Below, piece after piece: positions 1 to 64,000 of a stretch of DNA of 64,000 nt (its first letter is position 1; each line of letters starts with the position of its first letter). The notes under the pieces are model-generated. The model ran no database searches. It was given only the letters and a program-made list of their open reading frames with translations, and was not told the DNA's origin. Both the position numbers and the translations under genes were made by a program. Source of the stretch: an uncultured Lachnospiraceae bacterium (GTDB lineage Bacteria > Bacillota > Clostridia > Lachnospirales > Lachnospiraceae); contig CACZBW010000001.1 of NCBI GenBank assembly GCA_902779575.1, positions 141,355 through 205,354 on the forward strand. The letters are read 5' to 3'.

Positions 1-78
1 ATGAGCCGCAGTGCTTACCGCTATTATCACAATCTCTATGACGAGACGGATGACAAGGGAGATTCCCTGACGGTCTAA
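1..78 (+). CDS. 3' end of an unidentified protein (truncated by window edge)
   Basis: An open frame from the first base runs to a TAA at 76-78, giving 25 residues with an acidic, tyrosine-rich tail. The first codon is ATG only by chance of the window cut. In Clostridia the gene before rsfS is usually yqeK or a LytR-CpsA-Psr protein, so this may be the C-terminus of one of those, but the fragment is too short to identify. Confidence 0.4.
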   Translation: MSRSAYRYYHNLYDETDDKGDSLTV

Positions 79-131
79 GGGCTGCCGCAGGCGCCATCAG
101 ACTGCCATGAAGGCTGCAGCTAAGGAAATGA

Positions 132-161
132 GTGACAGAAGGTCCTAACTGAGCGTATAAT
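132..161 (+). promoter_or_regulatory. Possible sigma-A promoter for rsfS
   Basis: A GTGACA box at 132-137 (one mismatch to consensus) is followed after 18 bp by TATAAT at 156-161. It lies in the 216 bp gap before rsfS, so rsfS may be expressed apart from the upstream gene. This is a pattern match only. Confidence 0.45.
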
Positions 162-294
162 AAAGAAAAAGATCATTCATTGGAACAGAACCGATCGTTT
201 CCGGAGAAATATGGTGTCTGACCGCGCCGGGAATTATCATACAGGATGGATTCCGCCGCGGCCGCAGGGGCTTCACAGAAGAAGGAGGACATAT

Positions 295-657
295 ATGGGA
301 GATACCAGAACCAAAAAGATGGCATCGCTTGCGTGGCATGCCCTGGAAGACAAGAAGGCAGAAAATATCACCGTGATCGATATCGCTGAGGTAAGCGTTC
401 TGGCGGACTATTTCATTATCGCATCCGGCAAGAACAAAATTCAGGTCCAGGCGATGGCGGACAATGTGGAGGAGATCCTCGGCAAAGAAGGTTATGAGCT
501 GAAGCAGGCGGAAGGGTACCAGACCGCAAATTGGATTCTCCTTGATTACGGCGATATCGTCGTCCACCTGTTTGATACGGAAAACAGGCTGTTCTATGAC
601 CTCGAGAGGATCTGGAGAGACGGCAAAGTTACGTCCATAGCGGATCTGGATCTGTAA
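295..657 (+). CDS. rsfS: Ribosomal silencing factor RsfS
   Basis: This 120-residue protein belongs to the RsfS/Iojap family, which binds ribosomal protein uL14 on the 50S subunit and blocks subunit joining when nutrients are short. Family marks seen are ADYFIIASG near residues 38-46, W80, DYGD at 84-87, VHLF at 90-93 and YDLERIW near 101-107. The frame stays open back to 211, but the ATG at 295 has a strong GAAGGAGG site just upstream and gives the usual family length. It is followed by an SseB-family gene after 71 bp. Confidence 0.93.
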   Translation: MGDTRTKKMASLAWHALEDKKAENITVIDIAEVSVLADYFIIASGKNKIQVQAMADNVEEILGKEGYELKQAEGYQTANWILLDYGDIVVHLFDTENRLFYDLERIWRDGKVTSIADLDL

Positions 658-728
658 AGGACAGAAGCAGGAGGAGATTTTTTCCTGTCGGAAGCTTTCC
701 GGCGGGGCAGGGAGGAGTTTAAAAAGGG

Positions 729-1673
729 ATGGCGATTGACAATCATTTCATGATACAGAAGTTTCTCAGCAGGCAGAAGATCATAGTGGCGTTCTGCGGG
801 ATAACCAATATGCCGCTGCTGGTCTGCGACCCGGATTCGTATAACGATCAGGTGTGGGTTTTCGAGAATGAAAATCTTCTTAAGAAATTTGCCGCGGCAT
901 ACATACAGAGAAAAGTTCCGATCCGCGGCGCGATCATTCCGAAAAACGCATTTAAGAATTTTTATACGACCCTTTTTTCGATCGGCGCAAATGAGCTTGT
1001 CTACACGGCGGAAGGTTCCGTCAGCAAATTCCCGCTGGAAGAGGTAGTGAAAAGGCCGGATTATTCCAGCCTTCCGGAAGCGGCAAGACCGGTGGAGAAT
1101 CCGGAACTGCAGCTGACCGGTCTCTATTTCCTGCAGGAATTCGGACGTCAGGTGCCGAATGAGGAAAAAGAAAACCTCCAGCAGCTGGATGAGGAGTTTT
1201 CCGTGAATATGGTCCGCGCCCGCTACATTGTCGGCGTGGAACTGAAGGACGGTCCGGGCACTGTCGCGGAGAAGATGGCCCGGAGGCAGTATTCCATTCC
1301 GATCCTCAAGGGAAAGAACGGGGATGTCCTGCAGCCGGTCTTCTCAGATATGTTTGAGTTCAGCAAGTTCCGTCAGAAACGGCAGCTGAATGCCATTGCT
1401 GTCCCTTTCTCCTCGCTTAAAGCGCTGCTGATCAAGGACGCAAAGGGATTTATCCTGAATCCGGGCGGATTCCACGCTATTATGCCTCCGGCGCTTCTGG
1501 ACGCGCTTTCTGCCAGATTCCCCGAAGAGGCGAAAAAAGGAGCGGAAGAAGCAAAACGGATCGCACAGACTGCGGCAGGCGTGGTGAATCATGCGCCGGA
1601 CAGTCAGGGCGCACCGGCGGGCGCGCAGCATTCAAAAGTGACTGTGATGCCGGGAGCCGAAGAGAAAGAGTGA
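729..1673 (+). CDS. SseB-family protein
   Basis: This is a 314-residue soluble protein. The region around residues 165-255 resembles the SseB domain: PVFSDMFEFSKF at 203-214, a conserved hydrophobic stretch, then GFILNPGGFHAIMP at 240-253. The name comes from the enhanced serine sensitivity phenotype of the E. coli protein; the biochemical role is not known. Residues 9-110 look like a second, more divergent copy of a similar fold (my inference). The last 50 residues are Ala/Glu-rich and probably disordered. A GGGAGGAG ribosome binding site precedes the ATG, and a terminator-like hairpin follows the gene. Confidence 0.75.
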   Translation: MAIDNHFMIQKFLSRQKIIVAFCGITNMPLLVCDPDSYNDQVWVFENENLLKKFAAAYIQRKVPIRGAIIPKNAFKNFYTTLFSIGANELVYTAEGSVSKFPLEEVVKRPDYSSLPEAARPVENPELQLTGLYFLQEFGRQVPNEEKENLQQLDEEFSVNMVRARYIVGVELKDGPGTVAEKMARRQYSIPILKGKNGDVLQPVFSDMFEFSKFRQKRQLNAIAVPFSSLKALLIKDAKGFILNPGGFHAIMPPALLDALSARFPEEAKKGAEEAKRIAQTAAGVVNHAPDSQGAPAGAQHSKVTVMPGAEEKE

Positions 1674-1718
1674 AGATTTCTTCCGGGTACGGAAGAAAGT
1701 CCTGAAATAAAGATCGGA

Positions 1719-1760
1719 GCCTCTGAGCCGGATTGCCGGTTCAGAGGCGTATTTATATAT
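1719..1760 (+). terminator. Probable terminator after the SseB-family gene
   Basis: A 13 bp imperfect stem (arms 1719-1731 and 1735-1748, one mismatch or bulge) with a very short loop is followed by an AT-rich tract rather than a clean T-run. It separates the rsfS/SseB unit from the tetR promoter. Confidence 0.6.
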
Positions 1761-1787
1761 AGAGACTGCCTGCCCGGATTTTCGTTC

Positions 1788-1817
1788 TTGACAGGGTGAC
1801 CTTGCGTTCACTATAAT
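1788..1817 (+). promoter_or_regulatory. Consensus promoter of the tetR-GNAT unit
   Basis: TTGACA at 1788-1793 and TATAAT at 1812-1817 are both perfect consensus boxes with an 18 bp spacer. The ATG of the TetR gene lies about 40 bp downstream. Such a strong promoter fits a gene held down by a repressor. Confidence 0.8.
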
Positions 1818-1825
1818 GAATGAAC
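1806..1825. promoter_or_regulatory. Candidate TetR operator over the -10 box
   Basis: GTTCA at 1806-1810 and TGAAC at 1821-1825 form an inverted repeat with a 10 bp centre that contains the -10 box; one more pair matches inside each arm. A dyad of this size over the promoter of a TetR gene is the usual layout for autorepression. Binding is inferred. Confidence 0.55.
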
Positions 1826-1855
1826 CGAAGATCTCATACCAGGATGGAGGCTGCT

Positions 1856-2446
1856 ATGGCGAACGACACAAAAGAAAGGATTCTTGCTGCCGCGCTGGAA
1901 ATGTTTTCCCGGAAGGGATATGCCGGAACAAATATCCGGGAACTGACCGCATCTCTCGGTCTTGTCAAATCCGGAGTTTACAAGCATTTTGAGAGCAAAG
2001 AGGCGATCTGGAATGCCCTGCTTGACGAGATGATCGTCTATTACGACGAACGTTTCGGATCCCCCGGAAATCTCCCGCCCATACCGGAAACAGCGGAGGA
2101 GCTGACCGGTCTGACGATGCGGATGGTGAATATTACCGTGCATGATGAGAAGATCGTGATGACGCGCAAGCTTCTTTCTATTGAGCAGTTCAGAGACGAA
2201 CGTGCCCGTGCGCTGGCAACAAAACACTTCCTGACCGGTCTCACGGAGATGTTTACTTATATATTTTCCGGTATGATGGAGAAAGGCCTGCTCCGGCAGG
2301 ACGATCCGGGAATGCTGGCATTTGCATATGTTACGCCGGTCTCTGCCCTTATTCATCTGTGCGACAGAGAACCGGAAAAGACAGAGGAAGCGATGAAGCA
2401 GGCAGAAGCGTTCAGCCGTCATTTTATTCAGACTTATAAAAAATAA
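1856..2446 (+). CDS. TetR/AcrR-family transcriptional regulator
   Basis: The 196-residue protein has a typical TetR N-terminus: helix-turn-helix about residues 27-46, including TNIRELTASLG and SGVYKHFESKE. The ligand-binding helical C-terminal domain is not conserved enough to name an effector. The frame is open from 1820, but the ATG at 1856 has GGAGG 5 bp upstream and begins right before the conserved first helix. It sits 69 bp before a GNAT acetyltransferase in the same direction, so the two probably form one unit; the acetyltransferase may be a target of control. Confidence 0.88.
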   Translation: MANDTKERILAAALEMFSRKGYAGTNIRELTASLGLVKSGVYKHFESKEAIWNALLDEMIVYYDERFGSPGNLPPIPETAEELTGLTMRMVNITVHDEKIVMTRKLLSIEQFRDERARALATKHFLTGLTEMFTYIFSGMMEKGLLRQDDPGMLAFAYVTPVSALIHLCDREPEKTEEAMKQAEAFSRHFIQTYKK

Positions 2447-2515
2447 GACAGGGATATCTGTGCTGCCGGCAATGCCGGTGCCGCGAAGTGCAGGCAGAAA
2501 GGACCGGAAAGAAAA

Positions 2516-2947
2516 ATGTTCAGAATCATCAGCGAAAGACTGACAGCGGAGGAATATATCGGTTTTCTGAAACGCACTGACCTGGGTTCTCAGTATCCTC
2601 TGAAACGGTTTGAAGAGAGAATCGCCCGGCTGGTTAATACTGTTTCCATCAGTCTGACGGCACGTAATGACGACGGACTCCTTATAGGCGTTCTTTTTGG
2701 ACTGACTGATTTTGCCTACTGGCTGTATGTGACGGACCTCGGCGTAGACCGGCGCTATGAGCGTCAGGGAATTGGCAGGAAACTGATGCAGACAGCCCAT
2801 GAGATGGCCGGAGGGGAGAAGGATATCGCCGTCTATCTGGTCGCGAACGAGAATGCCGTTCCTTTCTATGAAAAGCTCGGCATGAAAAAGGCTGATGACG
2901 TCATGAAGTATAACCATATCGAATGGACGGAGTTTACTGTGGAATAG
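2516..2947 (+). CDS. GNAT-family N-acetyltransferase
   Basis: This 143-residue protein has the single-domain GNAT fold. The acetyl-CoA pyrophosphate loop is visible as RRYERQGIGRKLM (residues 79-91), preceded by the beta-4 strand DLGVD, and the C-terminal ENAVPFYEKLGMKK motif (112-125) is typical. It should transfer an acetyl group from acetyl-CoA to an amine; the substrate cannot be told. It follows the TetR gene and ends before a convergent terminator shared with lexA. The ribosome binding site is weak (GGAAAG). Confidence 0.85.
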   Translation: MFRIISERLTAEEYIGFLKRTDLGSQYPLKRFEERIARLVNTVSISLTARNDDGLLIGVLFGLTDFAYWLYVTDLGVDRRYERQGIGRKLMQTAHEMAGGEKDIAVYLVANENAVPFYEKLGMKKADDVMKYNHIEWTEFTVE

Positions 2948-3053
2948 CTTTATGATTGCGGAACCGAAAGCATAATCTCAAAAAATCGTATTCACTTTTC
3001 TCCTGCCTGACTTCCGGCGGGTGAATCGCTCTGTGATAAAACAGAAAAGTACT

Positions 3054-3101
3054 GAGGGCTGTCAGAATCCTGCCGATCACGGCGGGACACTGACAGCCCT
3101 C
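3054..3101. terminator. Bidirectional terminator between the GNAT gene and lexA
   Basis: Perfect 12 bp arms (3054-3065 and 3090-3101) enclose a loop that can itself fold weakly. The minus-strand side is followed by a T-rich run and the plus-strand side by a weaker one, so it can end transcription from both convergent genes. Confidence 0.75.
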
Positions 3102-3144
3102 GTCTTATTCATATAATTCCTCCTGAAATGAAGAGAAACAAGGC

Positions 3145-3762
3145 TCAGAACAGACGGAAGACACCAAACACTTTGCCGAGAATCTCCAGCTGGTCCTCCA
3201 CAATAATCGGATCCATGGAATCATTCTCCGGCTGAAGGCGGACATGGCCTTTCTCCCGGTAAAAGGTCTTGACGGTGGCGGAATCATCAAGAAGCGCAAC
3301 GACGATATCGCCGTTCTCGGCATCTTTCTGCTGCTGCACAAGCACAAGGTCGCCGTCGTTAATCCCGATGTTGATCATGCTGGTTCCCTTGACCCGCAGC
3401 ATGAAAGACTGTCTGTTCGGCATATACTCAGAGGGAATCGGAAAATAGTTCTCTATATTCTCCGCCGCAAGGATCGGCTGACCGGCCGCGACAGTACCGA
3501 TGATCGGCACATTGACCGTCTCCCTGCGGGTGAGATTGAACTGATCGTCCACGATCTCGATCGCGCGCGGTTTTGTGGGATCTCTTCGGATGTAACCGTT
3601 CTTTTCAAGTGTTTCAAGATGAGAGTGGACGGAAGAAGTGGACTTCAGGCTGACAGCCTCACAGATCTCCCTGACGGCAGGCGGATACCCCCTGCTGATG
3701 ATCTCCTGTTTGATGAAATCAAGAATCTCCTGCTGTTTCGGAGTGATCTTTCCGTATGCCAT
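3145..3762 (-). CDS. lexA: LexA repressor
   Basis: LexA is the SOS repressor: it binds operators and cleaves itself when activated RecA is present. The 205-residue protein has the N-terminal winged helix (about 1-70), the Ala93-Gly94 cleavage bond in VAAGQP, and the Ser128/Lys165 dyad in KGTSMI and SATVKTF. Length is normal for the family. A GGGAGG ribosome binding site precedes the ATG. It is divergent from a LysM/YneA-like gene, with several SOS boxes between them, as in Bacillus, which implies autorepression and co-induction. Confidence 0.97.
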
Positions 3763-3785
3763 AAGTCTGCCTCCCTCTCACTGAC

Positions 3786-3806
3786 CGGACAGGACAAAAC
3801 TGTCCG
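3786..3806 (-). other. Hairpin in the lexA leader
   Basis: A perfect 7 bp inverted repeat (3786-3792 and 3800-3806) with a 7 nt loop lies 24 bp upstream of the lexA start codon, inside the predicted leader RNA. It has no T-run, so it is not a standard terminator. Its function is unknown. Confidence 0.4.
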
Positions 3807-3847
3807 CAGGTCCCGGCAACCTGCTGAGATCATTATTATCTGAAGAA

Positions 3848-3876
3848 ATCATATCACAGTTGAAAATGGAATGCAA
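3848..3876 (-). promoter_or_regulatory. Possible lexA promoter
   Basis: On the minus strand TATGAT (3848-3853) lies 17 bp from TTGCAT (3871-3876). The -10 is good and the -35 is poor. An SOS box at 3875-3886 overlaps the -35, which suits LexA autorepression. Confidence 0.4.
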
Positions 3877-3967
3877 ACAAATGTTCCAAAAATCCGTTCG
3901 ATTCTGTTGACAAACATATGTTCTGAACATATAATCGATACAGAACAAATGTTTCGAATACATGTTC
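3875..3967. promoter_or_regulatory. Cluster of LexA (SOS) boxes
   Basis: Four sites match the Gram-positive SOS pattern GAAC-N4-GTTC with at most one changed base: 3875-3886, 3912-3923, 3943-3954 and 3956-3967. A further half site begins at 3925. The second box lies between the -35 and -10 of the divergent gene's promoter, and the first abuts the lexA promoter, so LexA should repress both directions. Confidence 0.85.
3907..3935 (+). promoter_or_regulatory. Promoter of the LysM/YneA-like gene
   Basis: TTGACA at 3907-3912 and TATAAT at 3930-3935 are perfect boxes 17 bp apart. An SOS box fills the spacer, so the promoter should be strong but shut by LexA. Confidence 0.8.
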
Positions 3968-4017
3968 CGGTAAAAGGGAACTCTTTCATGTCTGCAGAAG
4001 AGGGGAGAAGGAACGCA

Positions 4018-4416
4018 ATGACGGAGTATGGTATCAATCTGAAGGAGGATATGATTCTTGAAAACAGACGGTCGCTTGCCAGGGCACTCCGTTCCCGCCA
4101 AAGAAGGATCAGGCAGCTCAGAAGAAGAGGAAGCATTCTTGTTCTCTGCCTTCTGCTTTCTTTTCTTTTTCTGACCGGTTTCCGGCATAAAAGCCCTGTG
4201 ATTCTGCCCGCGGGAGGAGAGATTTATACCCCGGTAAGGGTAGAACGGGGAGACACGCTCTGGGATCTGGCCGGAGTTTATATGCCGGAGCAGGGATATA
4301 AGTCAATCCCTGATTATATCCGCTCTGTCTGCCGGCTGAATGAGATGCATACGGCCAGGATCTATGAAGGCCAGATTCTGTTTTTCCCTGTACGGGACGG
4401 GAACTCTTTCCGATGA
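4018..4416 (+). CDS. LysM-domain cell division inhibitor, YneA-like
   Basis: The protein has a basic N-terminus, one membrane segment (about residues 39-54) and an extracellular LysM domain (about 73-123) starting at VRVERGDTLWDLA. In Bacillus the SOS gene yneA, divergent from lexA, encodes a protein of this layout that delays septation during DNA damage; position and SOS boxes support the same role here. The start is uncertain: ATG 4018 has GGGGAGAAGG six bases upstream and gives 132 residues, while ATG 4051 has AAGGAGG only two bases away. An ATG at 3988 is also possible. Confidence 0.8.
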   Translation: MTEYGINLKEDMILENRRSLARALRSRQRRIRQLRRRGSILVLCLLLSFLFLTGFRHKSPVILPAGGEIYTPVRVERGDTLWDLAGVYMPEQGYKSIPDYIRSVCRLNEMHTARIYEGQILFFPVRDGNSFR

Positions 4417-4474
4417 TCCGCCCGGAATTCATAATTCCATAAGAATTCATTCAGAAAGCGGACCGTGAGATTCA

Positions 4475-4503
4475 TTGTTATTTACGGACGGCGATGCTAT
4501 AAT
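4475..4503 (+). promoter_or_regulatory. Promoter of the DUF1002 gene
   Basis: TTGTTA at 4475-4480 and a perfect TATAAT at 4498-4503 are separated by 17 bp. The start codon at 4612 is about 100 bp downstream, so there is a leader of about 100 nt in which I see no known riboswitch. Confidence 0.6.
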
Positions 4504-4611
4504 AAGATCGGTCCGCTGGGGCGCTGCCAGACCGGCTGCAGAGAAGAACAGATCCGCACAGCCTCCAGGGAAAACGAAAGTATAAACAGGGTTGATAAGG
4601 AGGTTGTCAGC

Positions 4612-6843
4612 ATGAAAAAGAGGTTCATCAGCAGACTGATGGCAGGAGCCGCAGCGCTGGTCCTGTTTGCCGGAATTCCTGCACTTCCGGCGAGGGCGGA
4701 TTCGAGGGTGGTCGCCACGATCGGCGCAGATCTGACGGCGGAGCAGCAGACGGCGATTCTGCAGTATTTCGGCGTATATGGTAATCCTGCCGTACAGATC
4801 ATGTATATCAATAACCAGAATGAGAGAGATCTGCTGGGAAGCTGGGTACCCATCGAACAGATCGGAACGCATACGATCAGCTGCGCGCTGGTGAAGCCTA
4901 CCACATCCGGAGGCATCCAGGTCAGAACAGCGAACCTGAATTATATTACCAGCAACATGATCGCATCGAATCTGGCCACCGCAGGCATTACAAACTGTGA
5001 AGTGGTTGCAGCGGCCCCGTTCGAGGTTTCCGGTACAGGAGCCCTGACCGGTATTCTCATGGCTTACGAGAGGTCCACATCGACCGCTCTGGACCAGAAC
5101 AAGTCCAATGTTGCCGTGCAGGAGCTCGTCACTACGACGGATCTGGCCAACAAAGTCGGCCAGCAGGAGGCGCAGCAGATTGTCAATGATATCAAACTTC
5201 AGATCATTGAGGGCAATCTGGAAGCCACCGACGTGGAGCAGGTAAACCAGATCGTCAATGATGTTATTACGAATTATACGGATGATTCCCTCATCGTTTA
5301 TACGGATAACAGCTCAACCAATAATACAGTTAACAATACGACGAACAACACGGTCAATAATACGACAAACAATACTGTTAACAATAATACTGTCAACAAT
5401 AATACAGTTAACAATACCACAAACAATACGACAACCAACGTATCGAATAATACAACGAACTATACGTCCGGTCTGAGCCAGGAGGATATCGTCCAGCTTC
5501 AGATCTTTGCCGCCAATCTGGCCGCCCAGTCCTATGACGAAGGAACGAAGGCTGCGCTTGCGCAGATCCAGCAGTCTCTTGAGCAGCAGACCCAGAAGAC
5601 CAGCTCGGCTCAGACGCAGGATATCGTAGCTTCTGTCGAATCTGAAGCAGAAGCACGTCAGCCTGTGATGGAGCCGGAGAAGGAAGCCCTGAACAATATC
5701 CTGAACCAGGTGAATCTTGACGCGCTTGCCAATATCCCCGGCATGCAGGGTGTCGTGGAATCCTCCACCGATCAGTCCGTACTGAGTGAGAGCAGCAATA
5801 ATCTGGATGTGCAGATTCAGGAGCAGTATACCGCTCCCGCACAGGAACCGGTTCCGGATTCCGCCCCGGCGCCGAATGTGGATCCGGAATGGCAGGCGCT
5901 GAATGATCAGCTGAATCAGGAAAATCTTGAAATCGCAAGTCATATTCCGGGCATGGAAGGCATCAGTACAGAGCCGCAGCCGGAAGCAGCTCCGACGGAG
6001 CAGACAGACCTTGCGACAGCTAAGACGGCTGAGACGCCGGAAGAGACACCGGCGGAAACACCGGCAGAGATTTCGCTGGATTCTCTGGAAGAGGCACCGT
6101 CCACAGCAGCGGCAGGCAGCATTTTCTTCACAGACGAGCAGAGAGGGACTGAGTTCAAGTTCAAAGTTCTCGGCACAGAAAAGACTACGGACGGAGCGGC
6201 CAGCGGTGTCAGCGCTGTTGTGGTTGAACTTCCCTATAATGATCTCGCTCCTGTATCCGGCACACTTACTGTAACGGATGAGTATGGAAGCCAGCTCGCT
6301 TACCTGGATCTGGCAGCCGCAACCGCCAGCCAGTACAGTACCGTATCGGAGAACGGAAGCATCACTGTTCCGGATGGCTGGAACGGATATACAGCGGTTC
6401 AGATGGTACCTGTCAGCACCAGTACCGGCAGCGCATTCAGCGCCGATCCGTATAACACATACACATACACGCTGACAGATGCAGTCTTTGCCGGCTCTGA
6501 CGGAGCAACATCTGTAACAGTTAACAGCAGCCGTTCCGGCGGATTTGTATCCGATGCGGGTTATACGATCCCGTCACTTGACCTCAACAATATTATGAAG
6601 GGTTCCAGTGTTAGCGGAACAGTAATTTTCCCGTCCGGCGCAGCTTATGCGACTGTTGCGACTGATAATGATAAGATGTACGCGGACTGCAGTTACGCGA
6701 CACCTGATCTGGCAGGAGTCAGCCTGAATTTCGACGGCCGCGGCAAATCAACCCTGACGATTGATTTCTATACAGACGAAGCTTCTCAGCAGGCTGGAGA
6801 GAGCGCCTTGTACGAAGTGGAATATGTTCTGTATATCCAGTAA
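4612..6843 (+). CDS. Secreted DUF1002-domain protein with Asn/Thr-rich linker
   Basis: This 743-residue protein starts with a clear signal peptide (MKKRF, a hydrophobic core, then ALPARA-D near residue 27). Residues ~28-230 resemble the DUF1002 family (Bacillus YpuA), whose function is unknown. A linker of NNT/VNN repeats spans about residues 233-286. Two imperfect 29-residue repeats ending in IPGM-x-G follow at about 353 and 423, then a Pro/Glu/Thr-rich stretch and a C-terminal beta-rich domain (about 505-743). No sortase or choline-binding anchor is visible, so the protein is probably exported and soluble. DUF1002 proteins are normally near 300 residues, so most of this one is an extension. 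The start has AAGGAGG eight bases upstream. Confidence 0.8.
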   Translation: MKKRFISRLMAGAAALVLFAGIPALPARADSRVVATIGADLTAEQQTAILQYFGVYGNPAVQIMYINNQNERDLLGSWVPIEQIGTHTISCALVKPTTSGGIQVRTANLNYITSNMIASNLATAGITNCEVVAAAPFEVSGTGALTGILMAYERSTSTALDQNKSNVAVQELVTTTDLANKVGQQEAQQIVNDIKLQIIEGNLEATDVEQVNQIVNDVITNYTDDSLIVYTDNSSTNNTVNNTTNNTVNNTTNNTVNNNTVNNNTVNNTTNNTTTNVSNNTTNYTSGLSQEDIVQLQIFAANLAAQSYDEGTKAALAQIQQSLEQQTQKTSSAQTQDIVASVESEAEARQPVMEPEKEALNNILNQVNLDALANIPGMQGVVESSTDQSVLSESSNNLDVQIQEQYTAPAQEPVPDSAPAPNVDPEWQALNDQLNQENLEIASHIPGMEGISTEPQPEAAPTEQTDLATAKTAETPEETPAETPAEISLDSLEEAPSTAAAGSIFFTDEQRGTEFKFKVLGTEKTTDGAASGVSAVVVELPYNDLAPVSGTLTVTDEYGSQLAYLDLAAATASQYSTVSENGSITVPDGWNGYTAVQMVPVSTSTGSAFSADPYNTYTYTLTDAVFAGSDGATSVTVNSSRSGGFVSDAGYTIPSLDLNNIMKGSSVSGTVIFPSGAAYATVATDNDKMYADCSYATPDLAGVSLNFDGRGKSTLTIDFYTDEASQQAGESALYEVEYVLYIQ
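5310..5470 (+). repeat. Degenerate repeat coding the Asn/Thr linker
   Basis: A run of 9-15 bp units such as AACAATACG and AATACTGTTAAC encodes NNTV/NNTT blocks within the DUF1002 gene. Synonymous changes between units show that selection keeps the amino acid pattern. The tract could change length by slippage. Confidence 0.8.
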
Positions 6844-6953
6844 GAAGCGGAAGAGAATTCCAGTGTGTTGTTTTCGGCAATCCGCTTCAAAGGTTCTACA
6901 TTAGAGATTTCTGTGACAGAATCCTGAGATAAATGGATTGTTAAAGAGGAAAG

Positions 6954-6998
6954 AAAACCGCAGCAGATCAGAAGATTTCTGCTGCGGTTTTCCTTTTC
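6954..6998 (+). terminator. Terminator of the DUF1002 gene
   Basis: A 14 bp perfect stem (6954-6967 and 6978-6991) with a 10 nt loop runs into a T-rich tail. The A-run on the other arm could also let it work in reverse. Confidence 0.88.
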
Positions 6999-7018
6999 AT
7001 CTGATTTTCAAATCTGAA

Positions 7019-7046
7019 CAGGGGGAATCCCCTGTTTTCTTTTTTC
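7019..7046 (+). terminator. Second terminator in tandem
   Basis: CAGGGG at 7019-7024 pairs with CCCCTG at 7029-7034 across a 4 nt loop and is followed by TTTTCTTTTTT. It lies 28 bp after the first terminator and insulates the ROK gene from upstream read-through. Confidence 0.85.
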
Positions 7047-7076
7047 TGAGGGCAATCATAAGAAGCGTCTCCTTGA

Positions 7077-7105
7077 TTGACAAAGAAGGTTTCAGAGGCT
7101 AAAAT
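7077..7105 (+). promoter_or_regulatory. Promoter of the ROK regulator gene
   Basis: TTGACA at 7077-7082 and TAAAAT at 7100-7105 are 17 bp apart. The region between 7105 and the start codon is AT-rich with loose dyads that may hold an operator, but none is as clear as the one before the xylulokinase gene. Confidence 0.7.
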
Positions 7106-7184
7106 TATTAATTGAAATAAATGATAAATCGAATGTATCTATAATCCGGCAATTGAGACTTCCTGAGACAGATCAGTAGAGGGC

Positions 7185-8423
7185 ATGACGAAGATGGAGA
7201 GAGAAGATCGTTTTCTTGGGTATAATCAGGAAAAGATACAGGGTATGAACAGGACCCTGGTGCTGAATCTTCTTCGGAAAGGAGGAATCTGTTCCCGAAC
7301 TCAGCTTGCGAAAGAATCCGGGCTGAAGCAGGCCACCATAACGAATATTGTCAATGATTTTATAGAATGGGGCATTGTAAAGGAAACAGGTTTTCTTACC
7401 GGAGATAAGGGGCGCAGATCCATCGGTATTTCCATGGATCAGAGTACTTTCGGGATACTGGCGGTACGTCTGGCCAGAAGAGGCTTTTCCATAGGCGTTT
7501 TCGATATGTGCGGGAATCCCGTAAAGATCATACGCCGCTCTGCGGCCCAGAATCAGGATCCTGAGACGGTAATCAGCAGTATCTTTAAAGAAGCCGTGGA
7601 GCTGATGCGGGATAACTCCGAAAGACATTACCTGGCCTGCGGAATCGCTCTTCCCGGTCCATACAGCTTTAAAAGCGGCAGGATTGAGATCATGACAGGG
7701 ACAAAAGGCTGGCATGAGATCGCAATCCGGGAGCGTTTTGAGGAGGCTCTCGATATGCCGGTTTTTGTTGAACAGGATGCCAACGCCGCCGCCTTTGCCC
7801 AATACTGGAAGTTTGAAGAGGAACATCCGGGGGAGATGCTTCTTTATCTTGCCGTTGGTCCCGGAATCGGAGCGGGGATCATTCAGAAGGGGCAGATTCT
7901 TCGCGGAAGGATTGGCGTGGCCGGAGAGATCGGGCACATGTCTGTTAACTACAAAGGACCGAAATGTGTCTGCGGCAACAGAGGCTGTCTGGAGAATTAT
8001 TGTTCCTCGAGAGCATTTGTCGATAAAGTAAACAGAAAGAAGAAAGCGCTCCTGAGTTTTGAAGAAACTGCGATCCTGTTAAAGGAAGGCGATTCGGATA
8101 CAGAAGCATGCTTTTTTGAAATCTGTGATATTCTGGCAATCGCCATCGCAAACCTGATGAACTGCTTTAACCCGTCTGTTATCATTCTTGGCGATGAAAT
8201 GTCTCATATCATACCCGAAAGGATGCTTTCTTATATAAGGGGAAAAGTAAAAGATCTGGTGCTTCCTGCTTTGTATGAAGATACATTGATTTCCACAAGC
8301 CTTCTGCCCATCGATTCTTTTGTCCACGGAGCAGCGGTTGTAGCCTGGAATCAGATTTTCACGAAGCCGGAACTGTATTTCAATAAGTACTCTGAAGATG
8401 AAAAAAAACGATTGACAAGGTAG
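7185..8423 (+). CDS. ROK-family transcriptional repressor (XylR/NagC type)
   Basis: The 412-residue protein joins an N-terminal winged helix (about 22-75, with SRTQLAKESGLKQATITNIV) to a ROK sugar-binding domain. EQDANAAA (196-203), GEIGH (247-251) and the zinc motif CVCGNRGCLE (261-270) are intact. The ATP-binding DxGxT loop expected near residue 95 is missing, so it is a regulator and not a kinase. Its 3' end carries the -35 box of the next gene's promoter, and a large palindrome lies between the two genes, so xylulokinase expression is its likely target. A second ATG at 7194 is a possible start. Confidence 0.9.
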   Translation: MTKMEREDRFLGYNQEKIQGMNRTLVLNLLRKGGICSRTQLAKESGLKQATITNIVNDFIEWGIVKETGFLTGDKGRRSIGISMDQSTFGILAVRLARRGFSIGVFDMCGNPVKIIRRSAAQNQDPETVISSIFKEAVELMRDNSERHYLACGIALPGPYSFKSGRIEIMTGTKGWHEIAIRERFEEALDMPVFVEQDANAAAFAQYWKFEEEHPGEMLLYLAVGPGIGAGIIQKGQILRGRIGVAGEIGHMSVNYKGPKCVCGNRGCLENYCSSRAFVDKVNRKKKALLSFEETAILLKEGDSDTEACFFEICDILAIAIANLMNCFNPSVIILGDEMSHIIPERMLSYIRGKVKDLVLPALYEDTLISTSLLPIDSFVHGAAVVAWNQIFTKPELYFNKYSEDEKKRLTR

Positions 8424-8440
8424 ACTCTCTGCGTTATTAT
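8412..8440 (+). promoter_or_regulatory. Promoter of the xylulokinase operon
   Basis: TTGACA at 8412-8417 lies inside the last codons of the ROK gene, and TATTAT at 8435-8440 follows after 17 bp. The -10 box forms the left end of the palindromic operator, so repressor and polymerase would compete. Confidence 0.75.
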
Positions 8441-8475
8441 TTAATCGGTTTAAGCATTAAACGAATTAAATAATA
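8435..8475. promoter_or_regulatory. Large palindromic operator, probably bound by the ROK repressor
   Basis: Two 19 bp arms (8435-8453 and 8457-8475) are inverted repeats with only two mismatched positions and a 3 bp centre. The arms are AT-rich with a GTTTAA inner end, which resembles the layout of XylR boxes (GTTTAA-type half sites) in Firmicutes. Position over the -10 and start region of the xylulokinase promoter, next to a ROK gene, makes it the obvious operator. Confidence 0.8.
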
Positions 8476-8505
8476 GGCTTTGGATCGCGGGAGGTGATAT
8501 GGAGT

Positions 8506-9990
8506 ATGGGATTTTATGCAGGAATAGACCTCGGGACTTCAAGCACGAAGGTTCTGATCATGGACCGGGTAGGGAATGCTCTCGGGGTCGGGAATGCCTC
8601 CTATGAAGTCCGGATCCCGATGATTTCCCGGGCCGAGCAGGATCCGGAGGAGTGGTGGACAGCTGTGAAAACTGCTCTTGCCGGGGCAGCTGCGGCGGCA
8701 GGAATCCCTGCAAGCGGAATTGATGCGGTAAGCTTCTCCGGCCAGATGCACGGAGTGGTGGCGCTGGACCGGGATAAACAGCCTGTCTGCCCCGCCATTA
8801 TCCATCTGGATCAGCGTTCCGGTCCTCTCCTTAAAGAGATGCGGGAGATTGCCGGATCCCTTATGAAAGAAGAACTTCTCAACCAGCCCGGGGCAGGAAT
8901 GATGATCAGTACTTTGTACTGGATGAAAAAGGAAAGCCCCGTTTTGTTCGACAAGGTACGCTTTGTCCTCTCTCCGAAGGATTATATCCGCTTCCGTCTT
9001 ACCGGAGAAATCGGTACGGAGGTGACTGACGCTGCCGCTTCTCTGGGATTCTCGGTAAAAAACCGCAGCTGGTGTAAGGAACTGTTTCATAGACTCGGGA
9101 TACCGGAGGAAATCTTCCCGCCGGTTCATGAAAGCTGTGAGGTCGCCGGAACCGTAACATCAAAGGCATGTGAGGAGACCGGTCTGGCTCCGGAGGCAAA
9201 AGTCGTTTTCGGCGCGGGGGATTCCCTGGCGGCCATGACGGGGATCGGCGTGATCGGTCCCGGGACCATGGCCTGCAATATAGGTACGGCTTCCCAGCTT
9301 GTAGTGGTGGCGGATCATCCGGTTTTTGACCCTCAGTTCCGGGTTCAGACCTGGTGCCATACGCGCCCCGGATGCTGGGCGATCCAGAGCGGAGCCCTGA
9401 ACGGAGGAAGCACACTCAGCTGGCTGAAAAAACGGATTCTGAAAAGTACGGCTCCTTTTTCTGTACTGGATCAGGAGGCCGGGGAGGTACCCGCCGGTTC
9501 GGAAGGACTTATATTTCTTCCGTATCTCTCCGGAGAGCGTACTCCATGGAATAATCCGTCTGCCAAGGGCGTTTACTTTGGCCTCGGCATGAATCATACA
9601 CAGGCGCATCTCATCAGGGCCACGATGGAGGGCGTTATTTTCAATCTTAGAGAGTGTCTTGGGATCTTTGACGGAATCCATCTGGAGAGAAACAGCCTGC
9701 TTGCCTCCGGAGGAGCAGCTAGAGGAAAAACCTGGAAACAGATTCAGGCGGATATGCTCGATATGCCGGTACGGACTGCGAAGGTGGAAGAGGAAGCCTG
9801 CCAGGGTGCCGCCATACTTGCCATGGTAGGAGCGGGTGTCTTCCCGGATATCCCGGCCGCCTGCAGTCAGATTATCAGGCTCAGCGAAGAAGTTGTGGAA
9901 CCGATTCCGGAAAATGTACGCAGATATAGGGAAAGACAGGCCTTGTTCCATTCTCTGTATGGTCAGGTAGAAGGACTGTTTAAATTATGA
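8506..9990 (+). CDS. xylB: Xylulokinase (FGGY family)
   Basis: This enzyme phosphorylates D-xylulose to xylulose 5-phosphate with ATP, feeding the pentose phosphate pathway. The 494-residue protein has the phosphate loop GIDLGTSSTK (6-15), the xylulokinase-type SGQMHGVVALD (78-88) and the catalytic Asp239 in GAGDS. Another FGGY sugar kinase specificity (for example a related ketose) cannot be excluded. An in-frame GTG at 8494 lies within the ribosome binding site; ATG 8506, seven bases after GGAGGTGAT, is the better start. It opens an operon whose later genes encode sugar-modifying enzymes. Confidence 0.88.
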   Translation: MGFYAGIDLGTSSTKVLIMDRVGNALGVGNASYEVRIPMISRAEQDPEEWWTAVKTALAGAAAAAGIPASGIDAVSFSGQMHGVVALDRDKQPVCPAIIHLDQRSGPLLKEMREIAGSLMKEELLNQPGAGMMISTLYWMKKESPVLFDKVRFVLSPKDYIRFRLTGEIGTEVTDAAASLGFSVKNRSWCKELFHRLGIPEEIFPPVHESCEVAGTVTSKACEETGLAPEAKVVFGAGDSLAAMTGIGVIGPGTMACNIGTASQLVVVADHPVFDPQFRVQTWCHTRPGCWAIQSGALNGGSTLSWLKKRILKSTAPFSVLDQEAGEVPAGSEGLIFLPYLSGERTPWNNPSAKGVYFGLGMNHTQAHLIRATMEGVIFNLRECLGIFDGIHLERNSLLASGGAARGKTWKQIQADMLDMPVRTAKVEEEACQGAAILAMVGAGVFPDIPAACSQIIRLSEEVVEPIPENVRRYRERQALFHSLYGQVEGLFKL

Positions 9991-10039
9991 AACTATGTTT
10001 ACACAGCCGTCAAACGGCAGGGAAAGGAGGAGGAAAAGC

Positions 10040-10423
10040 TTGGACAGCACTCAGAAAACAGGCGGATACATCCTCAGCTGTGAGAATATCTCAAAATCCT
10101 TCGGTGGAACACAGGCACTGAAAGGTGTTGAGCTCGTAGCGATCATCTGCGATAACGATGGTATGTCCGCTGCCGCACAGAAGATGTGCAACGATAACGG
10201 CAGAAACGACGTCATCTGCATCGGCGTTGACGGCGTGGAAGTTCCGCTTCAGATGGTTAAGGACGGCGCTATGAAGGCTACCATCCTGCAGGACGGCGTT
10301 GGCCAGATCAACGGCGCTATTGAGATCGTTGAAGCCATTGTCAAGGGCGAAGAGTTTGATCCGAATCCTGTGATCCCCTTCGTACTTGTAACAGAGGAGA
10401 ATGTCGACGATTATCTTGAATAA
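10040..10423 (+). pseudogene. Chimeric remnant: sugar ABC ATPase N-terminus fused to sugar-binding protein C-terminus
   Basis: The first ~32 residues (from the TTG at 10040, after AAAGGAGGAGG) match the start of RbsA/MglA/XylG-type ATPases: LSCENISKSFGGTQALKGV. The frame then passes without a break into the last ~95 residues of a RbsB-like periplasmic sugar-binding protein, with ICDNDGMSAA, CIGVDGVE and an IVKGEEF tail. No Walker A, signature motif, Walker B, permease or signal peptide remains. An intact operon would need about 3 kb more: the rest of the ATPase, a permease and the front of the binding protein. The join lies near 10130-10145. It may be a real deletion or an assembly error; either way the 127-residue product cannot transport. 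Confidence 0.85.
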
Positions 10424-10456
10424 TGAACTGCTGACATTCAGCTGATCAGCTGATAC

Positions 10457-10490
10457 AGACCCCTGACGCGTAACGTCAGGGGTCTTGCTT
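10457..10490 (+). terminator. Hairpin after the transporter remnant
   Basis: A perfect 12 bp stem (10457-10468 and 10474-10485) with a 5 nt loop is followed only by TGCTT. It is strong as a hairpin but weak as a terminator; in an intact operon it may have reduced read-through into the downstream enzyme genes. Confidence 0.6.
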
Positions 10491-10504
10491 CCTGGAGGAT
10501 AAGG

Positions 10505-11320
10505 ATGTCTCAGATACTGTATGGAAGCCAGACCTACCCCTGGCAGATGCGGGTAGAAAAGTTCGCGGGACAGGTTCCGCATATGGTGGAAGTTTTAAAG
10601 AAAGCCGGATTCACCGGCATGGAAGCCGAGATTGTCATGCTGGGCGATTATTATCATGACTGGGCCAGGTTAAAAGACCTCCTGGACCGGGAGGGCATTG
10701 TCCTTGCCGCCCTGGCAGTTCACGAGAACTGGCTTTTCGAAGAAGAAACAGAAGCGGAGCGCAGGAACCTGGATGAAGCAATTGAGTTTCTGACACATTT
10801 TCCGGCGGCGAAGCTGATGCTGGCCCATGTGGCAGCTGACCCTGTCCGTGAACACAGACTGCAGGAAAAGCAGAAAAACCAGCTTTCCTGCCTGAAGAAT
10901 ATAGCCGAAAGGGCAAAGGAGAGAGGAGTCGTCCCGGTATTTCACCCCAATTCCGGGGAGAATTCCATTTTCAGATATGAAGAAGATTACAAGGTCATGT
11001 TTGAAGGCCTGTATAAAGGCGGCATAGGTTACGCCCCCGATGTGGGACATATGGCCAACGGCGGGATTGATCCCCTTAAGATGATCCGGGAGCACCGGGA
11101 TATCGTCCAGCATGTGCATTTTAAAGACATGGATGCATCCCATGTCTGGGCAACCATGGGGAAGGGAATCATTGATTTCCCGTCGATCGTCCGTTATCTG
11201 GAAGAGACCGGTTACAGAGGCTGGATCATGACGGAAGACGAGTCTCCGGACGCGGTGGAGGATTCGGACGCAGTGGTGCTGGAAGACGGAAGATATATGA
11301 GGATGATTCGCGAAGAATAG
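10505..11320 (+). CDS. Sugar phosphate isomerase/epimerase family protein (xylose isomerase-like TIM barrel)
   Basis: The 271-residue protein has the AP-endonuclease-2/xylose-isomerase-like barrel used by IolE, IolH and various keto-sugar epimerases. Likely metal ligands are seen in FHPNSG (His147), PDVGHMANGG (Asp179, His182), HVHFKD (His205, Asp208) and MTEDES (Glu244). It should isomerise or epimerise a sugar or inositol-type intermediate; the substrate is not clear. A CTGGAGG ribosome binding site precedes the ATG. The Gfo/Idh/MocA gene follows after 31 bp; this pairing is common in polyol and inositol catabolic operons. Confidence 0.82.
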   Translation: MSQILYGSQTYPWQMRVEKFAGQVPHMVEVLKKAGFTGMEAEIVMLGDYYHDWARLKDLLDREGIVLAALAVHENWLFEEETEAERRNLDEAIEFLTHFPAAKLMLAHVAADPVREHRLQEKQKNQLSCLKNIAERAKERGVVPVFHPNSGENSIFRYEEDYKVMFEGLYKGGIGYAPDVGHMANGGIDPLKMIREHRDIVQHVHFKDMDASHVWATMGKGIIDFPSIVRYLEETGYRGWIMTEDESPDAVEDSDAVVLEDGRYMRMIREE

Positions 11321-11351
11321 AACTGTATACATCTGTTCAGGAGGAAGAAGA

Positions 11352-12485
11352 ATGAGCAAACACAGAACAGCGGTCATGGGATTGGGCGTACGCGGAAAAA
11401 CCCACCTGAAGGCGCTTCTTGAGAATGCTGAACATTATGAGATTGTGGGCATCTGCGATATCCGTCCGGAGGTCATGGATGCAGTGGAGGAGATGTTTTC
11501 TCTTTCCGTCCCGAAGTTTACGGATGTGGAAGAGATGCTCAGCCAGACCCGTCCTGAGGTCTTTGTTTTTGTCACCTATCCGGACCTTCGCCTTTCCATG
11601 ATCGAACTGGCTGTCAAGTACGGGGTGAAAGCCGTATCCTTCGAAAAGCCTATGGCAGAGAATATGGAAGAAGCGAAGAAAATGACAGATCTCTGCATCG
11701 CAAACGGCATTAAGGCCGTGGTCTGCCATCAGCAGAAATATCTGAAACAGATGCAGGAGCTTAAGGCAAAAGTGGATCGGGGCGACCTGGGAAAGATCAA
11801 AAAAATCTTTGCGGAATGCCAGCCCTGGATGGCCCAGCTCGGAACGCATTATATGGATTACATCATTTGGGTAAACCAGGGCGCAAGAGCGAAGTCGGTA
11901 ATCGGCCATGTACATGGCCCTGCCACCATGCAGGACGATCATCCGTCGCCCGATTTCCTGTTCGGAGAAATTCTCTTTGAGAACGGGACGAGAGGATATC
12001 TGGAGTGCGGTTATTTCGCGGAGCAGCATAATCCGGATATGTACCGGGATTCCGACAACAGACTGACAGTCTGGGGGGAGGAAGGCTATGCCTACGCGGA
12101 GACTGACGGATATTGGGGAGAGTGCAGCAGGAATACAGGATCCAGGCTGGTAAAAGGAAAGAAACCGGGCTGGTACCATTTCCAGGAAAAGGAGATCCAG
12201 ACCCCTTATTATACCGAGTATGCGGAATGGCTGGATGATGACAAAAAGGTGCATTCCTGCAATATTGAAACGGCCCTCCACGGATATGAGATTCTGGAAG
12301 CCATCGTTCTCTCGGCTCTGGATAACAGGAGAGTGGACCTTCCGCTTACTGATTTTTCCTATGAACCGGTCATGGAACGTATGAAAAAAGAACTTCCGTG
12401 GTTCGAAGGCTGTGACAAGGCCCCCAGGGATCTCTACAAAGGCGACTGGGACCGGCCGGAGAGGGATGATGAGGATGACGAATAA
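11352..12485 (+). CDS. Gfo/Idh/MocA-family oxidoreductase
   Basis: The 377-residue protein has the Rossmann nucleotide site GLGVRGKTH (10-18), the EKP motif (97-99) and the family's GTHYMD motif (163-168), all typical of NAD(P)-dependent sugar or cyclitol dehydrogenases. The C-terminal domain is the usual mixed sheet. The tail after residue 360 is very acidic. The substrate is unknown. GGAGGAAG precedes the start. The next gene begins inside its last codons, which supports translational coupling. Confidence 0.87.
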   Translation: MSKHRTAVMGLGVRGKTHLKALLENAEHYEIVGICDIRPEVMDAVEEMFSLSVPKFTDVEEMLSQTRPEVFVFVTYPDLRLSMIELAVKYGVKAVSFEKPMAENMEEAKKMTDLCIANGIKAVVCHQQKYLKQMQELKAKVDRGDLGKIKKIFAECQPWMAQLGTHYMDYIIWVNQGARAKSVIGHVHGPATMQDDHPSPDFLFGEILFENGTRGYLECGYFAEQHNPDMYRDSDNRLTVWGEEGYAYAETDGYWGECSRNTGSRLVKGKKPGWYHFQEKEIQTPYYTEYAEWLDDDKKVHSCNIETALHGYEILEAIVLSALDNRRVDLPLTDFSYEPVMERMKKELPWFEGCDKAPRDLYKGDWDRPERDDEDDE

Positions 12486-13278
12486 CTGCAAAGCAAACGG
12501 GATTACGATCAGCTATGAGGAAAGCGGACAGGGAGAGCCGCTTCTGCTTCTCATGGGCCTCGGTGCGCCGGGCCGTAAATGGAAACCCCATATGGATCTT
12601 TATGATAAGCATTTCCATGTGATCGCGCCCGATAACCGGGGAGCCGGCTTATCCGACAAACCGGTATCCTATGCCTATTCCATTAAGGATATGGCGGAAG
12701 ACATGATCGGACTGATGGACGCTCTGGGGATTGAGAAAGCGAGCGTAAACGGAATTTCCATGGGCGGCGCCATCGGTCAGTATCTGGCTGTGTATTATCC
12801 GGAGAGAGTGAACAGGCTGATCCTTACAAATACCTTTCCTTACTGCTGCACCAGCAACCGCAGGGCGATTGAGCTCCTCCGGGATACCTGCGGCAGGCTG
12901 GACAGTGTGACAGCCACAAGGCTCTGCCAGTGGATGATCTTTGCGATCCCGTTTCAGAATACCAATGAAACTTATATGCTGGAATGTGAATATGCCGATC
13001 TCCAGGAACCCCATCCGATGCCGGAATATGCGTATCGTGCACAGTGCAACGCGATTCTGGATTTTGATATCCGGGAACGGCTTTCGGATATCAGCGCCCC
13101 GACGCTGGTTGTCGGAGGGGACAGGGATCTGCTGATTCCGGAATGGGTGACACGTGAGATGGCGGAAAAGATTCCCGGTGCCCGTCTCTATATGGCAAGA
13201 GACGGCGGCCATGTCCAGCACTGGGAGCAGCTGGAAGCATATAATAAACTTACCCTTGATTTCCTGTTGGAGAAATGA
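12475..13278 (+). CDS. Alpha/beta-fold hydrolase
   Basis: The 267-residue protein shows a complete hydrolase triad: nucleophile Ser95 in GISMG (93-97), Asp218 in GGDRDLLIP and His246 in DGGHVQHW. The oxyanion region MGLGAPG (27-33) and DNRGAGLS (53-60) are typical of lactonase, esterase or C-C hydrolase relatives such as 3-oxoadipate enol-lactonase. In this operon a sugar lactonase or esterase role is plausible but not shown. Several closely spaced ATGs (12466, 12469, 12475) are possible starts; all overlap the end of the preceding gene, and GGAGAGGG at 12458-12465 serves any of the later ones. Confidence 0.85.
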   Translation: MTNNCKANGITISYEESGQGEPLLLLMGLGAPGRKWKPHMDLYDKHFHVIAPDNRGAGLSDKPVSYAYSIKDMAEDMIGLMDALGIEKASVNGISMGGAIGQYLAVYYPERVNRLILTNTFPYCCTSNRRAIELLRDTCGRLDSVTATRLCQWMIFAIPFQNTNETYMLECEYADLQEPHPMPEYAYRAQCNAILDFDIRERLSDISAPTLVVGGDRDLLIPEWVTREMAEKIPGARLYMARDGGHVQHWEQLEAYNKLTLDFLLEK

Positions 13279-13341
13279 CAGGGAAATGGTATACTGATTT
13301 TACAAAACACCTTTCATCCAGTTTTTCAAAGGAGATTTACC

Positions 13342-14124
13342 GTGAAAGAGAATTATTTAGAAGAGTTATTCTCACTGAAAGGCAAAGTGGCCCTGGTTAC
13401 GGGGGCCGGACGCGGAATCGGACAGGTAATCGCCCGGGATCTGGCAAGGGCCGGCGCGGACATCGCCATTTTCTCCCGTTCAGGGGCAGCGGACACCGTG
13501 AAGCTGATCGAAGAAGAGGGCGGAAAAGCTCTGGATATTATCGCGGACTGCACCAAAGAAGATCAGGTGACGGAAGGATTTAAAAAGATCCTTGAGGTCT
13601 ACGGAAGGATCGACGTAGTGGTCAACAACGCCGGCGTCTGCTATCACAAGGATATCTTTGAGGCAAGTGTCGAGGAGTTCCGCTGGTGCCTCGATATCAA
13701 CCTTACAGGAGAGTATATTGTCGCCCGTGAGGCCGCCCGCATCATGATCGAAAAGAAGATCGCAGGCAGCATCATCAATATCGCTTCCATGTCCGGTTAT
13801 ATCGCCAACGTGCCGCAGAGGCAGGTAGCTTATAATGCTTCCAAGGCCGGCGTCATCCACATGACAAAGAGCCTTGCTGTAGAACTTGTGGATTATAATA
13901 TCCGCGTCAATTCCATCAGCCCGGGATATGTCGCCACGCCGATGTCTGTCGATCCCGATTTTGTGGAGCCTGAGCTTCTGGCCGCCTGGGAGCCTCTGTT
14001 CCCGATGCATCGCATGGCGAAGCCCGAGGAGCTCACCGGAGCGATCATCTGGCTTGCTTCCGATGCTTCCCATTATGCCAACGGAACGGATATTCTGATC
14101 GACGGATTATATACCGCTGTATAA
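13342..14124 (+). CDS. Short-chain dehydrogenase/reductase
   Basis: This is a 260-residue classical SDR: TGAGRGIG (20-27) for NAD(P), NNAG (95-98), and the catalytic Ser149/Tyr164/Lys168 set in IASMSG and YNASK. The ASMSG-to-SPGY region resembles sugar-alcohol dehydrogenases of the sorbose/mannitol/arabinitol type. In an operon with xylulokinase it could oxidise a pentitol to a ketose, but this is inference. The start is GTG with AAAGGAG ten bases upstream. It ends the operon, 122 bp before a terminator. Confidence 0.87.
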   Translation: MKENYLEELFSLKGKVALVTGAGRGIGQVIARDLARAGADIAIFSRSGAADTVKLIEEEGGKALDIIADCTKEDQVTEGFKKILEVYGRIDVVVNNAGVCYHKDIFEASVEEFRWCLDINLTGEYIVAREAARIMIEKKIAGSIINIASMSGYIANVPQRQVAYNASKAGVIHMTKSLAVELVDYNIRVNSISPGYVATPMSVDPDFVEPELLAAWEPLFPMHRMAKPEELTGAIIWLASDASHYANGTDILIDGLYTAV

Positions 14125-14245
14125 TAAAATTCACGAAGTATAAACAATTTCAAAACTCCGGTGGACGCTGCGGGCGTACTGTAGAAATCTGACAGGAAAA
14201 GCAGCCTTGCGCCCGGGCAGATTCCGTCAGGGCGGAATGGATATA

Positions 14246-14276
14246 AGCAGGCTCATTGAGAGCCTGCTTATTTTTC
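14246..14276 (+). terminator. Terminator of the sugar operon
   Basis: A perfect 9 bp stem (14246-14254 and 14260-14268) with a 5 nt loop is followed by TATTTTTC. Confidence 0.88.
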
Positions 14277-14331
14277 AGGATTTCCGAACCATATTCTTTA
14301 TAAGATTATGTCTGTCCGTACATTTCTTTTC

Positions 14332-14360
14332 TTGACAAAACAGGGGAACAGAAGTAAGAT
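14332..14360 (+). promoter_or_regulatory. Promoter of the tyrosine recombinase gene
   Basis: TTGACA at 14332-14337 and TAAGAT at 14355-14360 are 17 bp apart. The start codon is about 190 bp downstream, giving an unusually long leader. Confidence 0.6.
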
Positions 14361-14430
14361 CTCCATATAGATCTATACAGAAAACACATGTTTTTCAAAT
14401 AGATCAGGCAGGATTTACGGGAAAACCGGC

Positions 14431-14508
14431 CCTGGATTCTGTTTTTAGGGGAAACAGATTTCAGGATTCTTTCGGTAATCGGTTTACAGAGGTGTTAAGC
14501 TGATTACT
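14431..14508 (+). other. Structured leader with two consecutive hairpins
   Basis: The first stem pairs 14431-14444 with 14452-14465 (12 of 14 positions). The second pairs about 14474-14486 with 14496-14508, allowing G-U pairs. Neither has a T-run, so they are not ordinary terminators. They fill the middle of the 190 nt leader before the recombinase. They may be a regulatory RNA element or recombinase binding dyads in DNA; I recognise no known riboswitch. The rest of the 14125-14553 gap holds only the terminator and promoter listed. Confidence 0.5.
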
Positions 14509-14553
14509 GATTTATCATTCGGGGAAACAAAGAAATTAGATAAGGGGATTTTT

Positions 14554-15636
14554 ATGGACACCAACCGCAGCTATCACGAAGAAAAAGATATTCAGAATAC
14601 ACTGCAGCTCCGTGCGCTGCTGACTACATTTCCGCCGTTCGCCAAGTACTATTTCCGTGCTGTGGAGCCGACGACATCCACCAGGACGCGTCTGTCCTAT
14701 GCCTATGATATCCGGACCTTTTTCCGCTTTCTGCAGGAATCCAATCCGGTACTCCGCAGCCGTGATCTGATTAGCTGGGACGTATCAGTCCTTGACCAGA
14801 TCCAGGCTGTCGATATCGAGGAATATCAGGAATTTCTCAAGGTCTATGACGTGAATGAAACGCTTGCCGGGGCTCCGAAGGAAGCCAGATTTACCAACGG
14901 GGAAAAAGGCCTGAAAAGAAAAATGTCGGCTCTGCGGAGCTTCTACGCCTATTATTATAAGAGACAGATGATACAGACAAACCCCACGCTTCTTGTGGAT
15001 ATGCCCAAGCTGCATGACAAGGCCATTGTCCGCCTTGATGAAGGGGAAACGGCTTCTCTGCTCGATTATATCGAGCACGGCGGGGATGATCTGACCGGAC
15101 AGGCGAAACGATATTATGAGAAGACAAAAACCAGGGATCTGGCGATCGTGACTCTGCTTCTCGGAACCGGAATCCGTGTCAGCGAATGCGTCGGCCTTGA
15201 TATCGGCGACGTAGATTTCAGAAATGACGGTATACGTATAATACGCAAAGGCGGTTCCGAATCGATCATCTACTTCGGCGAGGAAGTGGAACGCGCACTG
15301 AAGGCATGGATCGAGGAAAGAAAATCGATCCTGCCCGTCAGCGGACATGAGCAGGCTCTCTTCTATTCTACTCAGAAAAAGAGAATGGGTGTGCAGGCGG
15401 TCGAGAATATGGTGAAGAAGTATGCGAGGGAAGTAACTACGACTAAGAAGATTACCCCGCACAAGCTGAGAAGTACTTACGGAACCTCCCTCTACAGAGA
15501 GACAGGCGATATCTATCTGGTCGCGGATGTGCTAGGCCATAAAGATGTGAATACAACGAAGAAGCATTATGCGGCCATGGACGACAACCGCCGGCGCAGG
15601 GCCGCAGGCGCCGTCCGGCTCCGCGAGACACCATGA
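14554..15636 (+). CDS. Tyrosine recombinase, XerC/D-like
   Basis: The 360-residue protein has an N-terminal SAM-like core-binding domain (about 20-145) and a C-terminal catalytic domain with all active residues: Arg208 (GTGIRVSE), Lys232 (RKGGSE), His303/Arg306 (HKLRST), His329 (LGHK) and nucleophile Tyr339 (HYAAM). It cuts and rejoins DNA through a phosphotyrosine link. It is longer than XerC/XerD (about 300) because of the N-terminal ~20 residues and inserts near 100-120 and 170-195. No phage genes, direct repeats or att sites are seen near it, so a Xer-like housekeeping role is more likely than a prophage integrase. AAGGGG precedes the ATG. Confidence 0.87.
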   Translation: MDTNRSYHEEKDIQNTLQLRALLTTFPPFAKYYFRAVEPTTSTRTRLSYAYDIRTFFRFLQESNPVLRSRDLISWDVSVLDQIQAVDIEEYQEFLKVYDVNETLAGAPKEARFTNGEKGLKRKMSALRSFYAYYYKRQMIQTNPTLLVDMPKLHDKAIVRLDEGETASLLDYIEHGGDDLTGQAKRYYEKTKTRDLAIVTLLLGTGIRVSECVGLDIGDVDFRNDGIRIIRKGGSESIIYFGEEVERALKAWIEERKSILPVSGHEQALFYSTQKKRMGVQAVENMVKKYAREVTTTKKITPHKLRSTYGTSLYRETGDIYLVADVLGHKDVNTTKKHYAAMDDNRRRRAAGAVRLRETP

Positions 15637-15753
15637 CAATAGATCCACAGACTCTGTATTTATGAAAGCGGACTGCTCCGGCTTCCGGCAGGCTGCCCGG
15701 ACCGGACTTCATCTGTATCGGAGAACATGTTCAGCGCCCTCAGTTTCTGCGGT

Positions 15754-16224
15754 TCAGCTTTCTTTTCTTTTCCCGGCAGGAAGAATGCTCTCGTCGAGCA
15801 TGATCGTAAAAGGACCGTCATTTACCAGGCTGACTTTCATCTCAGCCCCGAATTCCCCGGTCTGCACGACGGGAACCGTCTCTCTGCACCGGGCAATAAT
15901 ATACTCGTACAGTTTTTTCGCATGCTCCGGACTTCCCGCTTCCGAGAATCCGGGGCGGTTTCCTTTTTTGCAGCTGGCATAGAGGGTAAACTGCGATACC
16001 AGAAGGAGCCCGCCGTTTACATCCTGAAGGGAAAGATTGGTTTTTCCGGCTTCATCCTCAAATATTCTAAGGCCAAGCATCTTCCGGATATACAGATCCG
16101 CCGTCTCTTCCGTGTCGGAATCGCACACGCCGATCAGGACCAGATATCCTTTTCCGATCGAACCGATCACATTATCATCGACGGTTACCTGTGCCTGAGC
16201 TGTTCTCTGAATCAGAAATCTCAT
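15754..16224 (-). CDS. dtd: D-aminoacyl-tRNA deacylase
   Basis: DTD removes D-amino acids wrongly attached to tRNA. The 156-residue protein has the two defining motifs, [17 protein letters not shown] and a GPFT element (near residue 137), plus [13 protein letters not shown] before it. Length matches the family with a short basic tail. It is the last gene of the minus-strand run that includes rluD-like, lspA and aroB, and it converges with the recombinase gene. I see no clear terminator in the 117 bp between them. Confidence 0.95.
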
Positions 16225-16286
16225 TTTTCCTACCTTTTTTCTCTCTGCCGTCCTGCTGATTATTTATAAAATTTCTGCAGGCCTTA

Positions 16287-17360
16287 CTATCTGTTCTGCG
16301 CCCTCAGTTTCCGCAGAAGATCCTCAAAATATTCCGGCAGAGGGGCTGTAAATTCCATATACGCAGCTGTGGAGGGATGCCGGAATCCGAGAATCATGGC
16401 GTGCAGGGTCTGGCCTTCCAGACGGAAGGGACATTTCTCCGGTCCATAGACTCTGTCGCCCAGCAGCGGATGACCGATCGATGCCATATGTACGCGGATC
16501 TGGTGGGTGCGGCCGGTTTCGAGACGGCATTCCACATAGGTATATGCGCCGAATCTTTCCAGTACCTGATAATGTGTGACAGCCGGTCTGCCGTTTCTCT
16601 GATTGACAGCCATCTTTTTCCTGTCGGCCGGATGACGGCCGATCGGGGCGTCCACTGTGCCGCTGTCTTCGCGGAGATTTCCCAGTACGATCGCCCTGTA
16701 TCTGCGGTTGATCGAATGCTCTTTGAGCTGCTGAGACAGATCTTTGTGCGCCCTGTCATTTTTACAGACAAGCAGGGAACCTGTTGTATCCCTGTCAATT
16801 CTGTGGACGATACCGGGGCGCAGAACGCCGTTTATCCCGGAAAGCTGATCCCTGCAGTGATACATCAGGGCATTCACAAGCGTGTGGCTGTAATGTCCGG
16901 GAGCGGGATGCACGACCATGCCTTTCGGTTTGTTTACAACCAGAACGTCCGCATCCTCGTACAGAATGTCGAGCGGAATATCCTCCGCTTCAATATGGAT
17001 CTCTTCCGGCTCGGGGACCGTAACAGAGAGGATTTCTCCGGATTTCATCTTTCTGCCGGCTTTCGCCAGGACAACTCCCTGCGCCGGATCTGTTTCTTCA
17101 GTCGGAAGAAGCTTTACGTTACCCGCCGTGATCTGCTTCTGGAGGAAGCTTCTTGACAGTTCCGGGATGAGTTCGGACAGGCAGGCGTCAAGCCGCTTTC
17201 CGTCCATCTCATCGGGCAGGACCAGGCTGAAACAGCCCGGCAGCTGCAGATCATCCTCATCCGGTTCAAAGCCGGCAGCTTCTGAAACATTCTCAGTTTC
17301 CGGAAGATTCCGCTTCTCTTCAGGGGGCATCTCATGACCGTTTCTGACGCAGGAATTCAT
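16287..17360 (-). CDS. RluD-family 23S rRNA pseudouridine synthase
   Basis: The 357-residue protein has an N-terminal acidic extension (~45 residues), an S4 RNA-binding domain, and the RluA/RluD catalytic domain with the HRIDRDTTG motif carrying the catalytic Asp. TGRTHQIRVHM and GHPLLGDRVYG are also intact. It converts uridines to pseudouridine, most likely in 23S rRNA. The start overlaps the end of lspA: ATG 17360 has AAGGATGAGG upstream, and ATG 17369 or 17330 are alternatives. Overlap with lspA indicates one transcript, as in many Firmicutes (lspA-rluD). Confidence 0.9.
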   Translation of the reverse strand: MNSCVRNGHEMPPEEKRNLPETENVSEAAGFEPDEDDLQLPGCFSLVLPDEMDGKRLDACLSELIPELSRSFLQKQITAGNVKLLPTEETDPAQGVVLAKAGRKMKSGEILSVTVPEPEEIHIEAEDIPLDILYEDADVLVVNKPKGMVVHPAPGHYSHTLVNALMYHCRDQLSGINGVLRPGIVHRIDRDTTGSLLVCKNDRAHKDLSQQLKEHSINRRYRAIVLGNLREDSGTVDAPIGRHPADRKKMAVNQRNGRPAVTHYQVLERFGAYTYVECRLETGRTHQIRVHMASIGHPLLGDRVYGPEKCPFRLEGQTLHAMILGFRHPSTAAYMEFTAPLPEYFEDLLRKLRAQNR

Positions 17361-17847
17361 AATCCTCATCCTTATAGTAAAAGAAAACCAGATACAGGAT
17401 CCCGGCCATGCTGCAGCAGACGCAGATATCCGCGAAATTGAAGACCGGAAAGTCGATCAGGGAAAAATAGATGAAATCTGTCACATATCCGGAAAAAGCC
17501 CTGTCGATCAGGTTTCCCGCAGCCCCGCTGATCAGAAAGACCAGGCAGGCTCTCATGGGAAAGAAGGAGGTTTCCGGCAGAATCCGGAAATAGAAAAAGC
17601 CGGCCGCGGCGATAAAACAGGCTGCAAGAAGCAGAAAAACCCACTGGCGGTTCTGGAGAATGCCAAAGGCCGCGCCCCTGTTTTCCAGATAGTGAAGCTG
17701 CAGGACTCTGTCGATCAGGATGATATCCGGAGCGTTCTTTAAATGAGTGCGTGCCAGCTGCTTCGTCAGCTGGTCAAAGCCTGTCAGGAGCAGAATCCCG
17801 GCAGCGGCACAGGCAATCCGCCTCCCCCGATTTGTATGTCTAGTCAT
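17332..17847 (-). CDS. lspA: Lipoprotein signal peptidase (signal peptidase II)
   Basis: LspA is a membrane aspartyl protease that removes signal peptides from prolipoproteins. The 171-residue form chosen has four hydrophobic segments and the catalytic Asp115 (GAAGNLIDR) and Asp140 (FPVFNFAD). The NRGAAFGI motif is at 56-63. The frame is open further upstream, but ATG 17847 gives normal length; ATG 17868 would add seven residues. No strong ribosome binding site is seen. The next gene overlaps its last 29 bases. Confidence 0.93.
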   Translation of the reverse strand: MTRHTNRGRRIACAAAGILLLTGFDQLTKQLARTHLKNAPDIILIDRVLQLHYLENRGAAFGILQNRQWVFLLLAACFIAAAGFFYFRILPETSFFPMRACLVFLISGAAGNLIDRAFSGYVTDFIYFSLIDFPVFNFADICVCCSMAGILYLVFFYYKDEDYEFLRQKRS

Positions 17848-17899
17848 ATATATTCCGATATCCGGCATCAGAACAGGAGTCCGATCCGGATGCGCGGAC

Positions 17900-19015
17900 T
17901 TAATCCGCTTTGATGAATCTGAGGGCTTCCGTAATCTCCTGATCGCTGACTGTTTCATCGATATAGGCGCTGCCAAGCTTCTTCAGAAGAATAAAGCGGA
18001 TATTCCCTTTATCCATTTTTTTATCATGCTTTGCGGCTGCGAGAATGTCCTCCGGTTCAAGGCTGTCAAAGGAGATGGGAAGGCCGAAGCCGACGAACAT
18101 GTCCCGGATCTCATAGAAGGTATCTTCATCGATCAGTTCTCTTTTCCGGGAAATATATGCAGCGACTACGCTCCCGAGGGCAACACATTCCCCGTGGGCA
18201 AGCTCAAACTTCTTCAGTTTTTCAATCGCGTGCCCGGCCGTGTGTCCGAAATTGAGCACAGCCCGCTCTCCCTTTTCCTGTGGATCCCGCTCAACGACCC
18301 TTCTTTTGATATGAACGCTTCCGATAACCATCTCCCTGAGAACTTCCGGATCCCTTTCCCCGATCTCTCCCATATGATCCAGGCACCATTCATAGTAAGA
18401 AGCGTCCCTGATCAGTCCATGCTTCAGGACCTCCCCCATGCCGCTTGCAAACTGCCTGTCGTCGAGCGTCTTTAGCGTCCCTATATTGATATAGACGAGG
18501 GAGGGCTGGTGAAAAGCTCCGACCATATTCTTGTACTGATCAAAGTCGACGCCGGTTTTTCCTCCGATCGAGGAATCCACCTGAGAAAGCAGCGTCGTCG
18601 GGACCTGAATAAAACGGATCCCTCTGAGATATGTGGCGGCTGCAAAGCCGGTCATATCGCCGATTACGCCTCCTCCGAGAGCGACGAGCAGATCGTTCCG
18701 GTCCAGTCCCTGTTCAATCAGATGAATGTAAAGCTTCCGGATCTCATCCAGATTCTTGTGTTCTTCCCCTGCAGGGATTACATAGGAAGACAGCTGTCTG
18801 CAGGCAGGCGTGAGCTTCTCTTTCAGCTCATCCAGGTAAAGAGGCGCCACATTGCTGTCGCTGACGATGACCATCCGGCGGTCCTTTATATCCAGTTCCT
18901 CCAGACGTTCGGGGAGGGCGTCAAAAGAAAGCTCCGGGTAAATGTGATAGGCAAAACGGCGGTCTTTTTTCACTGTGATAAAATCGTTTTCCTGCTGTTT
19001 CCGGACATCCGACAT
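17900..19015 (-). CDS. aroB: 3-dehydroquinate synthase
   Basis: AroB converts DAHP to 3-dehydroquinate, the second step of the shikimate pathway, using NAD and a divalent metal. The 371-residue protein has the glycine-rich GGGVIGDMTGFAAATYLRG-type motif near 115-135 and the metal ligands in the FGHTAGHAIE region. The preceding sequence GGKTGVDF is also typical. Length is normal. It is the only shikimate gene in the window and lies between the ylmH gene and lspA. Confidence 0.96.
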   Translation of the reverse strand: MSDVRKQQENDFITVKKDRRFAYHIYPELSFDALPERLEELDIKDRRMVIVSDSNVAPLYLDELKEKLTPACRQLSSYVIPAGEEHKNLDEIRKLYIHLIEQGLDRNDLLVALGGGVIGDMTGFAAATYLRGIRFIQVPTTLLSQVDSSIGGKTGVDFDQYKNMVGAFHQPSLVYINIGTLKTLDDRQFASGMGEVLKHGLIRDASYYEWCLDHMGEIGERDPEVLREMVIGSVHIKRRVVERDPQEKGERAVLNFGHTAGHAIEKLKKFELAHGECVALGSVVAAYISRKRELIDEDTFYEIRDMFVGFGLPISFDSLEPEDILAAAKHDKKMDKGNIRFILLKKLGSAYIDETVSDQEITEALRFIKAD

Positions 19016-19077
19016 AATTTCATTTCCTTCCTGATTTCGTTAAAATCTGATTGCCATGATGCTTAAGACGGCAGGGT

Positions 19078-19833
19078 TCAGGATACATATCTCCGGAGCC
19101 GGACGAACTGCCGGCCTTTTTTGGTGGTGCCTTCCAGTGCCCCGAGACAGAACCGTCCCTGGCCGCGTACGGATATGATATCTCCCTCTTTCAGCCTGGC
19201 GCCGTTGGAAGTGGACAGCCTGCCATTGATGAAAGTCCGTCCGCCTTCGATCAGCGGGATCACAGCGCTTCTGGACATATGAAAAGCCAGGGCGATCAGG
19301 CTGTCCAGACGGACCGATGCCACCGTTCCGCCGATCTCTTCCGTCTTTGGCGTATAGGAGATCTCTTCCGGATCGCTCACCGTACAGTCTACACTGGTAT
19401 GCTTTACCCGCGTAAGCTCTGTACTCAGATACCCGGCAAGCTTCTCTTCACAGAATACGCAGGCAGAATTGTCCATCACCGCGATATCCCCGATCCTGCT
19501 CCTGTCCACGCCCAGATTCATCAGGCTGCCCAGATAATCCCGGTGTGTAAGGACATCTGCGAATTTCGCGTTCAGCGGCCGTATATTGACCGCCAGAATG
19601 GGGAATTTCCATTCATAAGAAAGAGCGTCCGGGATGAATGCAATCATCTGACGCTCCGCCGTATCATAGCCGCCGCTGGTCACTGTTTTTACGGATGAAA
19701 AATCAGCCCGGCTGCTATAAAAAATATTCAGTTCATTCAGACCGCAGAAATCGCTGAACGTGACGATATTCCTGTTCCACGCCGCTTCCTGCAGGTCTGA
19801 AAGATGCTTGAGAAATACCTGTTCTTCTTTTGT
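19078..19833 (-). CDS. YlmH-family S4 RNA-binding protein
   Basis: The 251-residue protein matches the YlmH family: an N-terminal alpha/beta region and a C-terminal S4 domain (about 180-240, starting RLDSLIALAFHMSR and including INGRLSTSNGARLKEGD). YlmH family members act on stalled or rescued large subunits in Bacillus. It follows sepF closely, as in the conserved dcw-linked sepF-ylmG-ylmH order, but ylmG is missing here. The ATG has a poor ribosome binding site; an in-frame TTG 15 bases upstream could be used with the sepF stop. Confidence 0.85.
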   Translation of the reverse strand, partial: TKEEQVFLKHLSDLQEAAWNRNIVTFSDFCGLNELNIFYSSRADFSSVKTVTSGGYDTAERQMIAFIPDALSYEWKFPILAVNIRPLNAKFADVLTHRDYLGSLMNLGVDRSRIGDIAVMDNSACVFCEEKLAGYLSTELTRVKHTSVDCTVSDPEEISYTPKTEEIGGTVASVRLDSLIALAFHMSRSAVIPLIEGGRTFINGRLSTSNGARLKEGDIISVRGQGRFCLGALEGTTKKGRQFVRLRRYVS

Positions 19834-19852
19834 CATGACAGAGAAATCCAAA

Positions 19853-20434
19853 TTACAGGTCGTCATCCAGATCAAATCCCGGATCGAAGGTCCCGGTCAG
19901 GATCTCCTGGAATTCACCTGAGATATCCACATCCTGAGGCGTAAGAACAAAGATATAATTGCTGATCTTGTCCAGGTTGCCGCGGATCGCGCAGCATGCT
20001 CCGGATGCGAAGTCAAAGATACGCTGGGAAACATTCAGATCAAGCCCTTCGAGATTCAGAATAACCGTGCAGTGGGCAATCAGCATCTTGGCAATCTCGA
20101 GCGCATCCTCCATATCTCGCGGTTTGATCACGCATACACTGAAATTCCCTGAAGAATCAGAATCCGCCGATTCTCTTCTCGGACGGAAAGCAGAAACTTT
20201 GGATGAGCCGAGGCGGGATCTTCTTGTACGGGAGGCGCTTACGTCCGATGCCGGTCTGCTCCGCTCATAAGCGTCCAGGCCCAGATCATCTTCTTCCTCA
20301 TCCCTGCTGACGATACGGCGCTGCGGACGGTTGTCATCGATATCATCCTCGTCGGCTTCATCAAAATACTCGTCGTCGTCAAGATCGTCCTCGTTCAGTT
20401 TTATTGCACTTAAGAATTTGTCAAACACGCTCAT
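19853..20434 (-). CDS. sepF: Cell division protein SepF
   Basis: SepF polymerises into rings, binds membranes through an N-terminal amphipathic helix and ties FtsZ to the septum. The 193-residue protein starts MSVFDKFLSAIKL, the expected helix, followed by an acidic stretch and a basic low-complexity linker, and the SepF core from about residue 100 (VCVIKPRDMEDALEIA, then FASGACCAIRG). AGGAGA lies about 11 bases before the ATG. It sits in a run yggS-sepF-ylmH that is conserved in Firmicutes. Confidence 0.94.
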   Translation of the reverse strand: MSVFDKFLSAIKLNEDDLDDDEYFDEADEDDIDDNRPQRRIVSRDEEEDDLGLDAYERSRPASDVSASRTRRSRLGSSKVSAFRPRRESADSDSSGNFSVCVIKPRDMEDALEIAKMLIAHCTVILNLEGLDLNVSQRIFDFASGACCAIRGNLDKISNYIFVLTPQDVDISGEFQEILTGTFDPGFDLDDDL

Positions 20435-20560
20435 GGAACACTGCTTCTCCTGTTTTTTTGCCCGGGCACAGTCAACCGGGCTTCCCCTGATGATCAGCCC
20501 CGACAAAAGGCAGTCCGCCGGACTGCTCTGCTCCCTGTCAGGGTCTCCCCTCTTACCGCG

Positions 20561-21262
20561 TCAAAGAGCCCCGTAATTCCTGGCGCCGAAGATACCTGTA
20601 CCGACCCTTACCATCGTGGCACCCTCTTCAATCGCAACTTCAAAATCGCCAGTCATCCCCATACTGAGCTCATACATGTCTACATTATCAATGTTTTTCC
20701 GGGCAATGTCAACAGCCAAATTCCTCAGTTCCCTGAAGTAAACGCGGTTTTCCTCCGGGAATTCCGTCATCGGCGCAATGGTCATCAGGCCTTTGACCTT
20801 CAGGTGTTTCATGGAACTTACCCGGCGCAGAAAAGCTTCGGTTTCCTCAGGCGTCAGACCGCTTTTGGAGCTTTCCCCGGCCATATTTACCTCAGCCAGG
20901 ACCGGCATGATGAGATCCTTTTTCTCTGCTTCCTTCTCGATGCTTTCCGCCAGCTCATCCGAACCCAGAGAATGAATCATGACAGCCCTGCCGACCACAT
21001 ATTTGACCTTATTCCGCTGCAGATTGCCGATCATATGCCATCTGAGATTCTTTGGCAGAATATCATATTTGTCCCGGAGCTCCTGCGGCTTATTTTCACC
21101 GAAGTCCAGGATCCCGGCGGCGATCGCTTCCTGAATCATCTCAGCCGGCTTGGTCTTGCTGACTGCGATCAGCCTGACGGAGGAAGGCTCTCTCCCGCAG
21201 CGCAGGCATGCTTCCTTTATCCGTCTTTCCACATCTGTGAGATTTTCTCTGATCATATTCAT
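20561..21262 (-). CDS. YggS-family pyridoxal phosphate homeostasis protein
   Basis: The 233-residue protein is a single-domain PLP-binding TIM barrel. The PLP lysine is Lys36 in AVSKTKP; FGENKPQEL and WHMIGNLQRNKVK are family motifs, as is the C-terminal MGMTGDFEVAIEEG. It buffers PLP and affects amino acid and keto-acid balance; no enzyme activity is known. The frame is open upstream, but ATG 21262 after GAACAGGA fits the family start. It lies directly before sepF, as usual. Confidence 0.94.
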   Translation of the reverse strand: MNMIRENLTDVERRIKEACLRCGREPSSVRLIAVSKTKPAEMIQEAIAAGILDFGENKPQELRDKYDILPKNLRWHMIGNLQRNKVKYVVGRAVMIHSLGSDELAESIEKEAEKKDLIMPVLAEVNMAGESSKSGLTPEETEAFLRRVSSMKHLKVKGLMTIAPMTEFPEENRVYFRELRNLAVDIARKNIDNVDMYELSMGMTGDFEVAIEEGATMVRVGTGIFGARNYGAL

Positions 21263-21321
21263 TCCTGTTCTCTTTCTTTCTGCAAAGCCGCCCGGTTTCA
21301 TCAGCAGATAAAACCCTGTGT

Positions 21322-22731
21322 TCAGGCGACGATATCGTCCGCCTCCACTTTCGAGGCATCCAGCGCAATCCGGTCATGGGCGCTCAGGCCGTAGACATTA
21401 TCCGGATTCACGATACAGAATTCTTCATTCTCATCGACGATCTCCACCTGGCGGAAAACCGCGTATCCCTTGTTGATGTTATAGACGCCCTGGATGGTTT
21501 CGATGGATTCTTCGTCGATCAGATACTGCTTCTCCGTGTTCGGCATGGCAATATAATCTCCGAAATGGAAAAGATCCGGATTCAGGAGATAGTATCCTTT
21601 CTCCCGGTTGTGGGAATAGACTGTGGCCGTGACATAGGAAGTATCCATAGAGCCGTCTTCATGGAAGGTCTTGCGGAGCAGGTAGACTTCGCTGCCGGAA
21701 TCCTGGTTGACCGTCACGTACTCGTCCGGGACCCTGACAAAAACCTTCTCATCGATGGCGGAGATCGGGATCTTCAGGCCTTTTTTCCGGTTCAGGATCA
21801 GTTCGATCTCCAGGTAGCGGTCTCCGACGTAGCGCACCAGAGAGCTTGTCAGGGAGATCTTTCCGTAATATCCGTCAGATCCCTGTATAATCGTGAAGGG
21901 GGCGGAGAAGGTACTGCTGTCCTTCAGAAAACGGATTTTGACCTTTTCCAGGCCTTCCAGACTGATTCTCAGCTTTTCCGTCACAGGGAAATAGAGTACC
22001 CAGCTGTCGCTGGTAATCAGTTTATAGATCGGATCCCCGGCGCTCACAGAACTCTTCAGCCGGAGATTGTCCTTCCTGTAGGCGCTCCGTGCAAACAGTT
22101 CTTCGTTCAGGTCTTCCTCCGCAAGTTCCTCCATGCCGTCAAGGGAATAGAGGACAAAACCGGAAGCAGGCGCATAATAGCTGCCGATTACATAAGTACC
22201 GGCATCTTCATTGATCGAGGATTGAAGGATAGCGCCTTTCAGGTCTGATTTGAAATCATATACGTCCTGGAACATGGCCTCGTCGAAATCGACGCTGAAG
22301 GTTGTGATGTCTGATTTGGCAGCGGACAGATCGCTGTCCGACAGATTCGTGGTGACGGAACCGTGCACGCTGCTGTTTGCATCGCCGGCGGAAACGGTTC
22401 CGCCGACGGAACAGATCGTATGTCCCTTGTTTACTTTCGACCCCTCCCTGGCATAGTAGACGATATTCCCGGATTCTCCCGCTGTCTCGATCTCCTCCGT
22501 CTTCATGGCAAGGGCGCTGTAACGGTAATTGCCTGAGATCGTGCCTTCGACAACCTCATAGCTTGTAATATGCTCGGACGTCAGGTAGAGGATCAGCGTA
22601 ATCAGGATATAGATCAGTATGGTTCCGAACAGAAGCGTACCGATATTCAGCCCGGAAGGAACTTCCCTGGGAATGCTGACCACCTTGTCAGACATCTTGT
22701 TTTTAAATGGATTCTTACCTGAATCAGCCAT
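21322..22731 (-). CDS. HlyD-like membrane-anchored protein
   Basis: This 469-residue protein has a cytoplasmic N-terminus (about 28 residues), one membrane segment (about 30-50) and a large extracellular part. The region after the membrane segment (VEGTISG, then GNIVYYAREGSKVNKGHTI) looks like the lipoyl/barrel-sandwich half-motif of HlyD/RND adaptor proteins. No transporter gene is next to it. Position before yggS-sepF suggests a link to the division machinery; this is inference. ATG is preceded by AAGGAATGGCTG-like sequence with a weak binding site. Confidence 0.7.
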   Translation of the reverse strand: MADSGKNPFKNKMSDKVVSIPREVPSGLNIGTLLFGTILIYILITLILYLTSEHITSYEVVEGTISGNYRYSALAMKTEEIETAGESGNIVYYAREGSKVNKGHTICSVGGTVSAGDANSSVHGSVTTNLSDSDLSAAKSDITTFSVDFDEAMFQDVYDFKSDLKGAILQSSINEDAGTYVIGSYYAPASGFVLYSLDGMEELAEEDLNEELFARSAYRKDNLRLKSSVSAGDPIYKLITSDSWVLYFPVTEKLRISLEGLEKVKIRFLKDSSTFSAPFTIIQGSDGYYGKISLTSSLVRYVGDRYLEIELILNRKKGLKIPISAIDEKVFVRVPDEYVTVNQDSGSEVYLLRKTFHEDGSMDTSYVTATVYSHNREKGYYLLNPDLFHFGDYIAMPNTEKQYLIDEESIETIQGVYNINKGYAVFRQVEIVDENEEFCIVNPDNVYGLSAHDRIALDASKVEADDIVA

Positions 22732-22760
22732 TCCTTCTTATCTTCCCTCTTCTGTCACAG

Positions 22761-22807
22761 GATTGCGGCGGGTGCCACACTCTCCGTGCCCGGCACCCGC
22801 CGCAATC
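22761..22807. repeat. Intergenic perfect palindrome
   Basis: Arms of 16 bp (22761-22776 and 22792-22807) are exact inverted repeats around a 15 bp centre. Neither strand has a T-run next to it. It may be an RNA stability hairpin between the P-loop gene and the HlyD-like gene, or a partial terminator. Confidence 0.7.
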
Positions 22808-22846
22808 ATACATCTTCCGATTTTGTTTCAGCGGTCTTCTTCCGGA

Positions 22847-23269
22847 TCAGAGTTCTGCGATAATCCCGTCATAGTAGGTTTCCGGAAGCTGCTCTTTTGT
22901 AACTGAGATGCTGACCACGAAGTTCACTTTAAACTGCTCGCCGATCGCATTGAGCTGATCCAGCACGCCTTTTGCTTCTTCGGGTGCCGGGATCTTGGCG
23001 ATCTTGAGAAAACTGTCGAGATACACATATTCAAGGTCATGGTCCTGTGAGATGATCCCACAGATAAAGCCGATAAATTCATCACTGTCAGTAAGTGGAT
23101 ATCCAGTGACATCAATCAGGCGGATACGGTTGTTCAGTTCATACATATGTTGCGCACTCTTGTCAAGATAAACGATATTCCCGTTGGCTTCCTTGATCTG
23201 AGCATTTGCTTTCTCCAGCAGAACTTTTGTTTTCCCCTTACCTTTTTCGCCGATGATGAACTGTATCAT
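22847..23269 (-). CDS. Small P-loop ATP-binding protein of unknown function
   Basis: This 140-residue protein has a Walker A motif at its very N-terminus (GEKGKGKTK, residues 7-15) and a hydrophobic strand ending in an acidic residue (EYVYLDSF, near 80-87) that may be Walker B. Relatives in Clostridia have been labelled as PilT-like, but no pilus gene is nearby and that label is doubtful. It has its own promoter and a strong AAAGGAGGG binding site, and is followed by the HlyD-like/yggS/sepF run, which hints at a role in the cell envelope or division. Confidence 0.75.
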   Translation of the reverse strand: MIQFIIGEKGKGKTKVLLEKANAQIKEANGNIVYLDKSAQHMYELNNRIRLIDVTGYPLTDSDEFIGFICGIISQDHDLEYVYLDSFLKIAKIPAPEEAKGVLDQLNAIGEQFKVNFVVSISVTKEQLPETYYDGIIAEL

Positions 23270-23312
23270 AATTCGTGCCCTCCTTTAGTGACGGTCTTTA
23301 GAACCTGATTAG

Positions 23313-23341
23313 ATTATAGACGATTCACCCCTGAAATACAA
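23313..23341 (-). promoter_or_regulatory. Promoter of the P-loop gene
   Basis: On the minus strand a perfect TATAAT (23313-23318) lies 17 bp after TTGTAT (23336-23341). Transcription would start right after the terminator of the dac gene. Confidence 0.6.
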
Positions 23342-23343
23342 CC

Positions 23344-23368
23344 CAAAAAGCGGAAGCGGGTTTTCCGC
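23344..23368 (-). terminator. Terminator of the shape operon, after the carboxypeptidase gene
   Basis: On the minus strand a 6 bp stem (23363-23368 with 23350-23355) and 7 nt loop run into TTTTTGGG. It overlaps the -35 region of the next promoter. Confidence 0.65.
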
Positions 23369-23402
23369 CGGCAGGCAGATCCCGCAAAACACAGATTCCT
23401 GA

Positions 23403-24479
23403 TCAGATCAGGCTCAGGATCTGGTTCATTTCCACATAAAGACTCTCTTTTGTCTCTGAATGCATGATCACGGAAATATAGGGATTTCCGTAGAGATCCT
23501 TGGTCAGCAGCACCAGGCAGGCACCTGCGTCCGTCGTCGTACCGGTCTTTCCGCCGTAGATGATGACGTTGGACGGCAGCGAAGCCTCCCCGGTCAGATA
23601 ATGGTCCGTACTCTCCCATGTCATGGCGTAGGCATCCCCGTCCGCATCGGTATACTCCGCATAATAATTTTCACGGTTTATGATGTCCATGAACATGTCA
23701 TATTTCATGGCTTCCCGGAAAATAAGGTACATATCATAGGCGCAGGTATAGTGGTTCTCCGCGGTGAGGCCGTGCGCATTCACAAAATGCGTATGCGTCG
23801 CTCCGATTGCAGCCGCCTCCTCATTCATCATATTGACAAAATTACTGATACTGCCGCCGCCCACATATTCCGCGATCTGCATGGCCGCGTCATTGCCGGA
23901 GGCGATCAGGAGTCCGTAGAGAAGCTGTTTCAGCGTCAGCCGGTCTCCCAGATGAAGCTCACAGACACTGGAGCCCATCTCAATATCAAAAGCAGCCTGG
24001 GTCACTGTGACCCTGTCGTCGGGGTTGGCATATTTCAGTGCAACCAGAGCCGTCATGACCTTGGTAAGGGACGCCGGCGATCTGGTCTCGAAGATGTTTT
24101 TCGCATACCGGACTTCTTCAGCCTGCAGATCAAAAAGTGCGCCTTCCGTAGCGGTAATGAAGATGGAATCCGCATTGACGTCAGAACCGGTCACGCACAG
24201 TCCGTCAGCAAAAGGCGGTGCAGTTACCATCTTTCCCGTATTCTCCAGGACTCCGTATACGGCGTTGGAAGAATCAAAGGCGACGGGCAGTCCTTTGTCA
24301 TGGGAACGCAGGACAAAATAATAGACCGCGTAAAGCATGCAGGCAGTGACTGCCAGAAGCAGCACCAGAATCATCATCAGCCTGGCGATGCGTCTCTGTT
24401 CCGCCCGCTCTCTTGCGACAATCCGGTTCCACTCGCGCTGGGAATAGTAATCAGGTTTCGGTACGGTTTTTCTTTTCAT
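23403..24479 (-). CDS. D-alanyl-D-alanine carboxypeptidase (peptidase S11)
   Basis: This low-molecular-weight penicillin-binding protein trims the terminal D-Ala from peptidoglycan stem peptides. The 358-residue form starts at MKRK with GCGGAGAA upstream, has one membrane anchor near residues 35-57 and the full S11 set: Ser137-x-x-Lys140 in SPASLTK, SGN at 194-196, and KTGTT near 318. Unlike secreted DacA/DacF it is held by an N-terminal anchor and lacks a C-terminal amphipathic helix. It ends the radC-mre-mrdA-rodA-mgsA run. Confidence 0.92.
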   Translation of the reverse strand: MKRKTVPKPDYYSQREWNRIVARERAEQRRIARLMMILVLLLAVTACMLYAVYYFVLRSHDKGLPVAFDSSNAVYGVLENTGKMVTAPPFADGLCVTGSDVNADSIFITATEGALFDLQAEEVRYAKNIFETRSPASLTKVMTALVALKYANPDDRVTVTQAAFDIEMGSSVCELHLGDRLTLKQLLYGLLIASGNDAAMQIAEYVGGGSISNFVNMMNEEAAAIGATHTHFVNAHGLTAENHYTCAYDMYLIFREAMKYDMFMDIINRENYYAEYTDADGDAYAMTWESTDHYLTGEASLPSNVIIYGGKTGTTTDAGACLVLLTKDLYGNPYISVIMHSETKESLYVEMNQILSLI

Positions 24480-24614
24480 CTGTTCTCCGCATAACAAAAG
24501 CACTGCCGGCATGGTTTCCGGCAGGAAAATCTGACAGTCTTTTCTTCCGCCCTTTTTTCAGGCCGGAAGAAGTACTTTTTCGCTTTCCCGGGAAAGCGGT
24601 TCACGGTTCCGGTT

Positions 24615-25019
24615 TCAGCGGTACATCTCACGCCAGTCAAGATCACCGCGGTCAAGCGATTTCAGCAGGATCTCAGCCGAAGCGATATTGGTCGCCAGCG
24701 GAACATTGTGAATGTCGCACATGCGGATTACTTTTGTCAGATCCGCCCCGTCGTTGCGGGCAAGCGCCACCGAATCCGGGTCACGGAAAAAGAGGACCAG
24801 GTCCATCTGATTCTGTTCGATCATGGCGCTCATCTGCTGCTCCCCTCCGACATGACCTTCCAGAAATTTATGTACGCTGAGCCCTGTCGCGTCCGCGATC
24901 AGCCGCCCCGTGGTCCCGGTCGCGTAGAGGTCATGCCTGGCCAGAATCCCGCGGTATGCGATGCAGCAGTTCTGCATCAGCTTCTTCTTTGCGTCATTCG
25001 CTATAAAACCGATATTCAT
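24615..25019 (-). CDS. mgsA: Methylglyoxal synthase family protein with altered active site
   Basis: MgsA turns dihydroxyacetone phosphate into methylglyoxal and phosphate. The 134-residue protein shows the family fold with phosphate-binding ATGTTGRLI (33-41), LVLFFRDP (74-81) and VPLATNIASAE (106-116). The catalytic Asp of the GGDQQ motif (Asp71 in E. coli) is replaced: here the segment reads GHVGGEQQ, with Glu60. The His expected after the DP motif is also not evident. Activity may be reduced or changed. It follows rodA, a conserved neighbour in Clostridia. Confidence 0.85.
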   Translation of the reverse strand: MNIGFIANDAKKKLMQNCCIAYRGILARHDLYATGTTGRLIADATGLSVHKFLEGHVGGEQQMSAMIEQNQMDLVLFFRDPDSVALARNDGADLTKVIRMCDIHNVPLATNIASAEILLKSLDRGDLDWREMYR

Positions 25020-25081
25020 CCTTCTGAATCCCCCTTAATAAACTCTTTCGGATACGGTATTTGGCTTTGATCATGTTTCAG

Positions 25082-25108
25082 GGAAACGCTGATCAGATCA
25101 GTGTTTCC
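25082..25108. repeat. Inverted repeat between rodA and mgsA
   Basis: Arms 25082-25094 and 25096-25108 are complementary at 12 of 13 positions. A T-run is lacking on both strands. It may lower read-through or protect the mRNA. Confidence 0.5.
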
Positions 25109-25120
25109 TTAGTGCCCGTT

Positions 25121-26227
25121 CTAGGCCGGATATCTTCTTGGCTGCAGTCCGACGTTCAGGCATATCCCGATTCCCATGCAGAAGCTGATCAGGCTCGTCA
25201 CGCCGTAGCTCACAAAGGGAAGCGTGATACCGGTGTTGGGGAGCAGGCCGGTCGTAACGCCTACATTCAGAAAACTCTGGAAAAGAACCAGTGTTCCCAT
25301 GCCGCAGCAGATCAGGGAACCTGCTTTCTGCTTTGCCCTGAGGCCGATCCGGATGCACATGACTGCAATCAGAATCTCAAGGAGTACGATGGCGACACAG
25401 CCGATAAAGCCGAGTTCTTCTCCCGCGACTGCGAAGATGAAGTCCGTCTGCGGCTCGGAAATAAAGTTACCGTTCTTTACGGAATAAACCGCATTGTTGT
25501 TCAGCCCTTTTCCATAGAGCTGACCGGATCCGATCGCGATGATCGAATTCTGCTGCTGGGCGGCGTTCTCCGTGAATTCGGAAGGACGCAGCCAGGCCAT
25601 GATGCGGTTCCTCTGATAGTCCTTAATCAGCGTCTGATTCGGCTGGATAACGATGCTCAGGAAAATCGCCGCCGACGGAACCAGAACTGCCAGGATGGAA
25701 AAAATGATCCGGAAACTCAGCCCCGCAGCAAATATTATAACACAAAAAACCAGGGCTGTGATAATCGTAGTGGACATATCCGGTTCCCTGTAGATCAGCA
25801 GCAGGGGAATTCCCGCCAGGATCAGGGAAGTCAGGATCACGGAAACTGTATTGATGCGGTTCTCATACCGGGCAAAAAAATCGGCAAAAAACAGGATCAG
25901 GATCAGTTTCATCAGATCGGACGGCTGAAACTGGATGCCGATGCGGATCCATCTGGTCGCGCCGCCGACTTCCTCCCCGATGAGGAGGACCGCCAGAAGC
26001 AGCCCGCAGCCGACAATATACATGACCCAGTGAAACCTCAGAATCCAGGTGTAGTCGATCAGGGACAGTACCAGCATCGCGATGACGCCGATTACAAGCC
26101 CCGCCATCTGTCTGATCTGCGAAGACTGCTGCGCGCTCCCGATCACCATGATTCCGATGACGGAGATGGTGATAACGGCGGCGACAAGCAGAAAGCTGTA
26201 ATTGCGTAGTTTATACTGTCGAAACAT
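25121..26227 (-). CDS. rodA: Rod shape-determining glycosyltransferase RodA
   Basis: RodA is the SEDS-family peptidoglycan polymerase that works with a class B PBP in side-wall growth. The 368-residue protein has about ten membrane segments and the family motifs GGATRWIRIG, FQPSDLMK, YREPDMSTT and LPFVSYGVTSL near the C-terminus. It is next to minC on one side and mgsA on the other, and mrdA (PBP2) is one gene upstream, so RodA-PBP2 is the likely pair. The ribosome binding site is poor (ATAAGG 12 bases from ATG). Confidence 0.94.
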   Translation of the reverse strand: MFRQYKLRNYSFLLVAAVITISVIGIMVIGSAQQSSQIRQMAGLVIGVIAMLVLSLIDYTWILRFHWVMYIVGCGLLLAVLLIGEEVGGATRWIRIGIQFQPSDLMKLILILFFADFFARYENRINTVSVILTSLILAGIPLLLIYREPDMSTTIITALVFCVIIFAAGLSFRIIFSILAVLVPSAAIFLSIVIQPNQTLIKDYQRNRIMAWLRPSEFTENAAQQQNSIIAIGSGQLYGKGLNNNAVYSVKNGNFISEPQTDFIFAVAGEELGFIGCVAIVLLEILIAVMCIRIGLRAKQKAGSLICCGMGTLVLFQSFLNVGVTTGLLPNTGITLPFVSYGVTSLISFCMGIGICLNVGLQPRRYPA

Positions 26228-26295
26228 GAAATGATTACCTTATCTTCCCGGTACCTGCGCGCCTGGCAGGATACCGTATCTGCGTGGCCGGGACC

Positions 26296-27021
26296 TCAGC
26301 TTTTCTCCTCTTCCGTCCGCTCTGCTTTCCGGAAGAGATGCCGGAAGGCGCCGGCGGAAACAGCTTCAAATTTCAGATGGCCGTCCGACACAGAGGCAAC
26401 AGTCGCTTTTTCCGGATAGTCGTCGGTGATCTCCTTTTTCCGGATGGCGGAAACTGCCCTGTGGGAAGCGATGGACAGCTCGGAAGGTTTCAGGACAAGA
26501 GCCGCTGCGAAAGCGGTATCGTCTCCTTCAGAACCGGCCCGGATGACCCCCATGGCGGTGCCCCAGATCAGGATGCTGCCCGCGCTTATGATCTCGGCGC
26601 CGGGCTGCAGGTCGCCCAGCAGGACAACCGGCCGCAGCGAGCTGTATCTCTCCCCGGCGGCAAGACTGCGGGTGACAAAGGCGGCTGTCGGTTCTTTCGC
26701 GTAACTGTTCTCCCGGACGCTGGTCATGGCCCGCACGATGGCTTCCTTCTGCTGCTCTTCTTTATCGGGATCGGATTCAATGATACAGGTGATGTCCAGC
26801 TGGCAGTTCTGCGTGATCGCGTCAACGATCTCTGTCTCCTGGACCTCTGTCAGCTCCCGCCCCCGGAACTGGACCGCCATCTGGCCGCCCCGGAAAAATC
26901 TGGCGCTGCGCCGGAATTTGGCCGCGATATCCGATACCATTTTCTGATAGGGGACCGAAGGATTCAGAATCAGGGTCAGGACATATTTATTGCTTTTCAG
27001 TTCAAAAGATTCTTCTGCCAT
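26296..27021 (-). CDS. minC: Septum site-determining protein MinC
   Basis: MinC blocks FtsZ assembly away from midcell. The 241-residue protein has an N-terminal MinC_N-like domain (about 1-105) and the C-terminal beta-helix domain with LLGDLQPGAEIISAGSILIW (about 140-160), followed by GVIRAG and AALVLKPSELSIA. The start at ATG 27021 follows CAGGAGACAGG. In related Clostridia minD and minE lie between minC and rodA; here only 68 bp separate the two genes and neither is present, so MinC lacks its usual local partner. Confidence 0.9.
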   Translation of the reverse strand: MAEESFELKSNKYVLTLILNPSVPYQKMVSDIAAKFRRSARFFRGGQMAVQFRGRELTEVQETEIVDAITQNCQLDITCIIESDPDKEEQQKEAIVRAMTSVRENSYAKEPTAAFVTRSLAAGERYSSLRPVVLLGDLQPGAEIISAGSILIWGTAMGVIRAGSEGDDTAFAAALVLKPSELSIASHRAVSAIRKKEITDDYPEKATVASVSDGHLKFEAVSAGAFRHLFRKAERTEEEKS

Positions 27022-27082
27022 CTTCCTGTCTCCTGTCTGACTCAGCAAGAGTCGGTTTTCCGTGTGTCCGGACAAAAGGACA

Positions 27083-29998
27083 TCAGTCGGTCCGGATATT
27101 TCCGCTGATAACCTGGATCGCATGTCCGGGAATCAGCACAGAGGTATCCTGCTGCTTGAAATAATAATGTACCACATCTCTTGCGATGGTGGCGGTATTG
27201 GCTGATGTATATCCATAGGCAACGCGGACGGCCAGAGCGATCTCCGGCGCCTCATAGGGAGCGTAGCCTATAAACAGCGCGTGATTGGGCTTTGTCACGA
27301 CGAACTGGGCGGTTCCGGTCTTTCCTGCCACCTGTACGCCCTTATAGTCCTCAAAGGCGCTGTGGTTCTTTACCACGGCCCGCATGCCGGAGTGAATCGA
27401 ATCCCACAGATCCTGGGGAAGGTCGACGGTGCTGTGCAGGACCGGTTCATTGTTGGAAATCGTATTGCCGTTCGCATCGGTGATCCGGTCGATCAGCGTC
27501 AGGTCATAGCACATGCCGGAGTTTGCAACGGTATTCACATAACGGGCAAGCTGGGATACCGTATAGGCATGGTCCGACTGCCCCATGGCGGCACGGACCG
27601 GGTCCCTTGTGGCGATATGCGGGCTGGATTCCGGAACTTCGATTCCCGATTTGGAATCAAGCCCGTACATGGACGCGTATTTGGCAAGCAGCCTCGTACC
27701 GGCGTCGTCATCATAGGTTCCGCTGGTCGAGGCAAGTCTCCAGCCGATCGTGTTGAAGAAGAAGTTGCAGGAATTCTTGATGGCGTCCGACAGGACCTCC
27801 GTCCCGTGCGCGCCGGGATAAACCCAGCACTTGATATCGGGCTCGACGGAATCAAAATCACCCGTACAGTAGAGCTGTTCCGAAGTCGCCAGAACCCCTT
27901 CCATGACTCCTGCCGTAGCGGAGATCGGTTTGAAGGTGGAACCGGGCGCCAGGAGTTCCTGCGTGGCCCGGCTGTAGAAAGGACTGGACAGGTCTGTCGC
28001 GAGATTGTTGTAATAACCCGAATCCATCTCATTGACAAGCCGGTTGTTGTCGTAACCCGGGTAGGTCACGCAGGCTTTTACGGTACCGTCGTCCGGGTCC
28101 GTTATAACGATCGCGCCCGAGCAGGGGTTCAGAGCCAGCTGGGCAGGCGTGATTTCCAGATTGTAGATCTTATCGCGGATAAAATCGTAGGCGCCCAGGG
28201 ATCCGTCGCTGAGGTTCTCATAATCTACGGTGCTCATCTCCAGGACGCCCTGGTCAAACAGCAGCAGACAGACCTGGCTTCCGGAGAGCGTCTTCTCCAT
28301 CAGCATATAACGGAAAACACGCTTGCAGAAGTTGGTATCTTCCCCGAGATATTCCGCGATATAATCCGCCAGGCTGGAATAAATCTCCGTGGAATCCATA
28401 TACACGGTATCCTCGGTGATTCCGTTGATATCGATCCAGTTTCTGGAAATGGCGTAGGTCAGAAATTCCTGAAGGCTTATGGTTTCCTCTTCCGCCCAGG
28501 CCCTGTAGGTCAGGTCGGTTTCATCGATGGCCTCCTCATTCAGGATACCGGCTCCCGGAAGCATCGTGTTGACGATATAGGACTGATAGACCTTCATCTC
28601 ATCGGTGAGATCTTTGTAGGGAGTGGGATCGTCCCTGAGCAGCTGGTCTTTGATCTCGGCGAAGATGGAGGCGGCCTTCTGCCGGAAAGCGCGGTAGACC
28701 CCCCTCTCATTCTTTGAAGCATCCTGGTCGGACAGATGTTCCACGTCAAGGACGTTGTTCTCAAAGAGGGAATAATAGACGTCGTAGACCGGGATACTGA
28801 CATCGTCGGCGGTCGTGATCCAGGTATAGTCGATCGATTCCGTATCCACGATATTGGACCAGAGAATACCTGCGATATACTCCTCCAGAATCTTATAACA
28901 GGCCATCTGCAGGTCGCTGTCCAGGGTAAGATAGAGGGAATTTCCCGCTTCCGGCTGAACGACCGCTTCCGTGGAGATCGTACGGCCCAGGTTATCCACG
29001 TAGATGGTCTCCGAACCCTTCTCTCCCTGCAGATCGGTCTCCATGACCTTCTCAAGGCCGACTTTTCCCACGATGTCCGTCGGGTCGTAGGAGTCGCTCT
29101 GCTGCCTCAGTTCGGCGAGCTCTTCCGCTGAGATCTGGCCGGTGTAACCGATGATGGGGGCGAAATATTCCGCATTGTTGTAAACGCGCTTATAATCCTC
29201 CGTGACATCGATGCCCTGCAGGGTGCCTGTATTCTCAAGCAGCTGGGAAACGGTCTCCTCGCTGACATCCTTGGCGATGGTGATGGAGTTATAACGCTGG
29301 TAGCTGTTCGCGGCCAGCGTTGACCGGAACTGGCAGAGTTTCAGAATCTCATTCGCGGTGAAGGTCTCCGGAAGTCCCCATGCTGCCTTTTCCTCCACGG
29401 TCGGTCTCGTGCTCGTGATTCCGTAATAGCGGTCGGAGCACATCATCTCGATCATCTCCGGCGCGGTGATATTCTTCTCCTCATCCGTCATGGAATCGAT
29501 GGTGAGTCTTCCGAAGATGTCCGCTTTGAAACGGTTCAGATTAAAACCGCCCGTGTTGTAGACATAATTGCCGTCCTTGTCCATGGAAATACGGAAATTT
29601 TTCAGGACAGAATCCCCGTGGCTTTCGATAATCTTTATTGTATTGTAGATAATCCCGTTCAGCGCGAGATTCCTCGCGGTATTGCTCCGGTAGGTCCCCA
29701 CGTCTTCAAGGGTCACCGAATAGGCAAGCTGGTTGTACGCCAGAAGCTTGCCGTTGCAGTCGTAGATTTCTCCCCTGGTCGCTTTCAGAACACGTTCCTT
29801 GCGGATGGACAGGGTAAAGTCGTTCAGATAGCTCTCCCCGTTCAGGACCTGCAGGTCGAAAAGACGCGCAACCAGGACAGATCCCATGGCCAGGAAGAGG
29901 ATGATCAGGAAGATCATGCGCGGACGCAGCCCCACCGCCGCCGCCCTGCGCTGCTTTTTATTCTGGTTTTCTCTGAAATTATTCAATAACTGCCTCAC
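27083..29998 (-). CDS. mrdA: Penicillin-binding protein 2 (elongation transpeptidase)
   Basis: This 971-residue class B PBP cross-links peptidoglycan in the elongation machine. It has an N-terminal membrane anchor (about 28-46), the PBP dimer domain with TRGEIYDCNG near 74-83, and the transpeptidase domain with STFK near residue 685, SCN near 744 and KTGTAQF near 892. It is longer than E. coli PBP2 (633) because of an insertion of about 250 residues between the dimer and catalytic domains (about 390-650), as in other Clostridia. mreD is upstream and minC downstream. Confidence 0.92.
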   Translation of the reverse strand: MRQLLNNFRENQNKKQRRAAAVGLRPRMIFLIILFLAMGSVLVARLFDLQVLNGESYLNDFTLSIRKERVLKATRGEIYDCNGKLLAYNQLAYSVTLEDVGTYRSNTARNLALNGIIYNTIKIIESHGDSVLKNFRISMDKDGNYVYNTGGFNLNRFKADIFGRLTIDSMTDEEKNITAPEMIEMMCSDRYYGITSTRPTVEEKAAWGLPETFTANEILKLCQFRSTLAANSYQRYNSITIAKDVSEETVSQLLENTGTLQGIDVTEDYKRVYNNAEYFAPIIGYTGQISAEELAELRQQSDSYDPTDIVGKVGLEKVMETDLQGEKGSETIYVDNLGRTISTEAVVQPEAGNSLYLTLDSDLQMACYKILEEYIAGILWSNIVDTESIDYTWITTADDVSIPVYDVYYSLFENNVLDVEHLSDQDASKNERGVYRAFRQKAASIFAEIKDQLLRDDPTPYKDLTDEMKVYQSYIVNTMLPGAGILNEEAIDETDLTYRAWAEEETISLQEFLTYAISRNWIDINGITEDTVYMDSTEIYSSLADYIAEYLGEDTNFCKRVFRYMLMEKTLSGSQVCLLLFDQGVLEMSTVDYENLSDGSLGAYDFIRDKIYNLEITPAQLALNPCSGAIVITDPDDGTVKACVTYPGYDNNRLVNEMDSGYYNNLATDLSSPFYSRATQELLAPGSTFKPISATAGVMEGVLATSEQLYCTGDFDSVEPDIKCWVYPGAHGTEVLSDAIKNSCNFFFNTIGWRLASTSGTYDDDAGTRLLAKYASMYGLDSKSGIEVPESSPHIATRDPVRAAMGQSDHAYTVSQLARYVNTVANSGMCYDLTLIDRITDANGNTISNNEPVLHSTVDLPQDLWDSIHSGMRAVVKNHSAFEDYKGVQVAGKTGTAQFVVTKPNHALFIGYAPYEAPEIALAVRVAYGYTSANTATIARDVVHYYFKQQDTSVLIPGHAIQVISGNIRTD

Positions 29999-30052
29999 TC
30001 AGAAAGAAATATCTTTTGAAATCATAAACAGTTCTGAAGGAATCAGGCTTCT

Positions 30053-30550
30053 TCAGAAATAGGTCCTTGCCGTCTTCCTGTTGATATAGAAATTCAGCTG
30101 GTAGATAAATACCGCCAGAATCACCGTATAAATCATTTCCGGGATTATGATTCTTCTGAGATAGAAGAAAAAATGAATCCGTCCCCGGATCAGGAAGGTG
30201 GTAATGTACTGGTAAAGGCCGTACAGCAGATCCGCCCCGGCAATCAGCAGAAGCGGTGTCTTGATATCATCATCATAAAAGATCCGGTAGGAAAAGCCGG
30301 TCAGATAACCGATCCAGGCGTAAGCCAGGGTATAGAAGCCGGGAGTGGAGCCGGAGACGAGGTCCAGAAAAAAACCTGCCAGGGCACCCACAGTAAGACC
30401 GGTTTTGCTGCCGCACATCAGGGCAAACGAAGTAGCCAGAATCACCTGAAGGTTCGGCCGGATCGAAGCGATCTCAATATATCCCATAAGCGTGGTCTGC
30501 AGCAGTGCCGCAGCCGCGCAGAGAAGGGCGATAATCAGTTTTCTTTTCAA
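30053..30550 (-). CDS. mreD: Rod shape-determining protein MreD
   Basis: MreD is a small membrane protein of the elongasome. The 165-residue form has five to six hydrophobic segments and the typical RPNLQVILA and GFFLDLVSG stretches. The start is inferred as TTG 30550, preceded by AAGGACAGG at good spacing; an ATG at 30592 would add a basic 14-residue tail and is less likely. It lies between mreC and mrdA, the standard order. Confidence 0.88.
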   Translation of the reverse strand: MKRKLIIALLCAAAALLQTTLMGYIEIASIRPNLQVILATSFALMCGSKTGLTVGALAGFFLDLVSGSTPGFYTLAYAWIGYLTGFSYRIFYDDDIKTPLLLIAGADLLYGLYQYITTFLIRGRIHFFFYLRRIIIPEMIYTVILAVFIYQLNFYINRKTARTYF

Positions 30551-30619
30551 ATTGCACCTGTCCTTACTGGATATCCGGCGCCGGTTTTTCATACGCCGGC
30601 GCCGGATCCGCATTCCGCT

Positions 30620-31693
30620 TTACTGCGCGGTTCCTTCCCCGCCGTTTCCGGCATCCGCCGCGCCTTCTTCTCCGTTTCCGGCATCTCCGGCGCCGTCCGC
30701 TTCCGCACCGGCATCCGGGTTTTCATCCGTTCCCGTGCCGGCGTCGCCTTCCGTCTGGACTTCCGCACCCGCTTCCTGTCCGCGGGGCGCTGTCAGAATC
30801 GTCTGGTTTCCCGGAACAGCCGGAAGCGTCGGTGCGACTTCCCCGTCGCTGACAACATACTGCTTCAGCGTCCGGATGACCAGAACCTCCTGCAGGTGAC
30901 GGAAATCGACAACCGGCGTAACCGTACCGGATTTGGTCAGGTTATTCGCGTCATTGTTCAGTTCGGAAATATAGCCAATCAGGATTCCGGGAAGATACTT
31001 CTCGGAAATATTGCTCGTCACAACCTTGTCTCCGACGTGGACGTGGTTGTTGTCGTCGGTCAGCTTGACCAGCGAAAGCGTTCCCTCGTCGATCAGGGCC
31101 AGGTTGCCCGCGATGATGCAGGTATCGCTGGTAGTGGAGATCATGGCGGAGACGTTGCTGTTGTCGTCGATGATGGCCCTGACAGTGGACCAGTTCGGAC
31201 CCACGGCCGTGACAATCCCGACAAGGCCGGCCCCCGACATGACGTTGCAGTCAACCGAGATTCCGTCGCCGGTCCCCTTGTCGATGGTGAAGGTATTGAA
31301 CCAGTTGCCGCTGCCTTTGGAGATCACGCGGGCGCCGACCGAATCGTATTCGGAATACTCTTCCTTAAGATCCAGAAGCTCCTGTAGACGCTCCAGTTCC
31401 TCTTTGTCAAGGACCAGTTTGCTGTTCTCCGCGGTCAGGGTGTCCACCTTCTCCCGGAGCACCTGGTTTTCTTCCCTGAGGGTGGCGGAATCGGTCATAT
31501 TGGCCGAAAAGCCGGAAAGGAAGCTGCCGAGGCTGTTCATGCCCTTCTGGATCGGGCTTATGACAAAACCTGTCGCGGCGGTGAGCGGCGTCATGGCCGA
31601 GGAACTGATAAAGGAAACGGCAATCAGGGCGATGCAGATGACAGACAGGATTATCAGGCCTGTCTTCCCGTTTCCGGAATTTCTGTTATTCAT
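30620..31693 (-). CDS. mreC: Rod shape-determining protein MreC
   Basis: MreC is a bitopic protein that links MreB to PBP2. The 357-residue protein has a membrane segment near 11-30, a coiled coil (about 65-105) and the two beta-barrels typical of the family, with VISKGSGNWFNTFTIDKG (about 125-142) and DNNHVHVGDKVVTSN. The C-terminal ~60 residues are a Gly/Ala/Glu/Asp-rich tail with near-repeats of AGNGEEG/GDAG, likely disordered. Gene order mreB-mreC-mreD is conserved. Confidence 0.93.
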   Translation of the reverse strand: MNNRNSGNGKTGLIILSVICIALIAVSFISSSAMTPLTAATGFVISPIQKGMNSLGSFLSGFSANMTDSATLREENQVLREKVDTLTAENSKLVLDKEELERLQELLDLKEEYSEYDSVGARVISKGSGNWFNTFTIDKGTGDGISVDCNVMSGAGLVGIVTAVGPNWSTVRAIIDDNSNVSAMISTTSDTCIIAGNLALIDEGTLSLVKLTDDNNHVHVGDKVVTSNISEKYLPGILIGYISELNNDANNLTKSGTVTPVVDFRHLQEVLVIRTLKQYVVSDGEVAPTLPAVPGNQTILTAPRGQEAGAEVQTEGDAGTGTDENPDAGAEADGAGDAGNGEEGAADAGNGGEGTAQ

Positions 31694-31730
31694 GCTGTTG
31701 GTTCATCTCCTGTAAAATAGGGACAGTCAT

Positions 31731-32732
31731 TTACCTGCGCGGCGACCGCATGAGGGGATACAGTTCTTTCTGGTTGATCATGGTGACAAGGCCGCGGATC
31801 GTGGAATTTTTCGGATCCTGGATATGATAGACCGGAAGGGAAATCTCCTTCTGGATATAAATCGGGAGATTCTGAAGCAGCGACACTCCGCCGGTCAGGA
31901 AGATTCCCTCCTTCATGATATCCCTGCGGATCATCGGAGGGGTCCGGTCCACGATCGAGCGGATCTCGTCCACGATCCGGTCAATGGTTCCCAGGACGGA
32001 AACACTCACCGCGAGAGCGGGAATCATATCGCTTTTGGGAAGTCCCGACAGGGTATGGATCCCGAACACCTTCTGCTCAAGCCTCGGACCGTTGATCATG
32101 AAGGCCAGGTTGTTCTTGAGCTGCGCGGCCGTTTTCATACCGATGCTGATATTGAACTTGCGGCGGACCATCGTCGCGATGTCCTCGTCCAGCTTCAGGC
32201 CGCCCTCTTTCATCGTACGTCCGATGATCACTTTTCCGTCGGAAAGAACCGAAATCTCCGTGGTATCCGCTCCGATATTGACAATCATATGCCCCGAGGG
32301 ACTGAGTACAGGCAGGCCGATGGATACCGCGTCAGCGATCCCCTTGTCCACCAGGTGCACTCTTCCCGGGCTCAGGGTGGAATTCATGACATTGAAGAAA
32401 GCCCTCTGCTCCACCGGCGTAACCTGGGACGGAACCGCCAGGCAGATGCCGGCGCTCTTCTGGGAAAATGTCGTAAACTTCTTCAGCGCGTCGGTCAGGA
32501 CCAGTTCCATATCGGTCGAATAGGCGATTACCCCGTTGACCATGGGGCGGATGACCCTGACGTCCACCGGATTTTTCTCATACATCTCATAGGCTTCATC
32601 CCCGATCGCGAGGACCTTGCTGCCCCTCATGGCGATCATATTCCGGATCTCCATGAATTTTTCCCCGCTGCGGTCGCGAAGCTTCAGAGTGTCGGTGCCG
32701 AGATCGACCCCGACCATATTTGTAAAAAGCAT
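31731..32732 (-). CDS. mreB: Rod shape-determining protein MreB
   Basis: MreB is the bacterial actin that guides lateral wall synthesis. The 333-residue protein has the phosphate 1 loop VGVDLGTDTLKL (7-18), the phosphate 2 region IVNIGADTTEISVLS (about 150-164) and the adenosine motif FLTGGVSLLQNLP (about 286-298). Length is normal. It is placed between radC and mreC. Confidence 0.95.
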   Translation of the reverse strand: MLFTNMVGVDLGTDTLKLRDRSGEKFMEIRNMIAMRGSKVLAIGDEAYEMYEKNPVDVRVIRPMVNGVIAYSTDMELVLTDALKKFTTFSQKSAGICLAVPSQVTPVEQRAFFNVMNSTLSPGRVHLVDKGIADAVSIGLPVLSPSGHMIVNIGADTTEISVLSDGKVIIGRTMKEGGLKLDEDIATMVRRKFNISIGMKTAAQLKNNLAFMINGPRLEQKVFGIHTLSGLPKSDMIPALAVSVSVLGTIDRIVDEIRSIVDRTPPMIRRDIMKEGIFLTGGVSLLQNLPIYIQKEISLPVYHIQDPKNSTIRGLVTMINQKELYPLMRSPRR

Positions 32733-32764
32733 CCGTATACTTCCTCCAGGCCCGGCTGATTTTT

Positions 32765-33478
32765 CTACAGCAGCCTTTCACAGGCAAAGCTGACGGACCT
32801 TCTGTCTCCTATGATTATATGATCCACCAGCGGAATACCGATCATCTCCCCGCATTCGCGGACGCGCTTTGTCAGCTGGAGATCCGCTTCGCTGGGTTCG
32901 GGATTGCCGCTGGGATGGTTGTGCAGCAGTACGATGGTGACCGCTCTGTGAGAGAGCGCTTTCAGGAAGATATCCCTGGGACTTGCGACGGTCCTGTCCA
33001 CTGTCCCGACCGAGATAATCTCGTCGGCAATCAGGTGCCCCTTTGTATCCAGCATGATCAGCAGGAGCTTTTCCTGGCTCTCATGACGGAAATCCTCCAT
33101 ATAGTAATCCGCGATCTGTTCCGGATTCCGGAAGATCTCCCGCCCCGCCTTTACAGCCCGGGATCTGGCTATGCGCCGGCTCAGCTCCGCTATGCATTCG
33201 AGCTGGACTGCCTTGACCTTCCCGATCCCCCTGAACTGCATCAGTTCATCCGCAGACATACCGTAGAGGCCGCACAGGCTTTCTTCCCTGAAAGAGGCCA
33301 GAACAGAGCGGCACATCTCGACTGCGCTCTGTCCTCTGGAACCTGTCCGCAGAACTACGGCCAGAAGCTCCGCGTCGCTGAGCATGCCCGGTCCGTATTC
33401 CAGGCATTTCTCGTAAGGCTTTTCCGACGGCGGAAGCTCTTTCATCGTGAAATGGGCATTATTCTGTATATGATCCAT
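32765..33478 (-). CDS. radC: RadC-family JAB domain protein
   Basis: The 237-residue protein has an N-terminal helix-hairpin-helix-like region (about 60-85, FRGIGKVKAVQLE) and a JAB/MPN domain whose metal motif HNHPSGNPEPSEAD is intact near residue 180. The family was once tied to DNA repair, but its substrate is still unknown. It heads the mreBCD-mrdA operon, a conserved arrangement. Its own promoter is seen upstream. Confidence 0.93.
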   Translation of the reverse strand: MDHIQNNAHFTMKELPPSEKPYEKCLEYGPGMLSDAELLAVVLRTGSRGQSAVEMCRSVLASFREESLCGLYGMSADELMQFRGIGKVKAVQLECIAELSRRIARSRAVKAGREIFRNPEQIADYYMEDFRHESQEKLLLIMLDTKGHLIADEIISVGTVDRTVASPRDIFLKALSHRAVTIVLLHNHPSGNPEPSEADLQLTKRVRECGEMIGIPLVDHIIIGDRRSVSFACERLL

Positions 33479-33514
33479 GCGCTTACCTGCGCATACTCTC
33501 TCTCATAACTCCAT

Positions 33515-33542
33515 ATTGTACCTGTTTTGCCCCGAAAGTCAA
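33515..33542 (-). promoter_or_regulatory. Promoter of the radC-mreB shape operon
   Basis: On the minus strand TTGACT (33537-33542) and TACAAT (33515-33520) are 16 bp apart, each one base from consensus. It could drive the run radC to the carboxypeptidase gene, about 10 kb. Confidence 0.65.
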
Positions 33543-33588
33543 CCAAAGCAGGCCCGGACGGCGTGCCGGCTGTCCGGACATTGTGCAC

Positions 33589-35259
33589 TTAAGGCGTGAC
33601 TGCCTCCGTTCTCCGGGCGATTATCCTTTCCGCCACCTTTATGCCGTCTAAAGCCGCGGACGTGATTCCGCCCGCATATCCTGCACCCTCCCCGCAGGGA
33701 TAGATGCCTTCCCGGCCCACTGCCTCAAAGCTGCTGCCGCGTTCGATGCGCACCGGGGAAGAGGTCCGTGATTCAACTCCGGCAAGCAGCACGCCCGCGC
33801 CGGAGAATCCTTCAATCTGCCTCTCCCAGGCAAGAATTCCTTCTTCGATCGCGGCCGCCGCGTATTCCGGGAAAATGCCCCTCACGTCCGCGAAGGTCCA
33901 TTCTCCGCAGAAGCAGGCTTTGTCAAAAGCCGGGGCTTCCGTTCCGCGTCCGGTCCGGAAATCCGCAAAAGTCTGGACTGGTATCTTCCCGTCTCCGGCC
34001 AGATAGGCCTTCCGCTCCAGCTGTCTCTGGAAAGCCAGCCCTGCGAGCGGGTCCGTGCTTCCATTCGAATAGTCCGAAGGCGATACCGTCACCACAATCG
34101 CGCTGTTGGCAGCGCCGCTTCCCCGGTCGCGGTAGCTCATGCCGTTTACGGCCAGGTGGCCTTCCTCGGATGAGGCGTTCACGACAAAGCCGCCGGGACA
34201 CATGCAGAAAGAATAGACCCCTCTGCCGTCTGAGGCTCTGTGCGTCAGTTTATAGGGAGCCGGCGGCATGGAAAAGGGACATTTCTCCCCGTAGAGGGCC
34301 CTGTCGATCTGATCCTGGCTGTGCTGGATCCGCACGCCCACGGCAAAAGCCTTCGGCGTCAGAAGAAAACGGCTGTTCTTCAGCATGGAGAAGGTGTCAC
34401 GGGCAGAATGGCCGATCGCAAGGACAATCTGCCCTGCACGGAGGAAAACCGTCTCGCCCTGCGCTCCGTCTCCGCTCCCGGACAGTCCCTCCCCGGCCGG
34501 TCTTTGGACGGTCAGCGTCCAGACTCCGTCTTTCTCCTGACGCAGTTCCTTCAGGCAGTGGCGGAAATGAACCTCCCCGCCGAGGGAACAGATCTCACGG
34601 CGGATGTCTTTCACCACGTCCCTGAGGACGTCTGTTCCGACATGTGGTTTATAAGAATAAAGAATCTCCGGATCCGCCCCGCCCCGGACAAAGCGTTCAA
34701 GGATAAAGCGGATGCGTCCGCCGGGATCCTTTACGCCTGTGTTCAGCTTACCGTCAGAAAAGGTTCCGGCTCCTCCCTCGCCGAACTGGACATTGGATTC
34801 CGGGTCCAGGGGCCCGCCGGACCAGAACGCGCGCACATCCTTCGTCCTGCTGTCAACGTCCTGTCCGCGCTCAAGGAGAACGGGACGAAGTCCGGCGCGT
34901 GCGAGCACGAGGCCGCAGAAAAGGCCCGCAGGTCCGCTTCCGACTATAACAGGCCTGTCGCTTTCAGAAAGCGCCTGCGTTACTGCCCGCGGGCAGCTGT
35001 AGCGTTCTTCCTCCAGGATAGAAATATCGGGATTTTTCAGCTTCCGGAGAAGCTTCTGTTCCCTTTCAGGCGGCGCAAGAGAAACGGAGACCGTATAGGT
35101 AAAAAACAGATCCGGCTTCTTCCGGGCGTCGACGGATTTGCGCAGGATCTTCCAGGACAGGGAGTCTTCCTCCTTCAGTCTGAGCTTCCTGCGGATCAGC
35201 CGCTCCAGGTCGGCCGGGCTGTGGTCCGGTTTCAGTTTCAGCTGTGAAATTCGGATCAT
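33589..35259 (-). CDS. FAD-dependent oxidoreductase (COG2509-type)
   Basis: This 556-residue protein has a ~95-residue N-terminal domain before a Rossmann FAD site VIVGSGPAGLFCGLVLARAG (about 105-124), an ESNVQFGEGGAGTFSDGKL motif near 155, and AIGHSARDTF (near 280). These mark the uncharacterised COG2509 group (flavoprotein dehydrogenases). The C-terminus closes with the second FAD contact EGAGYAGGITSAALDG. Substrate unknown. It is the neighbour of another, unrelated FAD enzyme 25 bp upstream. Confidence 0.85.
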   Translation of the reverse strand: MIRISQLKLKPDHSPADLERLIRRKLRLKEEDSLSWKILRKSVDARKKPDLFFTYTVSVSLAPPEREQKLLRKLKNPDISILEEERYSCPRAVTQALSESDRPVIVGSGPAGLFCGLVLARAGLRPVLLERGQDVDSRTKDVRAFWSGGPLDPESNVQFGEGGAGTFSDGKLNTGVKDPGGRIRFILERFVRGGADPEILYSYKPHVGTDVLRDVVKDIRREICSLGGEVHFRHCLKELRQEKDGVWTLTVQRPAGEGLSGSGDGAQGETVFLRAGQIVLAIGHSARDTFSMLKNSRFLLTPKAFAVGVRIQHSQDQIDRALYGEKCPFSMPPAPYKLTHRASDGRGVYSFCMCPGGFVVNASSEEGHLAVNGMSYRDRGSGAANSAIVVTVSPSDYSNGSTDPLAGLAFQRQLERKAYLAGDGKIPVQTFADFRTGRGTEAPAFDKACFCGEWTFADVRGIFPEYAAAAIEEGILAWERQIEGFSGAGVLLAGVESRTSSPVRIERGSSFEAVGREGIYPCGEGAGYAGGITSAALDGIKVAERIIARRTEAVTP

Positions 35260-35283
35260 ATACGCTTGAACTCTCCTTATACT

Positions 35284-36555
35284 TTAAGCTTCCGGCCGCG
35301 GATCCGGTCCGTCCAGGGCGGCGTGCATGCCGGCGACATATCCGCTGGACCAGGCCCACTGCAGATTATAGCCGCCGCACAGGCCGTCGATATCCGCCAT
35401 TTCCCCGGCGATATACAGTCCTTTGCTGTCCGGCAAGGTACAGGCGAGGCTTTCAGGCTCCAGCTGTTTAAGAGCGACTCCTCCCGCGCAGACCTGGCAG
35501 TTGTCAAATCCTCTCACAGAGACCGCTTCCAGGGAAAAGCCGCGGATCTGCGCCGCGATCTGCTCCGCCTGCCGGTCCGAAAGCGCGCCGCAGGCAGTGC
35601 CGGTTTTTATGGAAACAGCGTTCAGCAGCGCCGGGATCAGCTTCTGCGGAAGGAAACCTTCCAGAAGCTTCGCCGCGGAAAGACTTTCAAAGGTCCGCTT
35701 CAGCCGCTGCAGCTGAGCCGCGATCTGGTCTGTCTCCATATCCGGAAGCAGATTCAGGCTGAGCAGGACATTCTTTTTTTCCGCCAGGGCTCTTGTCACC
35801 ATCCGGCTGACCTGGAAAACTACGATGCCGGATACGCCCTGGCCGGTGATCTGCAGCTGCCCGGTATCTGAGGCGATTTCCCGTCCTCCTGCCAACGCCG
35901 TAACGCAGGCGCGCACGCGGACGCCGGAAGCGGAAGCCCAGAACGGCGGTACGCGGCAGGCAATGGCCGAGAGGGACGGCAGGACCGGCGTAAGACGCAG
36001 GCCGCAGGAGGCGGCGAGCTGATATCCGTTACCGTCAGAGCCGGTCGCGGGCATGCATTTTGAACCGCAGGCCAGGATTACCCTGTCGCAGGGATAGGAC
36101 CAGCTTCCGGTGCGGACCAGCCATCCTTCCTCTGACTTTTCAAGACCGGTCACCTTTTCCCGGAATTTCACCCTGACTCTGAGCCGCTCCATCTCGCGGA
36201 CCAGAACATTAAGGACGCTGAGGGACTGGCCGGTGACCGGATATACATAAGTCCCGTGCTCCGCTGCCGTCATAAGTCCCATGGAGCTGAAAAAGGAGAG
36301 CGTATCGTCCACTGACATCTGCCGGAAGACGGAACTCAGGATCCGTCCGGCATTTTCCGGATCAGAAGAGGCGTAATCGCGCCGGGGATCGAAATCCAGA
36401 TTCGTCAGGTTGCATCTCCCGTTTCCGGTCAGCAGGAGTTTGCTTCCGGCCTTCTGGCCTGACTCAAGGAGCGTTACCCTTGCGCCCGCCCTTGCGGCGG
36501 AAATCGCCGCCGTCATCCCGGCCGGGCCTCCGCCCACTACCACGATCTGTTTCAT
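35284..36555 (-). CDS. HI0933/YhiN-family FAD-dependent oxidoreductase
   Basis: The 423-residue protein starts with the FAD loop VVVGGGPAGMTAAISAARAG (about 5-24) and has the family motif SKLLLTGNGRCNLTN (about 39-53), then ACGSKCMPATGSDGNGYQLA. The C-terminal motif LYIAGEMADIDGLCGGYNLQ is also standard. It was annotated in the past as an aminoacetone oxidase-like or BaiN-like protein; the physiological reaction is not settled. ATG 36555 with TAAAGGAGA upstream is preferred to an open extension. Confidence 0.9.
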   Translation of the reverse strand: MKQIVVVGGGPAGMTAAISAARAGARVTLLESGQKAGSKLLLTGNGRCNLTNLDFDPRRDYASSDPENAGRILSSVFRQMSVDDTLSFFSSMGLMTAAEHGTYVYPVTGQSLSVLNVLVREMERLRVRVKFREKVTGLEKSEEGWLVRTGSWSYPCDRVILACGSKCMPATGSDGNGYQLAASCGLRLTPVLPSLSAIACRVPPFWASASGVRVRACVTALAGGREIASDTGQLQITGQGVSGIVVFQVSRMVTRALAEKKNVLLSLNLLPDMETDQIAAQLQRLKRTFESLSAAKLLEGFLPQKLIPALLNAVSIKTGTACGALSDRQAEQIAAQIRGFSLEAVSVRGFDNCQVCAGGVALKQLEPESLACTLPDSKGLYIAGEMADIDGLCGGYNLQWAWSSGYVAGMHAALDGPDPRPEA

Positions 36556-36654
36556 ACTGTCTCCTTTAAGCCGGGAAGATTTCATTTCCTCTTCCGGGAT
36601 TCAGACAGGCACCGGCATCCCCCGGCAGACTTTCTGAGTCCGGCCGCTCTTCCC

Positions 36655-37944
36655 TCACAGTTTTACATAACCATGCTCGTACAGACTCTGCAGGGAACGA
36701 AGAATTCCGTATCTGGCGTGCTCCCAGGTCAGCCCCCCCTGGAAATAGACCGCATAGGGCGGCTTGATGGGCCCGTCCGCGGAAAGTTCGATGGAAGAAC
36801 CCTGGATAAAGGCGCCTGCCGCCATGATGACGTCGCTGTCGTATCCGGGCATGGCCCAGGGTTCCGGCGTGACGTAGGAATCCACCGGCGCGGCGGCCTG
36901 GATGCCTTCACAGAAACGGATCACCCCTTCCGGGAAACCGAACTCGACAGCCTGGATGATATCATTCCGCTTTTCAGCTCCGCCCGGAACCACTTTGAAT
37001 CCCAGCTGTTCGTACAGATTTGCCGCGAAAACGGCCGCTTTCAGAGCTCCGGCCGTCACGGTCGGCGCCAGGAAAAAGCCCTGGTAGAGGGAACGGAGGG
37101 TATTCAGGCTTGCGCCTACTTCTCTTCCGAGTCCCGGAGAAGTCAGACGTACGGCGCAGTTTTCCACACATTCGCGGGTTCCGGCGATATAGCCCCCCAT
37201 CGGAGCCAGACCGCCTCCGGGATTTTTGATCAGGGAACCGACTGTCATATCCGCGCCGCAGTCGGAAGGCTCCGTATAGTCAACGAATTCGCCGTAACAG
37301 TTGTCCACCATGACAATAATGTCCGGGCGAAGATCCTTTACGAAGCGAATTGCCTCCCCGATCTGCTCCACAGACAGGGAGGGCCTCGTCAGATAGCCCT
37401 TGGAACGCTGGATCGCAGCGATTTTTGTCTCTGGTCTCAGAGCAGCCTTAATCGCGTCGAAATCGAAGCTTCCGTCCTCTTTCAGCTCCGCCTGCCGGTA
37501 ACGGATTCCGTATTCGGCAAGGGACCCCCTGGACGGCCGGATCCCGATCACTTCCTCGAGGGTGTCATAGGGCTTGCCGCTGATTGACAGCAGCTCGTCT
37601 CCGGGCCTGAGATTGGCGGAAAGCGCCAGCGCAAGGGCGTGGGTTCCGCAGGTAATCTGGGAACGGACCAGGGCGTCCTCCGTGTGAAAGGTGTCCGCAT
37701 ACACCTTTTCCAGAGTCTCTCTCCCGCTGTCATTGTATCCGTATCCTGTCGATCCGCTGAAATGTTCGGCGCTGACCCTGTTTTTCTGCATGGCCCGGAC
37801 TACCTTCAGCTGGTTATATTCCGCGACGCCGTCGATCTCCCGGAAGCGTTCCTCAAGAGCCCTGAGGATCTGCTGTCCGAAACGGAAGACAGGACCGGAT
37901 ATGCCCATCTCCCGGTAAAGTTCTTCTATAATCTGATTTTCCAT
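36655..37944 (-). CDS. YnbB-type PLP-dependent lyase (aluminium resistance/methionine gamma-lyase family)
   Basis: The 429-residue protein is a fold-type I PLP enzyme of the group typified by Bacillus YnbB. The Schiff-base lysine is in GSLIKNPGGGLAPMGGYIAG, near residue 242; MVDNCYGEF and STGYGYNDSGRETLEKVYA are matching family motifs. It probably cleaves a C-S bond in a sulfur amino acid, but proof is lacking for this branch. It follows miaA, as it does in many Firmicutes (miaA-hfq-ynbB region); hfq is not seen here. Confidence 0.88.
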   Translation of the reverse strand: MENQIIEELYREMGISGPVFRFGQQILRALEERFREIDGVAEYNQLKVVRAMQKNRVSAEHFSGSTGYGYNDSGRETLEKVYADTFHTEDALVRSQITCGTHALALALSANLRPGDELLSISGKPYDTLEEVIGIRPSRGSLAEYGIRYRQAELKEDGSFDFDAIKAALRPETKIAAIQRSKGYLTRPSLSVEQIGEAIRFVKDLRPDIIVMVDNCYGEFVDYTEPSDCGADMTVGSLIKNPGGGLAPMGGYIAGTRECVENCAVRLTSPGLGREVGASLNTLRSLYQGFFLAPTVTAGALKAAVFAANLYEQLGFKVVPGGAEKRNDIIQAVEFGFPEGVIRFCEGIQAAAPVDSYVTPEPWAMPGYDSDVIMAAGAFIQGSSIELSADGPIKPPYAVYFQGGLTWEHARYGILRSLQSLYEHGYVKL

Positions 37945-38078
37945 CCTGTTTATCCTTCTGTTATGCTGCCGTTTTCATTCCGGGGCAGCCTGTGAAGCAG
38001 ATTCCCGTTAAGGGAATCCTCCGCTGAGCCGCCGGGGCTGTACAGAGTTTATAAAGCGGCTGACTGTCCGCCGGTCCG

Positions 38079-39068
38079 TCATGGCTGCAGCGGTATAATT
38101 TCCTTTTCTTCCAGAATACGGATCATCTCCCGCAGAATCGCGCTGTCGCCGTCGGGATAGTCCTGCCGGTTCATCCAGATGACATCCCTCTCCCGCCGGA
38201 ACCAGGTCAGCTGGCGCTTGGCAAAATGCCGGGTATTGCGCTTAATCAGCCGGACTGCTTCCGCGGAATCTGTCTCCCCGTCCAGATACGCGAGCATTTC
38301 CCGGTACCCCAGTCCCTGCATGGAAACCATATCTCTCCTGAGTCCTTTTCTGTACAGACTTCGCACTTCCTCCTCAAGCCCCTCTTCCATCATGAGATCC
38401 ACCCTCCGGTTGATCCGGTCATAGACCTTCTCACGATCGTCGTTGAGGACAAAATAGGCAAAATTGTAAGGAGACATCCTGGCCTTCTCCAGCGCGTTGT
38501 GGACAGAGATCTTCTGCCCGGTCTGCCGGTGAAATTCCAGGGCGCGGATCGTCCTCTTGATATTATTCTCATGGATCAGGCCTGCGGATTCCGGATCCGC
38601 TTCCTCCAGCATCCTGTGCAGAAGGGCAGGTCCGCCTTCTGTCCCGGCAATCGCCTCAAGCCCTGAACGGAAGGAACGGTCGGCGTCATTTTCCGTAAAA
38701 TCAATGTCGTACAGCAGCGCCTGAATATAGAAGCCGGTTCCGCCGGTCACGATCGGAATATGTCCGGCGGCGCGGATCTTCTCTGCCGCGTCTTTCGCCA
38801 TGGACTGAAAGCGCACCACGTCGAAGCTTTCGTCCGGATCGAGGACATCGATCAGGTGATGGGGGATTCCTTCCGTCTCCTCCGGCCGGATCTTGGCCGA
38901 TCCGATATCCATGCTCCTGTATACCTGCATGGAATCAGCAGAGATAATCTCTCCGCCGACGGCTTTGGCGAGCCGGATGGAAAGGGCGGTTTTTCCGACC
39001 GCGGTCGGGCCGGTCAGTACCACCAGACCCGGCTTTGTCCCTGCCTGTCTGATCTGTTCTTCCTTCAT
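38079..39068 (-). CDS. miaA: tRNA dimethylallyltransferase MiaA
   Basis: MiaA adds a dimethylallyl group to A37 of tRNAs that read UNN codons. The 329-residue protein has the P-loop GPTAVGKTALSIRLA (about 20-34), the DSMQVYRSMDIGSAK motif and GGTGFYIQALLY. Start ATG 39068 follows GGAGCGACAAG and lies 26 bp inside the space after mutL stops; an upstream in-frame ATG at 39101 would overlap mutL. With MiaB encoded two genes upstream, the ms2i6A37 pathway is complete here. Confidence 0.95.
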   Translation of the reverse strand: MKEEQIRQAGTKPGLVVLTGPTAVGKTALSIRLAKAVGGEIISADSMQVYRSMDIGSAKIRPEETEGIPHHLIDVLDPDESFDVVRFQSMAKDAAEKIRAAGHIPIVTGGTGFYIQALLYDIDFTENDADRSFRSGLEAIAGTEGGPALLHRMLEEADPESAGLIHENNIKRTIRALEFHRQTGQKISVHNALEKARMSPYNFAYFVLNDDREKVYDRINRRVDLMMEEGLEEEVRSLYRKGLRRDMVSMQGLGYREMLAYLDGETDSAEAVRLIKRNTRHFAKRQLTWFRRERDVIWMNRQDYPDGDSAILREMIRILEEKEIIPLQP

Positions 39069-39093
39069 CTTGTCGCTCCAATCAGAGGGGTTC

Positions 39094-41220
39094 TCATACA
39101 ATTCTGCGGAATTTCTTTTCTATCTCGTATCGGGTCATGGAAATGACGGTCGGCCGGCCATGCGGGCAGTTATAAGGATTGTCCAGAGTCAGCAGCTCGC
39201 TGATCAGGGCGTCCGCCTCCTCAAAGGTCAGCCTCGTGTTTCCCTTGACCGCAGCCTTGCAGGCCATCGTCGCTACGCTGGCGGTAATCTGCTCGATGGA
39301 CTGCCTTCCCGTATCCGCGGAAAGCCTGTCCAGCATCTCAAGGAAATATTCGCGCTCCGTCAGTCCGAAGAGATCCAGCGGCACCGCGGAAATCGCGTAA
39401 TCCCTTCCGCCGAAGGGACTGATCTCAAAGCCGATGCGGGTAAAGAGGTCCATGTTCGCCGTAAGCAGGCTTTCCTCTGTCATGCTGAGCGTGACAATAA
39501 GAGGCGGGGACAGACGCTGCTGCGCAGCCTCTTTTTCCCGGTAGATCTTCATGAGCCGCTCAAACATGACCTTCTCGTGAGCGGCGTGCTGGTCGATGAT
39601 GTACATGCTGTTCCGGAATTCGATGATCCAGTATGTCTCGAAGAGCTGGCCGACCAGACGGTGTTCTTTTACATGCTGGGGACTGAGCAGGAGCGCGTCC
39701 GGATTATTCTGTCCCTGCTGTGCAGTTCCGGCGGAATCGTCAGTCCCGGCACTATCCTCTTCAGGGCGGACAGAATCTGCGGCGGAGCCTTCTGCCTCTT
39801 TTCCTTCTTTTCCTGCCGGCATCCCGAAAAGCAGATTTCCTTTCTCATCCTGCGTAAACAGGGAGACCTGCTTCGCTCTCGGAATCTCGGTGACAAAGGG
39901 ATTTCCTTCCCCTTCGCGAAGGCGGAGCCCGGTTACGTCCTCCCTGGTTACGGCTCTTCCCCCGGATACGGTCTTTTCCGCAGCTTTGCTCTCATATTCT
40001 GCCGGAATTCCCGATTCCCTGAGAATTCCGGATTCACCGGGATCTTCTGCCCGGGAGATGCGTTCCGCACTCGCTTTCCTTCTTTCTTCCAGATCCGGAT
40101 ACATGAGGCCGTAGGGACTGCTTTCTGTCAGTTTTGCCCGGCGGACCTGTTCAAAGGGCTCCGGCCATTTTTCTTCTTTTTTTTCTTTCTTATTCTCCCT
40201 TTCGATCCCGCTGCTGATTACCAGATCCCTGTGGGTCAGGGCATCCCGGACTGCCTTTTTTACAAATTCAAAAACGCCGGGGCCGTCAGAAAACCGTACC
40301 TGGGACTTCGCGGGATGGACGTTGACATCCACTTTCGTCCCGTCCAGGGTGAGCGACAGAATCAGAAATGGAAAGCGGTGCTGCATCAGGAAAGTTTCAT
40401 AACCCTCCTCCGCGGCCTTTGACAGGATGTTATTGTGAACAAGGCGCCCGTTTACAAAGAAGGTTTCATAAGACCTGTTTCCCCGGGAGATCACCGGTTT
40501 TCCGATGAAGCCCTCAAGCAGCATGCCGCTCTCTTCGTCCGATGCGCTGACCTCGATCATGGAGGAGCTGATCTCCCGGCCGTAGACCGCGTAGATCACG
40601 TCCTTCGTCCGTCCGTTTCCCCCGGTCACAAGCTTTGTCTGGCCGTTGACCATGAATTTTATGCTGACGGAAGGATGCGACAGGGCAAGTCTCTGGCAGA
40701 ACTCCGCGATATATCCTGCTTCCGTCTGCGGACTTTTGAGAAATTTGCGCCGCGCAGGGGTATTGTAGAACAGATCCCTCACGATGAAGGTGCTTCCGTC
40801 CGGTGCGCCGACCTCCTCGAAAAAGGTCTCCTCACCGCCCTCGATCCCGTACCGGATCCCGGTCAGGGAGGAGGGGCATTTTGTGATCAGCTCCACCCTG
40901 CTCACGGCGGCTATGCTGGATAAAGCCTCTCCACGGAAGCCGAAAGAGCGGATCTGTTCCAGATCCTCCACTGTCTCGATCTTGCTGGTAGCGTGACGCA
41001 GGAAGGCAGTCCTGACCTGTCCCTCCTCGATTCCGCAGCCGTTGTCCGTCACGCGGATCAGCGAAAGTCCGCCGTCCCGGATCTCAACCGTCAGGGAGCC
41101 CGCCCCGGCGTCGATCGCATTTTCCGTCAGTTCCTTGACGACGGAAGCCGGACGTTCCACAACCTCGCCTGCGGCAATCTGGTCGATCGTCTCTTTTTTC
41201 AGAACATGGATTTCCGGCAT
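39094..41220 (-). CDS. mutL: DNA mismatch repair protein MutL
   Basis: MutL links MutS to downstream repair steps. The 708-residue protein has the N-terminal GHKL ATPase (ENAIDAG, DNGCGI, TSKIE and FRGEALSS motifs within the first 105 residues), a long Ser/Glu-rich linker (about 335-500) and a C-terminal endonuclease domain. The nickase motif DQHAAHEKVMFE and CPHGRPT are both present, so it should cut DNA, as in other bacteria without MutH. It lies between mutS and miaA. Confidence 0.96.
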   Translation of the reverse strand: MPEIHVLKKETIDQIAAGEVVERPASVVKELTENAIDAGAGSLTVEIRDGGLSLIRVTDNGCGIEEGQVRTAFLRHATSKIETVEDLEQIRSFGFRGEALSSIAAVSRVELITKCPSSLTGIRYGIEGGEETFFEEVGAPDGSTFIVRDLFYNTPARRKFLKSPQTEAGYIAEFCQRLALSHPSVSIKFMVNGQTKLVTGGNGRTKDVIYAVYGREISSSMIEVSASDEESGMLLEGFIGKPVISRGNRSYETFFVNGRLVHNNILSKAAEEGYETFLMQHRFPFLILSLTLDGTKVDVNVHPAKSQVRFSDGPGVFEFVKKAVRDALTHRDLVISSGIERENKKEKKEEKWPEPFEQVRRAKLTESSPYGLMYPDLEERRKASAERISRAEDPGESGILRESGIPAEYESKAAEKTVSGGRAVTREDVTGLRLREGEGNPFVTEIPRAKQVSLFTQDEKGNLLFGMPAGKEGKEAEGSAADSVRPEEDSAGTDDSAGTAQQGQNNPDALLLSPQHVKEHRLVGQLFETYWIIEFRNSMYIIDQHAAHEKVMFERLMKIYREKEAAQQRLSPPLIVTLSMTEESLLTANMDLFTRIGFEISPFGGRDYAISAVPLDLFGLTEREYFLEMLDRLSADTGRQSIEQITASVATMACKAAVKGNTRLTFEEADALISELLTLDNPYNCPHGRPTVISMTRYEIEKKFRRIV

Positions 41221-41300
41221 GCTTCTCTCCTTTTTCAGTGCACAGTCCGTTTATATCAGAATCTTATCAGAATGGGCGGAAGGCTTTCCGGCAGCGCCCA

Positions 41301-43976
41301 TCAACCCTGCGGAGTCCATCTGTTCTTAAATTTGTTCTGCAGGGCGTAGAGCGTATTCAGGGCGTCGACCGGCGTCAGGCGCGTTACGTCGACTTCCATC
41401 AGATCCCGCACGATATCCGCGTCTGTCACCGTTTCAAAAAGGCTCATCTGGTTCATATCAACCTGGTCAACCTTTCTCGGACGGTGTTTTTTTTCGGGCT
41501 CATCCGAAATCTGCTGTACTTTCTCGGTAATATCATTGTCCGTCAGTTCCTGAGACAGCTCCTTTGCACGCTCGATCACGGAATCCGGCACGCCGGCCAG
41601 TTTCGCGACCTGTATGCCGTAGCTCTTGTCCGCCCCGCCTTTGACGATCCGGCGCAGGAAGACGATGTCGTCCCCCTTCTCCTTGACCGCGATGCAGTAG
41701 TTGTTGACGCCGGGGATCTTTCCCTCCAGTTCCGTCAGTTCGTGATAATGGGTTGCAAACAGTGTTTTTGCTCCGAGAATTTTTGTATTTGCAATATGCT
41801 CGACAACCGCCCAGGCGATTGAAAGGCCGTCATAGGTGGAGGTTCCCCGGCCGATCTCATCCAGGATCAGCAGGGAGTTCCTGGTCGCCTGTTTCAGGAT
41901 ATTGGCCACCTCATTCATCTCCACCATAAAGGTGGACTGGCCGCTGGCGAGGTCATCGGAAGCGCCCACTCTTGTAAAAATACGGTCCACGACGCCGATG
42001 CTCGCGCTCTGGGCGGGTACAAAGGAGCCGATCTGGGCCATCAGGACGATCAGGGCAGTCTGCCGCATATAGGTGGATTTACCGGCCATATTGGGACCGG
42101 TGATAATACTGACCCTCTTTTTGCGGTTGTCCAGATAAGTGTCATTCGGGACAAACTGGTCAAAACCTCCCATCTGTTCCACGACCGGATGCCTGCCGCC
42201 TTTAATGTCGATCACCCCGCGGTCATTGATCTTCGGGCAGACGTAACGGTTCCGTTCCGCCGCGCAGGCAAGGGATGCAAATACGTCGGTTCCGGCGATG
42301 GCTCTGGCTGTTTTCTGGATCCGGGCAGTGTTTTCCGCGATCTGCTCGCGGATCTGTACAAAGAGGTCATACTCCAGTGAAGTAAGCCGGTCCTCCGCGC
42401 CGAGGATGGTCTCCTCCAGCTGTTTCAGCTCGGGCGTGATATAACGCTCCGCGTTGACCAGGGTCTGCTTGCGCATATAGTCGTCGGGAACCAGATTTTT
42501 TGCGCTGTTCGGAATCTCCAGATAATAACCGAATACCTTGTTGTACTTCAGCTTCATCTTCTGGATTCCTGTACGCTCCCGCTCCCTTGCCTCCACATCC
42601 GCAAGCCAGCCTTTTCCGTCCCGGCTGGCGGACCTGAGGCGGTCCACTTCCCCGCTGTATCCATCCCGGATAAAGCCGCCGTCGCGGATCACGAGGGGCG
42701 GATCGTCGATGATTGACCTGGAAATGAGATCCTTCAGATCTTCCAGTTCATCCATATCCTCCCGGATCTCCTGAAGCAGGGGACTCTGGAATTCCCCGAG
42801 AGCGGTCTTAATGGCCGGCAGCATCTCAAGAGAGGTACGGAAAGCGATCAGATCCCTCGGACCGGCGGTCCGGTAGGAAATTCTTGAGCTCAGCCGCTCC
42901 AGATCGTAGACCGGCTGCAGGTATTCCCGGATCTCCTCCCTGGTGATTGCGTTCCGGGTCATCTCAGAGACAGCCTCGAGGCGGCGTTCGATCTCATCCG
43001 CCTCAATCAGGGGCTGCTCGAGGAAGGAGCGCAGCAATCGGGCTCCCATGGCAGTCTTCGTACGGTCAAGGACCCAGAGAAGGGATCCCTTTCTCTGTTT
43101 TTCCCGCAGGGTTTCCGTCAGTTCCAGATTTCTCCTGGTAAAAGAGTCCAGCACCATGAACTTTCCGATGGTGTAAGGACTCAGGGAGGTCAGATTGCCC
43201 AGATCCGTCTTCTGGGTCTCGGCAAGATAACGCAGAACTGCCCCGCAGGCGATCATGCCGCAGTTCATGTCCGCAAGGCCCAGCTCCTGCGCCGTTTTCC
43301 CCTTAAAATGCCCGGAAAGAATCCGGCTGCAGGCCTCGTCGTCGAAATAGTCCGGATCCAGGATAAAGATGGCTGCGCCGGTAGTCTCCTTTATCTCTTC
43401 CAGGTCGATGCCGCTCAGCTCCAGGGATTTGTTCCCGATAATCTCAGCGGGCTGGCAGCGGACAATCTCATCCCGCAGCCGTCTTCTCGAATCCGCTTCC
43501 GTAACCAGAAAATCACCGGTGCTGATATCCACGGTCGCGATCCCGAAACGGTCCGCCACGCATACGATGCTCATCAGATAATTGTTGCGGGAAGCGTCGA
43601 GAGCCGCGGTATCGAGGATGGTTCCCGGGGTGGCAATCCGGATGACTTCCCGCTTCACCAGCCCTTTGGCCAGTTTCGGATCCTCCACCTGCTCGCAGAT
43701 CGCGACTTTGTGCCCGTTTGCCACCAGACGGTTCAGATAGTTGTCCACAGCGTGGTAGGGAACCCCGCACATAGGCGCGCGCTCTTCCAGTCCGCAGTCC
43801 TTTCCCGTAAGGGTGATCTCCAGTTCCCTGGAAACCAGGATGGCGTCGTCAAAGAACATCTCATAAAAATCGCCGAGACGGTAGAAAAGAATACAGTCCG
43901 CATACTCTCTTCTGGTCTCGACATACAGCTTCATCATCGGCGACAGTTTTGAAACATCGATCTCATCGATCAGCAT
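41301..43976 (-). CDS. mutS: DNA mismatch repair protein MutS
   Basis: MutS finds mismatches and small loops. The 891-residue protein begins with the mismatch-binding domain (FYRLGDFYEMFFDDA, near residue 30-45, with the conserved Phe-x-Glu), then the clamp and lever domains, and an ABC-type ATPase: Walker A GPNMAGKSTYMRQ near 630, Walker B LLILDEIGRGTSTYDG near 705. The C-terminal ~50 residues are a polar extension. mutL follows after 80 bp. Confidence 0.97.
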   Translation of the reverse strand: MLIDEIDVSKLSPMMKLYVETRREYADCILFYRLGDFYEMFFDDAILVSRELEITLTGKDCGLEERAPMCGVPYHAVDNYLNRLVANGHKVAICEQVEDPKLAKGLVKREVIRIATPGTILDTAALDASRNNYLMSIVCVADRFGIATVDISTGDFLVTEADSRRRLRDEIVRCQPAEIIGNKSLELSGIDLEEIKETTGAAIFILDPDYFDDEACSRILSGHFKGKTAQELGLADMNCGMIACGAVLRYLAETQKTDLGNLTSLSPYTIGKFMVLDSFTRRNLELTETLREKQRKGSLLWVLDRTKTAMGARLLRSFLEQPLIEADEIERRLEAVSEMTRNAITREEIREYLQPVYDLERLSSRISYRTAGPRDLIAFRTSLEMLPAIKTALGEFQSPLLQEIREDMDELEDLKDLISRSIIDDPPLVIRDGGFIRDGYSGEVDRLRSASRDGKGWLADVEARERERTGIQKMKLKYNKVFGYYLEIPNSAKNLVPDDYMRKQTLVNAERYITPELKQLEETILGAEDRLTSLEYDLFVQIREQIAENTARIQKTARAIAGTDVFASLACAAERNRYVCPKINDRGVIDIKGGRHPVVEQMGGFDQFVPNDTYLDNRKKRVSIITGPNMAGKSTYMRQTALIVLMAQIGSFVPAQSASIGVVDRIFTRVGASDDLASGQSTFMVEMNEVANILKQATRNSLLILDEIGRGTSTYDGLSIAWAVVEHIANTKILGAKTLFATHYHELTELEGKIPGVNNYCIAVKEKGDDIVFLRRIVKGGADKSYGIQVAKLAGVPDSVIERAKELSQELTDNDITEKVQQISDEPEKKHRPRKVDQVDMNQMSLFETVTDADIVRDLMEVDVTRLTPVDALNTLYALQNKFKNRWTPQG

Positions 43977-44008
43977 ACTCTATCTCTTTCTGAAAAAGAG
44001 CGGGTGCA

Positions 44009-45499
44009 TCAGACCCGCTCGCCTATATAATAGAAACCCTGACATTTTTTCAGGTACACGTCCGTAATCTTTCCGATCAGGCTCTCATCTCCCGGAAAAT
44101 GAACAACAAGATTGTTCAGGATGCGCCCGGTGACAAGTCCCGGATCCTGCCGGTTGATCTGCTCGACCAGTACACTCTTCACCTGTCCCTCAAAACGAGC
44201 GGACTGCTGTCTGCCGATGGTCTGCACCTCGGCCAGCAGGCGGTCAAAGCGGTCATGCACCAGATCGTCGGGAACCTGGTCAGGCATGACTGCGGCAGGG
44301 GTTCCGCTGCGTTTCGAATAGATGAATGTAAAGGCGGAATCATAGCGGACCTGCCGCACCACATCCATTGTCTCCAGGAAATCCTCCTCCGTCTCTCCCG
44401 GGAAACCGACGATCAGATCGGTCGTCAGGGAGACATCCGGTATCCTGCTTCGGATCCGGTCAACCAGATCCAGGTAGGACTCCTTCGTATAGTGCCGGTT
44501 CATTTTTTTCAGCAGACGGCTGGAACCTGACTGCAGGGGCAGATGGAGGTGATGGCTGATCTTTTCGGAATCCCTCATCACTTCAATCAGGTCGTCCCCG
44601 AGATCCTTCGGATGGCTGGTCATAAAGCGGATGCGCCTGATGCCGTCTATCTTTTCCACCTCGCTCAGCAGCCGGGCAAAGGAGCAGTCCGTATCAAGTC
44701 CTTTTCCGTAGGAGTTCACATTCTGTCCCAGCAGCATGACTTCTATGACGCCGTCCGCTGCCAGCTGCTCTATCTCGCGCAGGATATCCGCAGGTTTTCT
44801 GCTGATCTCCCTTCCTCTTACATAGGGAACGATGCAGTAGGTGCAGAAATTATTGCAGCCGAACATAATATTCACGCCGCTCTTGAAGGGATAGGTCCTC
44901 TCCGCAGGGAGATTCTCCACAATTCCTTCGGCTTTGTCCGCCAGCTGTATAATCTGCTCTCCTTTTTCCGCCATGAGGGCTGATACCAGAAGTTCCGCGA
45001 AACGGTGCAGATTGTGGGTTCCGAAGACAAGATTCACATAGCGGAAGCTCTCCCGGATCTTCTGAACAGCCTCCTTTTCCTGCATCATGCAGCCGCACAG
45101 GCCAATGATCATTCCGGGATTCTTCTTCCGGAAGGAAGTCAGGGAGCCGAGGCGTCCGTATACGCGGACATTGGCGTTCTCGCGGACCGTACAGGTATTG
45201 TAGAGAACAAAATCCGCGTCTTCGCTGTCAGTATCCGCATAACCCGCCAGGCGCAGAATACCGCGCAGTTTCTCGGAGTCGCGCTCGTTCATCTGGCAGC
45301 CGAAAGTAACCACGCAGACTGTCAGCTTCCTGCCCGCCGCAAGCTCCCTCTCCCGGACCAGCTCCTGCGCCTTGCGGATATACCAGGCCTGGCGTTCCGA
45401 ACTGTCTTCTTCCGGCGGAAACGCCGCGGAGCCTGCCTCCCGGAGCATCCGGGCAAATTCTTCGGACTGAAAGACCGAAGCAGTCTGATTCTGTGTCAT
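44009..45499 (-). CDS. miaB: tRNA-2-methylthio-N6-dimethylallyladenosine synthase MiaB
   Basis: MiaB is a radical SAM enzyme that adds a methylthio group to i6A37. The 496-residue protein has an extra N-terminal part (about 55 residues), the UPF0004 domain with VVTFGCQMNERDSEKLRG (three Cys for the auxiliary cluster: Cys69 region, TCTVRENA, GLCGCM), the radical SAM triad in FGCNNFCTYCIVPYVRG and a C-terminal TRAM domain (about 430-495). It precedes mutS by 32 bp. Confidence 0.95.
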   Translation of the reverse strand: MTQNQTASVFQSEEFARMLREAGSAAFPPEEDSSERQAWYIRKAQELVRERELAAGRKLTVCVVTFGCQMNERDSEKLRGILRLAGYADTDSEDADFVLYNTCTVRENANVRVYGRLGSLTSFRKKNPGMIIGLCGCMMQEKEAVQKIRESFRYVNLVFGTHNLHRFAELLVSALMAEKGEQIIQLADKAEGIVENLPAERTYPFKSGVNIMFGCNNFCTYCIVPYVRGREISRKPADILREIEQLAADGVIEVMLLGQNVNSYGKGLDTDCSFARLLSEVEKIDGIRRIRFMTSHPKDLGDDLIEVMRDSEKISHHLHLPLQSGSSRLLKKMNRHYTKESYLDLVDRIRSRIPDVSLTTDLIVGFPGETEEDFLETMDVVRQVRYDSAFTFIYSKRSGTPAAVMPDQVPDDLVHDRFDRLLAEVQTIGRQQSARFEGQVKSVLVEQINRQDPGLVTGRILNNLVVHFPGDESLIGKITDVYLKKCQGFYYIGERV

Positions 45500-45547
45500 A
45501 TATTCTGTATTTCCTTTTGTTTTACAGTCTGATCCGCGCGCCGGAAG

Positions 45548-46369
45548 TCAGGATCGCCTGGCCAGGAACAGCGTCCCGATCTCTTCTCCTTCGATCAGCC
45601 GGTGAATCACATGGAAGTCCGCACCGTTCGCGATCAGCATATCACAGCCGCTTTCCGTGGCGATCGAGGCCGCGTGAAGCTTTGTGGCCATGCCGCCCGT
45701 CCCGACGTCAGAGCCGGAGCCTTTTCCCATATTCATCATATGCGCATCCAGCTGCTCTACCAGGGGGATAAAGACCGCTTCCGGATTCTTTCTCGGATCA
45801 TCTGTGTAAAGGCCGTCGATATCCGAAAGGAGGATCAGAAGATCCGCCCGGACAAGGCGCGCCACGATGGCGCTCAGACTGTCATTGTCGCCGAACTGGA
45901 TCTCATAGGTGGAGATGGTATCGTTCTCATTGACAACCGGAATGACGTCCATGGACAAAAGTTCGTCGAAGGTATTGACCGTATTGTAGCTGCCCAGCTG
46001 GTCATCCGTCGTATCCTTTGTCAGAAGGATCTGGGCGGCAATATGACCGTATTCCGCGAACAGCTTCTGGTAGGTCATCATGAGCTCCGCCTGGCCGATC
46101 GCCGCGCAGGCCTGTTTGGCTTCCAGGGTCTGCGGTTTCTCCCGCATATGTACGGTGCGCCTTCCCACAGCGATCGCGCCGGAGCTGACAAGGATAATAT
46201 CCTTTCCCTGGTTCTTCAGATCGCACAGCTCGCGCACGAGCACTTCCAGCTTCCTGAAGTTCAGGGCCCCGGTCTGCTGATGCGTGATGGAGCTGGATCC
46301 GACTTTTACCACGATCCGCTCCCTCAGGTGAAGGTTCTGCCGGATTGTTTTCAGTGTTTTTTCATTCAT
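45548..46369 (-). CDS. proB: Glutamate 5-kinase, short form
   Basis: ProB phosphorylates glutamate in the first step of proline synthesis. The 273-residue protein has the amino acid kinase fold with IVVKVGSSSITH (19-30), VSSGAIAVG (61-69), VNENDTIS and GTGGMATKLHAA. It ends without the C-terminal PUA domain found in E. coli ProB, as in several Clostridia. proA, often adjacent, is not in this window. It sits between the flippase gene (11 bp away) and miaB. Confidence 0.93.
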   Translation of the reverse strand: MNEKTLKTIRQNLHLRERIVVKVGSSSITHQQTGALNFRKLEVLVRELCDLKNQGKDIILVSSGAIAVGRRTVHMREKPQTLEAKQACAAIGQAELMMTYQKLFAEYGHIAAQILLTKDTTDDQLGSYNTVNTFDELLSMDVIPVVNENDTISTYEIQFGDNDSLSAIVARLVRADLLILLSDIDGLYTDDPRKNPEAVFIPLVEQLDAHMMNMGKGSGSDVGTGGMATKLHAASIATESGCDMLIANGADFHVIHRLIEGEEIGTLFLARRS

Positions 46370-46381
46370 AGCGTCTGCCCT

Positions 46382-48070
46382 TTATCTCAGAAGTCCCATC
46401 TTCTCAAACACTCTCACGATCAGAGCCCCTTTCGGAAGCTTCATGATCTCGCTGCGGGTCATGCCGCGAAAGGCTACGAGACTGATGGCGTAGACGATCA
46501 TGCCTGCCAGAATCGCCGCCACGGTGCTGACGCTGTTCCCGAGGAACATATGCAGCAGCCTGTAAACCGCATAGGCCGCGAAAGCCATGATGATCGATGC
46601 GATCAGCGGCACCAGGAAGGTTTTGCGCCATTCCTGCCTGTAGGCGATATATCTGCGGATGGAAAGCGCGTTGAGCAGGCAGATAACGAGGGCGAAAATA
46701 ATATTCGCGTACATAACCGCGTAGATGTTCAGGTTTGCGTAGCGCAGCATGAAAAACAGCGCGCCGATATGGACAAGCAGCGCAATGGCGCAGTGAATCA
46801 GCGGTTCACGGAGACGTCCCAGTCCCTGCAGGATCGCCGTCGTCAGCGTGGACAGGGCGTAAAGGATAATGACCGGAACGCCCGCCTGAAGGATCCCTGC
46901 AGACAGCGGCACGCCGCTCTGCGGATGGAAAAGCATTTGGATGATCGGCCCGCCCAGAGCCCCCATGCCGAGGGCGCAGGGAATCGTGATGATCATCGTG
47001 TAGCGTGTGGAGGAATGAACCGTTTTGACCGCGGCTTTCCTGTCTCCGGCGGCGATGGCCGCGGTAAGGCTCGGCACAACGGCCGGGCCGAGGGAGGAGG
47101 CGAGAGACAGCGGGACGTTCATCAGCACACGGAATTTACCGGAATAGATGCCCCAGATCGTCGCGTACTGCTTCTCCGTATAGCCCTGCCCTTTCAGGAC
47201 CGCGTTGAAAATACCCTGGTCAAGCACATTGGAAATATTGTAGATCAGTGTGCTTAAAATGATGGGCAGAATCGTAAGCAGCAGAATCCTGTAGAGAAAA
47301 CGCTCGGACTCCTTATGGTCGCTGTGATCCCCCCGTACGGCACGCGCAAAGCGGGTCTGGAAGCGGGAATACAGGATCATCATGAACAGGAGGGCCGCCG
47401 TGACGGAAGCCACCGTACCGAAGGTTCCGCCCGCCGCGCCCCAGGCGGGAGCAAGCAGCTCGTCGTCCCTTGCCCGGGACAGCTGCAGGCCGTAATCATA
47501 CAGGATATAAGCGCCCCACAGAGATACGCCGGCGTTGATAAACTGTTCGATCAGCTGGCTGACGGCTGTGGGAACCATATTCGAAAAGCCCTGGAAATAT
47601 CCGCGGAACACACCGGTAACGGCAAAGATCAGAATCGCCGGTGCAAGAACGCGCAGGCCGTATTTGGCATATTCAAGATTCATCACATATTTGGAGAGAA
47701 CTCCCGCGAACGCATAGGTAAAAAGCGCGAGAGCCGCACCTGTGACGACAGCGAACCGCATGGCGCAGAAGAAGACCCTGCTGGCATTCCTCGTTTCGCC
47801 CTTCTGCAGGCGTTCGCTCATCAGTCTGGAGACAGCAAGAGGAAGGCTGAACGAAGAGATCATGAGAATAATCGAATAGATCTCATTCGCAGTCGAATAA
47901 TAGGTATTGCCCTCGTCTCCCAGGATATTGGTGAGCGGTATCCGGTAGATCAGGCCGATTACCTTGGCGATAATGGAAGCCGCGGCCAGAATCGTGCCCT
48001 GGACCAGGACATTCCTTGCCGTGGAACTCGTATTTCCTCCGTAGGAGCTTTTGCTGTCTTCTTTCTTCAC
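46382..48070 (-). CDS. MOP-superfamily flippase (SpoVB/MurJ-like)
   Basis: The 562-residue protein has about 14 hydrophobic segments and the polysaccharide-biosynthesis (Wzx/SpoVB) family pattern: GLIYRIPLTNILGDEGNTYY near 40-59 and a glycine-rich FRGYFQGFSNMVPTAVSQL region. It probably moves a lipid-linked wall precursor across the membrane; in Firmicutes several homologues (SpoVB, YtgP/MurJ, YabM) exist and the exact role cannot be told. A Ser/Gly-rich cytoplasmic N-terminus precedes the first membrane segment. proB is 11 bp downstream. Confidence 0.88.
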   Translation of the reverse strand: MKKEDSKSSYGGNTSSTARNVLVQGTILAAASIIAKVIGLIYRIPLTNILGDEGNTYYSTANEIYSIILMISSFSLPLAVSRLMSERLQKGETRNASRVFFCAMRFAVVTGAALALFTYAFAGVLSKYVMNLEYAKYGLRVLAPAILIFAVTGVFRGYFQGFSNMVPTAVSQLIEQFINAGVSLWGAYILYDYGLQLSRARDDELLAPAWGAAGGTFGTVASVTAALLFMMILYSRFQTRFARAVRGDHSDHKESERFLYRILLLTILPIILSTLIYNISNVLDQGIFNAVLKGQGYTEKQYATIWGIYSGKFRVLMNVPLSLASSLGPAVVPSLTAAIAAGDRKAAVKTVHSSTRYTMIITIPCALGMGALGGPIIQMLFHPQSGVPLSAGILQAGVPVIILYALSTLTTAILQGLGRLREPLIHCAIALLVHIGALFFMLRYANLNIYAVMYANIIFALVICLLNALSIRRYIAYRQEWRKTFLVPLIASIIMAFAAYAVYRLLHMFLGNSVSTVAAILAGMIVYAISLVAFRGMTRSEIMKLPKGALIVRVFEKMGLLR

Positions 48071-48174
48071 TCTTCAGACCTCCTCTAAGAAAGCTCCGCT
48101 TTCCAAGTCTGATTCAAATAATCCGGCGGAAAAACACCGGCTGCACCCAGGCAGGCTCAGACTGCATGGGAATG

Positions 48175-48218
48175 CCCGGCACACGGAAAAAACTGCAGGC
48201 AGCCTTCCGTGTACCGGG
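48175..48218. repeat. Intergenic inverted repeat
   Basis: Arms of 14 bp (48175-48188 and 48205-48218) pair at 13 positions around a 16 bp centre in the gap between the DUF3048 and flippase genes. No T-run is seen on the minus strand, so it is probably an mRNA processing or partial termination hairpin. Confidence 0.5.
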
Positions 48219-48242
48219 TATTGAAGTCAAAACTGATGCTGA

Positions 48243-49388
48243 TCAGAAATCAATCGCGTAGGAATCGATCGTCGGATCGTCGGAGATAATTACATGATCC
48301 GCATTGGAATTGCGGACGATGCAGACCCAGGTCTTGCCCTGGTTCAGCGTAATCTCATTGCCGTCCGCGTCATAATAACGGGTCACATTGAAATCGCACT
48401 CGCGTACGTCGACAGCAAGATTGGCCGCTTCGATCGTGGTCTCAACCGGATCCTCCGCGCTCCAGCCCTCTTTTACCCAGCTGATCTTCTCGGCGCGGCC
48501 GTTGGTGATGAACCAGCCGCTTCCGCTTCCTCTGGGATCCGTCCACAGATAGCCGTTGTCATCGAAAGGCGTGGACTCGCAGGACTGGATGATAATGTTC
48601 TTATAGGCAAGCTGTCTGCCGGTTCCGCCGTCGATCTGCGCGTCGCCGTACTGGCTACGATAGTAGAGGCCGTCCTCCGGATGGTAATCAAAACGCGCGT
48701 GATTGTATGTATAGCCGGGAAGGACAACCTTCGCGATAAAGCCCTTGTCAAGGTTTACCTGCTGGCCGTCTTCCGCGAATTTGTAATGTCCGGTATAGCC
48801 GTCATTGTATTTTCTGGAATAGCCGTAGGACTTGATGGAATCCTTCAGCATATTGTAGTTGGTAAATACATTATGCGGTGACGGACGGTCGTCGCTTCTG
48901 TAGTAGGCAAGTTCGCCGTCTGCCGCCAGACCGTATTCCGGAATGCCGGAAATATTGGCCGTAGTGGGAAGCTGGAGAACCGGAATCGCGTAGATCGCCT
49001 GGCCGAAATGGCCGTACATGGCGTTGAATTCACGCGCGTAATAGATGAAATAAGGACGGCAGGAACGGATGGATCCGATACGGTCCACATCCTTGTAATC
49101 CTCAAAGATACCCATCAGACGGGTAATGAGGCCCTCCACTTCCGCCTCATAGACGATGGCCGCGTTCTCAATGCCGTACTGCGGGATCGCGTCGTAGATA
49201 TTGTTCAGCATCAGAGCGACCGGTCTTTTGCGGCCGACAGACACCGAGACAGTCTCTCCGGTCAGATAACTCTTACAGGTCTCCGTGGAATTCTCCTCTT
49301 CCGCCTCCTCCGCGAAAGCGCAGGACCCAAGCATGGCAAAAGCCATGATACCGGCAGCAACAGCTGCCAACAGATGTTTTTTCTTCAT
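48243..49388 (-). CDS. DUF3048-domain exported protein (YerB-like)
   Basis: The 381-residue protein has a signal sequence: KKKH, a hydrophobic core and a cut near AFA-EE at residue 26. A Cys lies near the end of the core (GSCAFAEE), so lipid modification is conceivable but the lipobox is poor. The rest matches DUF3048, with RPVALMLNNI near 54-63 and a PSPHNVFTN motif near residue 170. Bacillus YerB is the namesake; the function is unknown. AAAGGAG precedes the ATG. Confidence 0.88.
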   Translation of the reverse strand: MKKKHLLAAVAAGIMAFAMLGSCAFAEEAEEENSTETCKSYLTGETVSVSVGRKRPVALMLNNIYDAIPQYGIENAAIVYEAEVEGLITRLMGIFEDYKDVDRIGSIRSCRPYFIYYAREFNAMYGHFGQAIYAIPVLQLPTTANISGIPEYGLAADGELAYYRSDDRPSPHNVFTNYNMLKDSIKSYGYSRKYNDGYTGHYKFAEDGQQVNLDKGFIAKVVLPGYTYNHARFDYHPEDGLYYRSQYGDAQIDGGTGRQLAYKNIIIQSCESTPFDDNGYLWTDPRGSGSGWFITNGRAEKISWVKEGWSAEDPVETTIEAANLAVDVRECDFNVTRYYDADGNEITLNQGKTWVCIVRNSNADHVIISDDPTIDSYAIDF

Positions 49389-49460
49389 AATGCTCCTTTC
49401 CCCTGTTTCAATTTCCCCTTGTCTTCAGTTTCTGTTTTCCCCGGTATCCGGGGGATAAAT

Positions 49461-49482
49461 CAGGTTCCAAAAATGAAACCTG
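49461..49482 (-). terminator. Possible terminator after ybeY
   Basis: An 8 bp stem with one mismatch (49461-49468 and 49475-49482) closes an A/T-rich loop. On the minus strand it is followed by ATTTAT only, so termination would be weak. Confidence 0.45.
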
Positions 49483-49505
49483 GTTTTCACGTAATATGTC
49501 TGTCC

Positions 49506-50006
49506 TCAGCGGACAATCCCGACCGCTTCCATAATCCGCCGTTGATGCTCCTCCATCTCCAGGCGTTCCTTTTCCTCTATATGGTCGAAGCCTGTGAGAT
49601 GCAGCATGGAATGGGCGGTAAGGAAAGCAAATTCCCGTTTCACGGAGTGGCCGTATTCCTGCGCCTGGAGCGCAGCCCTGCCGGCGCAGATCACGATATC
49701 GCCCAGGAGAAGCTCTCCCGTCGAGGGATTGAACGCGCTGTCATCCTCCTCCTTCCTGAGAAAGGAAAAATCGCCGCTTCTCTCAAATTCCAGCATGGGG
49801 AAGGACAGGACGTCCGTCACCCGGTCGATCCCGCGGAAATCCCGGTTCATCTCCCGGATCCGTTGCTCCCCGGTTACAAGAAGGTTTACCTCCGCATCCC
49901 AGGGACAACCCACATCCTTCAGGGAGGCCTGAATAACTGCCTCCGCGATCTCTTTCAGCGGCAGCCCGAGATTTAAGCCGCTTTCATCTTCATAATTCAA
50001 AGTCAT
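49506..50006 (-). CDS. ybeY: Endoribonuclease YbeY
   Basis: YbeY is a metal-dependent RNase needed for 16S rRNA 3' end maturation and ribosome quality control. The 166-residue protein has the zinc motif HSMLHLTGFDH (about residues 130-140), preceded by NRDFRGIDRVTDVLSFP and LLGDIVIC. Start ATG 50006 follows the phoH stop by four bases with GGGGAGA upstream, so the genes are coupled. The pair phoH-ybeY is conserved in most bacteria. Confidence 0.95.
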   Translation of the reverse strand: MTLNYEDESGLNLGLPLKEIAEAVIQASLKDVGCPWDAEVNLLVTGEQRIREMNRDFRGIDRVTDVLSFPMLEFERSGDFSFLRKEEDDSAFNPSTGELLLGDIVICAGRAALQAQEYGHSVKREFAFLTAHSMLHLTGFDHIEEKERLEMEEHQRRIMEAVGIVR

Positions 50007-50010
50007 CCTG

Positions 50011-51021
50011 TCAGAATCTCCCCGATTCCTGCCTGGGCCTGTCCCTGTGCGCGCGCATCCGGTTTCCTCTCTCCTCATAGCGCTCGTAAGCCTGGACGAT
50101 CTTCTGCACCAGGGGATGACGTACCACGTCCTTGCTGGTCAGTTCGCAGAAGGCGATATCGTCAATCTTCTTCAGCACGTCGATCGCAACCTCCAGGCCG
50201 GATCTGCTGTCGGGGGCCAGGTCTTTCTGGGTCATGTCTCCTGTGACGATCACCTTGGAACCGAAACCGATACGGGTCAGAAACATCTTCATCTGTGCCG
50301 GAGTCGTATTCTGGGCTTCATCAAGAATGATAAAAGCGTTGTCGAGCGTGCGTCCGCGCATATAGGCGAGCGGCGCCACTTCAATGGCTCCCTTCTCCGC
50401 GTTCTTCTGATAGCTGTCCGGTCCCATGATCTGGTAGAGGGCGTCATAGAGCGGCCTGAGGTAGGGATCCACCTTGCTCTGCAGGTCTCCCGGAAGAAAT
50501 CCCAGCTTCTCCCCTGCCTCGATGGCGGGCCTTGTCATGATGATCCTGGATACTTCCTCATTGCGGAAAGCCGTGATCGCCATGGCCATGGCCAGGTATG
50601 TCTTGCCGGTGCCGGCAGGCCCGATCCCGAAAGTGATCATATGGGAACGGATCGCGTCCACGTAGTGCTTCTGTCCGTAGGTTTTGGGACTGACCGGCTT
50701 TCCGCCGATCGTGTGGCATATGATATCGCGGTCGATTACCGCTACGCTCCCGTCCTGCTTTTCAAGGGCAAGCGAGAGCGCATAATTAACATTCTGCTCC
50801 GTGATTCCGCTCCCCTGTCCCGCGAGCCTGGCCAGGTCCTCAAGAACCCGCTTTGCCCCCGCGGTGCCGGATTCCGTCCCGATCACTTTTGTCTCCCCGT
50901 TTCTGGAGAGGATCGTGACGTTCAGCGTCCTCTCGATTTTTCTTGCATAGGTGTCAAACTGTCCGAACACCTGGCTCTCTACTTCCGCCGGAATAGAGAC
51001 ATTTTTCTCCACTAAAGCCAT
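50011..51021 (-). CDS. PhoH-like ATPase
   Basis: The 336-residue protein has a short KH-like N-terminal part and a PhoH ATPase domain with Walker A GIGPAGTGKTYLA (about 130-142), a TRPAIEAGEKLGFLPGD motif and Walker B FIILDEAQN. PhoH proteins are predicted RNA helicase/nuclease partners of YbeY; the cell role is unclear. The start is taken at MALVEKN; in-frame ATGs lie further up, but the leader between promoter and this ATG fits. The C-terminal 20 residues are Arg-rich. Confidence 0.92.
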   Translation of the reverse strand: MALVEKNVSIPAEVESQVFGQFDTYARKIERTLNVTILSRNGETKVIGTESGTAGAKRVLEDLARLAGQGSGITEQNVNYALSLALEKQDGSVAVIDRDIICHTIGGKPVSPKTYGQKHYVDAIRSHMITFGIGPAGTGKTYLAMAMAITAFRNEEVSRIIMTRPAIEAGEKLGFLPGDLQSKVDPYLRPLYDALYQIMGPDSYQKNAEKGAIEVAPLAYMRGRTLDNAFIILDEAQNTTPAQMKMFLTRIGFGSKVIVTGDMTQKDLAPDSRSGLEVAIDVLKKIDDIAFCELTSKDVVRHPLVQKIVQAYERYEERGNRMRAHRDRPRQESGRF

Positions 51022-51067
51022 ATCCAACGTTCCATTCTGCTTATTCACAGGAAAAACCATACCAGTT

Positions 51068-51096
51068 ATTTTAGTATACTGCGGCAGTTTCGTCAA
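51068..51096 (-). promoter_or_regulatory. Promoter of phoH-ybeY
   Basis: On the minus strand TTGACG (51091-51096) and TAAAAT (51068-51073) are separated by exactly 17 bp. The predicted leader to the ATG at 51021 is about 40 nt. Confidence 0.75.
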
Positions 51097-51312
51097 TCTG
51101 AGTATTTTCACACAGTTACGATTCACGGCCTGATTTAAAATATAGCCTGCGGGGCAGGAACTCCACATTCAGCCACAGACAGAAGCATCGAAAACGCGGC
51201 ATACGTGCACAGCACGGATGGTCTGCCCTGAACGCTGTTCCACTGAGCGGCAAAGCCGGCAGCAGGAATAAGCGTGCGGCCTCCTGAGCGGAGAACCGTG
51301 AACAGGAATCCC

Positions 51313-51804
51313 TCATTTATGATAAGGCTCGTGATGCAGGATGCGGAAGGAGCGGTAGATCTGTTCCAGAAGGATCACCCGCATCAGCTGATGCGGAAAG
51401 GTCAGGTCGGAGAAAGAAAGCTTCATGTCCGCTCTTTTCAGGACCTGATCCGAGAGGCCCAGCGATCCGCCGATCACAAAGAGAATATGGCTGTGTCCGC
51501 TTACGGCGAGGGATCCGATTTTTTCTGACAGCCGGACGGAATCCATCTTTTTCCCGTCGATGGCCAGCGCAATCACAAAACTGCCGGATCCGCTGTCCGA
51601 GCCGATACATTTCATCAGGCGTTTTCCTTCCGTATCGAGGATCTGCGCCTCCAGGGCGGGCGATGCATTGTCCGGAACGGCTTCATCCGGAACTTCCCTG
51701 ATCTGAAGGCTGCAGTATCTGGACAGGCGTTTTGTATATTCCGCAATTGCGTCATTCCAGTATTTTTCCTTGATTCTGCCGACGCACAATATACTTATTT
51801 TCAT
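51313..51804 (-). CDS. rlmH: 23S rRNA (pseudouridine(1915)-N(3))-methyltransferase RlmH
   Basis: RlmH methylates pseudouridine 1915 in helix 69 of 23S rRNA using SAM. The 163-residue SPOUT protein has FVIGGSLGLSDQV near 109-121 (SAM knot) and the C-terminal LMRVILLEQIYRSFRILHHEPYHK-type end shared by the whole family. Length is normal. It stands alone between the nfn terminator and the phoH promoter. Confidence 0.96.
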   Translation of the reverse strand: MKISILCVGRIKEKYWNDAIAEYTKRLSRYCSLQIREVPDEAVPDNASPALEAQILDTEGKRLMKCIGSDSGSGSFVIALAIDGKKMDSVRLSEKIGSLAVSGHSHILFVIGGSLGLSDQVLKRADMKLSFSDLTFPHQLMRVILLEQIYRSFRILHHEPYHK

Positions 51805-51993
51805 CTGCCTTCCTCCGCCTTAAGGCTGCGGATCCCGCCCTGTTTCCCGTTTTCTCTGCTGATTTTATGCCCGGAAACCGCAGTCCTGCTCCTGGAGAAG
51901 GAGCTGCGCCTTCCGTTTGAGCCCAGCGCTGTTCTCCGGCCCCAAAATGTCCGCTCTCACAGATCTGTCAGCCGGGCTCAGGCTTTCCCGCAT

Positions 51994-52021
51994 GAAAGAG
52001 GCTGCCGTATCCACGGCAGCC
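51994..52021 (-). terminator. Terminator of nfnAB
   Basis: On the minus strand a perfect 9 bp GC-rich stem with a 4 nt loop (52000-52021) is followed by TCTTTC. The stem is strong and the T-tract short. Confidence 0.65.
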
Positions 52022-52060
52022 CCGCTCATCGCTTAAAGTTTCGGGATTACAGCCTGCTGG

Positions 52061-53458
52061 TCAGGCTTCCTTTGCTTTGATATAGGCATCGATTCCGGCT
52101 GCGGCCTTCTTGCCCGCGCCCATGGCCAGAATTACGGTAGCCGCGCCTGTCACGGCGTCTCCGCCCGCGTATACGCCTTCCAGACTGGTTTTGCCCGTCT
52201 CTTCCTCCGCCACGATGCAGAGTTTGCGGTTGACATCCAGACCGTAAGTCGTGGAGGAGATCAGCGGATTCGGCCTTGTGCCGAGGGACATGATCACCGT
52301 GTCGCACTCGATCTCAAATTCGGAACCCTCGACCGGTACGGGACGGCGTCTTCCGGAAGCATCCGGCTCGCCCAGTTCCATACGGATGCAAGTGATGCCG
52401 CGCACATTGTCATTTTCGTCCGCAAGGATCTCGGTCGGATTGGTCAGAAGGTCAAAGATGATGCCCTCTTCCTTCGCGTGGTGGACTTCCTCCGCTCTCG
52501 CAGGAAGCTCGGCTTCGGAACGTCTGTATACGATGTGAACTTCAGCGCCCAGGCGCAGGGAAGTTCTGGCAGCGTCCATGGCTACGTTTCCGCCGCCGAC
52601 GACAACCACCTTTTTCCCGCATACGATCGGGGTATCATAATCATCCCTGTAGGCTTTCATCAGGTTGTTTCTGGTCAGAAACTCATTAGCGGAGAAAACG
52701 CCTTTGGCCTGCTCGCCCGGGATTCCCATGAACATGGGAAGTCCGGCGCCGGAACCGATAAAGACGGCCTCGAAGCCTTCCTTCGTCAGAAGATCCTCGA
52801 TCGTGACGGAACGGCCCACAATTACATTGGTCTCGATCTTTACGCCGAGCGACCTGACATTTTCCACTTCCTTCTCGACAACCTTGTCCTTGGGAAGACG
52901 GAATTCCGGGATACCGTAAACAAGAACGCCGCCCGCCTTATGCAGGGCTTCGAAAATCGTGACATCATAGCCGAGCTTCGCAAGATCACCCGCGCAGGTA
53001 AGGCCTGCCGGACCTGCTCCGATAATCGCGATCCTGTGGCCGTTCTTCTGCGGAGCGCCCTGCGGTTTGATGCCGTTCTCTTTCGCCCAGTCGGCGACAA
53101 AGCGCTCCAGCTTGCCGATTGAAACAGGTTCTCCCTTGATGCCCCGGATGCATTTGCCCTCGCACTGGGTTTCCTGCGGGCATACGCGTCCGCAGACAGC
53201 CGGAAGTGAGGAGGATTCGGAAATCACATTATAAGCTTTGGCAAAATCTCTCGTCTTGACCGCTTCGATAAACTCCGGGATATTGATATTGACCGGGCAT
53301 CCGCCGATGCACTTCGCGTTCTTGCAGTGCAGGCAGCGCTGTGATTCTTCCACTGCTTCTTCTTCATTATAGCCGAGGCACACTTCCTCGAAATTCGCCG
53401 CGCGGACCTTCGGATCCTGCTCTCTTACAGGGACTTTTTCCATCATATTACCAGCCAT
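52061..53458 (-). CDS. nfnB: NfnB-like flavoprotein (GltD-type large subunit of ferredoxin:NADP oxidoreductase)
   Basis: The 465-residue protein has an N-terminal double [4Fe-4S] domain (Cys in CLHCKNAKCIGGCP at 42-55 and a second cluster set near 89-103) and the two Rossmann sites of the GltD family: FAD GAGPAGLTCAG (about 147-157) and NADPH GGGNVAMDAARTS (about 290). Alone it would be called glutamate synthase small subunit, but with the gene just upstream it forms an NfnAB/SudAB pair, which bifurcates electrons between NADH, NADPH and reduced ferredoxin. No gltB is present. Start and the upstream stop overlap by one base. Confidence 0.85.
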   Translation of the reverse strand: MAGNMMEKVPVREQDPKVRAANFEEVCLGYNEEEAVEESQRCLHCKNAKCIGGCPVNINIPEFIEAVKTRDFAKAYNVISESSSLPAVCGRVCPQETQCEGKCIRGIKGEPVSIGKLERFVADWAKENGIKPQGAPQKNGHRIAIIGAGPAGLTCAGDLAKLGYDVTIFEALHKAGGVLVYGIPEFRLPKDKVVEKEVENVRSLGVKIETNVIVGRSVTIEDLLTKEGFEAVFIGSGAGLPMFMGIPGEQAKGVFSANEFLTRNNLMKAYRDDYDTPIVCGKKVVVVGGGNVAMDAARTSLRLGAEVHIVYRRSEAELPARAEEVHHAKEEGIIFDLLTNPTEILADENDNVRGITCIRMELGEPDASGRRRPVPVEGSEFEIECDTVIMSLGTRPNPLISSTTYGLDVNRKLCIVAEEETGKTSLEGVYAGGDAVTGAATVILAMGAGKKAAAGIDAYIKAKEA

Positions 53459-54342
53459 TACCTGTCACCTCCGCATTCTCCGCATCCGCCGTGATGGGTC
53501 TTTCCTTCTTTATAGGCAAGGAGCGCTTCGCCCTCCTTCGTGCGGTAAAGGGTCTGCCTCTTCATGGCAAGGTCAAAATCGACCAGATGCCCGTCAAATT
53601 CCGGTCCGTCCACACAGGCGAACTTTACTTCATCTCCGACCATAAGCCGGCAGGCTCCGCACATGCCGGTTCCGTCCACCATAATGGGGTTCATGGATAC
53701 GATCGTTTTGATGCCGTACTTCTTCGTTGTCAGGCAGCAGAATTTCATCATGATCATCGGGCCGATAGCGACGCAGTGATCATAGCTGTGTCCTTCCGCG
53801 ATCAGATCTTCCAGGCATTTCGTGACCATGCCGCTGCGGCCGTAGGAGCCGTCGTCCGTCGTCACATAGACGTTGGCAACTTCGCTCATCTTATCTTCCA
53901 GAATAACCAGGTCCTTTGTCTTGGCGCCGATGATGACATCGCAGGAGATGCCGTTCTCATGCAGCCATTTGGCCTGCGGATAAACCGGAGCCGTGCCTAC
54001 GCCGCCCGCGATAAATATAATATGGAGCTTCTTCAGCTCTTCCACAGACATCTCGCACAGGTCGGAAGGTCTTCCAAGAGGTCCGACAAAATCTTCGAAG
54101 GAATCTCCCGCTTTGCAGTCGAGATACTTCGTTGTACTGACACCGATCGGCTGGAAGACAATCTCGATCGTTCCTTTCTCACGGTCATAATCTGTGATAG
54201 TGAGCGGAATTCTCTCAGCTGTCTCATCCAGCTTCGCGATAACAAACTGGCCGGGCATGCAGCGCGCTGCGACACGGGGTGCCTCAACAATCATCTCGTA
54301 GATGTTGCCGGCGAGGTTTTTCGCTTCCAGAATCTTATACAT
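53458..54342 (-). CDS. nfnA: NfnA-like FAD/NAD-binding subunit (sulfide dehydrogenase/DHOD electron-transfer type)
   Basis: The 294-residue protein has the ferredoxin-reductase layout: an FAD barrel with RIPLTITDY (about 44-52), an NAD site IIFIAGGVGTAPVYPQ (about 108-123) and a [2Fe-2S] Cys set in GTGMCGACRL and FACVDGPEFDGH. The C-terminus ends with HHGGCGECGG, a His/Cys tail whose role is unknown. It pairs with the GltD-like protein that overlaps it by one base. A GGAGG site precedes the ATG and a good promoter is upstream. Confidence 0.87.
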   Translation of the reverse strand: MYKILEAKNLAGNIYEMIVEAPRVAARCMPGQFVIAKLDETAERIPLTITDYDREKGTIEIVFQPIGVSTTKYLDCKAGDSFEDFVGPLGRPSDLCEMSVEELKKLHIIFIAGGVGTAPVYPQAKWLHENGISCDVIIGAKTKDLVILEDKMSEVANVYVTTDDGSYGRSGMVTKCLEDLIAEGHSYDHCVAIGPMIMMKFCCLTTKKYGIKTIVSMNPIMVDGTGMCGACRLMVGDEVKFACVDGPEFDGHLVDFDLAMKRQTLYRTKEGEALLAYKEGKTHHGGCGECGGDR

Positions 54343-54407
54343 GGTGTTTCAACCTCCATCAATTGTGACAAATTATACATTTTCCTCCAGGAAAAACCAT
54401 CCCGACC

Positions 54408-54436
54408 ATTATATGACCGGCATAGCCGAATTTCAA
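54408..54436 (-). promoter_or_regulatory. Promoter of nfnAB
   Basis: On the minus strand TTGAAA (54431-54436) and a perfect TATAAT (54408-54413) are 17 bp apart. The start codon is about 65 bp downstream. No TTGTGA/TTGTTAA-type Rex dyad was found next to it. Confidence 0.7.
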
Positions 54437-54446
54437 GGATTCTGTG

Positions 54447-54478
54447 AAAAAAAAACAGCCGGATGTTGCCGCTTGCTG
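54447..54478 (-). terminator. Terminator after ftsK/spoIIIE
   Basis: On the minus strand a GC-rich bulged stem (54456-54478; CAGC/GCTG plus CGG/CCG) runs into nine consecutive T. It lies right before the nfnAB promoter. Confidence 0.65.
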
Positions 54479-54517
54479 CATTGTTTTTGAGAAAATATGC
54501 ATAAACAGCAAAATCTT

Positions 54518-57500
54518 TCAGTTCTCTTCCAGATAGTTTTCGAACTGCTCTTCCGTCATGATGACTTTTCTGGGCTTCGTGCCCTCATCGGGTCCCACCA
54601 CTCCGGCATCCGAAAGCTGGTCCATGATGCGCGCGGCCCGGTTGAAGCCGATCTTGAACCAGCGCTGCAGCATGCCGATGGACGCCTTGTCCTTCTGGAT
54701 AATGAACCTGCCGGCGTCCGCGAAAAGCTCGTCGACGCCGTCGCCTCCCCCCGAGGAGGAGCCGATGCTGCCGGCTGCCTTCTGAACCTCTGCCATCCGC
54801 TTCTTCATAATCTCCGAACCTGCGGAGGATTCTGCATCAACCCGGATCGAGTCGACCACATCCTGGATCTCTTCATCCGAGACGAAGGCACCCTGCACAC
54901 GGACCGGTTTCTTGTAAGTCTGCGGGGCGAAAAGCATGTCGCCGTTTCCGAGCAGCTTTTCCGCGCCGTTCATGTCCAGAATGGTTCTGGAGTCCGTTCC
55001 CGAGGACACGGAGAAGGCGATCCTGGATGGGATATTCGCCTTGATCAGACCTGTGATGACGTCCACGGAAGGACGCTGGGTCGCGATGACCAGATGGATG
55101 CCGCAGGCTCTCGCAAGCTGTGCAAGGCGGCAGATCGCGTCCTCGACTTCATTGCCGGACACCATCATCAGGTCCGCCAGCTCGTCTACGATGATGACGA
55201 TCTGCGGCATTTTCTTCGGAGCGTCGGCAAGCCCGGCTTCGCGCAGGCTTTCCGCCTTGGCGTTGTATCCCGCCAGATTCCTTACGCCGACTTCAGCGAA
55301 CATCTGATAGCGGCGCGTCATCTCCGCGACGCCCCAGTTCAGGGCTCCCGCAGCTTTTTTCGGGTCGGTCACGACCGGAATGTAGAGATGGGGAATCCCG
55401 TTATAGACCGAAAGTTCCACAACCTTCGGGTCGATCATGAGCATCTTTACGTCCGAAGGATCGGCGTTGTAGATGATCGACATGACCAGGGTGTTGATAA
55501 AGACGGACTTTCCGGAACCGGTCGCACCGGCGATCAGCAGATGCGGCATTTTGGAAATATCCGAGACAACGATCCGTCCGGCGATATCCTTTCCGACCAC
55601 ATATGCAAGCTTCTTGCTGTGGAAGGACCTGAATTCCTGGGAATCGATCAGTTCGCGCAGATAGACCATCGATGTCTCCCTGTTGGGGATCTCGATGCCC
55701 ACCGCAGCTTTTCCGGGGATGGGCGCTTCGATCCGGATATCGGCCGCCGCCATATTCAGCTTGATGTCGTCCGCCAGCCCGGTAATTTTCGAAACCTTTG
55801 TTCCAAGCTCCGGCATGAGCTCATAGCGGGTCACGCTGGGACCGCAGGAAATATTGGTCACCTTTGCGCGGACGCCGAACATGTCAAGCACTTTCACCAG
55901 CCTGGTCGCTGTCTCGCGCAGTTCCTCATCCGACATGCCTCCGCGCTCTCTGGGCGGCTTTTTCAGAAGATCAAGGGAGGGGAATTCATAGGCGATCTCC
56001 TCCTCTTCCGACTCGTTTTCGGCGATCTCGCGGGATACTTTTTCAAGTTCCCTGGCCGTCTCTTTCTTCGTCAGGCCCGCTCCGCTTTCGCTGCCGGATT
56101 TTTCGCCCGAAGCCTGCTGCTCTTTCCCGCTTTTGTCTTTCTGTTCCTTTCCGGCTTTTTTCCGCTTCTGTGAAACACCCGCGCCGCGGATGTCTTCCTC
56201 TGTAATGCCCGGCGCGTCCTCTGTTTCCGCGATCTCCTCCTCCGGCAGGAAATCACCGCTGCCGGCCCCGCGCTGGATCACCAGGTCCGGAGCAAGGGCG
56301 TTCTCCCTTACTGCCGACAGATCCGCGCCGGATTCTCTGTCCTCATCCGAAGCTTTGCGCCCGGACTTCCGGACAGCGCTGTCCTTTGCAGGCAGGCCGC
56401 TTTCCTCCAGATCTGTCACAAAACTGCCGTCTCTGTGCACCACGGTGAACAGATCTCTCCGGGAGGCCCCGGAAGCAGCCTTTCCGCTCCGGGAAGAAAC
56501 AGAAGCAGCGCCTGTAAGAAGGCTGCCGTCCGGCTCACAGCCGCCGGACGCTTCAACCGGTACGCTTTCCGGAGGATCTGAGAGCTCCTGCCCGTTATCC
56601 TGTACGAAAATGACGTCCGCAGGCGTGAGGGCTTTCTTTTTTGCTGCCCGCTTTCGCTCCTGCTTTCCGTTGAACAGATCCGTCGTAAAGAGCGGTTTTT
56701 CATTTTTCTCCGGGGCTTCTGAACCGTCTGCCGGACTATCCTTGCGCAGAACTGAGAAAAATACCGGCGATACCGTGATATCCTCCGCTTCCTCCGCCCG
56801 CCGCTGCGCTTTCTGCGCCCGCTCGGCTTCCATCCTGGCCCTGCGGATCTCATGTTCCGCTTCCCTGCGCTCTCTTCTCTCCTCCCTGAGTTCCTCGCTT
56901 CTTGCCCGGTGCTGCTCGAAAGCGCCGCGGCCTTTGCGTCCTGTATCGACAAAAAGCGACTTCTGTGTGAGAAGCGCTCCGAGGATGAACAGGGCGATGA
57001 ACAGGACGATGTAAGTCCCGATCACCCCGACCGTCGGACAGAAAAACAGAACGAGCGCTCCTCCGACAGCCCCTCCTCCGCTGTGGTAGGCTTTGCCCAC
57101 CTCAAAATATTCCCGGAGTGAGTGCAGCTCTTTATTCGGAATCAGAACCAGCTGAAGGATCCCGCAGACGATCAGATAAAGACCTGCCGCGGAAAGGCTG
57201 CGGATCAGCGCGATCCTGCTGCCCCGGTTGATCATCAGAAATAAAGTCAGAAAGAAGATCAGGAAGGGGAAAGCGTAAGCGCTGCTCCCGAACAGGCCGA
57301 ACAGGAGGTCCGCCAGAGCGCCTCCCAGTTTCCCGCCATAGCCGATCAGGCTGATAAAAATAAGAACAGCAAATGCAAGCAGAAGCCAGCAGAAGACTTC
57401 CATCCCCATGAGAGGATTGCCCGTATTCGCAGAAGCTGCCGCAGCAGAGGAAGAACTTCTCTTCGCTGTTTTCTGTTTTGCCTTTTTGCTGTTCCCGCCC

Positions 57501-57607
57501 GTACTGCTTCTGCGCGCAGTCTTCTTCCGGGCGGCGGCAGTTTTTGAAGACGTGCTCCGCCCTGATGCTCCGCGCACTGAAGCGGACGCAGTTTTTTTCT
57601 TTGCCAT
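54518..57607 (-). CDS. FtsK/SpoIIIE-family DNA translocase
   Basis: The 1029-residue protein pumps DNA through closing septa. It has a basic Ala/Lys/Ser-rich N-terminus (~65 residues), four to five membrane segments (about 70-215), a long charged linker (about 220-530), a RecA-like motor with Walker A GATGSGKSVFIN near 705 and VIVDELADLMM (Walker B), and the C-terminal gamma winged helix (about 965-1029) that reads chromosome polarity signals. The linker is longer than in Bacillus SpoIIIE (787 residues total). One translocase can serve both division and sporulation; no sporulation genes are seen nearby. Confidence 0.94.
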   Translation of the reverse strand: MAKKKTASASVRGASGRSTSSKTAAARKKTARRSSTGGNSKKAKQKTAKRSSSSAAAASANTGNPLMGMEVFCWLLLAFAVLIFISLIGYGGKLGGALADLLFGLFGSSAYAFPFLIFFLTLFLMINRGSRIALIRSLSAAGLYLIVCGILQLVLIPNKELHSLREYFEVGKAYHSGGGAVGGALVLFFCPTVGVIGTYIVLFIALFILGALLTQKSLFVDTGRKGRGAFEQHRARSEELREERRERREAEHEIRRARMEAERAQKAQRRAEEAEDITVSPVFFSVLRKDSPADGSEAPEKNEKPLFTTDLFNGKQERKRAAKKKALTPADVIFVQDNGQELSDPPESVPVEASGGCEPDGSLLTGAASVSSRSGKAASGASRRDLFTVVHRDGSFVTDLEESGLPAKDSAVRKSGRKASDEDRESGADLSAVRENALAPDLVIQRGAGSGDFLPEEEIAETEDAPGITEEDIRGAGVSQKRKKAGKEQKDKSGKEQQASGEKSGSESGAGLTKKETARELEKVSREIAENESEEEEIAYEFPSLDLLKKPPRERGGMSDEELRETATRLVKVLDMFGVRAKVTNISCGPSVTRYELMPELGTKVSKITGLADDIKLNMAAADIRIEAPIPGKAAVGIEIPNRETSMVYLRELIDSQEFRSFHSKKLAYVVGKDIAGRIVVSDISKMPHLLIAGATGSGKSVFINTLVMSIIYNADPSDVKMLMIDPKVVELSVYNGIPHLYIPVVTDPKKAAGALNWGVAEMTRRYQMFAEVGVRNLAGYNAKAESLREAGLADAPKKMPQIVIIVDELADLMMVSGNEVEDAICRLAQLARACGIHLVIATQRPSVDVITGLIKANIPSRIAFSVSSGTDSRTILDMNGAEKLLGNGDMLFAPQTYKKPVRVQGAFVSDEEIQDVVDSIRVDAESSAGSEIMKKRMAEVQKAAGSIGSSSGGGDGVDELFADAGRFIIQKDKASIGMLQRWFKIGFNRAARIMDQLSDAGVVGPDEGTKPRKVIMTEEQFENYLEEN

Positions 57608-57790
57608 CTGTTACCCCTTACCCTTATCTGAAAAAATCATCGGAAGGACGGACCCGCATCTTCCGGCAGCGGGGGCCTTCCGCATTTCCTGCCTTTTCCC
57701 TCCCCTGCGGAAAACGGCAGACGCCCGGGAAACAGGAAAAACGGATGCATCCGCAATTCCCTGCATCCTACCGGTCATCCGGCAGCGCTG

Positions 57791-58663
57791 TTATTTCAGG
57801 AAAAAGTGTCCCGCAATGGCAAGAATGCCCACTGCAAAACAATAATAACCGAAGTAGCGCATCTTTCTGCCCCGGACGATCCGGAGCAGGAAGCGGATCG
57901 AGATATACCCCACAACCGCCGCGGCAATCATGCCGGCGGCATAGCTTCCGATCATGGCGCCCGTCAGAGTTTCCGAACCGATGTCGCTGATCTCCAGGAG
58001 CGCCGCTCCCAGAATGGCCGGGATGGAGAGGATGAAGGAATATTTGACCGCGAACTTCCGGTCCAGACCGCAGAAAGTGCAGGCCGAGATCGTAGTCCCG
58101 GAGCGGGAAAGGCCCGGCAGCGTCGCAAATCCCTGCGCGACGCCGATCAGAATGCCCTCTCCCCAGCTGACATCCTTCGGAATCTTCCAGCAGTTCTCAA
58201 CGCGGTCAGAAAGAAAGAGAAGAAGGCCTGTGATCAGAAGACAGATTCCCGGGACAATCAGAGTCGCGGAAGCGTCCCGGATCAGCTTTTCCCCCGCAAA
58301 ACCGATAATCGCGGTCGGAATCGTGGATACGATAATCAGGACTACAAATTTACGGTAATTGGTCCGGATAATATGCCGGTAGGAAGGTTCTTCCTTTCCT
58401 TTTTTCAGAAAAGCGGAAAGATTATGGATCAGATCTCCCAGCATATGTACGGCTTCCACGATCAGCTTGCAGATATCTTTCCAGTAGACAAGGAAAACCA
58501 CAAGCAGGGTTCCGATATGCAGAAGCACGTCGAACAGCACGCTGTTGCCTGTGTCAATATGGAATATATTCTGGAAAATCGTCAGATGGCCGGAACTGGA
58601 TACGGGAAGAAATTCCGTAAGTCCCTGGACCAGTCCGAGGAAAACAGCCTGTAAAACGGACAT
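57791..58663 (-). CDS. uppP: Undecaprenyl-diphosphate phosphatase UppP
   Basis: UppP (BacA) removes a phosphate from undecaprenyl diphosphate to recycle the lipid carrier for wall synthesis and gives bacitracin tolerance. The 290-residue protein has eight or so membrane segments and the two signature regions LTEFLPVSSSGHL (15-27) and LPGLSRSGTTIS (about 183-194). A GAGGGTGAT site precedes the ATG, which lies only about 17 bp after the T-rich tail of a terminator. Confidence 0.95.
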   Translation of the reverse strand: MSVLQAVFLGLVQGLTEFLPVSSSGHLTIFQNIFHIDTGNSVLFDVLLHIGTLLVVFLVYWKDICKLIVEAVHMLGDLIHNLSAFLKKGKEEPSYRHIIRTNYRKFVVLIIVSTIPTAIIGFAGEKLIRDASATLIVPGICLLITGLLLFLSDRVENCWKIPKDVSWGEGILIGVAQGFATLPGLSRSGTTISACTFCGLDRKFAVKYSFILSIPAILGAALLEISDIGSETLTGAMIGSYAAGMIAAAVVGYISIRFLLRIVRGRKMRYFGYYCFAVGILAIAGHFFLK

Positions 58664-58680
58664 AATATCACCCTCTGAAA

Positions 58681-58719
58681 AATAAAAATAAAAACACCGC
58701 GGGAGGACCGGCCTCCCGC
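58681..58719 (-). terminator. Terminator immediately before uppP
   Basis: On the minus strand a perfect 8 bp stem (58712-58719 with 58699-58706) and 5 nt loop run into TTTTTATTTTTATTTTT. It follows the CFI-box gene, but it also sits just before the uppP ribosome binding site, so it could act as an attenuator. Confidence 0.8.
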
Positions 58720-58779
58720 TGTTATCTGAACCAGTTTCTGAAATATAAAGCGCCTGCCTGATATCCCGGCGTTTTTCCG

Positions 58780-59577
58780 TCAGATATCTCTGCCATTCGG
58801 ATACAGATAGAAATACCGCTCCTTAAGCACGCTTACCATCTCTTCATAGCGGACCTTACATTCGTTCATCCTGCCGTCCTCAATCATGCGGATACAGGGA
58901 TCAATATAGCTTTCCCAGATCCAGTGGTAGATGGCGGATGCGTCGGACCGTTTTGAAATATGCTTCACAATGGTCGGCGCGACGTCATAATAGCTGCGGA
59001 TCAGTTCGCTGCCGTTCTCCAGCTTCGCCAGATAGCCGTCCCTGTAATCCCTCAGCAGGTTCAGCTCATAACAGTCGTCGCTCCTGCCCAGTTCCGCGCA
59101 GGCCGCGGTCGTGATATAGCACCATTTCCTGTGGAAACCCTGCTCGATCGTCTCGTAGGGCGCCGCGGACAGATTCGACTTCGGAAATGCTTCCTTCCAC
59201 GAAGCAAGAATATGGTCGACAAGGGGTTTCGTCGATTCTCCCTTGTACTGCAGCAGGGCCGGAAAAACATACCCCGCCATCATAAGGGAAAGGTTGATAT
59301 TCACCTGTTCCTTCTTCCTCTTCGGACTCTCCTCAAGGATCTGCCGGGCGGACCGGGCCACTGCGGACGCCATATTCCCCAGCATGGTATCGGGTTCCTT
59401 CACGCTCAGGTACAGCTTCTCCACCGCATCAAGAGCCGGTACGACCGACCGGTAATACTCCATGAAGTTTTTGCTGTAAGAAGCCCGTGAAAAAGAAGCG
59501 ATATACTTTTCATGTTCGCCGAGAAGGGCAGACATCCCTTCCATGGCAAGCTCATAATCATTCATAACGGATTCCAT
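58780..59577 (-). CDS. CFI-box-CTERM domain protein
   Basis: The 265-residue protein is mostly helical. The motif CYITTAAC (153-160), followed by a third Cys at 169 and LLRDYRDGYL (174-183), is the CFI-box-CTERM domain, seen in many bacterial proteins; the function is unknown, and the Cys residues could bind metal. No signal peptide or membrane segment is visible. It comes after yebC in transcription order. ATG 59565 is a possible alternative start. Confidence 0.78.
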   Translation of the reverse strand: MESVMNDYELAMEGMSALLGEHEKYIASFSRASYSKNFMEYYRSVVPALDAVEKLYLSVKEPDTMLGNMASAVARSARQILEESPKRKKEQVNINLSLMMAGYVFPALLQYKGESTKPLVDHILASWKEAFPKSNLSAAPYETIEQGFHRKWCYITTAACAELGRSDDCYELNLLRDYRDGYLAKLENGSELIRSYYDVAPTIVKHISKRSDASAIYHWIWESYIDPCIRMIEDGRMNECKVRYEEMVSVLKERYFYLYPNGRDI

Positions 59578-59676
59578 TCTTTCTGCCGCGCTTTATCCGG
59601 ACGCACAGCCCTGATCAGGCGGCCGTCCGCATGAGATCTGCGCATTCTGTCCCTGTGCATCTCTCAGTTCCGCGCA

Positions 59677-60417
59677 TCAGTCTTCGTCTGACTCCTGCAG
59701 ATTGGTATAGACGGCCTGTACATCGTCGTCATCATCCAGCAGGTCCAGCGTGCGGTTCAGCTGCTTGATGTCGCTTTCATCCGTCAGCGTCACATAGGTC
59801 TGCGGAATCATGGTGATATCGGCGGAAGCCATGCTGATTCCCTGCTCTTCCAGATTCTGGCGCACCTGCGAGAAGCTGTCCGGATCCGTAAGAATCTCGA
59901 AAGAATCCTCTTCCTCTTTAAAATCCTCGGCTCCGGCGTCCAGTGCCAGCATCATGAGATCGTCGGCATCCATGTCGCACTCTTCCTTGTCGATGACGAT
60001 CTGCCCTTTCTTATCAAACATGAAGGAGACGCATCCGGGCGTTCCGATATTCCCGGATCCCTTGGAAAATGCGCTTCTGACATTGGCGGAAGTGCGGTTC
60101 CGGTTGTCGGTCAGGGCTTCCACGATGATCGCGATGCCGCTCGGGCCGTACCCTTCGTAGGTAACCTGTTCATAATTGACGGCGTCAGCGTCGCCTGCCG
60201 CTTTTTTGATACCGCGTTCAATCGTATCATTGGGCATGTTGTTGGACTTTGCCTTGGCGATGACGTCACGCAGCTTTGAGTTGTTGGCCGGGTCCGGTCC
60301 GCCTTCATTTACGGCGATGGCGATCTCACGTCCGATGATGGTGAAGATCTTTCCCTTGGCGGCGTCATTGCGCTCTTTTTTGTGCTTGATATTGGCAAAT
60401 TTGGAATGTCCTGACAT
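59677..60417 (-). CDS. YebC/PmpR-family protein
   Basis: The 246-residue protein has the TACO1/YebC fold. It begins MSGHSKFANIKHKK, the family signature, followed by ITIIGREIAIAV-like and NMPNDTIERGIKKAAG. YebC proteins were described as transcription regulators and more recently as factors that ease ribosome stalling at proline stretches. ATG 60417 with GAAGGAGAAAAGG upstream is the best start. The C-terminus is very acidic. Length is normal. Confidence 0.95.
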   Translation of the reverse strand: MSGHSKFANIKHKKERNDAAKGKIFTIIGREIAIAVNEGGPDPANNSKLRDVIAKAKSNNMPNDTIERGIKKAAGDADAVNYEQVTYEGYGPSGIAIIVEALTDNRNRTSANVRSAFSKGSGNIGTPGCVSFMFDKKGQIVIDKEECDMDADDLMMLALDAGAEDFKEEEDSFEILTDPDSFSQVRQNLEEQGISMASADITMIPQTYVTLTDESDIKQLNRTLDLLDDDDDVQAVYTNLQESDED

Positions 60418-60526
60418 AACCTTTTCTCCTTCTTCTTTCATTTACTGTCTGCCTGCTTTCAGGCTGCATGGGGATCGCTTCTTCCGGTCCGCTGCCTGAG
60501 GCAGGATCGTGTCCGCTGTCTTCCGC

Positions 60527-61813
60527 TCAGCCTTCTTCTTCCCGCGGACTGAGTCTTTCAGCCTGGGCCCACTGAATCATGCTCCCCTCGAGGGACAGAA
60601 TCCGGAAGCGGTATCCGGTATCCGGATCCTCAATAACTGCGGAGCGGTCCTCCTCTCCCGGAATATGGTTCAGTTTCGCCGTGAGATAGCCGCTGAGCGT
60701 GTCAAAATCCTCCGGAAAGACAGTGCCCAGGGCCTCCCCCGCCTCCTCCGGGGAAAGCATGCCGTTCAGCTTCCAGCTTCCCTCCCAGGCGGGAATAATC
60801 ATCTTCTCCTGACGATCATATTCGTCAAATATATTTCCTACGATCTCCTCCAGAATATCCTCCATCGTCACAAGACCGGAGGTCTCCCCGTATTCGTCGA
60901 CGACGATGGCCATCTGGACCTGCGTCTTCTGCATGCTGCGGAAGAGGTCGTCGATTCTGCGGGTCTCGGGTATAAATTTCACTTCCCTGAGAAGATCCGG
61001 AATATCTTTTATATACCAGATATTATAGGTTTCCTGCATATGAAAGCGCATCGCGTCCTTCAGGTACAGGGCACCTGTGATATTGTCAATGTTTCCTTCG
61101 TAGACAGGAAAACGGGAATTCGGCGCGTCCGCCATAAAGCGGATGGCGTCGTCCAGCCTCGTGCTTCCCTCAATCGCCGTAATCTGCGACCTGTGGGTCA
61201 TGATATCCTGAGCCTGCTTGTCGTCAAACTCAAAGATATTCTGGATCATCTCCGCCTCGTCCTCATCCAGGACGCCCTGTTCATGTCCCTCATTGACCAT
61301 GGACAGGATCTCGTCTTCTGTGACGGCGTCCTCCAGGCTGGCTGCATTTACGCCGAAAATCCGTGCCAGCAGAAAAGCTGCCAGATTCAGGGCGGCTGTA
61401 AACGGACTGCTCAGAGCCATCAGAAAAGCTGCAAAGGGCAGGAGTCTCACTGCGAACGCCTTCTCCCATCTGCGGGCCAGAAGATCCGGGAGTACTCTGC
61501 ACAGGATATAGAACAGCGCCGCCAGTACAGCCGCAGCAGCCGCTGTCCGGACAGTTCCCCTGAAAAGTCCCGTAATCAGGACGGCAGAAAGCACCGCCGC
61601 CAGAATCTCCCAGAACCAGAGCGAATACCGGATTTTCTCCGGATCTTCCTTCAGGGCAAGAATCTTTGCCGCGGCTTTCCCCTTCAGCCCTTCCTCTTCC
61701 TCCAGTTCACTGTTCTGCACGTTTTCGCAGGCAGTACAGAAAGCCTCCAGCACAAAGACAGCTGCAGCAAGCACAAAGAGAGCGATCCATATCAGCGGGT
61801 CCGCACTGTCCAT
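60527..61813 (-). CDS. CNNM/CorC-family membrane protein with CBS domains (hemolysin-like)
   Basis: The 428-residue protein has a DUF21 membrane domain (about 1-180, with three to four hydrophobic segments), two CBS domains (about 200-320, beginning DIMTHRSQITAIEG) and a C-terminal CorC/HlyC domain with VVDEYGETSGLVTMEDILEE near 290. Such proteins export magnesium or protect against excess divalent metals. The old name hemolysin is misleading. It has its own promoter in the 197 bp gap after alr. Confidence 0.92.
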   Translation of the reverse strand: MDSADPLIWIALFVLAAAVFVLEAFCTACENVQNSELEEEEGLKGKAAAKILALKEDPEKIRYSLWFWEILAAVLSAVLITGLFRGTVRTAAAAAVLAALFYILCRVLPDLLARRWEKAFAVRLLPFAAFLMALSSPFTAALNLAAFLLARIFGVNAASLEDAVTEDEILSMVNEGHEQGVLDEDEAEMIQNIFEFDDKQAQDIMTHRSQITAIEGSTRLDDAIRFMADAPNSRFPVYEGNIDNITGALYLKDAMRFHMQETYNIWYIKDIPDLLREVKFIPETRRIDDLFRSMQKTQVQMAIVVDEYGETSGLVTMEDILEEIVGNIFDEYDRQEKMIIPAWEGSWKLNGMLSPEEAGEALGTVFPEDFDTLSGYLTAKLNHIPGEEDRSAVIEDPDTGYRFRILSLEGSMIQWAQAERLSPREEEG

Positions 61814-61929
61814 ATCTGCTTATCCATTCCTTTCCATATCCTCCGGCCGGCAGGCTGCGGGTCCGGGGCTCTTATCTCAGATCGCGGCTGCGCGGCGAAA
61901 AAACGGTTCCGTCCGCACACACATCGACA

Positions 61930-61958
61930 AATATATCAATTATCAGCCGGTTCGTCAA
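61930..61958 (-). promoter_or_regulatory. Promoter of the CNNM gene
   Basis: On the minus strand TTGACG (61953-61958) and TATATT (61930-61935) are 17 bp apart, each with one mismatch. The leader to the ATG is about 110 nt; I see no known metal riboswitch in it. Confidence 0.65.
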
Positions 61959-62010
61959 CCGCCCGGCCGAAGATGCAGAATGCGGCGTTCCGTGCCCCGG
62001 CAGGGAAGCT

Positions 62011-63147
62011 TCAGTCCGGATCACAGACATAAACTCTGGGAACCCGCGGGGTAATGTCGCAGACAAATTCATAGGGGAAACGGCCGCTGAGCCGTCCCAG
62101 CTCGTCCACCGTGATCTCTTCCGCGCCGTCGCGCCCTAAAAGCGTCACTTCGTCAAACTCCTCCGCCTCGATCCCGGTCACGTCGACCATCAGCTGATCC
62201 ATGCAGACCCGGCCGACAATCGGGGCCCTGTGCCCGCGGATCAGGACGTCCGCTTTGTTTGAAAGGAGCCTCGGATATCCGTCCCCGTAACCGACCGGAA
62301 CCGTCGCGATCCGGGACGGACGGGAGGTCACGAAAGTGCCTCCGTAACTTACAGGGAACCCTTCCGGCACTTCCTTAATATAAGTGATCCGGCTCTTCAG
62401 GGCCATGACAGGTCTTAAATCAAGCTTTGTGCGGTCCACCTCGTCCGAGGGATAGATCCCGTAGATCGTGATCCCTGCCCGGACCGCGTCCAGATGGAAG
62501 CGGGGGAGCTCCATAATGCAGGCGCTGTTTGAGATATGCCTGATCTCCGGCTCCACGCCCCTCTCCTTCAGCAGATCGCAGAAGCGCATGTAACGGCGGA
62601 ACTGGAGCATCGCACTCTCTTTATCCGCCTCATCTGCCCTGGCAAAATGTGTGAACAGGCCTTCTATCCTGAGATTCTCAAGCGCGGCAATCGCGGCCGC
62701 CGTGTCTGCGCTCTCCTCATCCGGCTGCAGTCCGATCCTCCCCATTCCTGTATCCACGGCGATATGGACAGGAGCGATAACTCCTGCTTTCCCGGCGGCT
62801 TCGCTGAGCTGCCTGGCCATGGAAAGCTTGAAGACCGCAGGTCTGAGACCCTGTGTCACGATCGTTTCGTAATCTTCCGGGAATGTAAATCCGAGGATCA
62901 GGATCGGTTTCCGGATGCCTGCAAGGCGCAGCCGGACTCCTTCCTCAACTGTGGCTACCGCAAATCCCCAGATATAGTCATAATCCTCGACTAGACGCGC
63001 GATCTTTTCCGCTCCGTGCCCGTAAGCATCTGTCTTCACAACAGCAATCATGCGCACGCCGTCTTTCAGGTTCGCGCGCATGGATCTGAAATTATGCTCC
63101 ACGGCGCTGAGACTGATTTCCGCACAGACCCTGGAATGTTTTTCCAT
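62011..63147 (-). CDS. alr: Alanine racemase
   Basis: Alr makes D-alanine for peptidoglycan using PLP. The 378-residue protein has the PLP lysine Lys38 in VVKTDAYGHG, AVDTGMGRIG near 130-139, and the second-domain catalytic Tyr in VSYGGTFVTSR. Length matches the family. It follows rex by 80 bp and probably shares its transcript. Confidence 0.96.
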   Translation of the reverse strand: MEKHSRVCAEISLSAVEHNFRSMRANLKDGVRMIAVVKTDAYGHGAEKIARLVEDYDYIWGFAVATVEEGVRLRLAGIRKPILILGFTFPEDYETIVTQGLRPAVFKLSMARQLSEAAGKAGVIAPVHIAVDTGMGRIGLQPDEESADTAAAIAALENLRIEGLFTHFARADEADKESAMLQFRRYMRFCDLLKERGVEPEIRHISNSACIMELPRFHLDAVRAGITIYGIYPSDEVDRTKLDLRPVMALKSRITYIKEVPEGFPVSYGGTFVTSRPSRIATVPVGYGDGYPRLLSNKADVLIRGHRAPIVGRVCMDQLMVDVTGIEAEEFDEVTLLGRDGAEEITVDELGRLSGRFPYEFVCDITPRVPRVYVCDPD

Positions 63148-63226
63148 CTTTTCTTTTCCTCTTTTACTCTTTTTTATACCGGCAATCTGCTGCCTTCCCA
63201 GACTTTCTCTGCGGGAAAATCCGGTT

Positions 63227-63856
63227 TTACTGATGATTGATCTTATAGGAAAGCTGCATCAGGCTCTCTGAAAGATGCACGCTCTGTACAGCGACCCCGT
63301 CCGGAACCTCCAGATCCGTATGGGCGAAATTCCAGATTCCCCGCACGCCGTGTCCCGTCAGGATCGGCGTCACTTCCAGGGCGGCCTCGGTCGGGATGGT
63401 AAGAGCCGCGATATCCACCCTGTTCTCGTCCAGATAGCTTCCAAGCTCTGACAGGGGATGGATGACGGTTCCTCTCTCCGTCCTGGATCCGTGAGCCTCC
63501 GGATCCCGGTCGAACAGAGCTGTTACCAGAAAACCTCTTTTTTCAAAGCGCACATAGTTCGCAAGCGCCTGGCCCAGCCTGCCGGCGCCGATGATGATCA
63601 TATTGTGCGTCTGGTCCAGTCCGAGGATTTTTCCGATTTCCGTATAGAGATACCTTACGTTGTATCCATACCCCTGCTGTCCAAAGCCCCCGAAATGATT
63701 CAGGTCCTGGCGGATCTGCGAAGCTGTGACATTCATCTGTCTGCTGAGTTCCCCGGAGGAAATTCTCTCAATCCCCTGATCCATCAGTAAACCCAGATAA
63801 CGATAATATCTCGGCAGGCGATTAATCACGGCTTTCGATATCTCTTTGTTGTCCAT
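63227..63856 (-). CDS. rex: Redox-sensing transcriptional repressor Rex
   Basis: Rex reads the NADH/NAD ratio and represses fermentation genes. The 209-residue protein has an N-terminal winged helix (about 1-80, with ISSGELSRQMNVTASQIRQD) and a Rossmann domain (IIGAGRLGQALANY, about 88-101). The GGFGQQGYGYNV linker is typical. GGGGGATC precedes the ATG. In Clostridia Rex targets include butyrate and ethanol genes, none of which lie in this window. Confidence 0.96.
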   Translation of the reverse strand: MDNKEISKAVINRLPRYYRYLGLLMDQGIERISSGELSRQMNVTASQIRQDLNHFGGFGQQGYGYNVRYLYTEIGKILGLDQTHNMIIIGAGRLGQALANYVRFEKRGFLVTALFDRDPEAHGSRTERGTVIHPLSELGSYLDENRVDIAALTIPTEAALEVTPILTGHGVRGIWNFAHTDLEVPDGVAVQSVHLSESLMQLSYKINHQ

Positions 63857-63897
63857 ATCTGATCCCCCTGCTTCAAAACAAAAATCTTCTCCGAATA

Positions 63898-63925
63898 ATA
63901 ATATGATTAGGTCGCCAAAAGTCAG
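63898..63925 (-). promoter_or_regulatory. Possible promoter of rex
   Basis: On the minus strand CTGACT (63920-63925) and TATTAT (63898-63903) are 16 bp apart. The match is moderate. No Rex dyad was identified here. Confidence 0.4.
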
Positions 63926-64000
63926 GATGTTCCCGGCTTAGCGATCATAAAAGTTTGTACCTTGACAATTGAATATAGTTTATGAATGGATCTGCCCTGT

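Follow-up and report, generated by a model that had tools for sequence, protein, structure and literature searches.

A 64,000-nucleotide stretch of DNA from an uncultured Lachnospiraceae bacterium (hereafter the window) carries a catabolic operon in which one short frame starts as an RbsA-like ABC transporter ATPase and ends as an RbsB-like sugar-binding protein (Table 1), raising the question of whether this frame is a working gene, what a deletion has left of an importer or a product of the assembly. The frame is open throughout, with its TTG start at 10040 preceded by GGAAAGGAGGAGG. In a mechanical list of open reading frames the same frame was begun instead at an ATG at 9995 to give 142 amino acids, but 10040 is the better start because it is conserved, together with its ribosome-binding site, in the intact ATPase gene of L023 (Blautia sp. 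MAG RGIG5147), the closest homologue of the operon. When compared with that locus, residues 1-32 of the fusion are 84% identical to the start of the ATPase and residues 18-126 are 84% identical to the end of the binding protein. The chimera that had been proposed in the original prediction is borne out by this comparison, which places the crossover at V30/E31 (10129/10130), one to two codons ahead of the suggested switch at about residue 32, and counts 97 retained C-terminal residues of the binding protein where about 95 had been estimated.

Table 1. Features of the operon, the fusion frame and its junction, in window coordinates
Feature	Position	Strand	Details
Segment extra relative to G001 (L108)	6859-14322		7464 bp, edges approximate; flanked by blastn blocks
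ROK-family regulator	7185-8423	+	Pfam ROK, 7e-50
FGGY kinase, xylulokinase-like	8494-9990	+	TIGR01312 XylB, 418.9 bits (cut-off 380.25)
Fusion frame	10040-10423	+	127 codons, open from TTG start to TAA stop
ATPase-gene remnant, RbsA-like	10040-10129	+	Start codon and residues 1-30; TTG and ribosome-binding site as in L023
Deletion junction	10129-10136	+	3297 bp of L023 absent; blastn blocks overlap at 10129-10135
Binding-protein-gene remnant, RbsB-like	10130-10423	+	Last 97 residues and stop; Peripla_BP_4; 89% nucleotide identity to L023
Xylose-isomerase-like TIM-barrel enzyme	10505-11320	+	PF01261; 91% amino acid identity to L023
GFO/IDH/MocA oxidoreductase	11352-12485	+	PF01408; 97% amino acid identity to L023
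Alpha/beta hydrolase	12412-13278	+	PF00561; 92% amino acid identity to L023; frame as listed overlaps previous gene
Short-chain dehydrogenase (final operon gene)	13342-14124	+	Pfam; 98% amino acid identity to L023

The sole Pfam match of the fusion was to Peripla_BP_4, in which profile positions 183-258 of 258 aligned at residues 31-105 with 42.1 bits (Pfam cut-off 35.1), and no Pfam match to an ABC ATPase was found at E-values up to 1. Both nucleotide-binding domains of a CUT2 ATPase are absent, the Peripla_BP_4-type domain is not present as a whole and, as judged from N-terminus identity alone, the frame is without the secretion signal of the binding protein, its N-terminus being that of the ATPase. 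The fusion may be expressed as a protein, although most likely an inert one, since it has no nucleotide-binding motifs, no membrane part and no secretion signal and comprises just a portion of one binding-protein lobe. The PDB contains shortened ribose-binding-protein chains (7pu4_B, 188 residues; 7qsp_A, 151 residues) that likewise contain an RbsB-like C-terminal part, but these start to match the L023 protein at residues 157 and 174, compared to 228 for the window fragment, which unlike them carries 30 foreign residues. That such a fragment passes the Pfam cut-off for a sugar-binding protein though no transporter gene remains at the locus is a caution for annotation.

L023 has intact ATPase, permease and binding-protein genes between flanks that match the window, these being the kinase end with intergenic DNA upstream and the isomerase gene downstream. 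By blastn, window 9903-10135 matched L023 4520-4748 and window 10129-10424 matched L023 8039-8334, with 3297 bp between the two blocks extra in L023, equal to 1099 codons and divisible by three. The window thus resembles the intact CUT2 importer genes of L023 (of the RbsA/RbsC/RbsB kind) in the start region of the ATPase and the end of the binding protein, and differs from them in being without ATPase residues 31-505, the 325-residue permease and binding-protein residues 1-227, in agreement with the predicted loss of motor motifs, permease and signal peptide amounting to some 3 kb. The intact L023 ATPase aligned almost end to end with the RbsA model, at a score below that model's cut-off. With the extent of the deletion defined against L023, a single recent event of about 3.3 kb would have taken the bulk of the ATPase gene, the entire permease gene and binding-protein codons 1-227.

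A scan of genome contigs for relatives of the fusion found eight loci, three of which overlap with the genomes of the other search set (L024 is G018, L026 is G011 and L028 is G005), and gene maps of homologous loci were drawn from matches of at least 35% identity (at least 30% for the window). Permease and binding protein are present and unfused in all eight, and the ATPase is full or nearly full in six, with L026 and L027 beginning inside the ATPase gene. Conservation of the same 127-residue protein in relatives would have pointed to a true gene, but the fusion was found neither in these eight loci nor in 97 other genomes searched, such that a conserved real gene is not supported; with the source genome included, 49 of 98 genomes gave some match, and only in the source genome did a match span query residues 1-127. 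A short RbsB-like frame of 125 residues close to a contig end in G056 (L096 1547-1924) is only 34% identical and represents a different case, with a nearby frame that looks like a transposase.

The binding-protein remnant (92 codons) has a dN/dS of 0.077 compared to L023 and of 0.075-0.14 compared to seven further homologues (L024-L030), the corresponding range for the intact L023 binding protein and the same seven being 0.09-0.165; for L033, which is more distant, they are 0.27 (window remnant) and 0.33 (L023). Reading of the listed codons assigned at most five nonsynonymous changes in the remnant to the window's branch, and a crude Poisson estimate of neutrality gave P = 0.003 over 30% of that branch and P = 0.07 over 20%. 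The dN/dS of the binding-protein part does not support prolonged neutral decay after the split from L023; being still low, it indicates that either the deletion is young or the assembly is at fault. The ATPase part has a dN/dS of 0.64 on 10 changes in 31 codons, one of which is not ATPase, which is too little to read; it does not fit well with the same undisturbed history as the binding-protein part. The dS of the remnant to L023 is 0.46, compared with about 1.0 for the four enzymes, a difference that is unexplained, and the enzymes have open frames and dN/dS values of 0.013-0.05. A working small protein kept by selection, such as a cytosolic sugar-responsive fragment, would be in keeping with the open frame, the native start and ribosome-binding site and the low dN/dS of the remnant. 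However, selection before the deletion would itself leave a low ratio, the fusion is missing from the genomes and loci searched and its AlphaFold model is of low confidence (mean pLDDT 65.8, pTM 0.54), making a selected function very improbable.

At the join the window reads GTT GAG CTC GTA, and the two blocks matched to L023 overlap there by 7 bp. On the ATPase side 10 of the 11 homologues listed have Val-Gln-Leu with CAG, L037 has Glu as GAA and GAG, the junction codon of the window, occurs in none, while on the binding-protein side Asp-Glu-Leu-Val is found in six of the 11 listed and Asp-Asp-Leu or Glu-Glu-Leu in the other five. As such, 7 bp of shared sequence would require GAG in the lost ATPase, and the true overlap may be just 1 bp. 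By the letters of L023 the two sides agree exactly over 1 bp at the breakpoint and over a further 4 bp past a mismatch, giving a run of 1, or of 4 if the breakpoint is moved one base past the mismatch; when 200,000 endpoint pairs were drawn at random from L023, 1.9% had exact runs of at least 4 bp, and the breakpoint homology is therefore unremarkable. Long homology at the join is not supported, with 7 bp at most common to both sides, and a short-homology mechanism is not demonstrated by the letters at the join. Deletions between short or imperfect repeats, arising by illegitimate recombination, are a textbook class, which the present case resembles in being a single continuous loss whose ends share little homology and from which it departs in the size of that homology (at most 7 bp, possibly 1 bp). 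The crossover keeps the frame because the phases of both sides agree; the ends would have met at similar Gln-Leu and Glu-Leu codons, which would explain why the frame is open.

The original prediction had offered a recent deletion or an assembly collapse. Under the latter, the organism or most of its population would keep the importer, with the assembly having dropped 3.3 kb or taken a minority variant. The source genome is indeed a draft of 3.55 Mb in 75 contigs, 95.3% complete with 4.23% contamination, and no decay is seen in the binding-protein remnant, both of which would suit such an artefact. However, 7 bp or less is below the usual k-mers of assemblers, the join lies about 54 kb from the nearest end of a 205-kb contig and a DNA search of the source assembly found no copy of the missing stretch, so that an artefact is rather unlikely. 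The short shared sequence and the position well inside the contig favour deletion over collapse without settling the choice. We consider it likely that the importer of an acquired operon was recently lost through a deletion of about 3.3 kb, leaving a fusion that is probably inert.

The search for a second copy of the missing stretch covered an assembly that is 95.3% complete, such that its negative outcome is not absolute; the longest DNA match was 215 bp at 70% identity, with short ones of up to 85% over 52 bp. At the protein level, the check that had been suggested for the missing ATPase and permease elsewhere in the genome returned paralogues only, the best-scoring ATPase being 48% and the best-scoring permease 37% identical with non-self binding proteins at most 31% identical, and removal of the missing genes to another place in the genome is not supported at orthologue level. 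The genome does encode 13 other RbsA-like ATPases, which aligned over at least 467 residues with 34-48% identity; the top two by score, whose importers are candidate replacements, lie at C26:14603-16075 and C1:17806-19242. The absence of an importer from the operon is as such not the same as the absence of import, and another CUT2 importer of the genome may feed the intact enzymes.

As had been predicted, the operon retains enzymes and a regulator, here of the ROK family, with no transporter gene left at the locus. The four downstream enzymes recur in L023 in identical order, and the blastn match to L023 stops at the stop codon of the short-chain dehydrogenase gene. Among solved structures the L023 binding protein is closest to the CUT2 proteins 4rs3, 5hko and 4rsm, which we take to be polyol binders. 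No RNA families were found in 6800-14600 at Rfam gathering scores.

The kinase is absent from the L023 locus, the best kinase match in that genome being 32% identical. Upstream of the intact importer, L023 4520-4610 holds a remnant of the 3' end of an FGGY kinase, seen as a 161-nt match of 79% identity with indels that takes in the last 88 nt of the kinase; the kinase may have been lost from L023, or the operon copy there may start at the kinase end. By comparison of the two loci the gaps are complementary, with the importer missing in the window and the kinase in L023. It might be proposed that the fusion is kept as a small cytosolic sugar-responsive factor such that sensing replaces import and the operon is fed by another importer or, in a milder version, that complementary gaps in two lineages sharing one mobile operon are an adaptation and not decay, but we regard this as highly improbable.

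Lateral acquisition is the simplest account of how the operon came to be here, as judged from sequence comparison. The nearest of 20 other genomes compared, by its Xer-type recombinase (96% identical; Pfam Phage_integrase), is G001, in which contig L108 matched window 3137-6858 and 14323-14404, the two blocks standing 113 bp apart there. The enzyme stretch of the operon had no match in G001, which is 83% complete. In L109, L110, L112 and L113 a relative of the window's DUF1002 protein was close to the recombinase gene and no operon genes were found in the interval, and in L111 a partial relative was about 10 kb from the recombinase gene, likewise with no operon gene found. The enzymes are far closer to L023 than are their neighbours, since six neighbouring proteins of 14554-20506 are 38-64% identical to proteins of the L023 genome (stretch L094) and a seventh protein compared has no protein match in that stretch. 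Because the operon is absent at this place in G001 and its enzymes are 91-98% identical to those of L023, compared to 38-64% for the neighbours, it was probably laterally acquired. New here are the absence of the operon-bearing segment from the closest relative identified and the probable lateral origin of the operon. An operon of ROK regulator, FGGY kinase, CUT2 ABC importer and four enzymes would have entered the lineage and come to lie between the DUF1002 gene and the Xer-type recombinase gene before its importer was deleted. As a variant compatible with the core of this explanation, the deletion could have occurred before or during transfer, in keeping with the probable lateral origin of the operon, but the low dN/dS of the binding-protein part points to a young deletion in whichever cell it occurred, and none of the eight homologous loci is deleted, which leaves this variant improbable. 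The event looks like ordinary recent gene loss and changes no general idea, while illustrating clearly how an apparently acquired catabolic operon can lose its importer through one in-frame deletion.

No marks of the insertion mechanism were found, there being no exact direct repeats of at least 10 bp between 6801-7185 and 14101-14450. Carriage by a plasmid found no support: 89 plasmid records gave matches to the four-enzyme stretch, none of them covering 80% of it, and the five records shown each cover about 5% at the short-chain dehydrogenase gene. In G005 three of the operon enzymes are at one place with the fourth beside importer genes at another. The 14323-14404 stretch is non-coding, had no Rfam match at gathering scores and lies upstream of the Xer-type recombinase gene, with conservation over 56-83 bp in five of the six same-genus loci compared. 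On the other side of the operon, the DUF1002 protein (4465-6843) has a long Asn-Thr-Val-rich stretch and is variable in relatives, with 33-79% identity over matched parts.
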